64,000 bases of DNA from Sphingobacteriaceae bacterium. Lineage in GTDB: Bacteria > Bacteroidota > Bacteroidia > B-17B0 > Aurantibacillaceae. Both the position numbers and the translations under genes were made by a program. The notes beneath the pieces were generated by a model. That model saw only the letters and a program-made list of their open reading frames with translations, had not been told where the DNA came from and searched no databases. Of this stretch, positions 1-64,000 are shown piece after piece (within the stretch, counting starts at the first letter, position 1; each line of letters opens with the position of its first letter). Location of the stretch: positions 1 through 64,000 of the forward strand of contig CANKBS010000002.1 in NCBI GenBank assembly GCA_947480015.1, given 5' to 3'.

Positions 1-660
1 ATTAGCTAAAAAAGGACAAGTTGTAAAGGTGGTAGGTAAAATGCTGTTTGCAGCAGGCGCTGTTGAACATGGGGTACTTGGCATAATGGTTACCAAATAA
101 TCTTCTGTTTCACCATAACCATATCCGGTTATACACGGCGTTAAACTAGCACCCGAATAACCTTCAGCAACAATTACACGCATACGGGTTGGCCCAAAAG
201 TTGCCGTTAAAGGCACTGTAAAAGTTCCAACGATATTACGTGGACTAATGGTTGTTGTAAGTTCAAGGTAAATAGTTTCACCCGGATCGGTAAATAAACC
301 GTTTTGGTTGTAATCAATCCAAACGGCACAGCCATTTGACCAATAAGTAGCACCATCGCATTCGTTTTCTGCGATTGAAAAAGTTCCAACCGAACCAACG
401 ATTAAATTGGCGAAAGAACCTAAACTGGTGAAATTGGAATACATACTCAGTGCCGATCCCGGACCAGGTGCGGGGGTTACACAGCCGTTAGCAAATGAAT
501 AAAGTGGGTTGGTAACGTTTCCGTTTAACATCACATTGTAGATCTCTTCGTCATACGTGGTGCCGGAATTGGACGCACAATAGGTTTGCGCGTTTAAATC
601 AACAGCTGCTATACTAAAGACGACTGTTAATGTTTTTAATAAATTGTAAATTTTTTGCAT
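1..660 (-). CDS. Secreted protein with GEVED-type domain, partial (3' end beyond left edge)
   Basis: The minus-strand frame opens at ATG 660 and stays open to the window edge, so about 220 N-terminal residues are seen and the C-terminus is missing. Residues 1-25 form a signal peptide ending in LNAQ. The mature part has Cys pairs and a region with WIDYNQNGLFTDPGE followed by GETEDYLV, the signature of the GEVED domain of Bacteroidota surface proteins. Such proteins usually end in a T9SS sorting domain, which would lie off the window. A TATATTTG -7 box lies on the minus strand at 691-684, about 24 bases before the start, without a clear -33 element. The role is probably extracellular or cell-surface; the substrate is unknown. 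Confidence 0.8.
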   Translation of the reverse strand, partial: MQKIYNLLKTLTVVFSIAAVDLNAQTYCASNSGTTYDEEIYNVMLNGNVTNPLYSFANGCVTPAPGPGSALSMYSNFTSLGSFANLIVGSVGTFSIAENECDGATYWSNGCAVWIDYNQNGLFTDPGETIYLELTTTISPRNIVGTFTVPLTATFGPTRMRVIVAEGYSGASLTPCITGYGYGETEDYLVTIMPSTPCSTAPAANSILPTTFTTCPFLAN

Positions 661-810
661 AGTGGAAGTTTTAATTATTCAAACAAATATAAAAATAAAT
701 GTGATAAGAATCACGTAAAATATTTTTGTTTTATTGGATTTTTATTGTTAGATATTAAGAGAATATATTCCGGTTTATCCGTTAAATTTCACTCATTTTT
801 AAAAAAAAAA

Positions 811-850
811 GAACAAAAAAAACCCCCCCGGTAAAACCGGGGGGGTTCTA
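811..850 (-). terminator. Rho-independent terminator of the 861-4070 gene
   Basis: An 11-bp perfect stem (AACCCCCCCGG at 821-831, pairing with 837-847) has a 5-base loop. On the minus strand it is followed by a run of U (A-run at 811-820 on the plus strand). It lies 14 bases past the stop of the T9SS protein gene. Confidence 0.9.
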
Positions 851-860
851 AATTTAATTC

Positions 861-3800
861 TTATTGTTTTACAACTTTTACTACTTCCATTGAGTCGTTA
901 GACTTAATTTTCACGTAGTAAATGCCATTAGCAACTGAAGTAAGATTAACATTTACTTTTGAATCAGAACCAGTGTTTGATAAAATCACACGTCCTGTAA
1001 GGTCTACAACCTCAACAGAAACAACGTTACCAGAGTTCAATTCAATTGTTAAATCACCAGAAGTTGGATTAGGGTAAACGTTAACACCATTGAAAGAAGC
1101 CGTGTTTTTGTTGATACCTGTACAGTTACTGATGTTTTGAGTTAAAGTAGCTTTACCTACACAACCGTTAGCATTTGTACCAGAAACAGTAAATACAGTA
1201 GATGCACTTAATGTTACGTTTACTTGTGTTCCAGAAAGAACTAAACCAGAGTTAGAAGCTAACCATGTGTAGTTAATTCCACCTGCACCTGTTAACGTGA
1301 TTTGATCATCTTTACAAGCATCAGCATTGCTGCTGGTAGCGTTAATAGTTGGTAAAGGCAATACAGTAATTACTTGAGAAGCGCTAGCGCTGCAACCATA
1401 CGAGTTAGTACCACTTACGTTGTAAGTTGTTGTAACCGTTGGAGATACTGTAATGTTAGCTGAACTTGCACCATTGCTCCAAACGTATGAAGCTGCACCT
1501 AAACCACTAAGGTTAGTAGGTTGACCAGAACAAACTGAAGCAGGGTTAGCATAAATTAACGTGAATGGAGATGGATTAACTAATACAGGTACTGATAAAG
1601 TAGCTGTACAACCAGTTAATGCATTTTGACCAACAACGATGTAGTTAGTGATACCTGCAGCTTGTGGGCTATCAGAAATACCTGAACCATTAGCACCGGT
1701 ATTCCAAGTGTAGGTATCAGCACCGCTAGCAGTTAAGCTTACAGGTTGATTAGCACAAACAGTTAATGCACTTGCAGCTAATGTCATAGTAGGCGTGTTT
1801 GGTGAACCAGCTTGACAAGGAATAGTGATGTGTAAATTGTCAATTGATAAGTATTGAGCTGAACCAGCACTAGAAACGGCTTTAATAGCTACATAATAAG
1901 TACCAGTTGTAGGAATGGTGTAAGTACTACCTAACACTTTATAAGCACCTGAAATAGGGTTATTGATGTTAGCAACTTGTACCATACCTAAAGTAGATTG
2001 GTTAGGACCAACCATGATAGATAATGAATTCCAGTTGTTATAACCAAAATACTCCGTAGCCCAAGCAACGTCAGCAGAATAAGTAATACCTGCAGTCATT
2101 TGAATGGAGTTACTGAAGAAATAGTTAGTACCAGGAGAACTGTTACCGAATGAACCAAAACAAGTACCTGTTTGTGGTGTTCTGTTACCTGTGTTAGATG
2201 AAGTATACGTTAATGCACCTGAACCTAAATTAGTAGCAGCCCATGAACAGTTTGGTAAACGTTGGTTTAAACCAATGTTTTCAAAACCTTCAGTACAAGG
2301 AACTGTTGAAGCAGTAGGACCAGCAATAACAACTTGACCAACCGGTGAAATGCTACCACCACCCGGAAGTGTACAAGTCATAACCACACTGTACCAAGTA
2401 TTTGCATTCATTGGAGGTGTAGTATAGAAAATACCATTAGCACCAGCAATTGGCGTAAATGGACCAACTTGAGACACGGTAGAGGTTTGCCATTGGTAAC
2501 CGAAACCAGCAACCGGATTAAGTGACGTTAAGCCTAAAGTGGCAACATCACCCGGACATAATGCATAGTTTGGAGAAGCTACACCATTAGCAGTTGGCGT
2601 TCCAACGCAGTTTGGCGTTAAAAATTCAAGAGCACCTAAATCTGGAGTAGCTTGATTTCTGATTGCATTTTGATTATCGAATACTAATCCGTTTGGAGCA
2701 GCTAAATTATCGATAGCAAAAGCAGTAGGATGTAAATCGCCGGTAGCTAAGTTAACGTAACTTGGATTGATACCCCAACCAACTTGATCAGGACCTTGAG
2801 ATTGCCATTGAGCAAAAGTTGTAGCATTGGCAGTCCAGTAACCTACAAAACCATTTGTTGAATTCACATAGTAATCGTTGTTGTTAACTACAGAAAGTGC
2901 TGTGTTTCCACCAAAATAGAACGCATACTTAGATCCTGTACCACCTTGGGTGATAGAGAAAATGTTATTTGTCCAAGTATTGTAGTTAGCTGCGTTATTA
3001 TAACAGTAGTAGAAAATGTAAGTGCTACCTGAAGTAGAACCTGCATAATCAAACGAGAAGGTATTGTTGTAATAATCGTTATTAGCATTGTAGTTGTAAT
3101 AGAACATATAAGTTGTTCCATTCCATTTCATATCTCTAATAATGTTGTTACGGAAGGTATTGTGGTTAGTTGGATCAGGACTTGCATAACCAAAATAGTA
3201 GAAACCGTATAAAGTACCGGTTAAAGTTTGGCTCATGTTAAACAAATCGTGAATGGTGTTACCATCTAACATAGTACCTTGCATGTACCAGCCATAGAAG
3301 AAATAACCCGGAGTTAAAGTAGTTCTGGTCATACGGTTAATATCACAATTTTTCATTGTCATATTTTTAGCATAATAACCATAAACACAGTAGTAATACC
3401 AGTCAGTAATTGTACAACCAATAAAACTGTTATCCGATGTAAAAGGAGCTGAAGATAAACCATAGTGGAAAATACTATAGTAACCACCAGATAATGTACA
3501 TGTGATGGCCGTGTTAAAGTTCGCTGTACCACCTGATGAAGGACTGTTTGAAGCAGATGATATTGACCAAGGAATTTGGTAAGAACTTGTACCATTTGCA
3601 GGACAAGAGAATGAACATGCCGAGAAGGTGTTAAAGCTTGCATTGGTCATGAGGATAACAACCATTGCATACGTTGCATTGGTCCCTTCCATTTTCAAAT
3701 TATTAACTGTTAAGTTTTTTGTGCCATTTAACAGCATGGTAAAAGGTGCTGTAGAAGTAGCATTAAAGGTTAACAAGTTGTTATTACCATTAATGGTAAC

Positions 3801-4070
3801 TTTGTTGGTACTGCTCATACCCGGTATAGCGTAAAAAGCAACCTGTTCGTTGTAAGGACCAGTGTTAGCTAATACGTTAACTGTTAAAGGGCCAGAAACA
3901 CCAACAGAGTTCAGAACCACGGCAAGCGCATTAAAGGTTTGGTAGTTGGTACCTGCAGTTGCGGCACCGGAGTTAATGGTAACCGTACCCGAAAGCTGCG
4001 CCTTCATGTTAAACGTTACCAAGCTCAAGAGCACGATAAACGTCGTAATTGATTTGTAAGTTTTTTTCAT
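861..4070 (-). CDS. Large T9SS type-A cargo protein with beta-helix-like and Ig-like regions
   Basis: This 1069-residue protein begins with a signal peptide (about residues 1-25, ending KAQ) and ends with a type-A sorting domain (VYPNPTSGDL, then a final KVVKQ), so it should be exported by T9SS and fixed to or released from the surface. Residues ~50-450 are rich in Asn, Tyr and Phe with irregular NNxI/NNTF turns, like a right-handed parallel beta-helix. Residues ~595-730 look like a jelly-roll/adhesin domain ending SIDNLHI. Three Ig/PKD-like repeats (CANQPVSLTASG, CSGQPTNLSGLG, CKDDQITLTGAG) precede the sorting domain. The function is probably adhesion or glycan binding; no catalytic motif was recognised. 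It stands alone, with its own terminator. Confidence 0.9.
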   Translation of the reverse strand: MKKTYKSITTFIVLLSLVTFNMKAQLSGTVTINSGAATAGTNYQTFNALAVVLNSVGVSGPLTVNVLANTGPYNEQVAFYAIPGMSSTNKVTINGNNNLLTFNATSTAPFTMLLNGTKNLTVNNLKMEGTNATYAMVVILMTNASFNTFSACSFSCPANGTSSYQIPWSISSASNSPSSGGTANFNTAITCTLSGGYYSIFHYGLSSAPFTSDNSFIGCTITDWYYYCVYGYYAKNMTMKNCDINRMTRTTLTPGYFFYGWYMQGTMLDGNTIHDLFNMSQTLTGTLYGFYYFGYASPDPTNHNTFRNNIIRDMKWNGTTYMFYYNYNANNDYYNNTFSFDYAGSTSGSTYIFYYCYNNAANYNTWTNNIFSITQGGTGSKYAFYFGGNTALSVVNNNDYYVNSTNGFVGYWTANATTFAQWQSQGPDQVGWGINPSYVNLATGDLHPTAFAIDNLAAPNGLVFDNQNAIRNQATPDLGALEFLTPNCVGTPTANGVASPNYALCPGDVATLGLTSLNPVAGFGYQWQTSTVSQVGPFTPIAGANGIFYTTPPMNANTWYSVVMTCTLPGGGSISPVGQVVIAGPTASTVPCTEGFENIGLNQRLPNCSWAATNLGSGALTYTSSNTGNRTPQTGTCFGSFGNSSPGTNYFFSNSIQMTAGITYSADVAWATEYFGYNNWNSLSIMVGPNQSTLGMVQVANINNPISGAYKVLGSTYTIPTTGTYYVAIKAVSSAGSAQYLSIDNLHITIPCQAGSPNTPTMTLAASALTVCANQPVSLTASGADTYTWNTGANGSGISDSPQAAGITNYIVVGQNALTGCTATLSVPVLVNPSPFTLIYANPASVCSGQPTNLSGLGAASYVWSNGASSANITVSPTVTTTYNVSGTNSYGCSASASQVITVLPLPTINATSSNADACKDDQITLTGAGGINYTWLASNSGLVLSGTQVNVTLSASTVFTVSGTNANGCVGKATLTQNISNCTGINKNTASFNGVNVYPNPTSGDLTIELNSGNVVSVEVVDLTGRVILSNTGSDSKVNVNLTSVANGIYYVKIKSNDSMEVVKVVKQ

Positions 4071-4457
4071 TGTTTATTGTAGTTAGATTATTATTAAGCA
4101 AACATATTGAATATTTTAATAAGTTTAACAAAAAGTTAATATTAATAGAAAAGATTTAACATAATTCTCAATTTTAATAACCTAGTACCTTATTATAGGT
4201 AGTAAAGTTTCTTATTATTTAGAAAAAAAAGAAAGCTTATGCGTGAATTCATTTGCAACCGCTAACACGAGTTAGAAACCTAGTGGTTTATTGCAGGGCT
4301 CTGCAAATACTGTAAACAAAGGGCTTTAGCGTATATAAAAAAAAATAAAACGATTTCTATTAGGTAAATACTATGATAATTCACCAAGGGCTCAGCCAAA
4401 AACAAAGTGATTAAAAATAAATGCCTTACACGAAAATAATTTGCTTAAAAAAAGAAT
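4071..4457. other. Intergenic region, 387 bp, AT-rich
   Basis: No coding frame was recognised. It carries the leader of the T9SS gene (promoter candidate near 4099-4132, listed separately). The rest, including 4200-4457, shows no clear hairpin or repeat shared with other parts of the window. Confidence 0.5.
4099..4132 (-). promoter_or_regulatory. Candidate promoter of the 861-4070 gene
   Basis: On the minus strand TATGTTTG (4106-4099) matches the Bacteroidota -7 box TAnnTTTG. A TTTG (4132-4129) lies 22 bases upstream, slightly longer than the usual 19-21. The box is about 29 bases before the start codon. Confidence 0.5.
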
Positions 4458-5384
4458 TTAGAAATATAAATTTAAACGCAAACTCGTCGAAATGCCACCC
4501 AAAATACTTGAATTGTCGGTGTCTAATCGCAGGTTGCTCGATGCCCCCCCATCAATGGTGGTTCTTTTAACCGATTGCAAAGCATTACCGGAGGTATTAC
4601 CGCTGCCAATTGACTCGAGGGTGGTTTCAGAACGACCGGTTCTGGTATAACCCAAGCCCCAACCGAATTCGCAACCCACACTCATTTTTGGCAGAACAAA
4701 ATACTCGGCACCAATAAAGGTACGGGCTCCAATAGAAAAGGCCATGCCGTTTTTTCGTTCTAAAACACGGGCCGAATTACTTAAGGCATTTTGAATGGCC
4801 GGTACAGAATCGATGTTATTGGCTCTGCCTAAAGCGGCGCTCGACATGGCATCGGCTGTTTTATCAACCAGTATGGGCGATAGTGATGAGGCATTTAAGG
4901 CGTTGCCATATGAAAATTTATCGGTTGAAGAAGAAAGGTAAAATGCAAACTCTACCCCGTATAAGCCTTGTAAACGTCCGGTGCCACGACGTTTTTCAAA
5001 CCCCGCACTTAAACCAACTGCCGTTGCAAATCGTTTCCACTCATTTTCTTTCATTGCCTTAGCTGCAGGATAAGCAATAACTGAATTGGTGGCTGCCACG
5101 CGATCAATCACCATTTGTTTATTGGTCCAGTTGTTTAAACCAATAAGCAGCCCAAAACGATAAGCTGTTTTAGCATCTTTAAAATATTTACCGGTAATGG
5201 CTTGTGAACTTGATATAAAATCAACGTTGGCATTTTTAATTAATTTAGTGGCATCCAAACCAATGCTCCAATTCTTAGCCTGTGGCAAGATGAGTTCGCC
5301 GTCTTTCGAAGTAAGGTCCTGAGCCTTGATGCCATTTATACCTAACACACTTAACAGGATGAGGAGTTTCTTTTTCATGTTCAT
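4458..5384 (-). CDS. Outer-membrane beta-barrel-like protein
   Basis: This 308-residue protein has a signal peptide (MNMKKKLLILLSVLG... ending KAQ at about residue 22) and ends in an aromatic-terminated strand (LRLNLYF), the usual end of an outer-membrane barrel. Alternating strands such as FRFGLLIGL, GVEFAFYLS, SIGARTFIGAEYF and VGCEFGWGLGY support a small barrel of the OmpW/OMP_b-brl class. It has no enzymatic motif. A second in-frame ATG at 5378 could be the true start. It is transcribed alone, away from the pcm gene upstream. The family assignment is by pattern only. Confidence 0.65.
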   Translation of the reverse strand: MNMKKKLLILLSVLGINGIKAQDLTSKDGELILPQAKNWSIGLDATKLIKNANVDFISSSQAITGKYFKDAKTAYRFGLLIGLNNWTNKQMVIDRVAATNSVIAYPAAKAMKENEWKRFATAVGLSAGFEKRRGTGRLQGLYGVEFAFYLSSSTDKFSYGNALNASSLSPILVDKTADAMSSAALGRANNIDSVPAIQNALSNSARVLERKNGMAFSIGARTFIGAEYFVLPKMSVGCEFGWGLGYTRTGRSETTLESIGSGNTSGNALQSVKRTTIDGGASSNLRLDTDNSSILGGISTSLRLNLYF

Positions 5385-5490
5385 TTTTGATTTATTAAAG
5401 GGCCTTGTGATAAAATTAAAGATACTGATAAAAATGTAAACGCCAATTAAATGAATTTAGTGTATGGGCTAACATTTTTATTTAATCACA

Positions 5491-6174
5491 TTAATTGCCC
5501 GATTTATTTTGAAGCAGCGGAACAAATTTAAAATTGCCCAGAATTTTTTTATCGAAATTACTGGCACTTACTTTTTTAAGCCAAACCATTTCCTGTGTTT
5601 CGCCTTCTCCTAAAGGGATAAGAAGGATACCGCCTATTTTTAGTTGAAGTAATAAATCGTTAGGAATATAGGGCGCTCCGGCGGTGACAATAATTTTATC
5701 AAAGGGTGCAAACTGAGGCAATCCTTTATAACCATCGCCATAAATAAGTTTGGCGCCTTTGTAACCAATATAAGGAAGAAATAATTTCGTTTTATCAAAC
5801 AAGGTTTTTTGACGTTCGATACTATACACCTTAGCCCCCATTTCGATTAATACGGCGGTTTGATAACCACAGCCGGTACCTATTTCAAGAATTTTTTCAC
5901 CCTCGCTGATAGCGAGTTGTTCGGTTTGAAAAGCTACCGTGTAGGGTTGTGAGATGGTTTGTCCGGCGCCAATGGGTAGAGCCTTATCGCTGTAGGCATG
6001 ATCGAGTAAAGCCGGACGAGCCGTAGAGGTATCAAAAAACATATGCCTGGGAATTTTTTCAATAGCGGCAAGCACCTTGGCATTTTTAATACCCTTGGTT
6101 TTCAGTATTTCAACCAAACGTTTTCGCTTGCCCTGAAACAGGTATTCATCTTCTTTAGAAACGTTATAAAACAC
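5491..6174 (-). CDS. pcm: Protein-L-isoaspartate O-methyltransferase
   Basis: This 227-residue SAM-dependent methyltransferase repairs L-isoaspartyl residues in aged proteins, in the cytoplasm. The SAM-binding motif I LEIGTGCGYQTA lies near residues 95-106. The upstream PIGAGQTISQPYTVA segment, which forms the substrate site in this family, and the motif IIVTAGAPYIP are all present. The length is normal for Pcm. It is a single gene, divergent from the dehydrogenase at 6322 across about 150 bases. Confidence 0.92.
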   Translation of the reverse strand: MFYNVSKEDEYLFQGKRKRLVEILKTKGIKNAKVLAAIEKIPRHMFFDTSTARPALLDHAYSDKALPIGAGQTISQPYTVAFQTEQLAISEGEKILEIGTGCGYQTAVLIEMGAKVYSIERQKTLFDKTKLFLPYIGYKGAKLIYGDGYKGLPQFAPFDKIIVTAGAPYIPNDLLLQLKIGGILLIPLGEGETQEMVWLKKVSASNFDKKILGNFKFVPLLQNKSGN

Positions 6175-6321
6175 AGTTGTTTATTTAATGGTTAAGGTAT
6201 TTCGTATTTTAGAAATAAGAAAAGCCTTTGTTGTAAAGCTATTTACTAATCAACAACGAATGTTTAAAATTAAATTTTAATTACTAACAAGCCTTTTTTA
6301 AAACCTGTAGTTTTGGTTAAT

Positions 6322-7287
6322 ATGATACAAGCCATCTCTGTTATCGGCCTTTCTGAGCCTGCACTTACACACCTGCGTTTATTACATGAACATCCCCATT
6401 GGCAGTTAAAGGGACTCTATGATGCCGATGTGAGGTTAATGCAGGATTTAGCTAACCAGTTTCAGGTAAAGGCCTTTGCGAGTTTGGAAGAAGCCATTAA
6501 CGATTCACAGGCACTTGCTATCACCGGTTCGCGACCGGGCTCTTTTGAATCGGCAAAACAAGCCATTATGGGGGGCAAACATGTTTATTTAGAAAAACCC
6601 ATCACGCATCCCTTAAAAGAGGCCCGTTATTTACAAAATCTGATTCAGGAAGCGGGGGTGGTTTTTTTCGGTGCTCAGGGACATCGTTATAATCCGGCAT
6701 TTATAGCCGCCCTACCCTATTTGGATCAGATTGATTTTATTGAAATTAATCGCTTACATGCTTATGCCGGTAGTTCAACCAACAGCTCGGTGGTTTTGGA
6801 TTTGTTGATGGATGAATTGCACTTACTTTTATTTTTAGTAAAAAGTAATGTTCGGAAGATTCATGCCGTGGGATCGGCCTATGTAGGGAAAGAATCGGAT
6901 GTGGTAAACCTACGACTGGAATTTGAGAACGGTTGTGTGGCGGTGATTAATGCCAGCAGGCTGGCCTCCAAAAAGGAATCGCGCTTTAAGGCTTATGGCA
7001 AGGAACACATGGTTGATGTTCATTTAAGTGATCGTGTGACTGAAATAACGAAGGTTAAACCCCATTCTTCCCGATCGGGAAATAGGGTATTAGATCCGGG
7101 CAATGGCAGTCCAAAAAAGGAACTTGCCCGAGACTATCCATTAATTTTACCAACAAACACAATAAACGACGAATTAACTACGTTCCATACTAGTGTTAAC
7201 TCGCATAGGCGAATAAACGACAGCATCGATTTAGCAATTAAGGCACTTGAATTGGCCTATGCTATTGAAGAAAAGCTGCACTTTTAA
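6322..7287 (+). CDS. Gfo/Idh/MocA family oxidoreductase
   Basis: This NAD(P)-dependent sugar-type dehydrogenase has about 321 residues. The N-terminal Rossmann region starts AISVIGLSEPALTHLRLL. The conserved EKP motif (YLEKPITHP) marks the nicotinamide and substrate site, and a C-terminal Gfo/Idh/MocA alpha/beta domain follows. The strict GxGxxG is loosened to GLSEPA, so cofactor binding may be atypical. I chose ATG 6322 over an in-frame TTG at 6313. A TAGTTTTG box at 6308-6315 would put transcription very near the start. The next genes downstream make envelope polysaccharide, so a nucleotide-sugar or inositol substrate is possible but not shown. Confidence 0.8.
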   Translation: MIQAISVIGLSEPALTHLRLLHEHPHWQLKGLYDADVRLMQDLANQFQVKAFASLEEAINDSQALAITGSRPGSFESAKQAIMGGKHVYLEKPITHPLKEARYLQNLIQEAGVVFFGAQGHRYNPAFIAALPYLDQIDFIEINRLHAYAGSSTNSSVVLDLLMDELHLLLFLVKSNVRKIHAVGSAYVGKESDVVNLRLEFENGCVAVINASRLASKKESRFKAYGKEHMVDVHLSDRVTEITKVKPHSSRSGNRVLDPGNGSPKKELARDYPLILPTNTINDELTTFHTSVNSHRRINDSIDLAIKALELAYAIEEKLHF

Positions 7288-7363
7288 TTCTAAATAAAAT
7301 TAAAGGGATTAGGTTTATTTCCTTATTTTTGGGTGCGACGCGCGACAGTTATTATTGGTTTGT

Positions 7364-8215
7364 ATGAGATTAGGTTTACTTTTTGGGTTATTATTTAGTC
7401 TGTTGTTGCTTGGTTCCTGTAAAAAATATTCTGCAGCTGATCCGGCCTTTTTTATGACGGCCCATAAAATCAATGTAAAAACCAACAGCACCCAAGGTTC
7501 GGGCTCGAACAAAATTACCGATTTATGGTTATATGTAAATGGTAAATTTCAAGGCGTGTATCCGGTAGGTCATCTCATGCCGATTATTACAAATAATAGT
7601 TCTGTTCGTATCAATGTTTTTCCGGGCATTAAAAACAGTGGCATTTCCGACACCCGCACCAGTTGGCCATTTTACGATTTTTTAACCTTCGACACCTTGG
7701 TTGAGAGTGGTAAAAACATTGGGCGTGATTTTACCTTTAATTACAATGCCACAACTACTTTTACATGGACTGAAGATTTTGACCACAGTGGCTTTAGTAT
7801 TCAAAAATCGGCAATATCGGGTTATTCGATGGCCATTGCTCCGGCAGCCGATGCGTTTGAAGGTAAGTCGGGTAAAATGGAAATCCCTGCTACTGATCCC
7901 ATTTACAGTGTTGCGCAAGTTGAATCGTCGTCATATTATACCTTACCACAAGGTTCAAGTAATGTTTATTTGGAACTGAATTACAAATGCAATCAAGAAT
8001 TCGTGGTAGGTTTAATTACTGAAGATGGTTATTTAAAAGAAGCCATTCGTGTGAACCCGCAGGTAAACTGGAACAAGATCTACATTCAATTAAGCAATGC
8101 CGTTAGTAATCCGCCAGTTTCGAATAAATACAAAGTTTTTTTTAGAACCTTAAAAAGCGATGAGTCGTCGAGTCCGAATGTGTTTTTAGATAATATTAAA
8201 TTGATATACCTCTAA
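7364..8215 (+). CDS. Putative lipoprotein coupled to a sugar-phosphate transferase
   Basis: The protein has about 283 residues with a lipobox (LLLLGSC, Cys at about residue 19), so it is likely anchored as a lipoprotein. I recognise no named family. The C-terminal half (from about residue 130, WTEDFD...) resembles a jelly-roll carbohydrate-binding-like fold ending FLDNIKLIYL. ATG 7364 gives the complete signal; the longer frame from TTG 7355 adds only three residues. Its stop overlaps the start of the next gene by one base (TAATG), so the two are probably translationally coupled and may act together in exopolysaccharide assembly. That role is inferred from position only. Confidence 0.7.
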   Translation: MRLGLLFGLLFSLLLLGSCKKYSAADPAFFMTAHKINVKTNSTQGSGSNKITDLWLYVNGKFQGVYPVGHLMPIITNNSSVRINVFPGIKNSGISDTRTSWPFYDFLTFDTLVESGKNIGRDFTFNYNATTTFTWTEDFDHSGFSIQKSAISGYSMAIAPAADAFEGKSGKMEIPATDPIYSVAQVESSSYYTLPQGSSNVYLELNYKCNQEFVVGLITEDGYLKEAIRVNPQVNWNKIYIQLSNAVSNPPVSNKYKVFFRTLKSDESSSPNVFLDNIKLIYL

Positions 8216-9642
8216 TGAGTAAACGTTTACGCACCTTTTATTATATTTTGTCTGATTTGTTTTCAGCGGGTTTAGCGTGGACTATTTTCAACATTTACCG
8301 TAAAACGCAAATTGATTCTTATGCCTTAAAGGCCGGTGAAAGTGCCGGACCCATTTTTGACAATCAGTTTTTTATTAGTGTGAGTCTGTTACCACTCATT
8401 TGGGTACTGGTTTATTATTTATCGGGTTCATACAACAACGTGTTGCGTAAATCGCGTATTAATGAGTTTGTTCAGGTATTGGCCACTTCTATCATAGGGG
8501 TAACGGTGTTGTTTTTCGTTTTATTACTCGATGATGCGGTGGTTTCGTATCGTTTGTATTACAAATTGTATTTTTTCCTCTTCGCTTCGCATTTTCTTTT
8601 AACGGCTACGTTGCGACTTATTTTATCGACGAATACCAACCGTAAAATTCACAAGCGAGAATTTGGTTTTAACACCATTATTATTGGCAGTAACGAACGT
8701 GCCTTAAAAATGTTTAAGGAAATTAAAGCCCTGAAATATGGTATCGGGAATAACTTTATTGGTTTTATACACATTGAAGGGAAGAATGGGTATTCGGATC
8801 AGTTAACCAAAGAACTTCCGCACTTGGGCGAATACCATGAATTTAAGAGCATTATTGAAAAATACGAGATCGAAGAAGTAATTATTGCCCTCGAAAGTTG
8901 GGAGCATGAATACATTAAAAATATTGTGAATGATTTAGGTGATATGGGTGTAATTATTAAGATTATTCCCGATATCTATGACATTTTAAGTGGGCACGTA
9001 AAAATGACCAGTATTTTGGGTACTCCGCTCATTGAAATTAAAGATCAAATCATTCCCGAATGGCAAATTTCGGTTAAACGTTTTATTGATGTAACGGTTT
9101 CCATCGCTGTGATCATCTTTTTCAGCTGGCTGTATTTACTCTTGGGCATCATTGTGCGTTTGGGTTCACGCGGCCCCATGTTTTTTAAACAAGAGCGCAT
9201 TGGTATACATGGCCGGCCATTTTATATTTTTAAATTCCGCACCATGTTGGTGGATGCCGAAAAAGAAGGTCCCTCTTTATCAAGTGCCAACGACCCACGT
9301 GTAACTAAGTTTGGACGATTTTTACGCAAGGTGCGCTTAGACGAGATGCCGCAATTTTTTAATGTGATTATGGGCGATATGAGTTTGGTGGGTCCAAGGC
9401 CTGAACGTAAATTTTACATTGAAAAGATCGTTCAAAAAGCCCCTCACTACAAACATCTGCATAAAATAAGACCCGGTATCACCAGCTGGGGACAAGTGAA
9501 GTATGGTTATGCCGAGAATGTGGAAGAGATGATTGACCGCTTAAAATTTGATATTCTATACGTAGAGAACATGAGTTTGTTACTTGATTTTAAAATTCTT
9601 GTTCACACCATTTTAATTGTGCTTCAAGGCAGAGGAAAATAA
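8215..9642 (+). CDS. Polyprenyl-phosphate sugar-1-phosphate transferase (WcaJ/WbaP type)
   Basis: This 475-residue integral membrane enzyme starts an exopolysaccharide or capsule repeat unit by moving a hexose-1-phosphate from a UDP-sugar to undecaprenyl phosphate. Four N-terminal membrane segments (residues ~10-135) and a nucleotide-binding-like middle domain (~150-260) precede the bacterial sugar transferase domain from about residue 281. That domain holds KRFIDVTVS, FKFRTM, LRKVRLDEMPQFFNV, GDMSLVGPRPER and RPGITSWGQV, all diagnostic. The start overlaps the lipoprotein gene by one base. The sugar specificity cannot be read from sequence. No glycosyltransferase cluster follows, so the rest of the pathway lies elsewhere. 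Confidence 0.93.
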   Translation: MSKRLRTFYYILSDLFSAGLAWTIFNIYRKTQIDSYALKAGESAGPIFDNQFFISVSLLPLIWVLVYYLSGSYNNVLRKSRINEFVQVLATSIIGVTVLFFVLLLDDAVVSYRLYYKLYFFLFASHFLLTATLRLILSTNTNRKIHKREFGFNTIIIGSNERALKMFKEIKALKYGIGNNFIGFIHIEGKNGYSDQLTKELPHLGEYHEFKSIIEKYEIEEVIIALESWEHEYIKNIVNDLGDMGVIIKIIPDIYDILSGHVKMTSILGTPLIEIKDQIIPEWQISVKRFIDVTVSIAVIIFFSWLYLLLGIIVRLGSRGPMFFKQERIGIHGRPFYIFKFRTMLVDAEKEGPSLSSANDPRVTKFGRFLRKVRLDEMPQFFNVIMGDMSLVGPRPERKFYIEKIVQKAPHYKHLHKIRPGITSWGQVKYGYAENVEEMIDRLKFDILYVENMSLLLDFKILVHTILIVLQGRGK

Positions 9643-10401
9643 AAAAGCTCTGTTATTTCGCATTATTATTGGGTTCAAATTCAGAAATTAATTAGCAGAG
9701 CTTGACTATTCTCAAGGGCTCATTTCACTTAATTCCGGCTATGAAGTGGTGTTTTTTAATCCCGGGAAAACACAAACCGTTTAAAAACCCGGCATTTATT
9801 TCTGATACTTTTGACGCGCAAATTATTCAAAACGCTTTTGACCTTTTGTAGAAGTCTCAAAAGTTATGGAGTAAAAAGGATTCTGAATCAAATTTAGATT
9901 TTGTTTGATTTTTGGGCGCCTCCCCCTGAAGAGAAAGTCTTCTGGTAATTTCAGGGTAACTTTCTCTTCAGGGGGGCCTGCCCTTTGCTATATCCCGCTT
10001 GCCCTGCCCAAGAGCGGGTAATTTGGTGCGGGGTCTTTGATCTAAGGATCAAAGCCGCCACCCAAAACCCGCTCTAGGCCATGTCTGCACGGGGATGCCG
10101 CTACGGTCAGTGGCGCGGTATTCAGAATTTACATTTGGGAATATTTTAAACACGGTATTAATTTCTATTCCTCAGTTTCGCAGATTTATCCAAAAAAAGA
10201 AACAAAAAAATTCAGATTAGAATTCTTCTCCCCAACTCTTCCGATTAATCCCTGTCCAGCAGCTATCTCTGCAAAAGGTCAAAAAGGCAGCGCCCGTCAA
10301 ACCGACCGCCAAAAATAACTCTGCACAAATAAAAAAATTCGATCCGACTTTTTGAGGAAATAATTAGCATTTAATTTATCCTTCTTATCTTTACGCATTC
10401 T
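9643..10401. other. Intergenic region, 759 bp, with a structured repeat
   Basis: No convincing gene is seen. Just after the transferase stop, AAGCTCTG (9645-9652) and CAGAGCTT (9696-9703) are inverted across a 43-base gap. The GGGCGCC repeat copy A occupies about 9909-10117 (listed separately). The last 280 bases are the mqnP leader; I see no exact TAnnTTTG promoter there, only TATCTTTA about 15 bases before the start. Confidence 0.6.
9909..10117 (+). repeat. GGGCGCC structured intergenic repeat, copy A
   Basis: It starts TTTTTGGGCGCC (9909-9920). Next comes a perfect 17-bp stem (9922-9938 with 9959-9975, 20-base loop), then CCCTTTGCTATATCCCGCT and a CCCGCT/AGCGGG hairpin. A CTTTGATC-TAAG-GATCAAAG hairpin follows, and the end is GGGGATGCCGCTACGG...GTGGCGC. 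The same order of modules occurs in copies B, C and E. It has no coding frame and no terminator-type U-run. Confidence 0.8.
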
Positions 10402-11268
10402 ATGCTTAAAAAGATCAATTCGTATTTTTCGCTTATAAAATTCAGTCACACTGTTTTTGCTTTGCCTTTTGCTTTGATAGGCTTTTCCTTGGCTATTCAT
10501 AGCGGTGAAGCCAGTTTTAGTTTAACTAAATTTTTGTTGGTGGTGCTGTGTATGGTGCTTGCCCGCAGTGCGGCCATGGCCTTTAACCGTTATATCGACC
10601 GTCAGTTTGATGCAAAAAATCCACGCACGGCGGTGCGTGAAATTCCTACCGGTGTGATATCGCCAACCGCTGCCTTAAGCATGGTTATTATTTGTTGTGC
10701 GGGATTTGTGATTGCCACCTACTACATTAATACTTTGTGTTTTTTTTTATCACCGGTAGCTTTGCTGGTGGTATTAGGATATAGTTTCACCAAACGATTT
10801 ACACCATTTTGTCATTTGGTATTAGGAGCAGGTTTGGGACTTGCCCCAATAGGCGCTTATATGGCCTTAACCGAACATTTTGCATTATTGCCGATACTTA
10901 TTAGTGTTTTGGTTTTTTTATGGGTGAGTGGTTTCGATATTATTTATGCCTTGCAGGATGATGATTTTGACCGATCGCAGGGCTTAAAATCCATTCCGGT
11001 TTTTTTAGGCCGTAAAAATGCCTTAGGCCTTTCTGAATTTTTACATCTGCTGGCGGCAGGTATTGTTGTAGCCGGTTATTTTATGGGAGCTTTTGGCTGG
11101 TTGTATGTGATAGGTGCAGCAGGTTTTATAGGGCTTTTAATCTATCAGCACAGTTTGGTAAAACCTAATGATCTGAGTAAAGTAACACTCGCCTTTGGCA
11201 CCACGAATGGTATTGCCTCTGTGCTGTTTTGTGTGTTTGTGTGTTCAGATATCTTTTTTCTAAACTAA
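10402..11268 (+). CDS. mqnP: UbiA-family prenyltransferase, MqnP-like
   Basis: This 288-residue polytopic membrane protein (about eight to nine segments) attaches a prenyl chain to an aromatic acid. The two Asp-rich motifs are N62-RYI-D66-RQF-D70 and DDDFD at 186-190, which bind Mg-diphosphate. The sequence matches the subgroup often labelled 4-hydroxybenzoate polyprenyltransferase in organisms that make menaquinone by the futalosine pathway (MqnP) rather than true UbiA. That subgroup call is from memory of the family and needs the other mqn genes for support. It stands alone, between two repeat-bearing intergenic regions. Confidence 0.8.
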   Translation: MLKKINSYFSLIKFSHTVFALPFALIGFSLAIHSGEASFSLTKFLLVVLCMVLARSAAMAFNRYIDRQFDAKNPRTAVREIPTGVISPTAALSMVIICCAGFVIATYYINTLCFFLSPVALLVVLGYSFTKRFTPFCHLVLGAGLGLAPIGAYMALTEHFALLPILISVLVFLWVSGFDIIYALQDDDFDRSQGLKSIPVFLGRKNALGLSEFLHLLAAGIVVAGYFMGAFGWLYVIGAAGFIGLLIYQHSLVKPNDLSKVTLAFGTTNGIASVLFCVFVCSDIFFLN

Positions 11269-11318
11269 GTAGACGAGTCTCAAAAAGTCCTTTTCGATTT
11301 TTAAGTTAGGTGCGTTCA

Positions 11319-11506
11319 TTTTTTTGGCGCCTTTACGCGCTTTCGTTACAAGCCTGCTTGCAAAATAAAATGCCTGTGCGTTGCGGGGGCTTCCGCTGGT
11401 CGCCGCCTCACAGCTACGGCATTTTTTATTTTGCTGTGCAGGGCTTACACACTATCCCGCTCATCAAGCCACTGGCTTGCTGCCTTACTCAATCGCGGGC
11501 GCTCTC
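11319..11506 (+). repeat. GGGCGCC structured intergenic repeat, copy B
   Basis: It starts TTTTTTTGGCGCC (11319-11331). A long stem pairs GCAAAATAAAATGCC (from about 11358) with GGCATTTTTTATTTTGC. Then come GGGCTTACACACTATCCCGC, a GCCACTGGC mini-hairpin, and the tail TCAATCGCGGGCGCT. The module order is the same as in copy A, with different stem sequences. Confidence 0.7.
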
Positions 11507-11702
11507 CGACTTTTTAATACCTCCAATTTTCTGTTGATATTAGATAGTCGAACCCCAAATACTCTGAAAGACTCATGAATAAAGAAGTACAAAAAATAAT
11601 AAGTGTTTTAATTTGCAGGAAAAACCATTCTTTAATCAAAACTAGCCTTAGATTTTAAACTATAAAAATTAAAATTAAAGAATTAACAATGAGTTTAAAA
11701 TC

Positions 11703-11813
11703 CCGTGAGCGCCAGGGATGCAAAGGGTTTAGCTCTTTTTCAGCGGTTCTTTCTACCGCTGAAAAAAGCCGAGCGAACAGCGAGCCCGGCGCAGCCCTCT
11801 AAGGCGCCCAAAT
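11703..11813 (-). repeat. GGGCGCC structured intergenic repeat, copy E
   Basis: Read on the minus strand: ATTTGGGCGCC (from 11813), then GGGCTGCGCCGGGCTCGCT. A 12-bp stem follows (TTTTTCAGCGGT, 7-base loop, ACCGCTGAAAAA), and the tail is CCCTTTGCATCCCTGGCGCT. The GGGCTGC-CCGGGCTC segment and the tail match copy C closely. Confidence 0.75.
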
Positions 11814-11852
11814 AATTATATTACTTTTTGAGGCCCGACTAAGCACTAATAA

Positions 11853-12284
11853 TTACACCTTTCTAACTCTCGCCTTTAATAAACGTTCTTGATCCTTCTG
11901 CACAATTTCAATGTGTAATGCCGCTTCATCAATAAAATCAAGCATCAGCTCCGGCCACTCCACAAAACAATACTGTTTCGATTTCAGATAATCATCCACA
12001 CCGATCTCAAATAATTCGTTTTGGTCTTTTAAACGAAAGAGATCGAAGTGAAAGATCTTGCCTTTAGGTGCTAAATATTCATTAACGATGGCATAGGTTG
12101 GAGAGGAGAAATCATCGTGACTGCCCAGTTGTTTACACAATTCTTTGATCAGTGTTGTTTTTCCGGCGCCCATGGAAGCCTCAAACAAAAACACGTTTAT
12201 TTTTCCGGCAAATTCCAATAAGGATTTTGCTGCCATTGGCAAATCGGAGATGGAAGTAATGTTAAGTTCCAGACTCTTAGTCAT
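11853..12284 (-). CDS. tsaE: tRNA threonylcarbamoyladenosine biosynthesis ATPase TsaE
   Basis: This 143-residue P-loop protein has the normal length for TsaE, which powers the TsaD/TsaB complex that installs t6A37 on ANN-decoding tRNAs. The Walker A motif ASMGAGKTTL is at about residues 36-45, SSPTYAIVNEY follows, and HFDLFRLKD and FVEWPE are the conserved downstream blocks. It lies 3 bases after the porX stop on the same strand, so the two are probably cotranscribed, an arrangement common in Bacteroidota. Confidence 0.93.
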   Translation of the reverse strand: MTKSLELNITSISDLPMAAKSLLEFAGKINVFLFEASMGAGKTTLIKELCKQLGSHDDFSSPTYAIVNEYLAPKGKIFHFDLFRLKDQNELFEIGVDDYLKSKQYCFVEWPELMLDFIDEAALHIEIVQKDQERLLKARVRKV

Positions 12285-12287
12285 AGT

Positions 12288-13844
12288 TTATTTTGCCGAT
12301 AAAACGATATAAGGAATGATGACCTCTTCAAGACTCACACCGCCGTGTTGAAAGGTATTCTTATAATAATTAACGTAGTGATTAAAATTGTTTGGATAAG
12401 CAAAAAAACGATCCTCTCTTGCAAATACAAAACGCGTGCTTGGATGTTGTTTTGGTAAAAAAGCATCGGCAGGATTTTTAATTTCAAATACTTCTTTTGG
12501 ATTGTATTCGAGTGCTTTGCCTTGTTTGTAACGCAGGTTGGAGTTCACGTTTTTATCGCCTAATATTTTGGTCGGTTCTTTTACGTGCACGGTACCATGA
12601 TCGGTTGTAATGACGATCTTAATTTTTTTAGTTGACAATTGTTTAATGATGTCGAATAAAGGCGAATGCTCAAACCAACTGTAGGTAATGCTTCTGTATG
12701 CCGGTTCATTTTCGGCGAGTTCACGAATCACTTCCATTTCGGTGCGGGCATGGCTAAGCATATCCACAAAATTATAAACAATGATGTTTAACTTATTCTG
12801 CAATAAATTATTGATGTTATCGGAGAGTTTTTTGCCGGCCGTAAAATTGGTTATTTTGTTATAACTCATTTTTATGTCCTTACCCAAGCGTTTTAACTGG
12901 GCCTGCATAAATTCTTCCTCGTGCAAATTTTTTCCACCTTCTTCTTCATCGTTTAACCAAAAATCGGGAAAACGTTTTTCCATTTCGCTTGGCAGTAAAC
13001 CGCTGAAAATGGCATTACGCGCATATTGTGTGGCTGTAGGTAAAATACTGAAATAAGATTCTTCCGATTCAATTTTATAATACTCAAGCAACATCGGTTG
13101 AATCACTTTCCACTGATCGAAACGTAAATTATCGATGAGGATAAAAAATACGGGATCGGGTCCGGCTAATTCTTTAATAAATTTACTTTTAATAAGGTTA
13201 TGGCTCATGACCGGTGGATTGGGGTCTTTACCACTTAACCAGTTGACATAATGCCGTTCGATAAATTTAAAAAATTGATTATTAGCATCTGATTTTTGCA
13301 TTTTTAAAACCTCCAGCATGCTTTTATCCTGCAGGGTATCCATTTCCAATTCCCAGTAAATTATTTTTTTATAAAGTTCGGCCCAGGCTTCCCAGCTAAG
13401 GTTTTCGTTGATGGTCATCCCAATTTGTCCGAATTCTTTGCGGTAATCGGTATTGGTTTTTTCGCTGAGTAAACGTTTGTTATCGAGTGCCTTTTTTAAG
13501 GAGAGCAGAATTTGATTGGGGTTAACCGGTTTAATGAGGTAATCGGCAATTTTGCCACCAATGGCATCATCCATAATGTGTTCCTCTTCACTTTTGGTGA
13601 TCATGATTACGGGCAAATCATTATTGAGCTGTTTTATTTTAAGCAGGGTCGTTAAACCCGAAATGCCCGGCATGTTCTCATCGAGCAATACGGCGGCAAT
13701 ACTTTTATCTTCTTTCACAATGTCAATGGCTTCATCACCACTCAAGGCGGTTACAATTTCGTAACCTTTTCCATCTAAAAATAAAATATGCGGTTTCAAC
13801 AGCGCTATTTCATCATCGGCCCATAATATTTTTATTTTATCCAT
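12288..13844 (-). CDS. porX: T9SS response regulator PorX (receiver plus PglZ phosphatase-like domain)
   Basis: PorX is the response regulator of the PorXY system that controls T9SS genes. In this 518-residue protein the receiver domain (1-120) has the acidic pair D10/D11, the phospho-acceptor D55 (VLLDENMPG) and K84 (MITKSEEE). A linker follows. The C-terminal PglZ/alkaline-phosphatase-like domain (~200-518) shows ILIDNLRFDQW, the catalytic-Thr segment LPTATQYARNA, FVDMLSHAR and ITTDHGTVHV, which carry the metal ligands. It is complete and matches the T9SS cargo proteins in this window. The sensor PorY and the T9SS core genes are not in the window. Confidence 0.95.
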   Translation of the reverse strand: MDKIKILWADDEIALLKPHILFLDGKGYEIVTALSGDEAIDIVKEDKSIAAVLLDENMPGISGLTTLLKIKQLNNDLPVIMITKSEEEHIMDDAIGGKIADYLIKPVNPNQILLSLKKALDNKRLLSEKTNTDYRKEFGQIGMTINENLSWEAWAELYKKIIYWELEMDTLQDKSMLEVLKMQKSDANNQFFKFIERHYVNWLSGKDPNPPVMSHNLIKSKFIKELAGPDPVFFILIDNLRFDQWKVIQPMLLEYYKIESEESYFSILPTATQYARNAIFSGLLPSEMEKRFPDFWLNDEEEGGKNLHEEEFMQAQLKRLGKDIKMSYNKITNFTAGKKLSDNINNLLQNKLNIIVYNFVDMLSHARTEMEVIRELAENEPAYRSITYSWFEHSPLFDIIKQLSTKKIKIVITTDHGTVHVKEPTKILGDKNVNSNLRYKQGKALEYNPKEVFEIKNPADAFLPKQHPSTRFVFAREDRFFAYPNNFNHYVNYYKNTFQHGGVSLEEVIIPYIVLSAK

Positions 13845-13888
13845 CTTTAATTCCTTTATTACAAATAACGCATTAAATTTATCTGTAT

Positions 13889-13896
13889 TATCTTTG
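13889..13896 (+). promoter_or_regulatory. -7 box upstream of the HD-domain gene
   Basis: TATCTTTG is an exact match to TAnnTTTG, 40 bases before the start at 13936. No TTG is found about 20 bases upstream, so only half of a promoter is seen. Confidence 0.4.
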
Positions 13897-13935
13897 TACT
13901 GCTTAAATTAACGAATTTTAATTTTTAATTCATAC

Positions 13936-15174
13936 ATGTCGACGAATAAAAAAAAGATCATAAACGACCCTATTTACGGTTTTGTCACCATTCCGAGTGA
14001 ACTTATTTATGACCTCATTAATCACCCCTATTTTCAACGCCTGCGGCGCATTAAACAACTGGGTTTAACCAATTTGGTTTTTCCCGGTGCTTTACACACC
14101 CGTTTTCATCATGCCATTGGTGCCATGCATTTAATGCAAGAAGCGGTGCTTAGTCTCAAACAAAAAGATATTGTCATAACAGACGAAGAAGAACAAGCGG
14201 TGTTGATTGCTATTTTACTGCACGACATTGGTCATGGTCCTTTTTCGCATGCCCTCGAACACAGCCTTGTAAAAGGAGTGAGTCACGAAACCATCAGCAG
14301 TTTAATCATGGACCGACTGAATGAAGAATTTAAAGGGAAACTCAGTTTGGCTATTAAGATTTTTAATGGCAAGTATAAAAAACATTTTTTACATCAGTTG
14401 GTGAGTTCGCAGTTGGATATGGACCGATTGGATTATTTAAAACGCGATAGTTTTTTTACCGGTGTGAGTGAAGGGGTGATTAGTAGCGACCGTATTATTA
14501 AAATGTTGAATGTGGTGAAGGATGAATTGGTGGTAGAACATAAAGCCATTTATAGTATTGAGAAATTTTTGATTGCCCGAAGGTTAATGTACTGGCAGGT
14601 GTATTTACATAAAACCGTTTTAAGTGCTGAAACCCTATTGGTAAATATTTTAAAACGTGCTAAGGAACTCGCATCTGGAGGCATGAACTTATTTGCCACC
14701 CCTACCCTTTCACTATTTTTAGTGAACGATTACCACCAGGAAGATTTTAAAAAAGACCGGCGTTTACTCGATCGCTTTTCGAAGTTAGATGATAATGATG
14801 TGATGGCTTCGATAAAAGTGTGGAGTGAATGTGAGGATAAAATTCTGCAAAAATTATGTGAGAATTTACTCGATCGCAAACTTTATAAAATTGAAATGCA
14901 GAACACAGCCATTGATGCCGCTTATAAAAAGAAGCTTCTGGATCAGGTTTGCTTAGAATACAAGATCACTAAAAACGAAGCCTCTTATTTTGTATTAACC
15001 GATAAAGTAAATAACTCGGCTTATAATGCCGATCAGTTTAATATTAATATTTTGATGAGTGGCGGACAATTGGTGGATGTGGCAGCGGCCAGTGATTTGC
15101 TGAATATACAGAGTTTGAGCAAAACAGTGACCAAACACTTTATCTGTTATCCCAAGGATTTGAAAAAGGTCTGA
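13936..15174 (+). CDS. HD-domain phosphohydrolase (dNTPase-like)
   Basis: This 412-residue cytoplasmic metal-dependent phosphohydrolase has the order H...HD...H...D of the HD superfamily: TRFHHAIGAMHL, then LLHDIGHGPFSHALEH, then QLDMDRLDYLKRD. The opening NDPIYGFVTIP and FQRLRRIKQLG are typical of the SAMHD1/dGTPase-like branch seen in Bacteroidota. The substrate may be dNTPs, but this is inferred from the family. It is divergent from porX, with a 91-base gap. Confidence 0.85.
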   Translation: MSTNKKKIINDPIYGFVTIPSELIYDLINHPYFQRLRRIKQLGLTNLVFPGALHTRFHHAIGAMHLMQEAVLSLKQKDIVITDEEEQAVLIAILLHDIGHGPFSHALEHSLVKGVSHETISSLIMDRLNEEFKGKLSLAIKIFNGKYKKHFLHQLVSSQLDMDRLDYLKRDSFFTGVSEGVISSDRIIKMLNVVKDELVVEHKAIYSIEKFLIARRLMYWQVYLHKTVLSAETLLVNILKRAKELASGGMNLFATPTLSLFLVNDYHQEDFKKDRRLLDRFSKLDDNDVMASIKVWSECEDKILQKLCENLLDRKLYKIEMQNTAIDAAYKKKLLDQVCLEYKITKNEASYFVLTDKVNNSAYNADQFNINILMSGGQLVDVAAASDLLNIQSLSKTVTKHFICYPKDLKKV

Positions 15175-15242
15175 ATTGCTTTATTTTAGTATTGCAAAAG
15201 CTATAAATTAGTCCTAAACTTGCGTACGTTTATTTAATCCCT

Positions 15243-17333
15243 ATGAAAAATTACTTGTTAATGGCCGCGCTTGTTACGGCTCTGGTTTCCTGCCAAACGG
15301 CAGATAATCAACTGGCGAATATGCCCAATTCTAAAACCGAAAACAGCATGAATGACAGTGTAAAACCGGCTGATGAATTTAACTATGTGGCTGAGCAGTT
15401 TGCCGATCTTCGTGTATTACGTTACCGGGTTCAGGATTTTGATAAGCTTGATTTGAAAACAAAAACTTTATTGTATTATTTGTCGGAAGCTGCTTTGTGT
15501 GGGCGCGACATTAATTACGATCAGAATTATAAATACAACCTCATTATCCGTAAAACCTTAGAAGGTATTTTAAGTACCGAGAGTCACGATAAAGAAAGTG
15601 CCGATTTTAAAAACTTAGAAACCTATGCCAAACGCGTTTGGTTTAGTAATGGCATTCATCATCATTATAACAACGATAAATTTGTACCGGAATGTTCGGC
15701 CGATTTTTTTAAACATGTGTTGGAGCATGTTGATCCGGGTAAGTTACCAATACAGGTAGGCCAAAGCAAAGCAGATTTTATAAACTTTGTAACGCCATTA
15801 ATTTTTGATCCAAAAATTGCTTCTAAAAAAGTGAGTTTGGATTCTAAAACCGATTTAATTACCTCATCGGCGGTTAACTTTTACGAAGGTGTGAATCAAA
15901 AAGAAGTGATTGCTTTTTATGATAAGCTGACTAAAAAAGGAGATACTACACCTGTGATGATTGGTTTGAATTCGAAACTGGTAAAAGAGAATGGTGTGAT
16001 TGTAGAAAAGGTTTGGAAAGTGGGTGGCATGTATACTTTGGCCATCGAAAAAATCGTGTTCTGGTTAGAAAAAGCCATTACAGTTTCGGAGAATGACAAA
16101 CAAAAAGCAGCTTTAGAAGCACTGGTTAAATTTTACAAAAGTGGTAGTCTGGTTGATTTTGACCTATACAACATTGCCTGGGTAAAAGACACCGAAAGTG
16201 CCGTGGATGTGGTGAATGGCTTTATAGAAGTATACGAAGATCCATTAGGTAAAAAAGGTTCATTTGAATCGGTGGTATCGATCAAAGATTTTGAAGCCAG
16301 TAAACGCATTGCTAGCATTGGTGCCAACGCGCAATGGTTTGAAGATAATTCGACCTTATTGCCTCAACACAAAAAACAAAACGTTAAAGGCATTTCAGCT
16401 AAAGTTATTAATGCGGTGGTTGAAAGTGGTGACGCTGCTCCAAGCACACCAATAGGAATTAATTTACCGAACAACGAATGGATCAGAGAAACCCATGGTT
16501 CTAAATCGGTGAATTTAGGGAACATTGTAGAGGCCTATGATCATGCTGCCGGTGTGAGTGTGGTGGGTGAATTTTATTATACGGATGAGATTAAGAATCG
16601 TGTGAAACAATATGCATCCTTAGCCGATAAATTACATACCGATATGCACGAAGTCATTGGTCATGCTAGTGGACAAATTGAAAAAGGCGTGGGCCAACCA
16701 CACGAAACCTTAAAAAATTATGCCAGTGCATTGGAAGAAGGTCGCGCTGATTTAGTGGCCTTGTATTATTTAATGGATCCGAAATTAATCGACTTAGGTG
16801 TGATGCCAACCTTAGACTGTGGTAAAGCCGCTTATGACGAATACATAACCAAAGGATTGATTGTTCAATTAGCCCGTATTAAACCGGGTAAGGACGTTGA
16901 AGAAGCGCATATGCGTAACCGTAAAATGATTGCTGCCTGGACCCTTGAAAAAGGTGCTAAAGGAAACGTGATTGAGAAAAAAGTTGAAGGCGGTAAAACC
17001 TATTTTGTGATTAATGATTATAATAAATTGCGTGTGTTATTTGGGGAGTTGCTGCGTGAGATCCAACGCATTAAATCGCAGGGAGATTATAAAGCCGGAC
17101 ACGATTTGATTGAAAATTACGGGGTAAAAATTGATCAGGCTTTACACACAGAGATTTTAGAACGTTATACTAAATTAAAAATTAATCCTTATGCCGGTTT
17201 TATTCAACCTAAGTTGGTGCCGGTAATGGAAGGTGATGCGATTAAAGATGTGAAAATTGAATATCCTCAAAATTTCACCGAACAAATGTTAGAGTATGGC
17301 AGCAAATATGCGTATTTACCGGCTCTGAATTAA
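15243..17333 (+). CDS. Dipeptidyl peptidase III family (M49) lipoprotein
   Basis: This 696-residue zinc peptidase has an N-terminal lipobox (ALVSC, Cys at about residue 17), so it is probably anchored in the cell envelope. The M49 zinc motif HEVIGH is at residues 469-474 (the family has HExxGH), and EEGRAD about 28 residues later gives the third ligand. The enzyme would remove dipeptides from the N-termini of oligopeptides. In similar proteins of this phylum the motif is often mislabelled as a dihydrofolate reductase; nothing here supports that. It is a single gene ending in a clear terminator. Confidence 0.88.
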   Translation: MKNYLLMAALVTALVSCQTADNQLANMPNSKTENSMNDSVKPADEFNYVAEQFADLRVLRYRVQDFDKLDLKTKTLLYYLSEAALCGRDINYDQNYKYNLIIRKTLEGILSTESHDKESADFKNLETYAKRVWFSNGIHHHYNNDKFVPECSADFFKHVLEHVDPGKLPIQVGQSKADFINFVTPLIFDPKIASKKVSLDSKTDLITSSAVNFYEGVNQKEVIAFYDKLTKKGDTTPVMIGLNSKLVKENGVIVEKVWKVGGMYTLAIEKIVFWLEKAITVSENDKQKAALEALVKFYKSGSLVDFDLYNIAWVKDTESAVDVVNGFIEVYEDPLGKKGSFESVVSIKDFEASKRIASIGANAQWFEDNSTLLPQHKKQNVKGISAKVINAVVESGDAAPSTPIGINLPNNEWIRETHGSKSVNLGNIVEAYDHAAGVSVVGEFYYTDEIKNRVKQYASLADKLHTDMHEVIGHASGQIEKGVGQPHETLKNYASALEEGRADLVALYYLMDPKLIDLGVMPTLDCGKAAYDEYITKGLIVQLARIKPGKDVEEAHMRNRKMIAAWTLEKGAKGNVIEKKVEGGKTYFVINDYNKLRVLFGELLREIQRIKSQGDYKAGHDLIENYGVKIDQALHTEILERYTKLKINPYAGFIQPKLVPVMEGDAIKDVKIEYPQNFTEQMLEYGSKYAYLPALN

Positions 17334-17353
17334 TTTTTTTTGAACTTATTAAA

Positions 17354-17386
17354 GAGGCTGTCTCAGAGTTGAGACGGCTTTTTTTG
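17354..17386 (+). terminator. Rho-independent terminator of the M49 peptidase gene
   Basis: A 9-bp stem (GCTGTCTCA at 17357-17365 with TGAGACGGC at 17370-17378, one G-U pair) has a GAGT loop and is followed directly by seven T. Confidence 0.9.
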
Positions 17387-17408
17387 TGATTAGAAATTCA
17401 AAAAAGAC

Positions 17409-17450
17409 TTGTATAATACGTGCATAAATACTATATTTGTACGTATAATT
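17409..17450 (+). promoter_or_regulatory. Promoter and candidate operator of the toxin-antitoxin pair
   Basis: TTG (17409-17411), a 20-base spacer and TATATTTG (17432-17439) form a textbook Bacteroidota promoter. ATAATACGT (17413-17421) and ACGTATAAT (17441-17449) are inverted around the -7 box with one mismatch in nine. That is a plausible operator for autoregulation by the antitoxin. The start codon follows at 17457, giving a very short leader. Confidence 0.7.
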
Positions 17451-17456
17451 AGAGTC

Positions 17457-17702
17457 ATGGATACAAAACTCACATTAAAACTTGATAGCACTGTTATTGA
17501 GCAGGCAAAGATCTATGCCAAAAATAAGAACACCAGTTTATCACAACTGATTGAAAATTATTTGGGTTTACTGTTAGAGCCTGCCTACAGAACAGAGGTA
17601 ACACCTTTTGTAAAAAGTTTGTCCGGCATTATTGATCTTCCCGAAAACTTTCAGGCAAAAAAAGATTACAAAGCTCATGTGCTAAAAAAATACAGCAAAT
17701 AA
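17457..17702 (+). CDS. DUF6364-type antitoxin
   Basis: This 81-residue protein starts MDTKLTLKLDSTVIEQAK and continues with NTSLSQLIENYLGLL, the ribbon-helix-helix pattern of DUF6364 antitoxins that bind their own promoter and a PIN toxin. ATG 17457 was chosen because the longer open frame begins before the promoter. The C-terminal part (FVKSLSGIIDLPENF...KKYSK) would wrap the toxin. One base separates its stop from the PIN gene. Confidence 0.85.
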   Translation: MDTKLTLKLDSTVIEQAKIYAKNKNTSLSQLIENYLGLLLEPAYRTEVTPFVKSLSGIIDLPENFQAKKDYKAHVLKKYSK

Positions 17703-17703
17703 A

Positions 17704-18123
17704 ATGGCGAAAGTACTTGTTGATACCGACGTCTGTATTGATCTTTTATCGGCGCGTCAACCATTTAATGCGGTTGCTGAAAAATTATTTACATTAGCAG
17801 ACTTAGGAAAAATTACGGTTTGTGTTTCCTCACTTTCCTTTTTCAATCTGGATTATGTGCTACGTTCTCAGTATTCGGCTCATTATTCGAGGCAGGTGAT
17901 CGCCAAATTTAAAACCTTGGTTACTGTGTTACCGGTCGACAGCAGAACAATCGACCTTGCCATAGCATCCGATTTCAGTGATTTTGAAGATGCCATTCAG
18001 TATTTTTCAGCACTTGAAAATAGGATCAAGACCTTAATTACCCGGAATATCAAAGATTTTAAGAAAGCCAGCATACAGGTGATGTTACCCGAAACTTATC
18101 TGGCAAAACCGCATAAAGCCTAA
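17704..18123 (+). CDS. PIN-domain toxin (VapC-like)
   Basis: This 139-residue PIN-domain protein is predicted to be a Mg-dependent ribonuclease. Acidic residues at D7/D9 (KVLVDTDVCIDLL), the helix SDFEDAIQYFSA and the terminal TRNIKDF, where the last acidic residue sits, fit the PIN active site. The length is typical of VapC-type toxins. It is translated directly after the antitoxin. The RNA target is unknown. Confidence 0.87.
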   Translation: MAKVLVDTDVCIDLLSARQPFNAVAEKLFTLADLGKITVCVSSLSFFNLDYVLRSQYSAHYSRQVIAKFKTLVTVLPVDSRTIDLAIASDFSDFEDAIQYFSALENRIKTLITRNIKDFKKASIQVMLPETYLAKPHKA

Positions 18124-18142
18124 GATTAATAGTGCAAGTGGG

Positions 18143-18571
18143 TTATCGCCTTCTTTTAGTGGGTGTTTCGCAGTTAGCGCAGTTTGGGAACCAGGTATCG
18201 ATCACATCGGGAAGTTTGATCAGATGGTCGTTATCATCTTTTACATTGATCTCGGTAAAAAAAATCTTAGTGGCTCTGCTGAGTTTATTCAGATAATTAA
18301 TCATCTCGCCGCTTAATGCGTTGTTAAAGCCAGAGAATTCTTTGGTTTCGCGTTTTTCTTTTATGTATAATTTAAAAGAAACAATTTGGTTTTCGCGGGG
18401 ATTTCCAAATCGATCAACTACGATCAAACGCATGTCGGTATTATCAAACACCACTTTTGTCAGATTGGATTCACGTTTTATTTTAATTGTTTTAGGGTCA
18501 TCTTGGGCAAAACCAAAACCAAGCTGTAAGCAACAAAGCAATGAAAGAAGAAGTTTAAAATGCAGCTTCAT
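18143..18571 (-). CDS. Small secreted protein resembling the GldM C-terminal domain
   Basis: The protein has 142 residues with a signal peptide ending GFAQ at about residue 23. The mature part contains SFKLYIKEK, then LSGEMINYLNKLSRATKIFFTEINV and LPDVIDTWF. This resembles the last domain of GldM/PorM, the periplasmic shaft of T9SS (blocks of the type LSGEM...L...G..v.fe.I). The similarity is judged by eye and could be a general beta-sandwich. It ends in a Cys pair (CANC) and a basic tail. The toxin gene and this gene converge, 19 bases apart. Confidence 0.5.
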   Translation of the reverse strand: MKLHFKLLLSLLCCLQLGFGFAQDDPKTIKIKRESNLTKVVFDNTDMRLIVVDRFGNPRENQIVSFKLYIKEKRETKEFSGFNNALSGEMINYLNKLSRATKIFFTEINVKDDNDHLIKLPDVIDTWFPNCANCETPTKRRR

Positions 18572-18620
18572 GTTTTAAATGTAGGATTTATAGCGGGTAA
18601 TTCCAATGAAAAAAATGAGC

Positions 18621-19805
18621 CTATTCGTCCTTAAAAAAACTCAGTTTATGTAAATCGATGAGTTGAATGCCCTTGTAATAAAAATTCATAATATCCATAT
18701 ACGAATAACCCATCTTGGCCATGCGCATGGCGCCTTCTTGACACATGCCCAAACCATGACCATACCCTTTGCCTTCAAACAAAATACTATCCTTGTTTAA
18801 AGGGCTAATGGTAAAAAATGTGGATTTTAATTGCAGATCGAAGCGAATGTTTTTTAATGGTACACGGGAGTTATTACATTCTAAATAAATTTTCCGGGTA
18901 TCTTGTTTAAAATTTAAAGCGGCCTGTCGTTCTTCGGGACTTTCAATCGGAAAATTATGTTTGAGTTTAAGGTAAGATAACCAATCGTCGGCCAGCATGC
19001 GACGCTGCCATTTGGAATTAGGCATTTTGGTACTAAAACTATCGGGTACACTTTTTAAATAGGAGGTGCGAGAACCCCATACATCTTCACTGTTGGCAGT
19101 TTGCCCACCTGAATTGGAATGGAAAGCTGCAATGATAAGATTTAAATTTTCATCTACCACCACTTTATCTTTGGTATCGGCCATGGCTTTAAAAATCGTC
19201 AGGTCGTGTGGTTTACCATAATAGGCCTGGCAGTGCACCTGATCGCACAAACTAAACCCTTCGGTGGCATGTTTATTAATATGAGCCAAAGCAAAGGTAC
19301 GTGCTAAAATGGCCTGTACTTTATAAAATTCGGTACTTGAGCGTGAACCTGCTTCGGCTTCGGTAACACCTGCAATGTATTCATTGAGTTCAATTTCGTT
19401 GATGATGCGGATGTAATCTTCGTTGATTGAAAAACTTAAATTGCCCTGATAGGTGCGTATTTTACGATCGGGGATAGTTAATTTCAGTTTTAATTCGCCG
19501 CTTTCTTCTCCGATAAACTTTATGTATTTATAGTTACCTAAAGAAATATCGTTTTGTTTTATTTCGATGCTATCGCCTTTCTGAATGAATACGAAACCCA
19601 CGCCCCCCTTGTAATTGCTTATTTGCACGCCATCGGCATACAAGCGGTAAATACCAGTTCCTACACTAATATTTAATGTCGTGATTTTTAAATGCGCGAA
19701 TATTCGGATCTGGATATTTTCGATGGGAAGAAAAAAAGAAGTGAGACTGAAGAAAAGGATCAGCATTACCAAATGAACTTTTATTTTAGAAAGCGCTTTA
19801 AACAT
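18621..19805 (-). CDS. SpoIID/LytB-domain protein
   Basis: The protein has about 394 residues from ATG 19805, two bases after the lpxB stop; the longer open frame would run inside lpxB. One N-terminal membrane or signal segment (VMLILFFSLTSFFLP) precedes the SpoIID domain. LNEYIAGVTEAEAGSRSSTEFYKVQAILARTFA, AFHSNSGGQTANSEDVWG and GKGYGHGLGMCQEGAMRMAKMG are all hallmarks of the family, whose members cleave denuded glycan strands of peptidoglycan. The organism is not expected to sporulate; Bacteroidota homologues probably act in wall remodelling. It lies in an operon with lpxB. Confidence 0.87.
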   Translation of the reverse strand: MFKALSKIKVHLVMLILFFSLTSFFLPIENIQIRIFAHLKITTLNISVGTGIYRLYADGVQISNYKGGVGFVFIQKGDSIEIKQNDISLGNYKYIKFIGEESGELKLKLTIPDRKIRTYQGNLSFSINEDYIRIINEIELNEYIAGVTEAEAGSRSSTEFYKVQAILARTFALAHINKHATEGFSLCDQVHCQAYYGKPHDLTIFKAMADTKDKVVVDENLNLIIAAFHSNSGGQTANSEDVWGSRTSYLKSVPDSFSTKMPNSKWQRRMLADDWLSYLKLKHNFPIESPEERQAALNFKQDTRKIYLECNNSRVPLKNIRFDLQLKSTFFTISPLNKDSILFEGKGYGHGLGMCQEGAMRMAKMGYSYMDIMNFYYKGIQLIDLHKLSFFKDE

Positions 19806-19806
19806 G

Positions 19807-20934
19807 TTATTTTTTGCCTGAGGCATCTGCAACCAGGTGTTGAGCAATTCTTGAAGAGGCCCCGGTGCCGCCCAAATGCTTAATAAGTTCGTTGTATTCT
19901 TCAATCATGGTATTGCGGTAGCTTTGATCTTTGAGTAATTTATTTAATTCAAGCGCAATGTTTTTGGATGTGAATTCGTTTTGGATGAGTTCTTTTACAA
20001 TGTGTTTATCCATAATAAGATTAACCAATGAAATGTATTTAATCTTCACCAATTGTTTGCCAATGGCAAAAGAAAGTGCGCCGGTTTTGTAACATACCAC
20101 CTGCGGTAATTTAAACAAAGCGCTTTCGAGTGTTGATGTACCCGATTTGATTATACCTGCTTGAGCATAATTCATCAATTCGTAAGTTTGATTGTAAATG
20201 ACTTTAATGCCCTGTTTATTCAAAGAAGCATAATGACTTTTTGGTAAACTCGTTGAACCGGCAACCACAAATTGGTGGTCGGCAAAATCAGCGGCTACAG
20301 CCAACATTATGTCTAACATGCGCTCAATTTCCTGCACTCTACTGCCTGGCAATACGGCTATGAGTGGCTTTTCGCCGAGTCCATTTTCTTTTAAGAAAAC
20401 GTCCTTTGTTCTGAAATTTGGTTTCAATTTTGCGATGGCATCAATAAGCGGATGACCCACAAAATAAACCTTGTGATGGTGCTTCTGATAAAAGGCTTCT
20501 TCAAAAGGTAAAATAACAAAGAGCTTGTTGGTATATTTTTTGATCTCCTCTACTCTGCCTTCATTCCAGGCCCAAACGGTTGGCGAAATATAATAATCAA
20601 CCTTTAAACCTTTTTTGGTGGCCCATTTGGCCATGCGTAAATTAAAACCGGGATAATCAACCAGCACTAATACATCGGGCTTAAATTTTAGAATAGCTTC
20701 TTTTACAATTTTAAAATTCTTTTTTATGGCGCGCAGATTTTTAAGGACGTCCACAAATCCCATAAATGCCATTTGTGACATATGGATATCGGCTTTTTTG
20801 CCTGACAAAGATTCCATCAAATCGCCACCTGTAAAAGCAAATTGAGCAGCGGTATCTAAGGTAATAATCTCGCGCATGCAATTACCGGCGTGTAAATCGC
20901 CACTAGCCTCACCTGCTATGAAATAGTACTTCAT
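19807..20934 (-). CDS. lpxB: Lipid-A-disaccharide synthase
   Basis: This 375-residue GT19 enzyme joins UDP-2,3-diacylglucosamine to lipid X to form the disaccharide core of lipid A at the inner membrane. The start YYFIAGEASGDLHAG and the blocks VDYPGFNLRMAKWA, YISPTVWAWNEGRV, VGHPLID, LPGSRVQEI and KSGTSTLESAL are conserved in LpxB. The length is normal. It sits in the run surE, membrane protein, lpxB, spoIID, all on the minus strand with short gaps. Confidence 0.95.
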   Translation of the reverse strand: MKYYFIAGEASGDLHAGNCMREIITLDTAAQFAFTGGDLMESLSGKKADIHMSQMAFMGFVDVLKNLRAIKKNFKIVKEAILKFKPDVLVLVDYPGFNLRMAKWATKKGLKVDYYISPTVWAWNEGRVEEIKKYTNKLFVILPFEEAFYQKHHHKVYFVGHPLIDAIAKLKPNFRTKDVFLKENGLGEKPLIAVLPGSRVQEIERMLDIMLAVAADFADHQFVVAGSTSLPKSHYASLNKQGIKVIYNQTYELMNYAQAGIIKSGTSTLESALFKLPQVVCYKTGALSFAIGKQLVKIKYISLVNLIMDKHIVKELIQNEFTSKNIALELNKLLKDQSYRNTMIEEYNELIKHLGGTGASSRIAQHLVADASGKK

Positions 20935-20958
20935 TTTTTTTTAATGGCTTTATGCCGC

Positions 20959-21276
20959 TTAAATTAATTCCGGTTCTAAATAATACGACACATATGCTAT
21001 GAGCAGTAAAAAGAAAAACACACTTACAATAACACCTTTGCTAAACTTGTCGATTTTATAGGTTAAGGCGAAATAGAATAAAAGTAAATTTCCGAGACCA
21101 CACATTTTAATCACATTACTCAACAAATAGCCTTTCATGAGGTATATGGTAAAGCGTGTTGGGAAGCTGATTTGGTGATGAAAGAGCAGCCAATAAAAAA
21201 AATACATCAGGCCCGGAAACAAAATGCCGATGCCTAGTCCAATAAAAAAATTGTCTAATTTTTTAATCCAGTTCAT
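20959..21276 (-). CDS. Small membrane protein of the surE-lpxB operon
   Basis: The protein has 105 residues from ATG 21276, which overlaps the surE stop by four bases (ATGA), indicating coupling. Three hydrophobic stretches (IGLGIGILFPGLMYFFYWLL, NLLLFYFALTY, VIVSVFFFLLLIAYVSYYL) suggest an inner-membrane protein. I recognise no named family, though small membrane proteins at this place are common in Bacteroidota. Its position between surE and lpxB hints at an envelope role. Confidence 0.7.
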   Translation of the reverse strand: MNWIKKLDNFFIGLGIGILFPGLMYFFYWLLFHHQISFPTRFTIYLMKGYLLSNVIKMCGLGNLLLFYFALTYKIDKFSKGVIVSVFFFLLLIAYVSYYLEPELI

Positions 21277-22046
21277 AGCTTTTCGAAGTGTTTTAGTTCG
21301 TTTAATGATTTGTGTGAAGTCATATCGGCCTGGGTAGGCACAACAGATAAATAACCGTTGGCCAAGGCCCATTCGTCGGTGTCGGTCGACTCGGGTTCAA
21401 AATTCACAAACTCACCGGTAAGCCAATAATAATTTCTACCGTAAGGATCCTTACGTTCTTCAAAACGTTCTACCCAATTGGCGCGGGCTTGACGCACAAT
21501 TTTAATGCCCTTAAAATCATCGGCTTTTAAATTCGGGATGTTTACATTGAGGCAAACGCCTTTGGGCATTTTGTTTACCAAACTTTCTTGAATGATGGCG
21601 GAAATATATTTTTCGGCTTGCGTAAAATCGGCTTCCATGGCATAGTCGCATAAACTGAATCCTATACTTGGTGTACCTTCCAAAGCCCCTTCAATGGCGG
21701 CGCTCATGGTTCCACTATAAATAACATTAATTGAACTATTGCTGCCGTGATTGATGCCGCTTAAAACTAAATCGGGACGTTTTTTTAAAATATTATTTAC
21801 GGCCATTTTTACACAGTCAACGGGCGTACCGCTACAAGCATATTCGAGTTCAGCATGGTGGTAATTTGTTTTTTGAATGCGAATGGTTGAGTTAATGGTA
21901 ATGGCATGGCCCATGCCGCTTTGTGGTTTATCGGGAGCCACCACAACGATACGTCCGAATTGAGAAGCCAGTTTAGCCAGATAAGATATTCCCGGAGCAA
22001 AAATTCCGTCGTCGTTAGTAATGAGTATGAGTGGCTTTTCAGGCAT
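21273..22046 (-). CDS. surE: 5'/3'-nucleotidase SurE
   Basis: This 257-residue metal-dependent survival-protein phosphatase acts on nucleoside monophosphates. The N-terminal ILITNDDGIFAPG carries the metal ligands D12 and D13; PDKPQSGMGHAIT and SGINHGSNSSINVIYSGTM complete the site. It is the first gene of the four-gene run with lpxB. Confidence 0.95.
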   Translation of the reverse strand: MPEKPLILITNDDGIFAPGISYLAKLASQFGRIVVVAPDKPQSGMGHAITINSTIRIQKTNYHHAELEYACSGTPVDCVKMAVNNILKKRPDLVLSGINHGSNSSINVIYSGTMSAAIEGALEGTPSIGFSLCDYAMEADFTQAEKYISAIIQESLVNKMPKGVCLNVNIPNLKADDFKGIKIVRQARANWVERFEERKDPYGRNYYWLTGEFVNFEPESTDTDEWALANGYLSVVPTQADMTSHKSLNELKHFEKL

Positions 22047-22201
22047 TAAAATTTATTTTGTTTAAAGCTAAGCTTAAGTAGTTAGATATACGCGAAGCCT
22101 GCGTTAAACTTACTAAAGCCGCAATGTTAATTTAATTTAAGAGGCTGGTAGGAAATTTTCGGGAGTTTAATGAAGTTCAAACTATACTGAGCAATTTGCA
22201 G

Positions 22202-22327
22202 TTTTTGGGCGCCACCCAATCAGGCTCTCCCTTAATTCCGGAAGCCTGATTGGGACCGGGCTGCTCCGGGCTCAAGGCACAAGCTGGCTCATCATGCCAC
22301 AGGCATAATGCCCTACATCCCATGGCG
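22202..22327 (+). repeat. GGGCGCC structured intergenic repeat, copy C
   Basis: TTTTTGGGCGCC (22202-22213) is followed by a perfect 12-bp stem (CCCAATCAGGCT with AGCCTGATTGGG, 16-base loop). Then come CCGGGCTGCTCCGGGCTC, a small ATGCC/GGCAT hairpin and the tail CCCTACATCCCATGGCGCT. The core and tail match copy E. Confidence 0.8.
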
Positions 22328-22390
22328 CTAAGTCTAATTTATGTTCATCAATTTTCTGTTTATTTTAAAATCTAATATTAAAAGTTAATT

Positions 22391-22416
22391 TCTTCAGGGG
22401 GAGGCGCCCAAAAAAT
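22391..22416 (-). repeat. GGGCGCC repeat, 5' fragment, copy D
   Basis: On the minus strand this reads TTTTTTGGGCGCCTCCCCC then TGAAGA, the same 5' end as copy A for about 22 bases. The second stem arm and the rest of the element are absent. Confidence 0.7.
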
Positions 22417-22470
22417 CATGACAAATTCCTGAATGCAATTACTGCATCTGTTAGTCCGGAAAGTACCAAA

Positions 22471-22500
22471 CAAAAAAACCGAACCAATGGTCCGGTTTTT
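22471..22500 (-). terminator. Rho-independent terminator of fbp
   Basis: On the minus strand AACCGGACC and GGTTCGGTT form a 9-bp stem with one mismatch and a 3-base loop, followed by a U-run (A-run at 22472-22478). It lies just past the fbp stop at 22520. Confidence 0.8.
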
Positions 22501-22519
22501 AAAAAGGCTTATGATGATT

Positions 22520-23533
22520 TTAAACTTTTTCTACCGAGTATTGTTTCATAAAGTCCATGGCGGTATCTACCATTTCTGAACTGCCAATAAATAAAGGGGT
22601 GCGTTGATGTAATTCGGTAATAGGTACTTCCATGATGCGTTTGCCGCCTGTAGATGCCTTACCACCAGCCTGTTCGATAACGAAGGCTAAAGGGTTACAT
22701 TCATACAACAAGCGTAATTTTCCGTTTGGTGATTTGGTGGTAGTTGGATAAATATAAACACCACCGGTGATTAAATTACGGTGAATGTCGGCCACACCCG
22801 AACCAATGTAACGTGAGGAGTATGGACGGTTAGTGGCTTTATCTTCTGCCTGACAGTATTTTAAGTATTTTTTTACGCCATCCGGAAAGTGCAGGTAATT
22901 ACCTTCATTTAAAGAATAGGTCATGCCGTTTTTAGGTGTTTCCATTTTTGGATGCGATAAACAAAACTCACCGATGCTCGGATCGAGTGTAAAACCGTTG
23001 GTGCCTTTGCCTGTGGTATACACTAGCATACAGCTTGATCCGTAAATAATATAACCGGCAGCTACCTGTTCGGTACCGCGTTGCATAAAATCTTCTACAT
23101 TACCCGGACCTTTTAAACTCAAACGACGGTAAACGGAAAAAATGGTTCCAACCGAAACGTTTACATCAATATTCGAAGAACCATCCAGTGGATCCATGGC
23201 AACCACATATTTAGCACCTTTTGAGATTTCAGAATCGATGGGAATGATCTCATCGTTTTCTTCACTGGCTATGGCACAAACTTCGCCACCGGCTTTCAGT
23301 GCAGCAATAAATTGTTCGTTTGCAAAAACGTCGAGTTTTTTTACACGTTCACCCTGTATGTTGGTTTCTCCGGTTTCTCCCAAAATATCCACTAATCCTG
23401 CTTTGGTAACCTCGCGGTTTACAATTTTTGCAGCAATGCTGATATCGCGCAACAAACGTGATAACTCGCCTTTGGCATAAGGAAAATCGGCTTGTTTTTC
23501 AATGATAAATTGACCTAATGTTTGAACTTTCAT
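22520..23533 (-). CDS. fbp: Fructose-1,6-bisphosphatase, class I
   Basis: This 337-residue gluconeogenic enzyme hydrolyses fructose-1,6-bisphosphate to fructose-6-phosphate. The metal and phosphate motif [13 protein letters not shown] is intact, with [25 protein letters not shown] and GGVYIYPTT. The length is normal for class I. A TAACTTTG -7 box lies on the minus strand at 23560-23553, about 20 bases before the start. It has its own terminator and is monocistronic. Confidence 0.96.
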
Positions 23534-23598
23534 GTAAAATGGTTTAATTGTACAAAGTTAAGAATTTTATACGGAAGATACTTGGGTATAAAAGGAAA

Positions 23599-23871
23599 TT
23601 AGGCTGAAAAATTCTCTTTAATGAATTCTTGCCAGTCGCTAAGATTAGCGATAACCTGTAATTGACGGTATTTGTAGTGAAATTGACTTTCGTTATGTTC
23701 GGCATTAAGTACATTAATGCGGTAACGATCGTAATTTGCCAGAGCCAAGCGTTCTTCAGCATTTAATTTAATGCCACTGAATTCTTTATCACGCAAATCA
23801 TTAATACTTACAACCAAACCGGATGATTTCTTATTGAGTAATAACGATAAAAGCTCTGATTTATATTCCAC
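23599..23871 (-). CDS. Conserved hypothetical protein, 90 residues
   Basis: This is a small soluble protein with no signal peptide and no recognised motif. It is mostly helical and charged, starting MEYKSELLSLLLNKKSSG and containing LNAEERLALANYDRYR. It lies upstream of fbp on the same strand, separated by 65 bases that hold the fbp promoter box. Codon use and composition look like the neighbours, so I accept it as a real gene of unknown function. Confidence 0.6.
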   Translation of the reverse strand: MEYKSELLSLLLNKKSSGLVVSINDLRDKEFSGIKLNAEERLALANYDRYRINVLNAEHNESQFHYKYRQLQVIANLSDWQEFIKENFSA

Positions 23872-23977
23872 GGGGTAAAAATAAACTAAAAGAGGTGTCT
23901 ATTTTGCCTTGATTATTTTAATCTACTAACATTTTATTGTTAATTGTATTTACTTTAGGCCATATTAAAATTTAAAC

Positions 23978-24589
23978 ATGCGCTCAGTCCTTGTTACCCT
24001 TCTTCTGATTTATTGCGTGGGTGCTTATGGACAGAGGCCTAAGCCCGGTAACTATGAAAAACGCTGGGCCGTTTGTCATCCTTTTGCGGCCATAAAAGTA
24101 AAAAAGATTACAAAAAAAGTTTTAAGGGTGTTTGAATTGAGTCAATCGGACAGTATAAACGATTCCTATACTAACGGTGGTAAGTTGGATGCTTATCGTC
24201 ATGTGTTTTTTATGGCGGCTTTTGCGCAAAAGGTCAAAACAAAAAAAATAAGACGTTTAGGCGAAGTTCATGAAAAATGGAATTATGTGCAGTATTTAAT
24301 GGCATTAAAAGAATTTGGTGAAAGGCCCGATAGTTTGAGTTCGGTAATGGACCTTAAGAATAATGAATTGGGATTTGAGCTTGGCATGAAAAACAGAAAA
24401 GTTGATTTAATGATTTTGAAGCAGTTGGTGAAGCAGGAAATAATTAAAGGAAATGCATGGATCATGAAACGTAATAAAGCCGGACTTTATCTTGACTGTG
24501 AGGGTGCACAAATTGATAAAAGCACAAGCCAAAAAAAATGGTCTGTGCCTAAGTGTTTGGTAAGTTCTAATTATATTTACAAGGATTGA
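23978..24589 (+). CDS. Secreted DUF6973-like protein
   Basis: This 203-residue protein has a signal peptide ending in GAYGQ (about residue 19). The mature part has NGGKLDAYRHVFFMAAFAQK, then GEVHEKWN and MDLKNNELGFELG. His, Glu and Asp/Asn are placed as in DUF6973, a family seen as secreted or effector-like domains in many bacteria. Activity is not known to me; the conserved His/Asp/Glu hint at a metal or hydrolytic site. Its last 13 bases overlap the tail of the convergent GNAT gene. Confidence 0.6.
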   Translation: MRSVLVTLLLIYCVGAYGQRPKPGNYEKRWAVCHPFAAIKVKKITKKVLRVFELSQSDSINDSYTNGGKLDAYRHVFFMAAFAQKVKTKKIRRLGEVHEKWNYVQYLMALKEFGERPDSLSSVMDLKNNELGFELGMKNRKVDLMILKQLVKQEIIKGNAWIMKRNKAGLYLDCEGAQIDKSTSQKKWSVPKCLVSSNYIYKD

Positions 24590-25044
24590 ATTTGATGGTA
24601 AGTTAATTTCCCATTAATCCAGCTTGGATCGAGCTCAGCCTTGTAGGATTTGTAGAATTCAATGGCAGGGGCATTCCAATCAAGCACTTGCCACTCCATA
24701 CGTTTTACGTTTTGTTTTTTGGCAATTTTAATAATTTGGTTGAATAATAATTTGCCGTAACCCTGTTTACGTTCAGCTTCTGTAACGATCAGGTCTTCTA
24801 AAAACAAACACTTGCCTTTCCAGGTGGAGTATTTATAGTAATAAAGCGCCATGCCAATAATTTTAGAATCTTTTTCTAAAACATAAAAATCAAAAATCTT
24901 ATCGGCACCAAAGCCCCAGTGATGCATCGCTTCAGTGCTTACCACAACTTCATCGGGTGCTTTTTCAAACACCGCTAATTCCTTAATGAGGGCCAAGACT
25001 TGAGACAAATCCCCCTCTGTTCCTTTTCTTAAAACTACCTGCAT
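24577..25044 (-). CDS. GNAT-family N-acetyltransferase
   Basis: The protein has 155 residues. The acetyl-CoA binding loop is seen in LIVTEAERKQGYGKLLFNQ (Q/RxxGxG/A), preceded by strands FYVLEKDSKIIGMALYYY and followed by WQVLDWNAPAIEFYKS. It resembles the diamine/spermidine acetyltransferase-like branch, but the acceptor is unknown. It is the last gene of a three-gene operon with 1-base gaps. Confidence 0.9.
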   Translation of the reverse strand: MQVVLRKGTEGDLSQVLALIKELAVFEKAPDEVVVSTEAMHHWGFGADKIFDFYVLEKDSKIIGMALYYYKYSTWKGKCLFLEDLIVTEAERKQGYGKLLFNQIIKIAKKQNVKRMEWQVLDWNAPAIEFYKSYKAELDPSWINGKLTYHQIQSL

Positions 25045-25045
25045 T

Positions 25046-25396
25046 TTAATTTGAGAATCGTTTTTTTAAAATTACTTTTTGTAAAATTCGTTTGATAATG
25101 AGTTCGGCTATTTGTTCTTCAAAATTAAGTTCGGGATTTGTTTGTTCGTATTTTTTTACCTGTGACTCACTAATGTCGACTCGGTACAATAAATTAGATA
25201 AGGAGGAATAGGTGTTTTTTAGAACCGGCTTCAATTGTACGATGAGTTCGGTTCTTAGTAAACCAAAGTTAGATGGCAATTCCTTAATAAAATCGGTAGG
25301 TATGCCACTCACTTCAAAGTCTTTTTGCAACTGGGTTTTAAAAAGAGTAAACAAATCCTCTTTCATCAATTGTTGATTGAGTTCCAGGTCTTCCAT
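25046..25396 (-). CDS. Conserved hypothetical protein between ferredoxin and GNAT genes
   Basis: This 116-residue, predicted helical, soluble protein has no recognised motif. Blocks include MKEDLFTLFKTQLQKDFE, FIKELPSNFGLLRTEL and FEEQIAELIIKRILQKVILKK. It lies exactly one base after the ferredoxin-like gene and one base before the GNAT gene, so it is translated as part of that unit. Confidence 0.7.
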   Translation of the reverse strand: MEDLELNQQLMKEDLFTLFKTQLQKDFEVSGIPTDFIKELPSNFGLLRTELIVQLKPVLKNTYSSLSNLLYRVDISESQVKKYEQTNPELNFEEQIAELIIKRILQKVILKKRFSN

Positions 25397-25397
25397 C

Positions 25398-25706
25398 TTA
25401 AGCTTTTAATAATAATCGGGTGACCGGTTTTTTGTGAATGAGGTGCGATTCAACAATTTCTTTCACATCTTCTTTTTTTACACCCACATAAAAAGTTCCT
25501 TCCGGATAAATGGCTACTGTTGGTCCGAAATCGCAAATGCCCAAACAACCACTTTTATTTGCTCGCGTTTTTAAATTTACCTTCAAATTTTTTAACTGCT
25601 TTTTAAACTCGGCTACTAGCTCCAAACCGTGCAGTTCGCCACAACTTTGCCTTTCGGAATTCGCGCGTTGATTGGCGCAAACAAAAATATGAAGGTCGTA
25701 TACCAT
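25398..25706 (-). CDS. (2Fe-2S) ferredoxin-domain protein, thioredoxin-like type
   Basis: This 102-residue protein has Cys at 10, 22, 54 and 58 (FVCANQRA, RQSCGELHG, GCLGICDFGP), the ligand pattern of the thioredoxin-like [2Fe-2S] ferredoxins related to NuoE and Shethna proteins. It is likely a cytoplasmic electron carrier or sensor. It leads the ferredoxin-hypothetical-GNAT operon and diverges from the epimerase gene 31 bases away. Confidence 0.88.
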   Translation of the reverse strand: MVYDLHIFVCANQRANSERQSCGELHGLELVAEFKKQLKNLKVNLKTRANKSGCLGICDFGPTVAIYPEGTFYVGVKKEDVKEIVESHLIHKKPVTRLLLKA

Positions 25707-25737
25707 AAAATTTAGTAATTTAAACGGTTATAAATTT

Positions 25738-26646
25738 ATGGCAAAGATATTAATTACAGGCGGAACAGGATTAGTTGGAAGGGCAATTTCTAAACGATTA
25801 ATGAACGAGGGGTATGACGTGGTGGTGTTAAGTCGCGAGGCGGGAGAAACAAAGGGTATCAAAAAATACAAATGGGATGTCAAATCCGGTTATATTGATC
25901 TAAATGCCTTTGAAGGGGTGGAAGCTGTGATTCATTTAGCCGGCAGCGGTATTGTGGATAAGTCATGGACAGAGGCCTATAAAAAAGAAATACGTGATTC
26001 GCGTGTAAAAAGCAGTGAATTAATTTTCAAAACCATTCAAAAAAACAAAATTCCGATTAAGACGTTTATTGGGGGCTCTGCAATTGGCTATTATGGTTCG
26101 GGTATGAGTGATCATGTATTTAAGGAAGAAGATGAGGCCGGAGCTGATTTTATGGGCAGGGTTTGTGTGCAATGGGAAAACTCTTACAAGCCTTTTACCG
26201 AAGCGGGTATTCGCACTTGCATTATTCGAACCGGTATAGTTTTAAGTAAACATGGCGGGGCATATCCTAAAATGTTGTTAGCTTTTAAATGGGGACTAGG
26301 CTCGCCCTTTGGCTCCGGTAAGCAGTATTTTCCATGGATCCACTTGAATGATCTGGCCGGTATTTTTATCTATGCCTTACAACATGAAACCCTGCATGGC
26401 ACTTTTAATGCCGTGGGTCCTGAAATACTCACTAATAAGGACTTCTCACAAAAACTGGCAAAAAGCTTAAACCGACCTTATTTTATGCCGGCTGTGCCGC
26501 TTTTTATGTTGAAGATGATACTTGGCGAACGGGTCGTGACCATTAGCACCGGCCTAAAGATTAGCAATAAAAAAATTAAAGAAGCCGGATTTGTTTTTGA
26601 ATTTGAAGATGTAGATGCTGCATTGAAGGATTTGGCGAGAAGCTAA
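25738..26646 (+). CDS. TIGR01777-family SDR epimerase (YfcH-like)
   Basis: This 302-residue extended short-chain dehydrogenase has GGTGLVGRAISKRL as the NAD(P)-binding GxxGxxG. The family blocks YKWDVKSGYID, VIHLAGSGIVDKSW, IGGSAIGYYG, WENSYKPF and PWIHLNDL are present. The reaction is unknown for this family; YfcH and plant chloroplast division-inhibitor homologues are the best-known relatives. It is a single gene. Confidence 0.9.
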   Translation: MAKILITGGTGLVGRAISKRLMNEGYDVVVLSREAGETKGIKKYKWDVKSGYIDLNAFEGVEAVIHLAGSGIVDKSWTEAYKKEIRDSRVKSSELIFKTIQKNKIPIKTFIGGSAIGYYGSGMSDHVFKEEDEAGADFMGRVCVQWENSYKPFTEAGIRTCIIRTGIVLSKHGGAYPKMLLAFKWGLGSPFGSGKQYFPWIHLNDLAGIFIYALQHETLHGTFNAVGPEILTNKDFSQKLAKSLNRPYFMPAVPLFMLKMILGERVVTISTGLKISNKKIKEAGFVFEFEDVDAALKDLARS

Positions 26647-26909
26647 GTTCTTCATTAACCTGTCACTTATTACTATCCACAAGCATTGCGGCATTGCATT
26701 CCTAAAAAAAATTCGCAATAAATGGTTGAGAATTAAGTGAAGTTATTTTTACAATGTTTAATTCAATACCCCAGTTATCCAAATTAGTAATCTTGATTTG
26801 GTTATTTCAGGGGTGCCGTTCCAAAATCCTTTTCATAAAAATTAACTTTCATCATTGCTGTATTTAAAGCTTATTGCTACCTTGAAAGCACATTTGAACC
26901 TAGCTTGTT

Positions 26910-29375
26910 ATGATTAAAATGCCGGAAGGAAAAATAAAACAGTCTCGATTTTTTAGGTATTTACTTTTTTTATTCCTTCTACTAGAAAGTAGGAACAGCT
27001 TTGCCCAAAACACGTGGACCGTTATGGCGAACCAAGCGCCTGATTCTTCGGGTTGTTTAATGTTATTGTTATCGGATGGCACCGTGCTTTGCAAAACCAT
27101 TAATGGCAGAGACCGGATTGGTAATATGTGGAATAAATTGAGTCCTGATGTAAATGGCAGTTATCTGAATGGCAGCTGGTCGCGCGCGTGTTCGATGCAG
27201 GATTCGCGTTTATACTTTTCATCACAAACCCTTAAAAACGGAAAAGTTTACCTAGCCGGCGGAGAATATGGCACTGGAAAAAGTTTGGGTGAAATTTACG
27301 ATCCGGTTTCGAATACATGGACACAGTTGCCCGCTACTGGCAATATACTGAGTGATGCCTGTTCGGCCATTCTTGAGGACGGAAAAATATTGCAAGCCTC
27401 CCTTTCAGTATTTAATAAAACCTTAATCTTTAATCCAATTACAAGTACTTACTCAAATGGTCCGAATACACTAGGTGGTCACAATGAATCAACCTGGCTT
27501 AAGTTGGCTGACAAAAGTATTTTGTTTGTGAACATAAATAGTATGAGTTCCGAAAGATACATTCCTGCCTTAAATCAATGGACCGTGGATGCCAATGTGC
27601 CTAGTAATTTGTATGACCCCTATGGTTCAGAAACCGGTCCGGGATTTATGTTACCCGATGGTCGTTTGTTTTTTATGGGATCATTGGGCAATACGGCCTA
27701 TTACACGCCTTCAGGCAATAACAGTCCGGGCACCTGGGCAGCCGGACCAAACATGCCAACCGGCATGGGTATGCCCGATGCACCGGGCGCCATGATGAAC
27801 GACGGTAAAATTATTTTCAGTTGCGGACCAAAACCTGTTTCTACGGCCAGCATTTTTATAGCCCCCACTTATTTTTATGAATTTGATTATCTGAATAATT
27901 CGTTCACGGCTTTAACAGCACCCGGTGGTGGCGTAACTTTGGCCGATACAGCCTTTAATACCACCATGCTGAATTTACCCGATGGGAATATTATGTTATC
28001 AAAATGGGGGCTAAAAAATTATTATGTACATAAACCTAACGGTTTGCCCTTAGCAGCAGGTAAACCCACCATTAACAGTGTAGCGCAGGCGGGTTGTTCG
28101 AATACCTTTGCCTTAACCGGTTTGTTGTTTAATGGCATTTGTGAAGGTTCTTCTTATGGAGACGACTGGCAAATGAATACAAATTTTCCGATCGTAAAAC
28201 TGAGTTCAGGCTCCAATGTATATTATGCCCGAACTTATAACTGGAACAGCACGGGCCTAAGGCGAGGATTGCTGCCCGACACCACCCTTTTTACATTACC
28301 TCCTAACCTTCCAAACGGCACGTATTCACTCTCTGTGAGCGCAAACGGTAATAGCTCTAATCCTATTACGTTTACCTTCTCCCCTTTTCCGGCACTTACT
28401 AGTCCTTTATTGAATGCAGACATTTGTTCGGGAACTACTTTTTTATATAATGCAGTTGTGAATATGAGTAATACCACTTTAGTTTGGACCCGGAATGCTG
28501 TGAGTGGCCTATCGAATGCGGCCATTAGTAGTCCGCAGACAGGAAACCCCAATGAGGTTCTTATAAATACGGGGAGTATTCCAAAAACTGCGGTTTATGT
28601 TTATACCTTAACGAATAACAGTTGTATTACCAATTTCTCAGTGTCGGTAGTAGTTAATATAGGATCGCCACTAACGGTTACGGGTAACACGCGTATATGT
28701 GTTTATGAAAGTACCAGTTTAACCGCAAGTGGCGCAAACTCATACACCTGGAGCAATGGTGCTCTCACGAACACCTCGGTTATCAGTCAATTGGCCAGCA
28801 GTGGTTACACGGTAAGCGGCTTAAATGCTTATGCCTGTGTGAGTTCAAAACAAGTAACGGTTACCACAAAAACATCTCCTACATTAAGCATTAGTGGACC
28901 TTCGGTTATTTGCGAGGGAGAAAATGGTATGTTAACGGCGAACAGTGATGCCACAAATTTTTTGTGGAGTAATGCTAGTGGCGGCGGTTCGATAGCCGTA
29001 TCACCAACCAACACGAGTAGTTATTCCGTAACGGCGACCAATAGCCTTTTATGCAAGAGCAGCGCCAGTATTCAGGTGCAGGTGCAGGCCTGTTTAGCCT
29101 TGACTGAACTAGAATCGCATTTATTTGATCCTGAAATTTACCCAAATCCATTTAACGATAAACTAAACATAAGTTGTGTTTTAAAGAATGATCAAGTCAT
29201 TTACATCAAAGTATTTGACACTTTTGGAAGATTGCTGAAGGCAGAAGAACTTGTTTTTGTGGCGGGGAAAAACTACCGATATTTGGATCTGAGCGCTTTG
29301 CCGGCAGGGGTTTATTTGGTGATGATTGGAAATAATAAAGAACTAATTAAAACGAAATTGATCAAAGAAAATTAA
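26910..29375 (+). CDS. Kelch/galactose-oxidase-like T9SS cargo protein
   Basis: The protein has 821 residues with a signal peptide ending SFAQ at about residue 33. Residues ~35-420 form a beta-propeller with repeats such as DGTVLCKT, NGKVYLAGGEYG, DGKILQASL, DGRLFFMG and DGKIIFSCG, like kelch or galactose oxidase central domains. Ig/PKD-like repeats follow (CVYESTSLTASG, CEGENGMLTAN), then a type-A sorting domain (EIYPNPFNDKL ... LIKEN). Its last ~75 bases lie in a direct repeat that recurs at 32631. It is a surface or secreted protein, possibly a carbohydrate-binding oxidase-like one; catalytic Tyr/Cys residues were not verified. Confidence 0.88.
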   Translation: MIKMPEGKIKQSRFFRYLLFLFLLLESRNSFAQNTWTVMANQAPDSSGCLMLLLSDGTVLCKTINGRDRIGNMWNKLSPDVNGSYLNGSWSRACSMQDSRLYFSSQTLKNGKVYLAGGEYGTGKSLGEIYDPVSNTWTQLPATGNILSDACSAILEDGKILQASLSVFNKTLIFNPITSTYSNGPNTLGGHNESTWLKLADKSILFVNINSMSSERYIPALNQWTVDANVPSNLYDPYGSETGPGFMLPDGRLFFMGSLGNTAYYTPSGNNSPGTWAAGPNMPTGMGMPDAPGAMMNDGKIIFSCGPKPVSTASIFIAPTYFYEFDYLNNSFTALTAPGGGVTLADTAFNTTMLNLPDGNIMLSKWGLKNYYVHKPNGLPLAAGKPTINSVAQAGCSNTFALTGLLFNGICEGSSYGDDWQMNTNFPIVKLSSGSNVYYARTYNWNSTGLRRGLLPDTTLFTLPPNLPNGTYSLSVSANGNSSNPITFTFSPFPALTSPLLNADICSGTTFLYNAVVNMSNTTLVWTRNAVSGLSNAAISSPQTGNPNEVLINTGSIPKTAVYVYTLTNNSCITNFSVSVVVNIGSPLTVTGNTRICVYESTSLTASGANSYTWSNGALTNTSVISQLASSGYTVSGLNAYACVSSKQVTVTTKTSPTLSISGPSVICEGENGMLTANSDATNFLWSNASGGGSIAVSPTNTSSYSVTATNSLLCKSSASIQVQVQACLALTELESHLFDPEIYPNPFNDKLNISCVLKNDQVIYIKVFDTFGRLLKAEELVFVAGKNYRYLDLSALPAGVYLVMIGNNKELIKTKLIKEN

Positions 29376-29605
29376 TTTATTTTTACAATTAATTATGACT
29401 TACGATTTGATTCTTGAAAGTGTGGCCAAACACATTCGTCTGAGTAAAAAAGAGGAAGAACAATTTATTTCAATTTTACAGGAAAAGAAATTGCGTAAAA
29501 AACAGTTTTTGGCCCATGCCAATGAGCAGAACAAATATTCGGCATTTGTTACCAAAGGCTGTTTGCGCTCTTACTTCATTGACATGAAAGGTTTTTTGCA
29601 ATTTG
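29302..29605 (+). repeat. Direct repeat, copy 1, flanking a 3-kb segment
   Basis: It covers the 3' end of the kelch/T9SS gene and the first ~70 codons of a crp-type gene. From 29324 to 29570 (247 bases) it differs from copy 2 at only three positions by eye. The match continues more weakly to CAATTTG at 29605, with one 9-base deletion. Confidence 0.9.
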
Positions 29606-29637
29606 AAACTAATTTAACTCAATCATCAAATTGGTGA
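29395..29637 (+). pseudogene. Truncated copy of the Crp/Fnr regulator
   Basis: The first ~60 residues (TYDLILESVAKHIRLSKKE onward) are almost identical to the complete Crp/Fnr gene at 32724. The copy then loses three codons, continues as GFLQFETN and stops after 80 residues. The rest of the effector domain and the whole helix-turn-helix are missing, so it cannot bind DNA as a regulator. Its end overlaps the convergent LuxR-type frame. It is most simply a by-product of the duplication around 29.3-32.9 kb. Confidence 0.9.
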
Positions 29638-29852
29638 ATTATAAAAATTAGTTTGTTGCGAATGGCAAATTGAATCAAACCGATTGAGCTTTTTGATTTT
29701 GTCTTTCTGAAAATTTTGTTTTTGTGCCCTTCAACAGTTCGTTTTGAAATAAAAAGTTTTTCTAAAATCTCATTATTACTGGCTTCATTGCAGACCAAAA
29801 TAAGGATTTCAACTTCACGCGGTGAAAGGTTGGCTGAATTTGGGTAAATCAT
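29619..29852 (-). CDS. LuxR-type helix-turn-helix protein lacking a receiver domain
   Basis: The protein has 77 residues. LSPREVEILILVCNEASNNEILEKLFISKRTVEGHKNKIF is a complete GerE/LuxR DNA-binding helix-turn-helix, as at the C-terminus of NarL/FixJ response regulators. The ~120-residue receiver expected before it is absent, and an in-frame TAG stands directly before the ATG. It may therefore be a 5'-truncated remnant or a stand-alone HTH protein. It lies inside the segment bounded by direct repeats. Confidence 0.65.
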   Translation of the reverse strand: MIYPNSANLSPREVEILILVCNEASNNEILEKLFISKRTVEGHKNKIFRKTKSKSSIGLIQFAIRNKLIFIIHQFDD

Positions 29853-29944
29853 CTAAATAAATTTTGAGTACTTCAAATTTAATTATTTTTTATTGATTCT
29901 TGATTTTTAACATTATCTTCGATATAAATCTAAACCCCAAGCTC

Positions 29945-31864
29945 ATGAATAAAATAATCTTAAAATTTCTTTTTCTTTATGTTTACATATTATTTTCAAA
30001 AGCATATTCACAAAAGGAAAATTACCAATGGTATTTTGGCAACAAAGCGGCCTTAAATTTTGCAACCAATCCACCAGGCATTCTTAATAACAGTGCAATG
30101 TTGGCCGCAGAAGGTTGTGCATCTGTAGCTGATTCAGCAGGTAATTTATTGTTTTACACGAATGGGGTAAATATTTGGAATAAACAACATCAAATAATGG
30201 CAAATGGTAACGCTTTATACTCAGGAAATCCAGACGCTAGTCAATCTTCAATAATTATTCAAAATTTCATTAATCCTAATATTTATTATTTATTCACTTT
30301 AAATAACGGTCCATCCACTTTAGCATATTCATTGATAGATATGAGCCTTGCTGCAGGATTTGGTTCAGTAACTGTGAAGAGTTTTACTTTAGCGAGCGGA
30401 CTTACTGAAAAACTGAGTGCCACAAGGCATTGCAATGGAACAGATAGTTGGATACTTACTCACCTATACAATTCCAATAATTTTCTCGCATTTCAATTAA
30501 GTGCTACCGGAATAAATACCACCGCCGTAATATCGAGTGTTGGCTCAGTTTATAATTATACACCTCAACCAAATGCAAGTGTAAATACAGTTGGGTGTAT
30601 GAAAATATCCCCTGATGCTAAGAGAATTGCTATTACAAAATTCTATACTGGCGGAATAGAATTATTTGACTTTGACAATTCAACTGGAATTGTTTCGAAT
30701 CCAATTCTTATTGGAATGACATACAATTTTGGTATTGCTCAAGCTTATGGTTGTGAATTTTCTCCTGATGCAACTAAAGTTTATGCGAGCGGCTCTTCAA
30801 ACGGCACCTTGTTTCAATGGGACCTATGTGCCGGCACAAGTTCAGCAATCGCTGCTTCCGTATATGCGCTTTCTCCTACCATTAATATTAATAAATTTAC
30901 TTTACAATTGGCACCTAATGGCAAAATTTATTTAGCAAGATCATTACCAAGTCCAGCCCAAAACCAATTAGGGGTTATTAATAATCCTAATGATGCAGGG
31001 GCAGCTTGTAATTATGTTGATATTGGGCAAGGCCTTGGAACAGCGACTTGCGGAGCAGGCCTTCCTAATTTTTCTTGTGACTTGTTTCGAATGAAGTCTG
31101 CCAATTTTACATATACATATAATCCACTGATTAGTTGTGCCACTGTTTCTTTCAGCGCACCAGGCCCAATCGCCATAAATCCGATGGCTTGCACAGCCTC
31201 ATCTTACTCAGTTTTAAACCAAAGTTGGATATTTGGAGATCCGACTTCAGGTACTGCAAACACCTCAACACTTGCTAACCCGCAACATACCTTTACCTCC
31301 GCCGGTATTTATAAAATAAAATTGTTATTATACTATTCTTGTCACTGCGACACATTAACACAAATGATAATCGTAACTAAAACCCAACCTAACATAGGCT
31401 TAATAGGAAGATTAAATATTTGTAGTGGTCAAACTACTACTTTAACAGGCACTGGAGGAATCTATTACCAGTGGTCAAATGTCATTGGATCATCTGCCAG
31501 TATAGTTGTAACGCCAAGCGTAAGCAGCACCTATACATTGACCGCTTTTGTCAGTGGCACACCATGCCCGACTACAAAAATTTACACTGTAAATGTATCA
31601 GCTTGTTTAGATATAAAAAACACTTCAGAAATAACTGATTTTAAAATCTATCCAAACCCGGCGAATTCCTTTTTAGTGCTCGAAACTGAGCAAAGTATAG
31701 ATTTGAAAATTTACAATGAAATTGGGCAACTTGTTAATGAATTTGTTTTATTACATGGAGAACAAAAAATCGATATTAGTAGGCTGAATCCAGGTATTTA
31801 TTTTTTACTATTCTCCACTAGTAAATCAATTCAGACATTGCGCTTCTTGAAGCTCCCGGATTGA
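29945..31864 (+). CDS. T9SS type-A cargo with beta-propeller-like and PKD domains
   Basis: The protein has about 639 residues from ATG 29945, which starts a good signal peptide (ILKFLFLYVYILFSKAYSQ); the longer frame from 29900 lacks one. The mature N-terminus NYQWYFGNKAALNFA and blocks like MKISPDAKRIAI, GCEFSPDATKVYASG and LAPNGKIYLAR are propeller blades of a family common in gliding Bacteroidota. A PKD domain follows (WIFGDPTSG...PQHTFTSAGIYKIKL). An Ig-like repeat (CSGQTTTLTG) and a sorting domain (KIYPNPANSFLVLE) end it. By eye the gene is more AT-rich than its neighbours. It lies in the duplicated-flank segment. Confidence 0.87.
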   Translation: MNKIILKFLFLYVYILFSKAYSQKENYQWYFGNKAALNFATNPPGILNNSAMLAAEGCASVADSAGNLLFYTNGVNIWNKQHQIMANGNALYSGNPDASQSSIIIQNFINPNIYYLFTLNNGPSTLAYSLIDMSLAAGFGSVTVKSFTLASGLTEKLSATRHCNGTDSWILTHLYNSNNFLAFQLSATGINTTAVISSVGSVYNYTPQPNASVNTVGCMKISPDAKRIAITKFYTGGIELFDFDNSTGIVSNPILIGMTYNFGIAQAYGCEFSPDATKVYASGSSNGTLFQWDLCAGTSSAIAASVYALSPTININKFTLQLAPNGKIYLARSLPSPAQNQLGVINNPNDAGAACNYVDIGQGLGTATCGAGLPNFSCDLFRMKSANFTYTYNPLISCATVSFSAPGPIAINPMACTASSYSVLNQSWIFGDPTSGTANTSTLANPQHTFTSAGIYKIKLLLYYSCHCDTLTQMIIVTKTQPNIGLIGRLNICSGQTTTLTGTGGIYYQWSNVIGSSASIVVTPSVSSTYTLTAFVSGTPCPTTKIYTVNVSACLDIKNTSEITDFKIYPNPANSFLVLETEQSIDLKIYNEIGQLVNEFVLLHGEQKIDISRLNPGIYFLLFSTSKSIQTLRFLKLPD

Positions 31865-31990
31865 AAATTAATTTTGAATTTTAAATTAAATACATTTTTG
31901 AAAATAATAAATTTTGGTCGTTAAAGTTTATGATATAACCTACTTATTAGAATGTAATTTATGATCAAATAAATTTATTTAAAATTCATA

Positions 31991-32013
31991 AAAAAAACCG
32001 GATTAACCGGGTT
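31991..32013 (-). terminator. Terminator of the 32032-32460 gene
   Basis: On the minus strand AACCCGG, a TTAAT loop and CCGGTT form a 6-bp stem with one bulged C, followed by seven U (A-run 31991-31997). It lies 19 bases past the stop. Confidence 0.7.
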
Positions 32014-32031
32014 ACATTAACTATGTACAGT

Positions 32032-32460
32032 CTAATAAAAAGAGAAGCCCCCTATTGAAGAATGCCAATCGAGTAGATTATCAGAACAACCGCAGCCATT
32101 TGGACTTAATGAAGGTGGTGACCATGGACAATTCACTGTGACTGGTCCTGAAGTTTGGCTTCCATAAGTTACAGATGTATTTACTCCATCAATTTGCACA
32201 ATAGCAGCAAAAATATTGGTCCAGGTTATAGGAGCTGTAGGCATTCCTATGGTAATTGTTGAATGACCAGAAACAACAAATGGACTACCAGGTGCATTTA
32301 CAAGAGCGCTCGTACCTATGTCAATAACATAAACATCAATGGTTATGGCACAATGTTCATTGTTTTGTAGAGCTATTGTGCTTTGCGCTTTAACATTACT
32401 TTGAAGAATAAAAAATCCCAGTAGAAATGCTAATCTAAAAAAATCTAATTTTGTTTTCAT
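32032..32460 (-). CDS. Secreted hypothetical protein with Cys-rich C-terminus
   Basis: The protein has 142 residues. A signal peptide (RLAFLLGFFILQSNVKAQ) ends near residue 26. The mature part is beta-rich and ends with CGCSDNLLDWHSSIGGFSFY after an earlier NCPWSPP. It has no sorting domain, so it is likely periplasmic or attached by other means. I do not recognise the family. Like its neighbour it belongs to the 3-kb segment between the direct repeats and has its own terminator. Confidence 0.65.
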   Translation of the reverse strand: MKTKLDFFRLAFLLGFFILQSNVKAQSTIALQNNEHCAITIDVYVIDIGTSALVNAPGSPFVVSGHSTITIGMPTAPITWTNIFAAIVQIDGVNTSVTYGSQTSGPVTVNCPWSPPSLSPNGCGCSDNLLDWHSSIGGFSFY

Positions 32461-32629
32461 GATGTATATTTTAATGATTTAAGTAAAACTAAATCTAATT
32501 CATGTTTAAATAGCAAGTAAAACACCTGTTTTAATAGGTAAAACACCTGTTTTTTGTTAACATTACATTTCCATCAACAACTATTTTACACTTGCATAAA
32601 AATAATAACAATAGAGATATGTTATTATT

Positions 32630-32704
32630 TCGGCAGGTTTGTATATGTTGCTGATTGGAAATAATAAAGAACTAATTAAAACGAAATTGATCAAAGAAAA
32701 TTAA
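32630..32704 (+). pseudogene. Relic of a T9SS sorting-domain tail
   Basis: In frame this reads SAGLYMLLIGNNKELIK and ends LIKEN-stop, the counterpart of the kelch gene tail PAGVYLVMIGNNKELIK...LIKEN. The frame is closed by a stop six codons upstream, so only the last ~25 codons survive. The differing residues are conservative (VYLVM against LYMLL). This suggests the copy came from a functional sorting domain and not from random drift. Confidence 0.75.
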
Positions 32705-32943
32705 TTTATTTTTACAATTAATTATGAATTACGATTTGATTCTTGAAAGTGTGGCCAAACACATTCGTCTGAGTAAAAAAGAGGAAGAACAATTTATTTC
32801 AATTTTACAAGAAAAGAAACTGCGTAAAAAACAGTTTTTGGCCCATGCCAATGAGCAGAACAAATATTCGGCATTTGTTACCAAAGGCTGTTTGCGCTCA
32901 TACTCCATTGATCGGAATGGCTTTGAACACATTTTACAATTTG
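32631..32943 (+). repeat. Direct repeat, copy 2, flanking a 3-kb segment
   Basis: This is the counterpart of 29302-29605. It leads directly into the intact Crp/Fnr gene, whereas copy 1 leads out of the intact kelch/T9SS gene. The original order was therefore probably kelch gene, then crp, with the ~3.0 kb between the copies inserted later. Confidence 0.9.
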
Positions 32944-33308
32944 CACCGCCGGGCTGGTGGATTGCCGATTTGGGAAGTGTGATCACAAAACTACCCGGAC
33001 AATTAAACATTGATGCCTTGGAGGACAGTGAACTGTTTTTAATGAGTCGAAGCGATCAGGAAAAAATATTTGATGCAGTGCCAAAGTTCGAACGTTTTTT
33101 TCGCATCCTTACTGAAAATTCGGTGTCCGCTGCCAATAATCGTTTGCTCGATTATGTGAGTTTAAGTGCGCAGGAGCGTTATTTGGTTTTTTGTAAACGG
33201 TATCCCATGCTCATGAAAACTTTACCTCAAAAACAAATAGCATCTTATATTGGTGTAACCCCTGAATTCCTAAGTAAACTCAAGGCTGAGCTATTAAAAA
33301 AGTCTTAA
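32724..33308 (+). CDS. Crp/Fnr-family transcriptional regulator
   Basis: This 194-residue regulator has a cyclic-nucleotide-binding-like effector domain (residues ~5-120: SAFVTKGCLRSYSID, FAPPGWWIADLGSV, ALEDSELFLMS). A C-terminal helix-turn-helix follows (PQKQIASYIGVTPEFLSKLKAEL). No Cys cluster for an Fnr iron-sulfur centre is present, and the effector is unknown. Close relatives in this phylum often sit beside pirin or redox genes, as here (pirin starts 103 bases downstream). Its 5' part is duplicated at 29395. Confidence 0.9.
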   Translation: MNYDLILESVAKHIRLSKKEEEQFISILQEKKLRKKQFLAHANEQNKYSAFVTKGCLRSYSIDRNGFEHILQFAPPGWWIADLGSVITKLPGQLNIDALEDSELFLMSRSDQEKIFDAVPKFERFFRILTENSVSAANNRLLDYVSLSAQERYLVFCKRYPMLMKTLPQKQIASYIGVTPEFLSKLKAELLKKS

Positions 33309-33411
33309 ATAAGAAAGTTATTTCTTAAGCCAGATTAATTCAATTTCTTAATCTATCTTATGCGGGTTTGAAGTCTGGTCGACGTAATTTTACCTTATCA
33401 AATTTTAATAA

Positions 33412-34284
33412 ATGAACCGGGTAGATTTTTTAAGAAAAGGACTTTTAGGAACGGGCATGTTTGTAGTTGGTAAATCGTTTGCGAATTTAATCACGAATGA
33501 CATCGATGACTTACAGAGTTTGGAACCCCTTGGATTTAATCATATCCCCCATACAAAATCAAACATCATGGCAAATACAATTCTTCATAAAGCAGATAGC
33601 CGTGGGCACGCGAACCACGGTTGGTTAAATTCATACCACACTTTTAGTTTCGCAAATTATTATAATCCCGATCGCATGCATTTTGGTGTGTTGCGTGTTT
33701 TGAACGACGATCAGGTAGAGGCTGGGATGGGCTTTGGCACACATCCACATGATAACATGGAAATTATTTCCATTCCCTTGGAAGGTGATTTGGAACACAA
33801 GGACAGCATGGGTACCACGGCGGTGATCAAAAACGGCGACATACAGGTAATGAGTGCCGGCAGTGGAATCACCCACAGTGAGTACAATAAAAATCAGGAT
33901 AAACAGGTAAAGTTTTTACAGATCTGGGTTTTCCCGAATAAAAAAAATGTGACGCCTCGTTATGATCAAATTAGTTTAAAAGAAGAAGACCGTCACAATA
34001 AATTACAACAAATTATTTCTCCAAATGTCGAAGATGCCGGTGTTTGGATTCATCAAAATGCCTGGTTTCATTTGGGTAAATTTGACAAAGGAGTAAGTAA
34101 AACGTATACCATTAAAGCAAAAGAAAACGGCGTGTATGCCTTTATTTTAAATGGGAAAGTAAGTATTAACGGAACTGAATTAAATACCAGAGATGGCTTT
34201 GGGATTTGGGACACCGATAAACTTTCGATTAAAGCAAACAGCGATGCCGAGTTTTTATTGATGGATGTACCGATGGGGGTGTAG
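33412..34284 (+). CDS. Pirin-family protein with an N-terminal signal-like extension
   Basis: The protein has 290 residues. The pirin bicupin starts near residue 53 (ANTILHKADSRGHANHGWLNSYHTF). Iron-binding motifs are HFGVLRVLNDD, FGTHPHDNMEIISI, and the HxH-E set near SAGSGITHSE. YhaK/YhhW-type pirins are 230-240 residues long and begin about here, so the first ~52 residues are extra. They start NRVDFLRKGLLGTGMFVVG, like a Tat or lipoprotein-type export signal without the strict RR. Either it is exported or an internal ATG at about residue 53 is the real start. Confidence 0.85.
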   Translation: MNRVDFLRKGLLGTGMFVVGKSFANLITNDIDDLQSLEPLGFNHIPHTKSNIMANTILHKADSRGHANHGWLNSYHTFSFANYYNPDRMHFGVLRVLNDDQVEAGMGFGTHPHDNMEIISIPLEGDLEHKDSMGTTAVIKNGDIQVMSAGSGITHSEYNKNQDKQVKFLQIWVFPNKKNVTPRYDQISLKEEDRHNKLQQIISPNVEDAGVWIHQNAWFHLGKFDKGVSKTYTIKAKENGVYAFILNGKVSINGTELNTRDGFGIWDTDKLSIKANSDAEFLLMDVPMGV

Positions 34285-34288
34285 GAGA

Positions 34289-34478
34289 TTACAGATTGAG
34301 GATGAGGTAGAGGTAGAGGTAGAGGCAGAGGATGAGGCTAAGGATGAGGATGAGGCTAAGGATGATGTTGAGGCTGAGGATGAGGATGATGTTGCTGTTG
34401 AGGCAGTGGCTAAGGATGAGGATGAGGCTAAGGCTGAGGATGAGGCTAAGGCTAAGGTTAAGGCTAAGGTTAAGGAAT
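34289..34478. repeat. Degenerate hexanucleotide tract (GAGGAT/AAGGCT type)
   Basis: About 190 bases of 6-base units of the form (G/A)AGG(A/C/T)T follow the pirin stop. Because the period is a multiple of three, several frames on both strands stay open and give low-complexity Glu/Asp/Ala/Lys or Ser/Leu strings. It is noncoding by composition. Confidence 0.9.
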
Positions 34479-34549
34479 AGCAAGATGCAAGAAACAAGAA
34501 ACTATATTAAACACTAAAAATTAAAAACTAAAAACTAAAAAAAACAATT

Positions 34550-35080
34550 ATGAGCAAAACAACATGGAACCTGGACCCAAGTCACAGTGAAGTAGCCTTT
34601 AAAGTGAAACACATGATGATTACTAATGTAAGCGGAAGTTTAACTGACTTTAGTGTTAGTGCTTCTACCGAAGGTGACGATTTCTCGAATTCGGATGTCA
34701 CTTTTACAGCTAAGTCTGCGTCCATGACTACCGGTGCTGAACAAAGGGACGCCCATTTACAATCGGCTGAATTTTTTGATGTGGAAAAATTTCCGAACAT
34801 CACCTTTAAAGCAACGAAGCTTGAAAAAATTGACAACGAAAATCACAAAATACATGGTGATTTAACCATTAAAGATGTGACTAAAAATGTGACCTTTGAT
34901 GCGGAGTACGGTGGTATTCAAAAAGACCCTTGGGGAAATATCAAAACCGGTTTTTCGGTAAGCGGAAAAATTAATCGTAAAGATTTTGGTTTAAACTGGA
35001 ATGCTGCTTTGGAAACAGGCGGTGTAATGGTGAGCGATGACGTTCGTATTGCTGCCGAGATTCAATTGGTAAAAGCATAA
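34550..35080 (+). CDS. YceI-family protein
   Basis: This 176-residue lipocalin-like beta-barrel binds polyisoprenoid or fatty amides in characterised members. The start WNLDPSHSEVAFKVKHMMI, then FPNITFKATKLEK, DLTIKDVTKNVTFDAEYGG and FSVSGKINRKDFGLNW, are family blocks. No signal peptide is seen, so this one is probably cytoplasmic; many YceI proteins are periplasmic. It is followed by a terminator. Confidence 0.92.
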   Translation: MSKTTWNLDPSHSEVAFKVKHMMITNVSGSLTDFSVSASTEGDDFSNSDVTFTAKSASMTTGAEQRDAHLQSAEFFDVEKFPNITFKATKLEKIDNENHKIHGDLTIKDVTKNVTFDAEYGGIQKDPWGNIKTGFSVSGKINRKDFGLNWNAALETGGVMVSDDVRIAAEIQLVKA

Positions 35081-35100
35081 TTCTTTCTTTTACAAATGAG

Positions 35101-35133
35101 AACCCCTTTCGGAACAGCGAAGGGGGTTTTTAT
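35101..35133 (+). terminator. Rho-independent terminator of the yceI gene
   Basis: An 11-bp stem (AACCCCTTTCG at 35101-35111 with CGAAGGGGGTT at 35118-35128, one G-U or C-G shift) has a 6-base loop and a T-run. Confidence 0.85.
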
Positions 35134-35211
35134 TTTATACAAAGTTCAAAATAAAAGCTTGTCTGTTTTTTATACCTTATGAATTAGTGTACATTTGAAT
35201 AGATATTACTT

Positions 35212-36174
35212 ATGAAAAAAACCATTTTAATTCCCATTCTGTTTGTTTGTTTTTCCTTTACATTGGTTAAGGACAGTATTAATCCTACGCAATACAAGAT
35301 TTTTTCGAGTAAAAACCTGAAGGAAGCTAGCGTTACCGACATTGTAGCAGAAATGCAAAATTACGATGTGTTGTTTTTTGGCGAGGAACATAACGATTCG
35401 GTAGCGCATTTTTTACAGAATGAAGTCTTAAAAGCGATGTATACAAGCTTTGGTCCTAACACCACACTGAGCATGGAAATGTTTGAAAGCGATTGTCAAA
35501 TGGTTGTGGACGAGTATTTACAAGGATTTATACGTGAGAAAAATTTCACTAAGGAAGCCCGCAGTTGGAGCAATTACCGCAACTACAAACCCATGGTTGA
35601 ATTTGCAAAAGAAAAAAAACTAAATGTAATTGCAGCCAATGCACCGGCCCGTTATGTAAACATGGCCGCCCGCAATGGTTTAAGTTCATTAAACCAATTA
35701 TCGAAAACAGCCAAGCGTTTTTTACCACCGCTACCCTACGATACCGCAACCGGTGCTTATTATACCAAATTTACCGATTTGATGTCCGATGGTCGTAATG
35801 CGGGTGTGCCAAGTAAAGATACTTCTAAAGCAGTTGTTGCAGCCCCTGCCCCATCAATGAGCAGCATGATGCCCAAACATTTGATTCACTCACAATCGTT
35901 ATGGGATGCCGGCATGGCATATTCGATTAGTAACGTATTTAAAACTAACAAAAAAGCCAAAGTGCTTCAATTAAACGGACGTTTTCACAGCGATCAGGGG
36001 TTTGGCGCGGTAGCCCAATTAAAAAAATACAATCCAAAATTAAGAATCTTAATTATTTCCTGTTTTAACGGCGAAAGTAATTTCCCGAATTCGCTTAAAC
36101 CGGAAGATCATAAAAATTTAGGCGATTATATTATTTACACCGACCCCACCGTTCCAAGGACATATAAAGACTAA
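35212..36174 (+). CDS. ChaN-like (haem-binding/Tiki superfamily) exported protein
   Basis: This 320-residue protein has a signal peptide (TILIPILFVCFSFTLV). ChaN-type blocks are seen: YDVLFFGEEHNDSVAHFLQ, LSMEMFESDCQ, YLQGFIREKNF, WSNYRNYKPMVEFAKEKKLNVIAANAPARYVN and QLNGRFHSDQGFG. Members bind haem or act as metalloproteases; no activity is shown here. A TACATTTG -7 box is at 35190-35197, 15 bases before the start. Confidence 0.85.
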   Translation: MKKTILIPILFVCFSFTLVKDSINPTQYKIFSSKNLKEASVTDIVAEMQNYDVLFFGEEHNDSVAHFLQNEVLKAMYTSFGPNTTLSMEMFESDCQMVVDEYLQGFIREKNFTKEARSWSNYRNYKPMVEFAKEKKLNVIAANAPARYVNMAARNGLSSLNQLSKTAKRFLPPLPYDTATGAYYTKFTDLMSDGRNAGVPSKDTSKAVVAAPAPSMSSMMPKHLIHSQSLWDAGMAYSISNVFKTNKKAKVLQLNGRFHSDQGFGAVAQLKKYNPKLRILIISCFNGESNFPNSLKPEDHKNLGDYIIYTDPTVPRTYKD

Positions 36175-36282
36175 TTTTTTTTGACCAATGTCACAGTACA
36201 AAAGGTCGTTTGTTTAAAAGCAAACATTTATTATCTTTACTTCAAACAGAACTCAATCTTAGCTCATTAAAGCTGAATAAAA

Positions 36283-37656
36283 ATGATCGGGTATTATTTG
36301 AAGACGTTTAAACAAAACACCCTTAGGTTAAAAATCTTTGCGTTGGCATTTCTCGCCGTTGTTACGTTTCATCCCATTCAGTCTTTTTCACAAGCCAACA
36401 TTTCAGGTTTCCCCTTATCTACAGAGGCGACAAAGGCTTTGGTAGATAGTTTGGCCAATCAGATTAACAAATACTACGTGCTTAAAGATCAGGCTGTAAA
36501 AATGAGCGCCTATATCCGAAAACGGTATAAAGAAGGGCATTACAACAACATTAAAGATCCACATACCCTTGCAGGAGCGCTGACTTCCGACATTTTATTT
36601 ATTAACCGCGATGAGCATTTTTATGTGGAATATAATCCGCGTATGGCCAATGAATTGTTAGGTAATATTGACGATGTGCCTAAGATGGTGGCCGAGCGGT
36701 TGAAACAAGATCAGGATAAAAATTTTGGTTTTAAAAAAGTTGAAATTCTAAATGGCAATATTGGGTATTTGGAGATTAGCACCTTTTCGCGGTTGAATAA
36801 ATATTCGAAAGCCACGGCAGATGCCGCTTTAAAACTTTTGAGTAACACAAAAGCGCTCATCATTGATTTGCGCTATGGTACCGGAGGTTCGGTAGATATG
36901 GTGAATCATATCATTTCACATTTTTTTAAAGAAAAAACACACATTGCCGATATTTATATTCGCAACGAAAATGTAACGGTACCCTACTGGACAACACCCG
37001 ATTCGAGCTATGGGGCCTTGCGTGATATTCCGATTTACATTTTAATATCCTATAAAACATTTTCTGCAGCAGAAGTGTTGAGTTATGAATTGCAGAGTTT
37101 AAAACGTGCGACCATCATTGGTGAGTATTCGCGTGGTGGCGCACATGCGGTGTCATACCGCCCGCTTAGCAGCGGTTTTATAACCGATATGCCTTTTGGT
37201 AATTTTACGTCACCGGTTACAAAAAAGAATTGGGAACGTGTGGGCGTTACGCCAGATATAAAGGTTAATTCGGACCGCGCTCAGGAATTGGCTGAAATTC
37301 GAATTTTTGAAGATGCCTTTGAAAAAACAAAAGATTCGACTGAGATTAAAAAACTAAAATGGCAGCTTGACATTATACAATCCATGCATCATCCCTTACA
37401 ATTGGATACCACCACACTGATTAAGTTTTCGGGCTTTTACGGACCGTTTACCATAACCTTTGCAAATGGCAGTTTATACTATCAAAAAACCGGTAAAGCT
37501 AAATTTGCTTTAGTGCCGATGACCAGCTACAGCATGCGTCCGAAAGGCAGCGATGCCTTTATCATTGAGTTTTACAAAAACATTTATGGGAAAATAAACC
37601 GCATTACCACCATTTACGATGACGGTCGCATTGAAAATGCCGAGCGGACAGATTAA
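36283..37656 (+). CDS. S41-family C-terminal-processing-like peptidase
   Basis: The protein has 457 residues with an N-terminal export signal (LALAFLAVVTFHPIQSFSQ). The N-terminal helical domain (residues ~40-125) resembles the IRBP/retinol-binding branch of S41. The protease core has IIDLRYGTGGSVDM and SYKTFSAAEVLSYEL, with the likely nucleophile S261. The C-terminal beta-rich part (~370-457) is of the kind seen in serine-hydrolase accessory domains. It is probably periplasmic; the substrate is unknown. Confidence 0.87.
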   Translation: MIGYYLKTFKQNTLRLKIFALAFLAVVTFHPIQSFSQANISGFPLSTEATKALVDSLANQINKYYVLKDQAVKMSAYIRKRYKEGHYNNIKDPHTLAGALTSDILFINRDEHFYVEYNPRMANELLGNIDDVPKMVAERLKQDQDKNFGFKKVEILNGNIGYLEISTFSRLNKYSKATADAALKLLSNTKALIIDLRYGTGGSVDMVNHIISHFFKEKTHIADIYIRNENVTVPYWTTPDSSYGALRDIPIYILISYKTFSAAEVLSYELQSLKRATIIGEYSRGGAHAVSYRPLSSGFITDMPFGNFTSPVTKKNWERVGVTPDIKVNSDRAQELAEIRIFEDAFEKTKDSTEIKKLKWQLDIIQSMHHPLQLDTTTLIKFSGFYGPFTITFANGSLYYQKTGKAKFALVPMTSYSMRPKGSDAFIIEFYKNIYGKINRITTIYDDGRIENAERTD

Positions 37657-37782
37657 GCACGTTAGCCAATAGGCTAAATAGACTCCTGATTAGCCTTTGT
37701 TTTTCCGGATTTCTGAATGTGAAACTTACGTTAAAAAAAATAAAATTATTTAGATTAATTAAAAATTGTAGAAAAACATAGT

Positions 37783-37790
37783 TACATTTG
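37783..37790 (+). promoter_or_regulatory. -7 box at the head of the carbon-uptake block
   Basis: TACATTTG matches TAnnTTTG and lies nine bases before the TTG start at 37800. Transcription would start at or almost at the codon, so a leaderless or near-leaderless message is possible. No -33 element at normal distance is seen. Confidence 0.45.
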
Positions 37791-37799
37791 TAAACCATT

Positions 37800-38159
37800 T
37801 TGAAAACGAAAAGAAAAATACTTGCCATTCTGAATCTGATGTTATTCATCAGTTCATTGTTATTTGGCTCTTTGAGTGGTTTTCTCTCTGTACCTAATTT
37901 AACCGCCCCTAGTCATTTCAAATTCCAGTATGCCGAAAAGCATAACCTGGACAATGGCAAGTGTTCTCAATTGGCTTATGAAGAAAATGAGAATGAAAAT
38001 GAAACCGATACTGTTTCACAGGTTGAGATTTTTTTAGCTGCCTTTCATTTAAGTGTTTTCCATCTTGATGCGCCTGCTGCCAGGCATTATTCCTCCCTCG
38101 CTCTTTTAAACAAACCCTCTAAGCCGATTTACATTTCGGTGTGTAATTTTCGTATCTGA
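37800..38159 (+). CDS. Small exported protein upstream of dabA
   Basis: The protein has 119 residues if the TTG at 37800 is the start; ATG 37839 is the alternative. It shows an N-terminal export or membrane segment (ILAILNLMLFISSLLFGSL), an acidic middle (YEENENENETDT) and a hydrophobic aromatic C-terminus (KPIYISVCNFRI). I recognise no family. Its plan (N-terminal segment, acidic Asn/Glu stretch, tail ending basic-Ile) is shared with the proteins at 42663 and 54636, which also precede inorganic-anion transporters. The DabA gene follows after 109 bases. Confidence 0.6.
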   Translation: MKTKRKILAILNLMLFISSLLFGSLSGFLSVPNLTAPSHFKFQYAEKHNLDNGKCSQLAYEENENENETDTVSQVEIFLAAFHLSVFHLDAPAARHYSSLALLNKPSKPIYISVCNFRI

Positions 38160-38268
38160 TAAATTTTTCGCCCTGTTTTAACCGGGTTGATGCTATTATG
38201 CATGATTGTGCTTTTGTTCTAAACAAACAATTAAAAATTTATTTTATTTAATCCGCCGAAAAAGAAAC

Positions 38269-40761
38269 ATGTTTCCAAAATCAAATCCGTATAACGAACA
38301 GGATGTCTTGCATGATCTGAAACACTTTTTACCGGCCCAATCTCCGTTAAAAGATTTCATCCATCATAACACCTTACATGCCTTTCAGAACGTAAAGTTT
38401 TTTGAAGCGCTGCGTTATGCGTCTAAAATTTTCGGTTATAAGGTATCCTTGTCGTTAGACGAATACCGTAACCATTTTATTACCGGAAGAATTACCAATT
38501 CAGGGCTAGAGAAGGCCATTGAAAACCGTTTTGGTCATGCCGCCATCCCCGAGTGGCGTGCCCGAACAATTACTAAAAAATACGATCTTTCAGCAACTAC
38601 CCGCGTTGGACAAGTTAGAGCCAACTGGGAAAAATATTACAATGTTGATTTGGACCTTTTGGTTCACCCTATTTTATTTCGTACCATTTGTAGTTATTTG
38701 GATCAAGGAATTTCCATTTGGAATTTTCCGGTTTTGCACAAGGGGTTTTTAAATTCCATTCGTGAAATGGAAAAAAACACCTACTCCAGTTTCTTTCAAA
38801 CCCGTCGTGCAAAGGAATTATTAAACAGTCGTTGCAAAATTTCGGATCTTTTAAAAATTCTGGTAGGCGATGAATCACTTTATACACACTACCTCTACGA
38901 TCAACAATTTGCGCATCAAGGCTGGTCAGGCATTGTGTCGGCAGTAGAAGATTTTCCTGAAACGCTTTTAGACACGAAACGGATTACCTTAAAAGACATT
39001 ATTATTTTTGAGTTACTTCTTGAAATTGATGCCCTAGACCATAAGTTTGGTGAGATCTGGTCACCACTTGGCTTCAAAATCGAACACAAACCTCACGATT
39101 TGTTTGAAGAGGTCAAAGAATCGGAATTGAATATGGTGATGGGTCTTTGGCAAGATGCTTTTGAATGGAGTTATTATAACGATGTGTTGTCGGCTATTGT
39201 TCAGAAAAAAGACAGTGCTGTAAACACCGAGCAGACCAGTTTTCAGGCCATGTTTTGTATTGATGATCGCGAAATATCTTTACGTGATTATTTAGAGAAA
39301 ATGGATAAGGACTGTGCCACCTATGGCACACCCGGCTTTTTTGGTGTGGAATTTTTCTTCCAACCCGAATACGGAAAGTCTTATACCAAACAATGTCCGG
39401 CACCGGTTACGCCAAAATTTTTAATTAAAGAAATTGAAAGTAAGGAAGATCGAAAAATGGATGTACACTTTAATAAAGGTACACACTCACTTTTACAAGG
39501 ACTCATCATTGCTCCCACTTTGGGTTTTTGGTCGGCTTTTCGTTTACTGATCAGTATATTCAGACCATCCATTAGTCCGGCTACGTCCTCTTCGTTCAGT
39601 CACATGGCCAAAACTTCTAAGTTGTCAATTCGATATAAGCCGGAAGTGCCGAATGAAAATAATTTGCAAATAGGTTATACCATCACTGAAATGGCCGATC
39701 GTGTTGAATCCTTACTAAAAAGTATAGGATTGGTGAAAGATTTTGCACCATTGGTTTATTCGATGGGACATGGTTCGAGCAGCACGAACAATCCGCATTA
39801 TGCCGCATACAACTGTGGCGCCTGCAGTGGACGAACAGGTTCAGTAAATGCCCGTGTACTTTGTTATATGGCTAATCAGCCTGAAGTACGTGAGCAGTTG
39901 AAAAAACGTGGCCTTGAGATTCCTACTAAAACCCAGTTTGTAGGCGGTTTACACGATACCACCCGTGATGAAGTGATGTTTTACGATGAGGACATTTTAA
40001 GTAAAGAAAATGCTGCCTTACATTTAAAAAACATTGACTCGTTTAAAAAAGCATTGGATCTCAACGCGAAAGAACGCTCCCGTCGTTTTGCTTTAATTAA
40101 TACAAAAGACTCTGCTCATAAAATTCACAAAAAAGTTTTGGTCCGTTCGGTTTCCCTTTTTGAACCACGACCTGAATTAAACCACGCCACCAATGCCTTG
40201 TGTATTGTAGGAGGCAGAGCGTTAACGAAGAATATCTTTCTCGACCGTAGAGCCTTTGCCAATTCGTACGATTATAAAATTGACCCCGAAGGAAGCATTT
40301 TGGTAAACATCATGAAACCATTGGGGCCGGTTTGTGGTGGTATAAATCTCGAATATTATTTTTCGCGGGTAGATAATCATAAACTTGGTGCAGGTACAAA
40401 ACTGCCGCACAATGTAATGGGTTTGTTTGGCGTGGCGAATGGTTTTGACGGTGACCTTCGTCCGGGTTTACCAAGCCAGATGATAGAAGTGCATGAGCCT
40501 GTGCGTTTGTTATTACTTGTGGAACATTTTCCGGATGTCGTTTTAAAAACCATTCAATCGGAAGATGCCATGTATGAGTGGTACATTAACGACTGGATTC
40601 ATTTAATAGCCCTTAACCCGGAGACAAAGGAATTGCATTATTTTCAAAATGGTGTGTTTATCCCTTATGAACCCAATAAAGAACCAATTGCCCATACATC
40701 AGATATGGAATCCCTGATTGAAAAACACACTGATAATATACCTGTACATATTTTAGACTAG
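38269..40761 (+). CDS. dabA: Inorganic-carbon transporter subunit DabA (DUF2309)
   Basis: DabA is the carbonic-anhydrase-like, zinc-binding subunit of the DAB complex. It hydrates CO2 to bicarbonate on the cytoplasmic face, driven by cation flow through DabB. The protein has about 830 residues from ATG 38269; the open frame begins earlier at a TTG. The zinc-site residues are C330 and D332 (CIDDRE), H501 (MGHGSS) and C516 (NCGAC). The CxD and the 15-residue H-to-C spacing match the characterised Halothiobacillus protein. The opening LKHFLPAQSPLKDFIHHN is also conserved. dabB follows after 3 bases. Confidence 0.93.
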   Translation: MFPKSNPYNEQDVLHDLKHFLPAQSPLKDFIHHNTLHAFQNVKFFEALRYASKIFGYKVSLSLDEYRNHFITGRITNSGLEKAIENRFGHAAIPEWRARTITKKYDLSATTRVGQVRANWEKYYNVDLDLLVHPILFRTICSYLDQGISIWNFPVLHKGFLNSIREMEKNTYSSFFQTRRAKELLNSRCKISDLLKILVGDESLYTHYLYDQQFAHQGWSGIVSAVEDFPETLLDTKRITLKDIIIFELLLEIDALDHKFGEIWSPLGFKIEHKPHDLFEEVKESELNMVMGLWQDAFEWSYYNDVLSAIVQKKDSAVNTEQTSFQAMFCIDDREISLRDYLEKMDKDCATYGTPGFFGVEFFFQPEYGKSYTKQCPAPVTPKFLIKEIESKEDRKMDVHFNKGTHSLLQGLIIAPTLGFWSAFRLLISIFRPSISPATSSSFSHMAKTSKLSIRYKPEVPNENNLQIGYTITEMADRVESLLKSIGLVKDFAPLVYSMGHGSSSTNNPHYAAYNCGACSGRTGSVNARVLCYMANQPEVREQLKKRGLEIPTKTQFVGGLHDTTRDEVMFYDEDILSKENAALHLKNIDSFKKALDLNAKERSRRFALINTKDSAHKIHKKVLVRSVSLFEPRPELNHATNALCIVGGRALTKNIFLDRRAFANSYDYKIDPEGSILVNIMKPLGPVCGGINLEYYFSRVDNHKLGAGTKLPHNVMGLFGVANGFDGDLRPGLPSQMIEVHEPVRLLLLVEHFPDVVLKTIQSEDAMYEWYINDWIHLIALNPETKELHYFQNGVFIPYEPNKEPIAHTSDMESLIEKHTDNIPVHILD

Positions 40762-40764
40762 ATC

Positions 40765-42639
40765 ATGACCGATACTTCGTTGTTACATATTTTTATGCTG
40801 GTGCCTTTGATCGGGTTTATTATTAGCTTGTTTATTGCTGAAAAAAGAGAGGCACTTATTTCTGCCATCGCTTTTTCAACGGTAGGGCTGCATTTTTTAC
40901 TTTTCTTTTCCTACTTCATTATCTGGATGATGCATGATCATAATGACATTACCATAAAAGACTTTGTTGTTTTTAAATCAACCGGTTATGAATTTTATTT
41001 AGACTTTTATTTTGATCGCATCACGGCCACTTACTCGTTTGTTGGATCCTTATTAACCTTTCTTGTATCTATTTACAGCCGGTTTTATTTGCATCGTGAA
41101 CCCGGTTACAAACGTTTCTTTAATACCCTTTTGTTATTTTATTTAGGATACAACATCACCGTTTATTCGGGTAATCTAGAAACACTTTTTATTGGCTGGG
41201 AAATTTTAGGCATTTGTTCTTTTTTACTCATTGCCTTTTACCGTGAACGTTTTTTACCGGTTCGTAATGCCTTAAAGGTATTTACGGTTTACCGAATAGG
41301 TGACGTGGGTTTAATTTTGGCCATGTGGATGAGTCATCATTTGTGGCATCAAAACATTTCATTCTTTCAATTACGTAACGACTTGTTGGTACATACCGAA
41401 CTTGAAAGTCACACTTGGATTGGAATTTTTATTTCACTTATGATTTTGATAACCGCTGCGGCTAAATCGGCCCAATTACCGTTTTCGAGTTGGTTGCCAA
41501 GAGCCATGGAAGGACCAACCCCATCGAGTGCTATTTTTTACGGATCACTTTCGGTGCACTTAGGCGCATTTTTGTTGATGCGTACTTATGAGTTATGGGA
41601 GAATCAATACATTGTGCGTGTACTCATTATTTTATTAGGATTAAGCACCAGTATCATTTCCACACTCATTGCACGTGTGCAATCATCCGTAAAAAGTCAG
41701 ATCGCGTATTCATCGGTAGCACAAATTGGAATTATATTTATTGAAGTAGCCTTAGGTTTGGAGAACATTGCTTTGATACACTTTGCCGGAAATGCCTTTT
41801 TAAGAACTTACCAGTTATTGGTATCCCCTTCGGTAGCCAGTTATTTAATTCGTGAGCAATTTTATAATTATAAACCACGTGTATTAACCATTGAAGACAC
41901 CTGGCCTAAAAAAATTGAACATTCGGTTTACTTATTAAGTTTAAAAGAATGGGATTTGGATGTACTCATGTCGAAGTACCTATGGAATCCTTTAAAACGA
42001 ATCGGACGGAAATTAAATTTCATGAGTTTAAAAAGCATTTTATATGTTTTTGCGCCATTGTATATGATTGGTCTGGTTTGTTTGTACAATAAGGTGACTA
42101 TACCTCCCATGGTGCATGCCTATGTACCGTTGTTTTTTTCGCTCATTGGTTTACTCATGGTATTAAAAGCTTTCTCTGAAAATAAAAGCATTTTCTTAGC
42201 CTGGATTCTCATTATGATGAATCACTTCTGGGTAGCCTTAGCCGTATCATTTAATGAGGATTTCAGCTTTGGTCAAGTTCATTTATATTTAAGTGGCATT
42301 GTGGTTGCTGGCACTGTTGGTTTACTGTCATTAAGAAAAATAAAATTATTAGAGAATAGTTTGGACCTCAGTAAATTTCATGGGCATGTGTATGAACATC
42401 CTAAAATGGCTTTTATATTTTTAATTGCTTGTTTGGGTTTAACCGGATTTCCGATCACCCCAACTTTTATTGGCGAAGATGTTATATTCAGTCACATCCA
42501 CGAGGGACAGTATTTACTTGCCTTTTTTACTTCTTTAAGCTTTATTATTGACGGCTTAGCCTTAGTGAGAATTTATGCACGCGTATTTTTGGGACCACAC
42601 ATTAAGACCTATCACGAAACACCTTATCGTTCATCTTAA
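40765..42639 (+). CDS. dabB: DabB, NuoL/MrpA-type cation-conducting subunit
   Basis: This 624-residue membrane protein of the proton-conducting transporter family has some 14-16 hydrophobic segments. Motifs include TLFIGWEILGICSFLLIAFYRERF and AAKSAQLPFSSWLPRAMEGPTPSSA, the latter being the conserved channel helix of NuoL/MrpA. Close linkage to dabA and the absence of other complex I or Mrp genes identify it as DabB, which would use the proton or sodium gradient to drive DabA. It is longer than typical DabB (about 500-550), with an insert around residues 375-420. Confidence 0.9.
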   Translation: MTDTSLLHIFMLVPLIGFIISLFIAEKREALISAIAFSTVGLHFLLFFSYFIIWMMHDHNDITIKDFVVFKSTGYEFYLDFYFDRITATYSFVGSLLTFLVSIYSRFYLHREPGYKRFFNTLLLFYLGYNITVYSGNLETLFIGWEILGICSFLLIAFYRERFLPVRNALKVFTVYRIGDVGLILAMWMSHHLWHQNISFFQLRNDLLVHTELESHTWIGIFISLMILITAAAKSAQLPFSSWLPRAMEGPTPSSAIFYGSLSVHLGAFLLMRTYELWENQYIVRVLIILLGLSTSIISTLIARVQSSVKSQIAYSSVAQIGIIFIEVALGLENIALIHFAGNAFLRTYQLLVSPSVASYLIREQFYNYKPRVLTIEDTWPKKIEHSVYLLSLKEWDLDVLMSKYLWNPLKRIGRKLNFMSLKSILYVFAPLYMIGLVCLYNKVTIPPMVHAYVPLFFSLIGLLMVLKAFSENKSIFLAWILIMMNHFWVALAVSFNEDFSFGQVHLYLSGIVVAGTVGLLSLRKIKLLENSLDLSKFHGHVYEHPKMAFIFLIACLGLTGFPITPTFIGEDVIFSHIHEGQYLLAFFTSLSFIIDGLALVRIYARVFLGPHIKTYHETPYRSS

Positions 42640-42662
42640 TAATGATAAAAGAATTAAGAGCA

Positions 42663-43007
42663 ATGAAACTAAAAAAAATAAGCACATCGGCACTTTGCTA
42701 CCTCATATTGGCGGCATTTTTCAGCGTGATTTGCATGGAGGTCACCTATGCGAAATTTCACAGTCATAAAGTAGAAGTATCGCCGGTAAACAATTTAAAT
42801 GTTGGCGATTTGAATATCATTGTTGAGGAAGAAAGTGACGCATCTGAACTTGTTAATGATTTTCATTTCACTCATGTTTTTGGCTACTTCAACTTAATTT
42901 CGGTATTTATTTTTATTGGTTTATTTTCGAGCTTCTTAATTTTTGTCCGATTCAACCTATTATTTAAGCTACCCATTTTTCTGCGTTACCGCGTACTCCG
43001 CATTTAG
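42663..43007 (+). CDS. Small membrane protein upstream of SulP-1
   Basis: The protein has about 114 residues from ATG 42663; a start at 42642 would overrun the usual basic N-terminus. An N-terminal hydrophobic segment with Cys (LCYLILAAFFSVICMEV) is followed by FHSHKVE, an acidic stretch (IIVEEESDASE) and a second membrane segment (LISVFIFIGLFSSFLIFV). The end is LPIFLRYRVLRI. The HSH motif and general plan recur in the protein at 54636. It lies 23 bases after dabB and 68 before SulP-1. Confidence 0.6.
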   Translation: MKLKKISTSALCYLILAAFFSVICMEVTYAKFHSHKVEVSPVNNLNVGDLNIIVEEESDASELVNDFHFTHVFGYFNLISVFIFIGLFSSFLIFVRFNLLFKLPIFLRYRVLRI

Positions 43008-43075
43008 ATTTTTTTTTAATCGTTGTTAAACAAATTGACATATTAAAAAATTAATCTTTAAATACAAAAAACAGA

Positions 43076-44686
43076 ATGCCTTCAACAAAAAAATTCATAC
43101 CTGCCGATGGACTCGCCGGTTTAAAACAAAATTTCTCTAAAGATGCCTTATCCGGCTTTCTTGTCTTCTTATTAGCCATGCCCTTAAGTTTGGGCATTGC
43201 CAAAGCTTCGGGGTTCCCTATGTTCTTTGGTTTGGTTACAGCCATTATTGGTGGTGTGGTCGTTAGTTTCTTTATGGGTTCACGCTTATCCATTAAAGGG
43301 CCTGCTGCCGGTTTAATAGTGATAGCCAGTGGTTCGGTTGCAGCATTTGGTGACGGAGAAACCGGTTGGCATCTAGCTTTGGGCGTAGTGGTCGTTGCCG
43401 GATTACTTCAAATTGTTTTTGGCGCCTTAAAACTAGGCAAGCTAGCCGACTTTTTTCCTAGCGCTGCCATACATGGTATGTTAGCTGCCATTGGCATTAT
43501 TATTATGGCCAAACAACTGCATTTACTTTTGGGCATCAATCCGTCTGAATTAAAAGGAAAAGAACCGCTTGAATTATTAGCCATGTTACCTGCAAGCATC
43601 ATGCATGAAAACGCTCATTTGGCTGAAATTGGTATTGCCTGTTTAGCCATCATGATCCTTTTAAGTTTAATTAAAAATGAAAAGATTAAAAAAATCCCCG
43701 CTCCGCTAGTTGTGCTTGCTGTATCCATTCCTTTAGGAATTGCACTACATATTAAAACCGATGGTGCCATTTCTAATTTTGCGCTGGTTAAAATTGGAAG
43801 TATTAGCGATGCCTTTAAAAGTGGATTAGTGAATGTAGACTTTTCGGGCATGTTCACGCATACCGGCGTTTTTATACAGTATGTAATTCTTTATTCATTA
43901 ATTGGTAGCCTCGAATCATTATTAACTGCAAAAGCCGTTGATCGTATGGATCCGTATAAACGCAAAACCGATTACGATAAAGATTTAATTGGTGTGGGTA
44001 TTGGCAATACCATAACCGGTATACTGGGTGGTTTACCCATGATTAGTGAGGTTGCCCGGAGTTCGGCCAATGTGAATTATGGAGCCAGAACCCGTTGGGC
44101 TAATTTCTTTCATGGTTTGTTTTTATTATTAGCCATATTAGTTGCGGTACCCTTCATCGAAATGATTCCTAATGTAGCGCTTGCAGCCATGTTGGTGTTT
44201 GTTGGATTCAGGTTAGCGCATCCAAAACAATTTGTACACACCCTTCATATTGGAAAAGAACAATTATTGGTTTTTACCATTACTATTATTGTGACCATTG
44301 CTACCGACCTTTTAATGGGCGTTGGCACCGGGATTCTCTTAGAACTCATCGTAAATGTAGTGAATGGCGCTTCTATAAAAGGACTGTTTAAAACCACTAT
44401 TGAAGTCGTGCAAGAAGGTAATAAATACACCATGTTTGTAAAGGGTGATTTGGTGTTTTCAAATTTACTCGGATTCAAAAAGAAATTTTTTGAAATCCCT
44501 GCCGGCATGATGATTGACATTGACATTTCGAATGCTAATATTGTAGATCATACCTGCATTGTTACCATCAATGGTATGATGGATGCTTACAAAGAGGATG
44601 GCAGCAAAGTGATGGTGGTTGGTTATGAAAACCACCGCCAATTGTCGAAAGATCCTACTTCAACCCGTATTTTAAAATTGAGCTAA
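43076..44686 (+). CDS. SulP-family inorganic anion transporter 1
   Basis: This 536-residue transporter of the SulP/SLC26 class has the N-terminal block SGFLVFLLAMPLSLGIAKASG, GSRLSIKGPAAGLIVIASG, and about 12-14 membrane segments. A C-terminal STAS-like domain (from ~440) ends near VVGYENHR. SulP members move sulfate, bicarbonate or other anions. Location beside dabAB, and with a second SulP next to a carbonic anhydrase, favours bicarbonate (BicA-like), but this is inference. Confidence 0.88.
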   Translation: MPSTKKFIPADGLAGLKQNFSKDALSGFLVFLLAMPLSLGIAKASGFPMFFGLVTAIIGGVVVSFFMGSRLSIKGPAAGLIVIASGSVAAFGDGETGWHLALGVVVVAGLLQIVFGALKLGKLADFFPSAAIHGMLAAIGIIIMAKQLHLLLGINPSELKGKEPLELLAMLPASIMHENAHLAEIGIACLAIMILLSLIKNEKIKKIPAPLVVLAVSIPLGIALHIKTDGAISNFALVKIGSISDAFKSGLVNVDFSGMFTHTGVFIQYVILYSLIGSLESLLTAKAVDRMDPYKRKTDYDKDLIGVGIGNTITGILGGLPMISEVARSSANVNYGARTRWANFFHGLFLLLAILVAVPFIEMIPNVALAAMLVFVGFRLAHPKQFVHTLHIGKEQLLVFTITIIVTIATDLLMGVGTGILLELIVNVVNGASIKGLFKTTIEVVQEGNKYTMFVKGDLVFSNLLGFKKKFFEIPAGMMIDIDISNANIVDHTCIVTINGMMDAYKEDGSKVMVVGYENHRQLSKDPTSTRILKLS

Positions 44687-44805
44687 GGCTCAAAAAAACT
44701 TGCCGTCCCCGGTTCAGTGTTTGGAAGTTTATTTCATAGTTTTCTATCAAACAAACTGACTGGGGATACGGCAAGACTTATTAATAAAAAAAGAGTCAAG
44801 GCTCA
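44685..44805. repeat. Inverted-repeat element after SulP-1
   Basis: A long imperfect hairpin pairs 44699-44723 (CTTGCCGT-CCCC-...-CAGTGTTTG) with 44748-44775 (CAAAC...CTGACTGGGGATACGGCAAG). Identical 8-base direct repeats AAGGCTCA stand at 44685-44692 and 44798-44805. It could be a terminator-like structure or a small mobile (MITE-like) element; it has no T-run directly after the stem. Confidence 0.6.
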
Positions 44806-44919
44806 GGGATGCTTGTCAAGTCGCGGCAGATTGTTGCATTAATTGGTTACTGGTAATATTAAACTATAACCGGAATTTTGTCAAGACAAATTGGAACGGC
44901 CTCTCTAAAACAAATTAAC

Positions 44920-46335
44920 ATGAAGAAAATCAATTATAGTCTTTTAGTTTTAAGCATCTGCTCCACTTCGGTTTTTGCCCAGCAAGCCGATACCATAAAA
45001 AAAGTCGTGCCCGAAAAAAACGCTCTTAAATTCAATATTAATGCCGATGGCTCACATTATTTTCAGGCTACTTTTTTAAATCAAACGTGGGTACGATTTA
45101 ATCAAAGTAATGATGGCAGTACCTTGTTTTCAAAGCCGGTTGATAACACCTTTGATATTGGTTTGAGAAGAACCCGTATTCAATTATTCGGTCAAATAAC
45201 CGACCGTACTTTTATTTATTTCCAGTTTGGACAGAATAATTTTAATGATGTTGCAGGTTATAATGCTTCTGCAGGAGGAACCGGAAATAGAAAAATTGCC
45301 GCCTTTTTTCACGATGCCTTGTGTGAATACAAAGTTACAAAAGGGAATCAATTAAAAATTGGTGGCGGCTTAACCGTATTAAATGGCTTGTCGCGGTTTT
45401 CGCAACCATCGGTTGGTACTATTATGACCATGGATGTTCCGGTGTTTTTACAATATTCGGTTGATCAGATTGATCAATTTGACCGTCGTTTGGCTGTTTA
45501 TGCGCGCGGACAAATTGGTAAAATTGATTATCGCGCATATGTCTCCAATCCCTTCCCTATTAGCACCAATGGTTCACCAACAGTAAACATAAGTACCAAT
45601 GCCAGTTTTGTAAATGTGGGTGCTATACCTAATGGTCATGGTCCTGGTATGAATAATCAGTTTGGCGGATACTTAGCCTATAATATTTTCGAGAACGAAT
45701 CCCATACCACACCATACATGACCGGAACCTATTTGGGTTCTAAAAAAGTTTGGAACATTGCTATAGGCGGCGTGTTTCAAAAATCAGCCACCTGGAATTT
45801 ATCTTCCGACAAAAAAGATACCTTATACAATAACATGTTGCATCTAAGTGTTGAATCCTTTCTGGATATGCCTTTAAACAAAGAAAAAGGAACCATGCTA
45901 AGTGCGTTTGCAGGTTATTACAATACCAATTATGGCACTAATTATTTAAGATATAACGGCATCATGAATCCGGCTACCGCATCAACCGCTACAAATCTTA
46001 TACAGAGCGGAGCTTACGGCAATGCTGTACCCATGTTTGGTACAGGACAAATCGTATACACTCAAGTTGGTTTATTATTACCTAAAAAAATACTGGGTGA
46101 AAAAAACGGACAGTTAATGCCTTACTTAAGCGGCCAATATGCCGATTACTCTGCCATGCAACACAAAGGTGTGTTGGTTTTTGATGCCGGCTTAAATTGG
46201 TTTATTAACGGACATAAATCAAAACTATCTTTAGATTACCAAAGCAGACCAACGTTTAGTAAAGAAGCTACAGGCTATATTACTGAAGGAAATCGAAAGA
46301 GCAGTGTAACCATGCAGTATCAGATCTTTTTCTAA
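44920..46335 (+). CDS. Outer-membrane porin-like protein (OprP/OprO type)
   Basis: The protein has about 471 residues from ATG 44920, with a signal peptide ending VFAQ. Barrel strands such as FNINADGSHYFQATFLNQTW, FDIGLRRTRIQLFGQITDRTFIYFQFG and YRAYVSNPF recall phosphate-selective porins O and P. The end VTMQYQIFF is an aromatic barrel terminus. It lies between SulP-1 and a second porin, so it probably carries anions or small solutes across the outer membrane. Confidence 0.78.
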   Translation: MKKINYSLLVLSICSTSVFAQQADTIKKVVPEKNALKFNINADGSHYFQATFLNQTWVRFNQSNDGSTLFSKPVDNTFDIGLRRTRIQLFGQITDRTFIYFQFGQNNFNDVAGYNASAGGTGNRKIAAFFHDALCEYKVTKGNQLKIGGGLTVLNGLSRFSQPSVGTIMTMDVPVFLQYSVDQIDQFDRRLAVYARGQIGKIDYRAYVSNPFPISTNGSPTVNISTNASFVNVGAIPNGHGPGMNNQFGGYLAYNIFENESHTTPYMTGTYLGSKKVWNIAIGGVFQKSATWNLSSDKKDTLYNNMLHLSVESFLDMPLNKEKGTMLSAFAGYYNTNYGTNYLRYNGIMNPATASTATNLIQSGAYGNAVPMFGTGQIVYTQVGLLLPKKILGEKNGQLMPYLSGQYADYSAMQHKGVLVFDAGLNWFINGHKSKLSLDYQSRPTFSKEATGYITEGNRKSSVTMQYQIFF

Positions 46336-46383
46336 CGATTATTTAATTTTAGGCATTACTATTTTGGCATAAAAAGAAAAAAA

Positions 46384-47724
46384 ATGAAACTACTTTTATC
46401 GGTAAATTTTGTTCTTATCTGCCTGGCATCTTTGGGGCAAGACAGTATTCGTAAAAAGGAATCCCGTTTTACCTTGCATGCTCAGGAAACAACGGTGAGT
46501 CAATTTAGGCTCGGCTTTAGTGCCAAATACACCGGTGCTCATAGTCAAAGCACTTCCGAAGAATGGGCTACAACCGTTACGAGTACTATTTTTGCCGGCA
46601 TCCGTTTGTGGAAATATTCTCAGCTGGTTATTAACCCTGAAATTGCCGGTGGTCATGGTTTATCCTCAGCCTTCGGTATTGCAGCATTTACCAATGGTGA
46701 GGCCTTTCGAGTTGGCAATCCCGACCCCACCATCTATTTGGCTCGTGGGTTTTTCCGTCAATTAATACCACTTTCGCATAAACTAGAATGGCAAGACGAT
46801 TCAGAAAACAAAGTTGCTCAGTATGTTCCGAAAAATTATTTGTCTGTTACCCTTGGCAAGGTTTCGGTAGCCGATTACTTTGATGATAATAGTTTTTCGC
46901 ATAATGCCCGTACTCAATTTATGAGTTGGGGTTTAATGAGCAATGGGGCATGGGACTATGCTGCGAATACGCGTGGTTACACACCCAGTGCCATTGTTGA
47001 ATATGTGAGCGATCGTGTGGAGATCCGCTATGGCTTTAGCATGATGCCGGTGACTGCTAATGGCAACACCATGGATAAAAACATAGGCAAAGCAAATGGC
47101 AATGTTTTTGAAATTAAATATAAATACCAACTTGGCGGCCGTGCAGGTAAAATAGCCGCACTCGCTTTTTATAACACCGCTTTTATGGGAAGTTACACAG
47201 CATCAAATACCTTGAGTGTTGCCGATACTGCTAATCCAGGTTTTTATAAAAACAGTTATACCATTTTAGCGAGTCGCCAATATGGTCGCAGTAAATACGG
47301 TTACGGACTTAACATCGAACAAAAGTTAAGTGAGCACATTGGTTTATTTGCCAAAGCTTCTTATAACGATGGCAAAAATGAAACCTGGTGTTTTACCGAA
47401 ATAGACAGAGCTTTTAGCTTGGGAACCCTCATTAACGGAACTAAATGGCGACGCCAAGACGATCAAATTGGGTTAGCGTATTGCGCATCGGGGCTTTCAA
47501 ATGAACATCGAAAATATCTTGCCAATGGCGGTATGGGTTTTATGTTAGGCGATGGTAAACTAAATTATGGCACCGAACATTTAGTTGAAAGCTTTTACAA
47601 AATCGCCTTGATAAAAAATCAAATCAATGCATCTCTTGTATATCAATATATCATTAATCCGGGCTATAATAAAGATCGGGGACCCATGCGGGTGTTTTCG
47701 ATACGCCTGCATTTATTCATTTAA
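46384..47724 (+). CDS. Carbohydrate-porin (OprB-like) protein
   Basis: The protein has 446 residues with a signal peptide (SVNFVLICLASLGQ). The mature part has RFTLHAQETTVSQFRLGFSAKY, IFAGIRLWKYSQLVINPEIAGG, YLSVTLGKVSVADYFDDNSF and a terminal RVFSIRLHLFI strand, the pattern of Bacteroidota carbohydrate porins. It starts 48 bases after the previous porin and is probably cotranscribed. The substrate is unknown. Confidence 0.82.
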   Translation: MKLLLSVNFVLICLASLGQDSIRKKESRFTLHAQETTVSQFRLGFSAKYTGAHSQSTSEEWATTVTSTIFAGIRLWKYSQLVINPEIAGGHGLSSAFGIAAFTNGEAFRVGNPDPTIYLARGFFRQLIPLSHKLEWQDDSENKVAQYVPKNYLSVTLGKVSVADYFDDNSFSHNARTQFMSWGLMSNGAWDYAANTRGYTPSAIVEYVSDRVEIRYGFSMMPVTANGNTMDKNIGKANGNVFEIKYKYQLGGRAGKIAALAFYNTAFMGSYTASNTLSVADTANPGFYKNSYTILASRQYGRSKYGYGLNIEQKLSEHIGLFAKASYNDGKNETWCFTEIDRAFSLGTLINGTKWRRQDDQIGLAYCASGLSNEHRKYLANGGMGFMLGDGKLNYGTEHLVESFYKIALIKNQINASLVYQYIINPGYNKDRGPMRVFSIRLHLFI

Positions 47725-47915
47725 ACTTAAGTCGATGAAAATAAAAAAGCGTGAGGAATATCAAAGAAGACCAATCCCCCACTATTAACTATTAAAATAG
47801 TATAAATACGTCATCATAACTAATATAAATCATGAATTAGAAAGCAAGCCAACAGTAACTTTACAAACCGGAATAAAATAACAAAAGACACAAAACAAAG
47901 ACCTGAAAACCTACC

Positions 47916-49169
47916 ATGAAAAAAACGCCTTTAATAATTCTCTTTTTTTGTTTGATGCAACAATATGTCGTTAGGGCACAAAGCCTTCAGAATATGAGTC
48001 TGGAGGAATGTGAAGCCGTGTTTTTAAAAAACAATCTCCTTCTTTTAGCCCAACAATATAATATTTCAGCCAAACAGGCCCTCATTATTCAGGCTAGGTC
48101 ATACCCTAATCCGACCTTTAATGCCGATTTTAATGTGTATGATCCAAACAACAAAAAATATTTTCACATTGATTCATCCGGACAAAAATCATTTCAGGTT
48201 CAGCAATTGATTTTATTGGGTGGGAAACATAAAACGGAGATTGAAATTGCCAAACAAAATAAAGTTTTAGCCGAATCAGAATTTGCTGAATTATTACGAA
48301 ACTTAAAGGTCAAACTCCATTACAGTTTTTATTCCATTAATAGTGAAAAGACCGTGATTGAGAATTACGACAAACAATTGCAAATTTTAGATACCATTAT
48401 TTCAACATATAAAATTCAAACCGACAAGGGTAATTTACCACTCAAAGACATTGTGAGGTTAAAATCGGTATTTATTAAAATCAGCGGCAGCCGCTCAGAA
48501 TTATTTTATGAATTTAGTGAACAACAAAAACAATTAAAATTAATGCTGCAAACAAATGTAGATGTTAATCCACAGGTAAATGAAGCGAGTTTTAATAATT
48601 ACCTGGATCTTAAATCGCTGGGTGATTTACAAACATTGGCCATCAGTAACCGGCGTGATTTAAAAATTGCCGACGAAAGCGCCATTATTGCAGCTCTAGT
48701 AATGAAGCGCCAGAAAAGAGAAACAATTCCCGACATAGCGGTGAATTCGAGTTACGACCAACGCGGCGGAGCTTTCAGAAATCAAATTAATGCCGGTATA
48801 ACTTTACCGGTTCCGGTGTTTAATACCAACCGAGGTAATATTAAAGCCGCCGAGTTTGATAAAAAAGCCATGGATCTTTAGGTGCAGGAAAAGAAACTGG
48901 AAATTGAATTGGATATTCAGGAAGCCTGGGTGAACATGGAAAGAAGCATTAAGGATTATTCAAAAATAAAAATTTTATTTAACGATGAGTTTAGTCAGGT
49001 TAATAAAGGTGTAAATGATAATTTTAGGCAACGTAATATTACTATCCTTGAGTTTGTCGATCATGTAGAAGCTTACAATGAGTCATTAGCCGACTACGAG
49101 CGCATTAAAAAACAATTAGCCATATCGGCTGCCCAAATTAATTACGTAACTGCAACCAAAATTTATTAA
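47916..49169 (+). pseudogene. czcC: TolC-family outer-membrane efflux protein (CzcC-like), split by an in-frame TAG
   Basis: The frame runs 417 codons, a normal CzcC/TolC length, but codon 322 (48879-48881) is TAG. The first part has a signal peptide ending VRAQ, SLEECEAVFLKNN, ARSYPNPTFNADFN and the long helices of a TolC half. The second part continues in the same frame without loss of homology (LDIQEAWVNMERSIKDY ... AAQINYVTATKIY). GTG directly after the TAG could restart translation. CAG to TAG would be one base change (the context ...DL-x-VQEKK). Causes could be a true nonsense mutation, read-through or a sequence error. It is the first gene of a Czc-type operon. Confidence 0.85.
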
Positions 49170-49176
49170 AAAAACT

Positions 49177-50262
49177 ATGAAATATTTATATTATACCGGA
49201 CTTATTTGCGTTTCCTTAATAGCCCTTGCGGCTTGCCATGGCAAGGAGAAAGATGAGGCAGCTGTTGTATTTGAATTATCGGATACAATGCTGAAACGAT
49301 GTGAATTCACCAAGGCTCGCTTGCAGGATGTAAAAGATGAATTGAAACTATTTGGAAAGGTAACTGCGGATAATGACAAAATGGCTCACGTCTACCCTAT
49401 CACAGGTGGCATCGTTTCTGAAATAAGAGTTGAATTAGGTGATTATGTAAACGAGGGTCAATTATTAGCCATTGTAAAAAGCAGTGAGGTGGCCGATTTC
49501 CAGCGACAGTTGGTTAATGCCCGTTCGGATGTTGCTCTTGGAGAAAAAAATCTTCAGGTAGCCCGCGATTTGTTTGCCGGTAAATTAAATTCCGAAAAAG
49601 AAGTACTGGCTTCAGAAAAAGAATTGGAAAAAGCTAAATCGGAATTAACACGTATAAATGAAGTGTATGCCATTTACCATTTAAAACAAGGTTCAGAATA
49701 TAGTATAACCGCGCCAATTTCGGGATTCATCATTAATAAGGACATTACCAAGAACGAAGAATTGCGCAGTGATCGCACCGAGGAAGTGTTTTCCATTGCT
49801 CAAATAAATGAAGTGTGGGTGCTGGCAAATGTGAACGAAACCAACATTTCAAAAGTTGCGCTCGATTACGAAGCCGATGTGCTAACATTAAGTTATCCTG
49901 ATAAAATTTCCAGAGGAAAAGTGGATAAGATCTTTAATGTTATTGATCCCACCACCAAGGCCATGAAAATTCTAATTAAAATTAATAATCCGGATTTATT
50001 ATTAAAGCCTGAAATGAACGCCACAGTGAATCTTAAATTTTCGGAAAATAAAAAACTGATTGCGATACCTTCGAGTGCCGTAATTTTTGATAAAAGCAAA
50101 AATTTTGTGATGGTCTTTAAAAACAGAACACACATCGAAACCCGTGCCATTGAAGTCTATCACCGTTTGGGCGACGTTACGTATATAAGCAGTGGGATTA
50201 ATGAATATGAAAACGTGATCTCTAAAAATGGTTTACTTATTTATGATGCACTTAATGATTAA
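49177..50262 (+). CDS. czcB: RND efflux periplasmic adaptor (CzcB/CusB type)
   Basis: The 361-residue membrane-fusion protein is lipid-anchored (lipobox ALAAC, Cys at about residue 20). It has GGIVSEIRVELGDYVNEGQLLAIVKSSEVADF (lipoyl half), a coiled-coil hairpin (~95-155), SEYSITAPISGFIINKDITKNEEL (second lipoyl half) and a beta-barrel domain. It links the inner-membrane pump CzcA to the outer-membrane channel. The start is 7 bases after the broken czcC. Confidence 0.9.
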   Translation: MKYLYYTGLICVSLIALAACHGKEKDEAAVVFELSDTMLKRCEFTKARLQDVKDELKLFGKVTADNDKMAHVYPITGGIVSEIRVELGDYVNEGQLLAIVKSSEVADFQRQLVNARSDVALGEKNLQVARDLFAGKLNSEKEVLASEKELEKAKSELTRINEVYAIYHLKQGSEYSITAPISGFIINKDITKNEELRSDRTEEVFSIAQINEVWVLANVNETNISKVALDYEADVLTLSYPDKISRGKVDKIFNVIDPTTKAMKILIKINNPDLLLKPEMNATVNLKFSENKKLIAIPSSAVIFDKSKNFVMVFKNRTHIETRAIEVYHRLGDVTYISSGINEYENVISKNGLLIYDALND

Positions 50263-50306
50263 TAAACAAGTTTGATCTTTTAATCACCTACTGGCAACCT
50301 TTTAAC

Positions 50307-53300
50307 ATGAACAAATTCATAAAAAACATTATCACCTTCTCTTTAAAAAACAAACTCTTCACTTTTTTCTGGGTTGGTATTTTAGTTATTGCAGGTATTA
50401 TCAGTTACATCAATATACCCATTGAAGCCTTTCCGGATGTAACGAACACACAGATTATTGTGGTAACCGAATGGAACGGACGCAGTGCCGAAGAAGTTGA
50501 ACGTTTTGTGACCACACCGATTGAAATTGCCATGAACTCGGTGCAACGCAAAACCAATGTAAGAAGTATTACCATGTTTGGTTTATCGGTGATCAAAATT
50601 ATTTTTGAAGATGATGTGGAAGACTTTTTTGCGCGACAGCAGGTGAATAACCAATTAAGAAATATTAAACTGCCGGAAGATGTGGAGCCTGATGTTCAGC
50701 CACCATACGGACCAACCGGTGAAGTATTTCGTTATACACTAAAAGCCAAGAACCGCGATAGTCGTGAACTTTTAACCTTACAAAACTGGGTTATCGACCG
50801 TCAACTGCGTTCGGTGGCCGGTATTGCCGATGTGGTAGCCTTTGGTGGTCAGGAAAAAATTTATGAAATATCTGTTGATCCGGTTAAACTTCAGAAATAC
50901 GACATTACGCCGGCCGACGTGTACGATGCCGTAAGTAAGGCAAATTTAAATGTAGGCGGAGATGTGATCGAAAAAAACGGACAAGCTTATGTGGTGCGTG
51001 GTTTAGGTTTATTAAACACCATTCAGGATATTGAAAACACCATTGTAGATGATTATAATGATAATCCCTTACTGGTAAAAAATGTGGCCAAGGTTTCCGA
51101 ATCGAGCGTGCCACGGGTTGGACAGGCCGGGTTAAATGACGACGACGATGTGGTAGAAGGCATTGTGGTAATGCGTAAAGGAGAAAACCCCAGTGAAGTT
51201 TTAGCTCGCTTAAAAGCAAAAATAAATGAAATCAATACAACCGTATTACCCAGCGATGTTAAGATGGCGGTGTTTTATGATCGCGACAACCTGATGAGTT
51301 TTTGCACTAAAACGGTAATGCACAATTTACTGGAAGGCATCATTTTTGTTACACTCATAGTTTTAATCTTTATGGCCGACTGGCGAACCACTTTTATTGT
51401 TTCCATCATCATTCCTTTGGCCTTACTTTTTGCTTTTTTATGTTTAAAATTAAAAGGCATGAGTGCCAATTTATTATCCTTGGGGGCGGTTGATTTTGGG
51501 ATCATAATTGACGGAGCGGTGGTAATGGTGGAAGGTTTATTTGTGATGCTCGATCACATGGCACTTAAAAATGGCATGGAGCGCTTTAATAAGTTAGCCA
51601 AAATGGGGCTCATTAAAAACACCGCAACCGGTTTAGGTAAAGCCGTGTTCTTTTCTAAACTCATTATTATTTCGGCTTTACTTCCCATTTTTGCTTTTCA
51701 AAAAGTGGAAGGTAAAATGTTTTCGCCACTTGCCTTTACCTTAGGATTCGCCTTATTGGGTGCCCTTATTTTTACCTTAACCCTTGTTCCGGTTTTGGTA
51801 TCTATTTTGTTAAAGAAAAATGTAAAAGAACGACGCAATGTTTTTGTTGAATTTTTTAATCGCATTGTTGGCAAGGGCTTTAAATTCACGTTTGCCAACA
51901 AACGTAAAAGCCTCATTATTTCATTTGTGATCTTAGCCCTCTCCATTATTTCAGTAAAATGGATGGGGACCGAGTTTTTACCACCCTTAAATGAAGGCGC
52001 ACTTTGGGTAGAAGCAAAATTACCCATGAGTAGTTCATTAAGCGAAACCATAAAAACTGTTTCCTTATTAAGAGCCGAATTGCAAAAATTTCCGGAAGTG
52101 AATGGGGTCTTATCGCAAACCGGACGAAGTAACGATGGTACCGACCCCAGTGGTTTTTACTATGTGCAAATGCAGGTGAATTTAAAACCCAAAGATGACT
52201 GGGAACGAAAAATATCGGTGGATGAACTGGTTGAAGATATGGACAAGGTCTTAAAAAATTATCAAGGTATTGTTTACAATTACTCGCAACCCATTATTGA
52301 TAATGTAGCCGAATCGGTTGCCGGTATTAATGCCAGTAATGCCGTAAAAATATATGGCGACGATTTGGATGAGCTTAATGAAATAGCCAATAAGGTAATT
52401 GATCAAATTGAACATGTGCCGGGCATTAAAGATGTGGGTATTTTAAGAAACATCGGTCAACCTGAAATTTCAGTAATTCTCGATGAAGAAAAAATGGCGA
52501 TTTACGGTGTTAGAAAATCGGATGCACAAAGTATTATTGAAATGGCTGTTGGTGGTAAAACTGCCACACAAAAATACGAAGGCGATCGCAAATTTGATAT
52601 TCGTGTGCGGTACTCTAAAGAATACCGTAAAGATGAAGATGATGTGATGAACTTGATGGTTACAACCGTTCGTGGCACACACATTCCTTTAAAAGAAATT
52701 GCTAAACTAAAAAAAGTAACCGGACCGGCATTTATTTACCGTGATAATACCAAACGATTTATTGGTGTTAAATTTTCTATTCGTGAGCGTGACCTAGGTA
52801 GCACCATTGCTGAAGCTCAGGCCAATGTGGAAAAAAACATCAAATTACCCATGGGTTACAAAATTGGTTGGACCGGTGAATTTGAAAATCAGGTGAGGGC
52901 AACCAATCGATTGGGACAAGTTGTACCAATAAGTTTGCTTCTTATTTTTGTTTTGCTGTTTATCATGTTTGGAAATATTCAAGATGCTTTATTAGTTTTA
53001 ATTAATGTGCCATTTGCGTTAATTGGCGGGATATTTGCTTTACATCTTACCGGTATTAACTTCGGAATCTCTGGAGGGGTTGGGTTTATTGCGCTTTTCG
53101 GTATTTGTATTCAAAACGGTGTTATTCTTATTTCTGAATTTCATAATAATTTAAAAAGCAAACTCAGTCTCGAAGCCTCCATTTTTCAGGCCGTTAAAGC
53201 CCGTACGCGGCCGGTGGTAATGACTGCGTTAATGGCGGCCATTGGTTTAATGCCCGCCGCCTTATCAACCGGCATTGGCTCCGAATCACAAAAGCCCTTG

Positions 53301-53405
53301 GCTGTTGTTATTATTGGTGGACTTGTAACCGCTACCATTTTCACACTTATGATTTTTCCTATTTTTTATTATTGGGCGCAACGTAAAAAACATCTTGATA
53401 TTTAA
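50307..53405 (+). CDS. czcA: Heavy-metal efflux RND pump, CusA/CzcA family
   Basis: This 1032-residue RND pump has 12 membrane segments and two large periplasmic loops. The proton-relay motif D396-FGIII-D402-GAVVMV-E409 is intact, with the 6- and 7-residue spacing of CzcA (D402/D408/E415 there). This motif separates divalent-cation pumps (Zn, Co, Cd, Ni) from the copper/silver CusA type. The N-terminus has NIPIEAFPDVTNTQI and EWNGRSAEEVERFVTTPIE. It appears intact although its outer-membrane partner gene is interrupted. Confidence 0.93.
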   Translation: MNKFIKNIITFSLKNKLFTFFWVGILVIAGIISYINIPIEAFPDVTNTQIIVVTEWNGRSAEEVERFVTTPIEIAMNSVQRKTNVRSITMFGLSVIKIIFEDDVEDFFARQQVNNQLRNIKLPEDVEPDVQPPYGPTGEVFRYTLKAKNRDSRELLTLQNWVIDRQLRSVAGIADVVAFGGQEKIYEISVDPVKLQKYDITPADVYDAVSKANLNVGGDVIEKNGQAYVVRGLGLLNTIQDIENTIVDDYNDNPLLVKNVAKVSESSVPRVGQAGLNDDDDVVEGIVVMRKGENPSEVLARLKAKINEINTTVLPSDVKMAVFYDRDNLMSFCTKTVMHNLLEGIIFVTLIVLIFMADWRTTFIVSIIIPLALLFAFLCLKLKGMSANLLSLGAVDFGIIIDGAVVMVEGLFVMLDHMALKNGMERFNKLAKMGLIKNTATGLGKAVFFSKLIIISALLPIFAFQKVEGKMFSPLAFTLGFALLGALIFTLTLVPVLVSILLKKNVKERRNVFVEFFNRIVGKGFKFTFANKRKSLIISFVILALSIISVKWMGTEFLPPLNEGALWVEAKLPMSSSLSETIKTVSLLRAELQKFPEVNGVLSQTGRSNDGTDPSGFYYVQMQVNLKPKDDWERKISVDELVEDMDKVLKNYQGIVYNYSQPIIDNVAESVAGINASNAVKIYGDDLDELNEIANKVIDQIEHVPGIKDVGILRNIGQPEISVILDEEKMAIYGVRKSDAQSIIEMAVGGKTATQKYEGDRKFDIRVRYSKEYRKDEDDVMNLMVTTVRGTHIPLKEIAKLKKVTGPAFIYRDNTKRFIGVKFSIRERDLGSTIAEAQANVEKNIKLPMGYKIGWTGEFENQVRATNRLGQVVPISLLLIFVLLFIMFGNIQDALLVLINVPFALIGGIFALHLTGINFGISGGVGFIALFGICIQNGVILISEFHNNLKSKLSLEASIFQAVKARTRPVVMTALMAAIGLMPAALSTGIGSESQKPLAVVIIGGLVTATIFTLMIFPIFYYWAQRKKHLDI

Positions 53406-53461
53406 CAGGGACATGGCTTTCATTGTAATTAACTACCAATAATTTGATAAATTGCAAGCCA

Positions 53462-54571
53462 ATGAAAATTCAGCCGCACTTAACTATTCTTGTTCTTTTA
53501 CTTTGTTTTGTGCTGCAAACCTCACATGCTCGGGTAATTCATGACACCGATACTACAAAACGCTTAAAGTTTCTAATTATCCCAACTTTTTTTGTTACGC
53601 CCGAAGTTGGTCTTGCTTATGGGGTTTCGGGCTCCTTTGCCTTTAAAACCAGTTTTAATAAAGACAGTTTAACCCGTACTTCTATTATACAAGGAATTGG
53701 TTTTTTAACTACCCGTCAACAAAATGTGCAGGCTATCGATGCAAGCATTTATTTTCCAAAAGAAAATTATATTTTACTTGGTCAACTCGCACACAGCTAC
53801 TTTCCAGATCGGTTCTGGGGTTTAGGACCCGAAACAAAAGACAAACCCTTCGAGCATTATCTTTACGAGCAGTATTTTATTAACCCACATCTTAAGAAAA
53901 AAATAGCCAAGCATTTGTGGATTGGGGCTCTTTATGAATTTCAATACGTTAATAAAATTAGCGGCTATCCCGAAAATGGGAAGTTTGACACGGCACCTTT
54001 TAAAGGCAAAAAAAAATACCAGGTCTCGGGCGCAGGACTCAGTATCAGTTACGACACTCGTAACACAACTTTTTGGACGAGTAAAGGGATTTTGATCACA
54101 TCGCAATTCACCAATTTCAGAAAAAAAATACAGAGCGATTATGATTTAGTAAAGTGGATTACCGACGTACGCTATTTTTATGAATTAAATAAAAGTCACC
54201 ACATTTTAGCCATGCAGTTTTATAATTATCAAACCTATGGACAAACTCCTCTGCGTGAGTTATCAGCCTTCGGCGGATCGAATAACATGCGTGGTTTTTA
54301 TCAAGGCCGATACCGAGCCAATAGCATGATTACTTTTATAACAGAATACCGTTTACCCATTTATGGTCGTTTTAGCTCCATTATTTTTGGGGGTATTGGC
54401 GATGTATACAATCAGTATTCCGATTTAAGTTTAAGCAATCTAAAATACTCCTACGGAGCAGGACTTCGTTTTTCAATTCTCGCAAAGGAAAAGCTCAACA
54501 TCCGCGTCGATTATGGCTTTTCGAGTAAGTTTAACAGGGGCATATACGTTACCTTTGGCGAGTGTTTTTAA
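53462..54571 (+). CDS. BamA/TamA-type outer-membrane barrel without POTRA domains
   Basis: The protein has about 369 residues from ATG 53462 (signal peptide HLTILVLLLCFVLQTSHA). The barrel contains FLIIPTFFVTPEVGLAYGV, SYDTRNTTFWTSKGILI, the family motif NNMRGFYQGRYR and the final strand FSSKFNRGIYVTFGECF. POTRA repeats are absent, so it is a surface-antigen D15-like channel or a small-molecule or lipid pore. It lies between the metal pump and SulP-2. It may be the last gene of the czc unit. Confidence 0.8.
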   Translation: MKIQPHLTILVLLLCFVLQTSHARVIHDTDTTKRLKFLIIPTFFVTPEVGLAYGVSGSFAFKTSFNKDSLTRTSIIQGIGFLTTRQQNVQAIDASIYFPKENYILLGQLAHSYFPDRFWGLGPETKDKPFEHYLYEQYFINPHLKKKIAKHLWIGALYEFQYVNKISGYPENGKFDTAPFKGKKKYQVSGAGLSISYDTRNTTFWTSKGILITSQFTNFRKKIQSDYDLVKWITDVRYFYELNKSHHILAMQFYNYQTYGQTPLRELSAFGGSNNMRGFYQGRYRANSMITFITEYRLPIYGRFSSIIFGGIGDVYNQYSDLSLSNLKYSYGAGLRFSILAKEKLNIRVDYGFSSKFNRGIYVTFGECF

Positions 54572-54635
54572 TTCTTTTGTTTTTTTAGGAATTTTCTATT
54601 TTTGTTGGGTAAAATTTTAACTAGTTTTACTACCA

Positions 54636-54956
54636 TTGAAAAAGAAGCGCTTCATAGTCATTTTTTTATTCCTTGTAGGAATGCTGTTCACGGCATTTCA
54701 ATACCTTCCTATTCTTGATGAAGAGCTTGCCTCTCACAGTCATGCTACTCAGAAAAAATCACCACAAAACGACTCTTCTGAGGATAATGGAACTGATCAG
54801 GACAATGATAACAACGATGACAATGAATCGGATTTGGATCAATTTGTTGAACAGGGCGCACTGCTCCTTGTGATTTCAAAACAAACTTATTCGAGACCTT
54901 ACTTCCTTTATACCTCCCTTAAAAATTCCATTAATACCCCACCTCCAAAAATTTAA
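54636..54956 (+). CDS. Small Asp/Asn-rich exported protein upstream of SulP-2
   Basis: The protein has 106 residues from TTG 54636. The N-terminal segment FIVIFLFLVGMLFTAFQYLP is followed by ELASHSHATQKK, a strongly acidic Asp/Asn/Glu stretch (residues ~45-70), a short hydrophobic part (GALLLVISKQTY) and a Pro-Lys-Ile end. TAGTTTTA stands about 9 bases before the TTG, the same spacing as for the protein at 37800. The function is unknown; the acidic stretch and HSH could bind cations or zinc. SulP-2 starts 63 bases downstream. Confidence 0.6.
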   Translation: MKKKRFIVIFLFLVGMLFTAFQYLPILDEELASHSHATQKKSPQNDSSEDNGTDQDNDNNDDNESDLDQFVEQGALLLVISKQTYSRPYFLYTSLKNSINTPPPKI

Positions 54957-55019
54957 TTTTTTCACATCGCCGCTCGTGCAATGGCATTGGCATTTTTACG
55001 TGTTTAAAAATTAAATTAA

Positions 55020-56543
55020 ATGAATTCAAAATTTCTTTTTGCTGATCTTAAATCAGGAATGGTTGTCTTTCTGGTTGCCCTACCACTTTGTTTGGGTATT
55101 TCGATGGCCTGTGGGGTTCCACTGTTTTCGGGAATTATTGCCGGTTTTATTGGCGGTACCATTATTACCTTATTTAGTGGCGCCAAATACAGCGTATCCG
55201 GTCCCGCAGCAGGATTAACAGCTATTGTAATTAGTTCAATTGCTCAATTAGGTTCTTATCCCTATTTTCTTGCTGCCGTTGTCATTGCAGGCGCCTTACA
55301 AATTATACTTAGTATGATTAAAGCCGGCGGCATTGCCAATTATATTCCCAACGCTGTTATCAAAGGCATGTTGGCGGGCATTGGACTAATCTTGATTCTA
55401 AAACAATTACCCCATTTGGTTGGTTATGATGCCGACCCCGAAGGGGATATGTATTTTATCCAATCCGATGGACACAATTCAGTATCTGATCTTTATTACA
55501 TGCTAAATTTTATTAGTCCAGGAGCCCTAATCATAGGTCTGGTTTCTGTTATTCTCATCTTAATAAGTGAACGAAAGTTTTACAAGAAGGATAAAATCTT
55601 GTCCTTCATTCCGGGTCCATTATTAGTGGTCATTGTTGGAATTTTACTTAACATTTCTTTTTCACCTTATCCATTTCTGCGTGTTGCCGCAGAACATATG
55701 GTAAGTCTCCCTTCTATCGCATCATGGACTGATTTACAAAACAATTTAAGTTTTCCCGACTTTAGTTTGATGGCTAATCAGAATTTTTGGATTATTGTGA
55801 TTACTCTGGCATTGGTGGCTAGTTTAGAAACTTTGCTCGGTATTGAAGCCATTGAAAAACTCGATCCCGATAAAAAACCTATTAATACCAATAAAGAACT
55901 TTTAGCGCAAGGCTTAGGAAATATTTTTACCGGACTTTTAGGTGGTTTACCCTTAACCTCAGTAATTGTAAGAAGTTCGGCAAATATGAATGCCGGTGCA
56001 AAAACCAAATTCTCAATAATCGTTCATGCCCTGTTGTTACTTGGATCTGTAATTTTCTTTCCTAAAATACTAGGCTTCATTCCAAACTCGGTCTTAGCCG
56101 TTATTTTAATCATGACCGGTTATAAACTAGCAAAAGTATCCTTGTTTAAACAACATTTAAAAATGGGATGGGACCAATTTTTACCTTTTATAATTACCAT
56201 TGTAATGATGCTGCTTACCGACCTTTTAAAAGGCGTAACGGCAGGTATTATTTGCTCGCTTTGTTTTATTATTCGAAATAATGTCCGTTCTTCGTTCGAT
56301 ATCATAGAAGAATACATCGATGGTCGCATGAATTACCTCATTAAATTACCTCAACACATTACCTTTTTTAATAAAGGCTTTATGATTAACTATCTAAATA
56401 AACTCGAACACAATTGCCGTGTCATCATCGATGGGTCAATAAACAAGAGTACTGATAAAGATGTGAAAGACGTACTGTCTGATTTTATTGAAACATCAAA
56501 AAACAAAAACATTGAAATACAATTAGTAAAATACACCCTTTAA
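55020..56543 (+). CDS. SulP-family inorganic anion transporter 2
   Basis: The protein has 507 residues: FADLKSGMVVFLVALPLCLGISMACG, GAKYSVSGPAAGLTAIVISS, 12-14 membrane segments and a short C-terminal STAS-like region (RVIIDGSINKSTDKDVKDVL). It is followed after 11 bases by a beta-carbonic anhydrase, the classic pairing of bicarbonate-transporting SulP proteins. It is divergent in sequence from SulP-1, so this is not a recent duplication. Confidence 0.9.
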   Translation: MNSKFLFADLKSGMVVFLVALPLCLGISMACGVPLFSGIIAGFIGGTIITLFSGAKYSVSGPAAGLTAIVISSIAQLGSYPYFLAAVVIAGALQIILSMIKAGGIANYIPNAVIKGMLAGIGLILILKQLPHLVGYDADPEGDMYFIQSDGHNSVSDLYYMLNFISPGALIIGLVSVILILISERKFYKKDKILSFIPGPLLVVIVGILLNISFSPYPFLRVAAEHMVSLPSIASWTDLQNNLSFPDFSLMANQNFWIIVITLALVASLETLLGIEAIEKLDPDKKPINTNKELLAQGLGNIFTGLLGGLPLTSVIVRSSANMNAGAKTKFSIIVHALLLLGSVIFFPKILGFIPNSVLAVILIMTGYKLAKVSLFKQHLKMGWDQFLPFIITIVMMLLTDLLKGVTAGIICSLCFIIRNNVRSSFDIIEEYIDGRMNYLIKLPQHITFFNKGFMINYLNKLEHNCRVIIDGSINKSTDKDVKDVLSDFIETSKNKNIEIQLVKYTL

Positions 56544-56554
56544 AATAAAAAACC

Positions 56555-57196
56555 ATGATAGATATGGATAGCTCATACAAAAGGCTTATTGATGGTAACC
56601 GCCATTTTTCAATGTCAAAAAAATTAGATGATCCTGAATATTTTAAAAAACTATCACTCGGTCAAAAACCCGATTACTTGTGGATAGGTTGTAGCGATAG
56701 TCGCGTACCGGCGAATGAAGTCACCAGCACCGAAAGTGGCGAAATGTTTGTGCATCGTAACATAGCCAATTTGGTGGTGCATACCGATCTCAATTTATTA
56801 AGTGTGGTTGAATATGCGGTTAATGTATTGGAAGTAAAACACATTATTGTATGTGGTCATTACGGTTGTGGGGGTATTCGCGCTGCCATGGGCAACGATT
56901 TACTTGGCTTTGTTGATAATTGGCTGCGAAACATTAAGGATGTTTATTTTAAACACCAAACCGAACTCGAACGAATTTCCGATTTCGAAAAACGAGCCGA
57001 TCGCTTAACCGAACTTAATGTGGTAGAACAAGTGCGTAATTTGGCCAAAACCGGTATCGTGCAAAAAGCTTGGAAAACACGCCAACTGCATTTACATGGC
57101 TGGGTTTATGGCATCAACAGCGGACTCATAACCGACTTAAGTGTCATTCATGATGGTAATGAAGACATCGACGCTATTTATCGCTTTAATCTCTGA
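56555..57196 (+). CDS. can: Beta-class carbonic anhydrase
   Basis: This 213-residue zinc enzyme interconverts CO2 and bicarbonate in the cytoplasm. Zinc ligands are C46, H102 and C105, with the catalytic D48-R50 dyad (CSDSRVPANEV and CGHYGCGG). No signal peptide is seen. It is translated almost continuously with SulP-2, so the two would balance CO2 and bicarbonate after uptake. Confidence 0.95.
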   Translation: MIDMDSSYKRLIDGNRHFSMSKKLDDPEYFKKLSLGQKPDYLWIGCSDSRVPANEVTSTESGEMFVHRNIANLVVHTDLNLLSVVEYAVNVLEVKHIIVCGHYGCGGIRAAMGNDLLGFVDNWLRNIKDVYFKHQTELERISDFEKRADRLTELNVVEQVRNLAKTGIVQKAWKTRQLHLHGWVYGINSGLITDLSVIHDGNEDIDAIYRFNL

Positions 57197-57350
57197 TTTC
57201 AATTTAAAAAATAAAGGTAAATTTGCGGCATGAAATAGCCATGTTTGCCAAAGACAATCAGGACAAATGTTAAGCAAACATTTGAGCCGCTTGGTGCGAA
57301 AGAGATAAACTGGCTATACCATGTGACCATTAAAAAAATATTATCTACAC

Positions 57351-58121
57351 ATGAAAACTGTATTAATTACCGGAAGTACCAGTGGCATAGGTTTAGGCAT
57401 TGCACGTGAATTTGCGAAAACTAAAAAGTACCAAATTATTTTTAATGGTTTGGAAACTAACGGTCCTGATATTGCTGCAAGTATTGGTAAAGAATTCGGC
57501 ATTGACGTGATGTATAGTCCTGCTAACATGTTAAAGCCGGAAGAGCTTCGTAACATGGTTTCGGAAGGCCTTGCGAAATTTGGTAAGATTGATGTGCTTA
57601 TTAACAATGCCGGCATTCAACACGTATCGCCCATCGAAGATTTTCCCGATGATAAGTGGCTGGCAATTATTGGCATCAATTTAAATTCGGCATTCTATTT
57701 ATGTAAAGCCGTTTGGCCGGGTATGAAAGCCAATAAATTTGGAAGAATCATTAATATAGCCTCTGCTCATGGTTTGGTGGCATCTGAATTTAAAAGTGCT
57801 TACGTAGCCAGTAAACATGGAATTGTTGGTTTAACCAAAACATTAGGATTAGAAGGTGCACCTTTTAATATAACCTGTAATGCCATTTGTCCGGGATACG
57901 TAAAAACACCTTTAGTTGAAAAACAAATTGCCGATCAGGCCAAAGCTCATAATTTGTCGGAAGAAGACGTGATAAGCAAAGTGATGTTAATGAAACAGGC
58001 CGTGAAAGAATTTGTGAGTGTGGAAACCTTAGGTCAGATGGCGCTCTTATTGGCCGACGAAAGATCGAACACCATTACCGGAACAGCCTTACCAATTGAC
58101 GGTGGCTGGAATGCTCAATAA
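57351..58121 (+). CDS. 3-hydroxybutyrate dehydrogenase-like short-chain dehydrogenase
   Basis: This 256-residue SDR has GSTSGIGLG (cofactor), NNAGIQHVSPIEDFP, the Ser of IASAHGLVAS and YVASK (catalytic Tyr-Lys), and CPGYVKTPLVEKQI. The last block and the QHV segment are typical of D-3-hydroxybutyrate dehydrogenase, which oxidises 3-hydroxybutyrate to acetoacetate. Another SDR substrate cannot be excluded. The start is 154 bases after the carbonic anhydrase, in its own transcription unit. Confidence 0.85.
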   Translation: MKTVLITGSTSGIGLGIAREFAKTKKYQIIFNGLETNGPDIAASIGKEFGIDVMYSPANMLKPEELRNMVSEGLAKFGKIDVLINNAGIQHVSPIEDFPDDKWLAIIGINLNSAFYLCKAVWPGMKANKFGRIINIASAHGLVASEFKSAYVASKHGIVGLTKTLGLEGAPFNITCNAICPGYVKTPLVEKQIADQAKAHNLSEEDVISKVMLMKQAVKEFVSVETLGQMALLLADERSNTITGTALPIDGGWNAQ

Positions 58122-58490
58122 CTACCAAGGAAAAATGTACATGTACATGACCCGTGACCATTTATAATTTTGAAGAGAAAACAAGGTGATGACACCAACT
58201 ACAAAAAGTGTCATGCTTAATGTAGATAAATTCGGGAAAAAGAAATAACAAATCAAAAAGGTGCTGATGCCTTGAAACACCGCAAAACCGTAACTGAGGT
58301 ACATGGCTCCAATAAAATAACCGGGTTCGCGATCAAATTGATAATTGCAAATCTCGCAATGACTTTTCATAACCGGTAATTTTAAACCGTCCGATTTCTT
58401 CTCAAAAACCTGGCCTGTTCTGCATTTCGGACATTTTTCGGTAAAAATATGAGTCACTAAATTCCCCCCTGGCTTTTTCATATACGACAT
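58122..58490 (-). CDS. DUF983 membrane protein
   Basis: The protein has 122 residues. Two Cys pairs (CPKCRTG and CEICNYQF) resemble a small zinc ribbon. They are followed by EPGYFIGAMYLSYGF and two membrane segments, as in DUF983. The function is unknown. It abuts the convergent SDR gene exactly. Confidence 0.88.
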   Translation of the reverse strand: MSYMKKPGGNLVTHIFTEKCPKCRTGQVFEKKSDGLKLPVMKSHCEICNYQFDREPGYFIGAMYLSYGFAVFQGISTFLICYFFFPNLSTLSMTLFVVGVITLFSLQNYKWSRVMYMYIFPW

Positions 58491-58521
58491 TTAGAATTCA
58501 AAGTTAAGACTATTTTAAACC

Positions 58522-60141
58522 TTATTTCAATTCAATAAAAGAAACATCTTTTTCATTAATCTGATGCTCCTTTAACCACAAGGATAAATTATGGTGCTTT
58601 GGATCGTTATAGGCACCACATAACAATTGATAACAGGTACTTGAATAACCATTCAGCGTATACAGATCCATTTCTTGTGTAGCCAGCATCACATCTAATT
58701 GGTAGCTTTCGAGGCGCAGATTCGTGTTTAGAACGACTACCACCTTAGCCTGGTTTTTATTTTCTTTTAGAATAAGGTTTTTCATGTATTGAGTTCTGCC
58801 AACTCGTATTAATTTTTCAGAACGCACAAAGGGTGGGGTTACCGAAAACAAATTATCGCCAACGACCACAATGGCAAGTAAAAAAATAATAAGGAAATGA
58901 AAACGTTTAAAAAATAAATTAATGTAATACAAACTCATTACTATAAATACAAAATTCAGCACAATCATAAATCGTCCCGGAACCCGCATGCTGCCAAATA
59001 CCGGCCAGTTTTGAAAATACTGAAACAGCGAAAAATGTGATTCGGTTCTGGTGAACAAAGCTATGATCATGAGACAGGCAATGACGGCCATGGTTAGAAG
59101 TGTATTTGTTTTTTTTTGTTTAATCATACAGTATGGCAAGTAGAAAAAGGAAAAAAGAAAACCAAAATAGGTAAAGCCTCCGGCAAAATAATTATGTGTC
59201 CACCAATTTTCAATTTTACCAATAAAATTTCCGCATAAAAAATTCCAGGTAATTGCACTCAAGTCTGGAAAAAAATAACTCGAGCACTGAGGCAAATACG
59301 ATACAATGTTTTCGTACTGTTGTTTACCCAATAAGCGCGACATTTGAAAATAGGGTCCAGCTACCGTTAAAAATAATGCAAACACAGCGCTTAGTAACAC
59401 AAGTGATTTAAGGGCCAGTCCCTTATTCCATTGCTCGAAAAAGTTTTCGCGGTTTTTAGTGCTGATAAAATAAAACACCGACACAAAAAAGAAGAACATG
59501 ACTAAGAAGATGGTAATATAGGCGCTGCAAAAGAATTGCCATAATAAGGCAATGGATAAAACCACTAAGGTTTTAAAATTAGGTTTGCCAATGAATAAAT
59601 AAAAATAAACACAAGCTATGGGTACAAGGAATTTGCAATTAAACTGGAGATGCACGAACTGATTAAAATTATTAATTCCAAAAGCAAACACATAAGCGCC
59701 TAATGCGGCTAAATACGGGCGAAATTTGAATTTACCCAAGGCATAAAAGGCAGCCACAAAATTTAAGATACACGAACTCAACCACCACAACTGATAAGCT
59801 GTTTCGGTGTCTTTACCCATAAAGCGAAATAAAGCATAGAGGGGTAATGAACCAATCATGGAATCGGAAATGGCTACATTGTTTTTTAAAGGATACATAA
59901 AATTGGCCTGCCAAAAGTCGTTCTCCTTTCCAATTAACCAGCGGTAACCATGTTCGAGGATATAATTGATAAAACGGGAATCGCCATAGTCGCCGGGTGT
60001 GTAGGACAAATCGCAACCCAAAATTCGGAAACAGTAATAATAGAGTCCAAAAGAAAATAGTGCCAAGGAGAAAAGGAACTCGGTGCTGATAAAGTTCTTA
60101 ATTGAGAAAGGTTTATTTAGTCGTTTTTCCAAGGCAAACAA
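58522..60141 (-). CDS. Polytopic membrane protein, possibly GT-C glycosyltransferase-like
   Basis: This 539-residue protein has about 11-13 membrane segments. A first periplasmic loop contains an Asp-rich motif (YTPGDYGDSRFINY) after the first segment. GT-C enzymes carry such catalytic acids there, and the ArnT/PMT-like plan with a C-terminal soluble domain (residues ~450-539) fits. No defining family motif was recognised, so the function is open. It is followed on the same strand by the DUF983 gene after a 31-base gap. Confidence 0.6.
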   Translation of the reverse strand: MFALEKRLNKPFSIKNFISTEFLFSLALFSFGLYYYCFRILGCDLSYTPGDYGDSRFINYILEHGYRWLIGKENDFWQANFMYPLKNNVAISDSMIGSLPLYALFRFMGKDTETAYQLWWLSSCILNFVAAFYALGKFKFRPYLAALGAYVFAFGINNFNQFVHLQFNCKFLVPIACVYFYLFIGKPNFKTLVVLSIALLWQFFCSAYITIFLVMFFFFVSVFYFISTKNRENFFEQWNKGLALKSLVLLSAVFALFLTVAGPYFQMSRLLGKQQYENIVSYLPQCSSYFFPDLSAITWNFLCGNFIGKIENWWTHNYFAGGFTYFGFLFSFFYLPYCMIKQKKTNTLLTMAVIACLMIIALFTRTESHFSLFQYFQNWPVFGSMRVPGRFMIVLNFVFIVMSLYYINLFFKRFHFLIIFLLAIVVVGDNLFSVTPPFVRSEKLIRVGRTQYMKNLILKENKNQAKVVVVLNTNLRLESYQLDVMLATQEMDLYTLNGYSSTCYQLLCGAYNDPKHHNLSLWLKEHQINEKDVSFIELK

Positions 60142-60519
60142 AAATAAAAATTAAAATCAATTGGAATGCCTTATGGTTTCAAATAGAAGAACATAAATTG
60201 CGGTTTGATGATATGCATTCCAATCTAAAAACCAAACGGCGTTCTACCCGTTTTAGTATCTTACGCTGTTCTTATTGTCGCAAATTGCGGTATGTTTAGC
60301 AAATCCGGACATGGCATATATCTTGCATATAAGGTCAAAAGCCTTGTTATTACTGGACTTTAAGGAATGTTAATAATTAATTTGCTTAGCAAACAAAGTA
60401 ATTGTATATTTGCACTCCGTTAAACGGAACGTTCATTATCAATTAATTAGACAAAGAGGCGTTTAAAACAGTAAAATGTATTAAATCGGTGAGACAGAAC
60501 ATATAGCATTACGATATAG
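60142..60519. other. Intergenic region, 378 bp, tRNA leader
   Basis: It contains the promoter of the initiator tRNA (60381-60412) and about 100 bases of leader. The earlier part (60142-60380) shows no gene or clear repeat. Confidence 0.6.
60381..60412 (+). promoter_or_regulatory. Promoter of the initiator tRNA gene
   Basis: TTTG (60381-60384), a 20-base spacer and TATATTTG (60405-60412) are an exact Bacteroidota sigma-70-type promoter. The distance to the tRNA is about 107 bases. Confidence 0.8.
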
Positions 60520-60592
<73 letters not shown>

Positions 60593-60594
<2 letters not shown>

Positions 60595-60638
60595 ACAGAA
60601 ACCCTTCAGCTTCGCTGAAGGGTTTTTTATTTTGTGCC
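60593..60638 (+). terminator. tRNA terminator, cassette 1
   Basis: An 11-bp stem (AACCCTTCAGC/GCTGAAGGGTT, loop TTC) is followed by a T-run and then TATTTTGTGCC. The cassette layout CAACAGAAACC, stem-loop, GGTTTTTTATTTTGTGCC recurs twice downstream in inverted orientation. Confidence 0.9.
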
Positions 60639-60664
60639 AAGGCGCAAGCTTGCTTGCAGCTGCA

Positions 60665-60713
60665 GGCACAAAATAAAAAACCTGGGCTTGCGAAGCAAGG
60701 CCGGTTTCTGTTG
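60665..60713 (-). terminator. Inverted terminator cassette 2
   Basis: Read on the minus strand: CAACAGAAACC, an imperfect stem with a TTC loop, then GGTTTTTTATTTTGTGCC. It is the same cassette as after the tRNA, facing the opposite way. Confidence 0.65.
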
Positions 60714-60784
60714 AGTTCCAGCCCCATCTAGGATCAGCGTAGCTAATCCATTCATCACAAGGCGCAAGTTTGCTTGCAGCTGCG

Positions 60785-60834
60785 GGCACAAAATAAAAAA
60801 CCTGGTCTTGCTGCGCAAGACCAGGTTTCTATTG
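60785..60834 (-). terminator. Inverted terminator cassette 3
   Basis: On the minus strand: CAATAGAAACC, a perfect 10-bp stem (CCTGGTCTTG/CAAGACCAGG) and GGTTTTTTATTTTGTGCC. It lies downstream of the minus-strand gene ending at 61007 and could stop its transcription. Confidence 0.7.
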
Positions 60835-61006
60835 AGTTCCAGCCCCATCTAGGATCAGCGTAGCTAATCCATCTCCTAAAACTTATGAAGCAGAAAGGCT
60901 ATTCAATTTTTGAATGGCATTTTGTATTTTATCAATTTGGTATTTTCAGACCATTCGCATCAATGCTAGTCAGATCTATAAAAAGATAGTAATTCTTACC
61001 TCACTC

Positions 61007-61657
61007 CTACTCCACATCCACAAAGCTTCCCAGCATGGTTGCATTTAAATTTTTTGTATTTTCTTCTAAGTAAGTTTGCTGACGTTCGGCAAATCCTTCG
61101 CCTTTTACGCGTCCTTTAATTCGTCCGTATAAACGTTTTACCACCTGCTCCATTTCCGAGTCGGCAGCAATATAAAAGTCTCTTAAAAACTGATGGTCTG
61201 CCGAATCCTTAACCTTGTAAATGAGATCAAAACCAGACTCTGCATTCTCTTTCACTTCAATACGACACTGCCCCTCCTCCCCTATGGCAAATGCAATCGC
61301 ATCGTCAAGACAACTGATGGTATAAGGTGCCGCTGAAAAAGAAAATTCTACCTCAGCCAATAAAATCTCTTCCCAACTGCCTCTGAATACTTCCACTTCA
61401 ATAAATCCTTTGGCACTCGAAAAGTTAGCGTTTATACTAAACTCCTCCTTATCATGCATGGCCAATAAGGTAAGTCCCTTGGCAGCTATGTTTTTAGGGA
61501 CCATCAAACCATTTTCGAGCATGAGTAAATTCATGGACTCACAATGCGCGCCTCTGGTAAGACGTATGAGCACATGTGTTTCGTTTTTAGAGGCGTTTAA
61601 TTTTATACTAAAAGGATTATTACTGTTGATATCGAATCTGATTTTTTTGCTGTTCAC
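61007..61657 (-). CDS. Conserved hypothetical protein, 216 residues
   Basis: This is a soluble protein with no signal or membrane segment, starting MNSKKIRFDINSNNPFSIKLN. It has beta-rich blocks (HVLIRLTRG, FIEVEVFRGSWEEILLAEVEF) and a charged helical C-terminus (RLYGRIKGRVKGEGFAERQQTYLEEN). I recognise no family. It is divergent from era across 111 bases; composition is like the neighbours. Confidence 0.6.
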   Translation of the reverse strand: MNSKKIRFDINSNNPFSIKLNASKNETHVLIRLTRGAHCESMNLLMLENGLMVPKNIAAKGLTLLAMHDKEEFSINANFSSAKGFIEVEVFRGSWEEILLAEVEFSFSAAPYTISCLDDAIAFAIGEEGQCRIEVKENAESGFDLIYKVKDSADHQFLRDFYIAADSEMEQVVKRLYGRIKGRVKGEGFAERQQTYLEENTKNLNATMLGSFVDVE

Positions 61658-61768
61658 GGTGTTTTGTTAATTGATTTGCTGATAAAGGTAGACAAATACA
61701 ACAGAACCCTAGTCTCATTGTAATTGATTAACACCGGAGTTTTAGGAATTTACGTAACTTTACCAGCT

Positions 61769-62656
61769 ATGAATGCTCCAAATACACATAAATCAGGTTT
61801 CGTTAATATTATTGGTTGTCCTAACGTAGGTAAATCTACCCTCATGAATGCCTTAGTGGGCGAACGATTGAGTATTATTACCTCCAAAGCCCAAACCACT
61901 CGTCACCGTATTATGGGCATTGTTAGCGGCGATGATTATCAGATCGTTTTTAGCGACACCCCGGGCATTATGAAACCTTTGTACAAATTGCAGGAGAAAA
62001 TGATGCAGTTTGTGATAACGGCTTTAGCCGATGCCGATTTATTTTTATACATCACCGATGTGTTTGAAGACATCCAATTGGAGGAAGTGTATTTGGCCAA
62101 ACTTCAAAAAACACAAACCCCTATTCTACTCCTAATAAATAAAATTGATATTGCCTCACAACAACAACTGGAAGATTCGATTGTAAAATGGCGCGAACGT
62201 TTGCCAATGGCCGAAATCATGGCCATATCGGCTCTCGAAAAATTTAATATTGATAAGATCATGGGACGCATCATTGAATTGCTCCCTGCCGGAAATGCCT
62301 TTTACGATAAGGAAGAATTCACCGATAAATCGGAACGTTTTTTTGTGAGTGAAATTGTGCGCGAAAAAATATTACTCAACTATAAAAAAGAAATTCCCTA
62401 CAGTGTAGAAGTGATCGTTAATTCATTCAAAGAAGAAGAAAAGATCATTAAAATGCAGGTAGATATTTTAGTGGAACGCGACAGTCAGAAAGGTATTATT
62501 ATTGGCGATAAAGGCACCGCCCTTAAACGCGTGGGGACACAGGCCCGTAAAGACATGGAAGTGTTTTTTAAAAAACAGGTCTACCTCGAATTATTTGTAA
62601 AAGTGGATAAAGACTGGCGTAGTAACGAGAATAGATTAAAAAATTTCGGCTATTAA
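61769..62656 (+). CDS. era: GTPase Era
   Basis: Era, with about 295 residues here, binds 16S rRNA and assists 30S assembly. The GTPase domain has GCPNVGKSTLMN (G1), TTRHRIMG (G2), SDTPGIM (G3) and INKID (G4). The C-terminal KH domain includes KGIIIGDKGTALKRVG. ATG 61769 was chosen because the longer frame lacks homology before MNAPNTHKSG. Confidence 0.96.
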   Translation: MNAPNTHKSGFVNIIGCPNVGKSTLMNALVGERLSIITSKAQTTRHRIMGIVSGDDYQIVFSDTPGIMKPLYKLQEKMMQFVITALADADLFLYITDVFEDIQLEEVYLAKLQKTQTPILLLINKIDIASQQQLEDSIVKWRERLPMAEIMAISALEKFNIDKIMGRIIELLPAGNAFYDKEEFTDKSERFFVSEIVREKILLNYKKEIPYSVEVIVNSFKEEEKIIKMQVDILVERDSQKGIIIGDKGTALKRVGTQARKDMEVFFKKQVYLELFVKVDKDWRSNENRLKNFGY

Positions 62657-62728
62657 TTCCCGACTTCGCTTAGCTTCTTCCAAGATCAGACACGAATTTC
62701 ACCAATTACACAGAATTAGTATCAAATT

Positions 62729-64000
62729 CTAATCAAACTTAAGCGTTTTGATTGGCGTTAATTTGGTAATGATAAGTGTGGGCAATAACAACATAAGGCC
62801 ACAAACCACAAAAGTTCCGGCATTGAGGGCTAAAAAGTACCACCAGTTTATGAGTACCGCTACGTGATCCACATAATAGGTATCGCTGTCTAATTTGGCA
62901 AGTTCAAAATAATATTGAATCAAACACAAACCAATTCCGAGGATATTGCCCCACAGCATGCCTCGACCAATTAACTTGAGGGCAATAAATAAAAATATTT
63001 TCCTTACACTCACATTACTCATGCCCAGTGCTTTTACAAGACCCACCATGTTGGTGCGCTCTAAAATTAAAATGAGCAGGGCCGTAATCATATTCATAGT
63101 GGCCACCAAAATCATCAGGACCACAATAATAATTCCGTTAATATCCAATTTATCTAACCAGATAAAAATATTACTGTAAATCTGCCGCACATTGTTTACG
63201 TTATAGTTATAACCCAATAAATCTTCCACCTGCTCTTGTGCAGTTTCTAGTTCGACATAATCTTTTAAACGAATTTCGTAATTGCCTACCTGACTGCTGT
63301 CCCAATACGAAATCCGTTGAATCTGGCGTATATCAACAATACTAAGACGTTCATCAAAGTCGGCAAAATTGGTTTTAAATACCCCGCAAATGTTTAGTTT
63401 CCTCGACCGCTGTTCGCTTTTTACGATATTTTCACCAATCAACGAATCGTATACTTCATGCTGACTGATAAAGTAGATGATTATTTTACTATTGAGTTTT
63501 AAATTCATTTTCCGGGATAATACTTCCGAAATGAGTATGTCCTTACTGGCCTCATCTGACTTAAACTCCGGTAAGCGACCTTCGATCAAATGTTTTTGAA
63601 TAAAATTAAAATCGTAATCAGCCGTCACCCCTTTCAACAAAATACCTTCATTATCGGTTTCAGTTTTAAGCAAACCGTTTTTAAAAGCGGTGGATTGAAT
63701 GTGTTCAACAAAGGGTAAAGCCTTTAAAAGAGACAGGGTGTCGGTGGCAATGTGAATGGGTTCGGGTTCGTTGCTGGCATTTACATTAATGTTACTTACC
63801 ACAATGTGCGTGGTGAGTCCCGTTATTTTATTTACGATTTCATTTTTAAAACCCAGAACAATGCTTACGGTTAGGAGCATAACACTTATACCTACAGTTA
63901 TGCCAATAATTCCTATTTTTACAATAGGCTTAGAGATGTTACCTTTGTTGTTGCCCGAATCGGAGATGCGGTCGGCTATAAATTTTTCTACGCTCAAACT
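62729..64000 (-). CDS. ABC transporter permease of the LolC/E-MacB type, partial (5' end beyond right edge)
   Basis: About 424 residues are seen. The start codon lies beyond 64000, since the open frame runs to the edge with ...SLSVEKFIADRI, a near-N-terminal block in this family. One membrane segment (IVKIGIIGITVGISVMLLTVSIVLGF), a periplasmic MacB-like domain (~60-250) and an FtsX-type bundle of three segments (DINGIIIVVLMILVATMNMI, LIGRGMLWGNILGIGLCLI, WYFLALNAGTFVVCGLMLLL) form the LolE plan. It would extract lipoproteins from the inner membrane with LolD. No LolD gene is in the window. Confidence 0.88.
   Translation of the reverse strand, partial: SLSVEKFIADRISDSGNNKGNISKPIVKIGIIGITVGISVMLLTVSIVLGFKNEIVNKITGLTTHIVVSNINVNASNEPEPIHIATDTLSLLKALPFVEHIQSTAFKNGLLKTETDNEGILLKGVTADYDFNFIQKHLIEGRLPEFKSDEASKDILISEVLSRKMNLKLNSKIIIYFISQHEVYDSLIGENIVKSEQRSRKLNICGVFKTNFADFDERLSIVDIRQIQRISYWDSSQVGNYEIRLKDYVELETAQEQVEDLLGYNYNVNNVRQIYSNIFIWLDKLDINGIIIVVLMILVATMNMITALLILILERTNMVGLVKALGMSNVSVRKIFLFIALKLIGRGMLWGNILGIGLCLIQYYFELAKLDSDTYYVDHVAVLINWWYFLALNAGTFVVCGLMLLLPTLIITKLTPIKTLKFD

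Follow-up and report, generated by a model that had tools for sequence, protein, structure and literature searches.

The window (the whole stretch of DNA analyzed in this study, 64,000 nt) carries three small ORFs, leaders A, B and C, and the ORF list and Pfam matches bore out the earlier claim that they lie directly before dabA, SulP-1 and SulP-2 (Table 1). Leader B is located inside the dab operon, ahead of SulP-1; its length is 114 aa from the ATG at 42663 or, alternatively, 121 aa from 42642. The gap between the leader and the next ATG is 110 nt for A, 68 nt for B and 63 nt for C. The N-terminal hydrophobic segment, the acidic middle and the ends NFRI, VLRI and PPKI described in the earlier note were all found in A, B and C, respectively.

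Table 1. Positions of the leaders, neighboring genes and sequence or predicted RNA features in the window
Feature	Position	Strand	Description
-7 box of leader A	37783..37790	+	TACATTTG, TAnnTTTG; ends 9 nt before the TTG of A
Leader A	37800..38159	+	ORF, 119 aa, TTG start; TM, acidic patch, C-terminal KPIYISVCNFRI
Acidic patch of A	37980..38012	+	EENENENETD region; alignment and patch measurement
5' arm A	38158..38168	+	Stop-codon end and next bases; predicted to pair with 38233-38243 upstream of the dabA ATG, probabilities 0.48-0.92
Second helix at A	38134-38141 with 38254-38261	+	Predicted; pair probabilities 0.51-0.76
dabA	38270..40761	+	Inorganic carbon transporter subunit; ATG 38270; PF10070, E 2e-210
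dabB-like gene	40765..42639	+	Proton antiporter / NDH-5 family; PF00361, PF00662
Leader B	42663..43007	+	ORF, 114 aa; TM, acidic patch, second hydrophobic segment, C-terminal LPIFLRYRVLRI
5' arm B	43000..43010	+	Last codons and stop; predicted to pair with 43053-43057 and 43074-43079, probabilities 0.62-0.98
SulP-1	43076..44686	+	PF00916, E 1.5e-62
Box of leader C	54622..54629	+	TAGTTTTA, TAnnTTTG with one mismatch; by eye; lies 6 nt upstream of the C start codon (TTG)
Leader C	54636..54956	+	ORF, 106 aa, TTG start; TM, strongly acidic middle, C-terminal INTPPPKI
Acidic patch of C	54771..54839	+	Alignment and patch measurement
5' arm C	54950..54961	+	Last codons and stop; predicted to pair with 55006-55017, probabilities 0.80-1.00
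SulP-2	55020..56543	+	PF00916, E 9e-55
Beta carbonic anhydrase	56555..57196	+	PF00484; directly 3' of SulP-2

The box TAnnTTTG was found 2-15 nt before the start in 27/31 leaders of the genus versus 7/162 background starts, in a count that used 31 of 34 genus leaders (L013, L021 and L044 were left out owing to ambiguous starts), took leader starts chosen by the author under the guidance of profile matches, and scored the one-mismatch box of leader C as a miss. A near-leaderless transcript is predicted for A, and the A- and C-type ORFs of the genus are likewise predicted to be near-leaderless, mostly with a non-ATG start.

Recurrence was examined in genomes of the same class. A leader ORF was present directly upstream of DabA in 37/70 regions (30 loci and 40 more, counting L148, a copy of L146, and leaving out the window's own match, G017, G034, contig-edge matches and fragments), with leader-to-DabA gaps of 13-225 nt; one leader, L124, is doubtful. 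Directly upstream of bicarbonate-type SulP, such an ORF was present in 18/60 selected regions among the matches listed, which were hand-picked and not random, one per genome, from the ~205-231-bit group (L189 was passed over as too short). In the controls, 2/29 Na/H exchangers and 2/30 canonical SulPs had such an upstream ORF; the two exchanger ORFs lack the motif (scores 0.6 and -0.6), and one of the two canonical-SulP ORFs, L182, is a genuine C-type leader. As hydropathy served to select the leaders in the DabA and SulP sets, the TM is not an independent criterion there, and as the class-wide loci were examined on the upstream side only, the leader position at those loci is partly set by the search. 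The repeated pairing with carbon/anion transporters claimed from the window is supported class-wide. Single-sequence searches had hinted at a genus-restricted family; the class-wide spread was revealed by the DabA and SulP upstream regions.

The remaining 33/70 DabA regions have no directly upstream leader: 17 have a porin, carbonic anhydrase or SulP gene there (BLAST), one gave no BLAST match to DabA, and 15 were classed as other, ten of which have a longer ORF by eye (L087-L093, L102, L126, L128), so that five remain. Among eight further DabA loci outside the training set, four have a leader scoring 16.8-24.4 (three of them near-identical), three have a porin-like gene directly upstream (by eye), and one has no leader. 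A scan of 400 kb of a related genome, in 20 stretches of which one was chosen to contain the carbon cluster, turned up the three orthologous ORFs, one marginal match and nothing else. The next genes of A/B-type leaders are dabA, SulP-1 and TolC-like or efflux genes, and those of C-type leaders are SulP-2 or carbonic anhydrase. The earlier note had regarded freely varying neighbors as evidence against its proposal, and this was half the case: the immediate neighbor varies, mostly within inorganic-carbon/anion operons.

A-type and C-type homologues are present in many genomes of the same genus, B homologues precede SulP-1 in L023, L024 and L078, and a C-type homologue occurs in another family (L086). 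The C-termini fall into two motif types, one in A and B (like PLYLLFHNFRI) and one with PPP in C, which corrects the single plan proposed for all three ORFs. In the profile alignment that the earlier note called for, A and B align over their full length (P 5e-5, probability 67%), A and C in the N-terminal part only (P 1e-4, probability 56%), and B and C gave no match. A single common family for A, B and C could not be demonstrated in these comparisons, as the A-C alignment is N-terminal only and there is none for B-C.

C-terminal conservation among homologues, a published criterion for arrest peptides, was observed in both motif types. In a leave-one-out test, 37/41 leaders scored above the 99th percentile of 341 background C-termini, which include homologous genes, and PP within the last 13 residues was found in 16/21 SulP-set leaders, 0/37 DabA leaders and 5/341 background C-termini (L148 was left out of the motif set and counted in the PP tally). 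A model built from class-wide leaders, with all sequences of the window and the low scorers L142, L154 and L155 kept out of the training, scored A at 20.6 and B at 25.8. We know of no arrest motif that resembles the A/B motif. Conservation is limited to the N-terminal TM, the C-terminal motif and an acidic patch held at a constant distance from the C-terminal end; elsewhere the sequences vary strongly, with a mean column identity of 15 and 21%. When 56 leader sequences were scanned against Pfam and NCBIfam, no family was found beyond one weak single match per library, and membership of a known family was rejected on these scans. The claim of a small-protein family paired with carbon/anion transport is supported far beyond the window.

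In the 79/94 leaders with a strong acidic patch, the patch and the C-terminus are 55.5±6.2 residues apart, and over all 94 leaders the standard deviation of the patch position is 7.8, compared with 22.6 when patches are placed uniformly and 19.9 when the middles are shuffled (L148 was left out, and the start of L105 was entered by hand). From the TM end to the patch center there are 31-39 residues and from the patch to the C-terminus 50-59 (group means), a spacer beyond the >30 residues published for arrest peptides. AlphaFold2 models were confident only for the N-terminal TM helix (pTM 0.26 and 0.27 for the two models), with a block pLDDT of up to 91 in A and 93 in C; another helix of C reached a moderate block pLDDT of 76.

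In A, B and C, the 3' end of the leader is predicted to pair with the initiation region of the next gene; the pairing partner in B takes in the SulP-1 ATG, and that in C ends 2 nt before the SulP-2 ATG. The duplex z values of A (-1.8), B (-1.0) and C (-1.4) are not significant singly. Control gene pairs in the tests below came from one genome, plus the window in the shuffle and footprint tests, whereas the leaders came from many genomes. The folding z had a mean of -2.39, and 39/61 leaders versus 14/92 control pairs were below -2, in a set that includes L148 and in which the start codons of L265 and L275 were misassigned; L148 was excluded from the terminator, pairing, own-versus-cross, shuffle and footprint tests. 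Pairing of a leader end with its own start region exceeded that of cross pairs (0/20,000 permutations reached it), although shared GC content can inflate this test. Shuffle z values were below -2 in 24/97 leaders versus 3/106, 4/97 and 6/97 in the controls. A simulated ribosome footprint opened the initiation region in 27/97 leaders, versus 2/106 controls and 1/97 with the footprint moved, and in 70/97 leaders there was no gain above 0.15.

For the individual leaders, the footprint changed the value from 0.30 to 0.51 in C, and from 0.51 to 0.64 in A, nearly equal to the 0.60 obtained with the footprint moved; in B there was no opening (0.70 to 0.69), and B is poorly supported in the RNA model. 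The RNA signal is also weak in the A/B leaders of the window's own genus, where the duplex test gave a mean z of -0.16 with 2/20 below -2. The four leaders of the eight further DabA loci, three being near-identical, showed no specific opening and folding z values of -0.5 to -1.2. Five genus A-type ORFs (L037, L042, L044, L048 and L070) have no accepted next start within ~280 nt and, together with L067, were not part of the RNA tests. Attenuation by an intrinsic terminator was rejected, as terminator-like hairpins were not enriched (4/57 versus 20/92 controls).

Judged from these sequence features, A, B and C are probably cis-acting leader ORFs, the nascent chain of each regulating the transporter gene that follows it, as in SecM, MifM, VemP and CutF. 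The small ORF would be translated, and through its TM the ribosome would be docked at the translocon. The C-terminal motif (PLYLxxHNFRI in type A/B, PPP[KEDN] in type C) would then slow or stall the ribosome at or beside the stop codon, and the paused ribosome would mask the leader 3' end, which otherwise may pair with the dabA or SulP initiation region; this masking would free the initiation region, so that the transporter is made. At the stall point, the acidic patch ~55 residues upstream would be in or near the translocon and is the likely sensing element; pulling it would release the paused ribosome and turn the transporter off. The genes and their positions, the class-wide recurrence, the motifs, the fixed patch distance and the set-wide excess of predicted RNA pairing are shown; that the ribosome stalls, that a switch follows, in which direction it regulates and what it senses are inferred. 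That one motif type stands before different genes, that only the TM, patch and motif are kept, and that 3' pairing is seen in part of the set point to an arrest-leader plan and not to a docked subunit; translation-arrest control of inorganic-carbon uptake is the best reading of the sequences. The earlier note had left open partners or regulators, and the regulator is better supported than the partner by the varying next genes, the variable protein and the part-set RNA pairing.

Small accessory subunits or chaperones, binding the adjacent transporter via the conserved C-terminus, seem unlikely. The linkage to Ci/anion transporter genes and the membrane anchor, with a second hydrophobic segment in B, would suit such proteins, but the same A/B motif is found before DabA and SulP, which are unrelated families, so that the specificity for one transporter family that marks a small subunit is lacking, and C-type leaders may also precede a carbonic anhydrase gene, A/B-type leaders a TolC-like or efflux gene. 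RNA complementarity would be unexpected for a subunit, and the remaining protein varies strongly and has no confident fold beyond the TM; the constant upstream position is a weaker argument, given the upstream-only reading of the class-wide loci. Regulation by the nascent chain might instead act at transcription, with the paused ribosome blocking Rho-dependent termination between leader and transporter, as in CruR, which shares the plan of the leaders and acts via Rho (PMC9426467). The 13-225 nt gaps and the lack of intrinsic-terminator enrichment leave room for Rho, and leaders without RNA pairing would also be accounted for; since specific pairing between the leader end and the initiation region is not needed for such a mechanism, we consider it quite unlikely.

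The ORFs could also encode small exported proteins that act in trans as a stress signal, their free C-terminus being recognized by a PDZ/tail-specific protease. Many leaders do end in a hydrophobic residue, and upstream of A lies a gene (36283-37656) whose product we take to be an S41-type protease; relatives of this gene precede the A-type ORFs of L035, L042, L045 and L071. However, in several leaders (L151, L153, L276) the motif is followed by 2-9 more residues, which argues that the free end is not what is kept, and no match to this gene was listed in 40 DabA upstream regions; this explanation is thus very unlikely. Hardly credible is the chance presence of unrelated signal-peptide proteins, which the earlier note had named as the finding that would speak against it: the very low overall identity would agree with it, but the motif statistics, the fixed patch distance and the controls contradict it, and it was ruled out on the motif scores and patch distance.

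Among known systems, the leaders share their layout with the arrest peptides SecM, MifM, VemP, ApdA, ApdP and the RQH group, which, as set out in the text of PMC10987492, combine an N-terminal signal or TM, a variable spacer of >30 aa and a conserved C-terminal motif and control a membrane-protein gene in cis, as is predicted for the leaders. Bacteroidota arrest peptides with a C-terminal proline (NAP-stop, NSP-stop) are reported there upstream of secDF and secA, the screen having covered the upstream regions of secA, secDF and yidC. The leaders have the features used in that screen, being small uORFs of unassigned family directly upstream of a putative target (DabA and SulP sets) with an N-terminal secretion signal or TM (by hydropathy, and by the AlphaFold2 helix in A and C), except that the next genes are DabA, SulP, carbonic anhydrase and TolC-like/efflux genes and not secA, secDF or yidC. 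The target is accordingly carbon/anion uptake, and the motif is PPP or FRI-like in the leaders whereas it is RAPP-like in the peptides of PMC10987492. CruR (DUF2946, Bordetella pertussis) is likewise a nascent-chain uORF at the head of a transporter operon, and differs in its CXXC copper sensor, RAPP motif and Rho dependence (PMC9426467); no DUF2946 match was found among the 56 leader sequences scanned. The NCBIfam scan of these 56 sequences also gave no match to HYC_CC_PP, only one weak match to another family. HYC_CC_PP and comparable Bacteroidota proteins encoded ahead of efflux genes resemble the leaders in being small, with an N-terminal signal and a PP near the C-terminus.

CutF and CutF-like proteins (Rhodobacter capsulatus cutFOG; PMC9973294), many of which belong to Bacteroidota, share with the leaders a small exported ORF directly upstream, for type C a PP motif near the C-terminus and, in part of the leader set, a predicted RNA structure over the next start site. 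By the criteria in the text of that paper (PP within the last 15 residues, <150 aa, signal peptide), type C is CutF-like, with the signal judged by hydropathy only; the PP is present in window C, L003-L021 and 16/21 SulP-set leaders. The mRNA structure over the next start is in excess in the set as a whole and not individually significant in A, B and C. Type A/B has another C-terminal motif without PP, and the targets are SulP, DabA and carbonic anhydrase genes versus the metal genes of CutF. The proline-rich C-terminus of CutF alone gave no stalling in a LepB fusion, and the words sulfate, bicarbonate, carbonic, SulP and acidic are absent from the main text (PMC9973294).

According to the text of PMC7886326, the start of a TM segment reaches the translocon at 40-50 residues from the peptidyl-transferase center, and PMC6028853, citing Ismail et al. 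2015, reports that the membrane potential frees an arrested nascent chain as acidic residues are drawn through the translocon, while not being the sole force. As the acidic patch is held at a fixed distance, this reported release makes a voltage-sensing nascent chain directly testable. Our conjecture is that the sensed signal is the membrane potential, and it is conceivable, though doubtful, that the leaders are class-wide voltage sensors, in which the patch sits in the translocon at the pause and the pull of the membrane potential ends it; carbon/anion uptake would then follow the membrane potential or the proton motive force at the translational level, by way of a new, proline-free arrest motif (PLYLLFHNFRI type). 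Leader peptides placed class-wide before these genes would offer a direct handle on the control of inorganic-carbon uptake in Bacteroidota. They would also bring inorganic carbon into nascent-chain sensing, beside protein export and metals, and add a new arrest motif. Searches of the literature for leaders of this kind found no description of them. To our knowledge, control of CO2/bicarbonate uptake in Bacteroidota (Dab, SulP, carbonic anhydrase) has not been described at the leader level.

Concerning metal ligands, the metal-binding Cys/His motif of CutF (text of PMC9973294) is replaced by the acidic patch and was not found in the leaders, and the alignments of A-, B- and C-type leaders contain no conserved Cys/His pair. 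The HSH pointed out earlier is indeed present in B and C, but without conservation among their homologues. Cysteines occur only singly: a majority Cys lies inside the A motif, and an invariant Cys lies in the TM of three B sequences.

The small ORFs A, B and C, which lie directly before dabA, SulP-1 and SulP-2, respectively, are probably nascent-chain leaders, that is, ORFs with an N-terminal transmembrane segment, an acidic patch and a C-terminal motif, whose translation would control the next gene in cis. We adopted this reading since their plan fits, except for the target gene, the published criteria for arrest-peptide uORFs (PMC10987492), and since it resembles the nascent-chain control of the next gene by CutF. 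CutF is described as an exported protein that senses copper as a nascent chain and controls the gene behind it through a proline motif at the C-terminus and a stem-loop in the mRNA; a fusion test of the C-terminal motif alone gave no stalling (PMC9973294). Literature searches aimed at nascent-chain leaders for carbon uptake found no paper.

In the window, whose genome measures 3.77 Mb, the carbon cluster has the order A-dabA-dabB-B-SulP1-porin-(efflux genes)-C-SulP2-carbonic anhydrase, in which "porin" and "efflux" are our own reading of the genes.

Features of the window, with positions on the forward strand
Feature	Coordinates	Length	Remark
A	37800-38159	119 aa	
B	42663-43007	114 aa	
C	54636-54956	106 aa	
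Protein upstream of A	36283-37656		Read by us as S41-type (tail-specific-like) protease
TolC/MFP/RND efflux set	47916-53405		Between the two carbon-uptake units
TolC-like gene	47916-49169		Split by an in-frame stop
In-frame stop	48879-48881		
Second half of TolC-like gene	from 48882		Resumes in the same frame
Low-complexity segment	34265-34480		One frame encodes Glu/Asp/Ala/Lys repeats; the other strand encodes Ser/Ala/Thr repeats

The occurrence of this plan across the class was evaluated with controls run through the identical script. DabA was present in 78 of 395 class genomes, and a same-plan ORF stood directly upstream of it in 37 of the 70 upstream regions read, spanning 20 family labels by our count; for bicarbonate-type SulP, the proportion was 18 of 60 regions of our choice. 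Upstream ORFs were found at 2/29 Na/H exchangers, both ordinary proteins (motif scores 0.6 and -0.6), and at 2/30 canonical SulP genes, one of which (L182) was a C-type ORF. In one DabA subgroup (L087-L093), the small leader was not seen directly upstream of DabA; its place is taken by a long ORF, truncated at the locus edge to 468-491 codons or more, that adjoins DabA with little or no gap.

Two kinds of C-terminal ending were distinguished. The A/B motif score, a position-specific, leave-one-out score of the 11-residue ending set against 341 background C-termini, exceeded the 99th percentile of that background in 37 of 41 leaders. A PP within the last 13 residues was found in 16/21 leaders of the SulP set, 0/37 DabA leaders and 5/341 background C-termini; among the 18 SulP-linked leaders, five had the A/B ending (L217, L220, L228, L247, L250) and 13 had PP. 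When the motif model was trained without window sequences, A scored 20.6, B 25.8 and C -10.9, and a scan of 400 kb of the related genome G001, one stretch chosen to include the carbon cluster, returned three orthologous leaders, one marginal ORF and nothing else. Named DabA relatives were mostly MAGs labelled Bacteroidia, Bacteroidetes, Sphingobacteriaceae, Sphingobacteriales, Spirosomataceae or Chitinophaga; of eight named loci outside the training set, four had a leader scoring at least 16.8, three of these being near-identical, three had, immediately upstream, a gene judged by eye to be porin-like, and the remaining locus lacked a leader.

Single-sequence searches of 60 genomes, including the window's own, were run with a limit of E = 1. 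They detected relatives of C in 29 genomes, 20 of which reached E ≤ 0.002, relatives of A in 22, 13 of which fell below E = 0.001, and relatives of B in 11, with strong matches outside the window in only two. With the A+B profile, 25 of the 40 genomes of the genus gave a match at E ≤ 0.1, in several cases a weak one. The C profile had matches in 10 of the 295 genomes of the class, and half of these belong to the window's family; among the five outside it, L086 comes from a different family and is a true C-type ORF that precedes carbonic anhydrase and SulP, and the other four matches are weak. The next recognised gene after A-type ORFs was DabA, SulP-1, a TolC-like gene (L048, L067) or a porin at a distance of about 370-390 nt (L037, L042), and after C-type ORFs it was SulP-2, or carbonic anhydrase followed by SulP. 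Thus, the place of the small gene is constant while its neighbour changes. Two weakly matching A/B-like ORFs from two genomes of the genus (L072, L077; endings YLAISVLRI and PIYTAICNYRV) precede a membrane-fusion/RND efflux operon, so that the leader type may not be limited to carbon uptake.

The distance from the acidic patch to the C-terminus was nearly constant (residues: DabA 58±10, SulP 59±6, genus A 54±3, B 58±2, genus C 50±2), with an overall SD of 7.8, where patches placed at random would give 22.6 and shuffling the middles 19.9. A nascent chain that passes through the ribosome and the translocon would require such a fixed spacing across a variable sequence. A small conserved fold is another possible source of it, and AlphaFold2 gave no such fold with confidence. 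For the proposed nascent-chain leaders, membrane potential is a concrete candidate signal, as it reportedly drives acidic residues across the translocon and thereby relieves the arrest of SecM (PMC6028853); bicarbonate, pH or cations acting at the acidic patch are alternatives.

Among 31 A- and C-type leaders of the genus, the operon-internal B type being outside this count, the TAnnTTTG box, the Bacteroidota -7 element, ended 5-11 nt before the start codon in 27 (background 7/162), and the start codons were TTG in 17, ATG in six, GTG in four and CTG in four. Nearly leaderless transcripts with weak starts are therefore predicted.

A signal of RNA pairing between the leader end and the next start exists across the set, and it is not universal. 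Relative to shuffles, the regions from leader end to next start folded with greater stability, at a mean z of -2.39 (39/61 below -2), versus -0.68 (14/92) for control gene pairs. The shuffled-arm test was positive in 24/97 leaders versus 3/106 control gene pairs and 4/97 and 6/97 displaced arms, and a simulated ribosome footprint on the leader end gave an opening above 0.15 in 27/97, with 2/106 in controls and 1/97 for a displaced footprint. Leader ends paired better with their own start regions than in cross pairs (0 of 20,000 permutations), a comparison in which a GC confound is possible. By inspection, the final leader codons together with the stop are able to pair with the stretch immediately preceding the following ATG, for example in L228, L154, L135 and window C. 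The signal was weakest in the genus A/B group (2/20 in the shuffled-arm test) and absent from the four named-locus leaders; in the window, pairing is predicted for A, B and C, most strongly for C.

In L035, L042, L045 and L071, too, A-type ORFs have a relative of the protease-like protein upstream of them. The RND gene of the efflux set stays close to C or SulP-2 in several genomes of the genus (L004, L006, L007, L009, L014, L016) and is 88-94% identical there, whereas SulP-2 of those loci reaches a much lower 54-65%.
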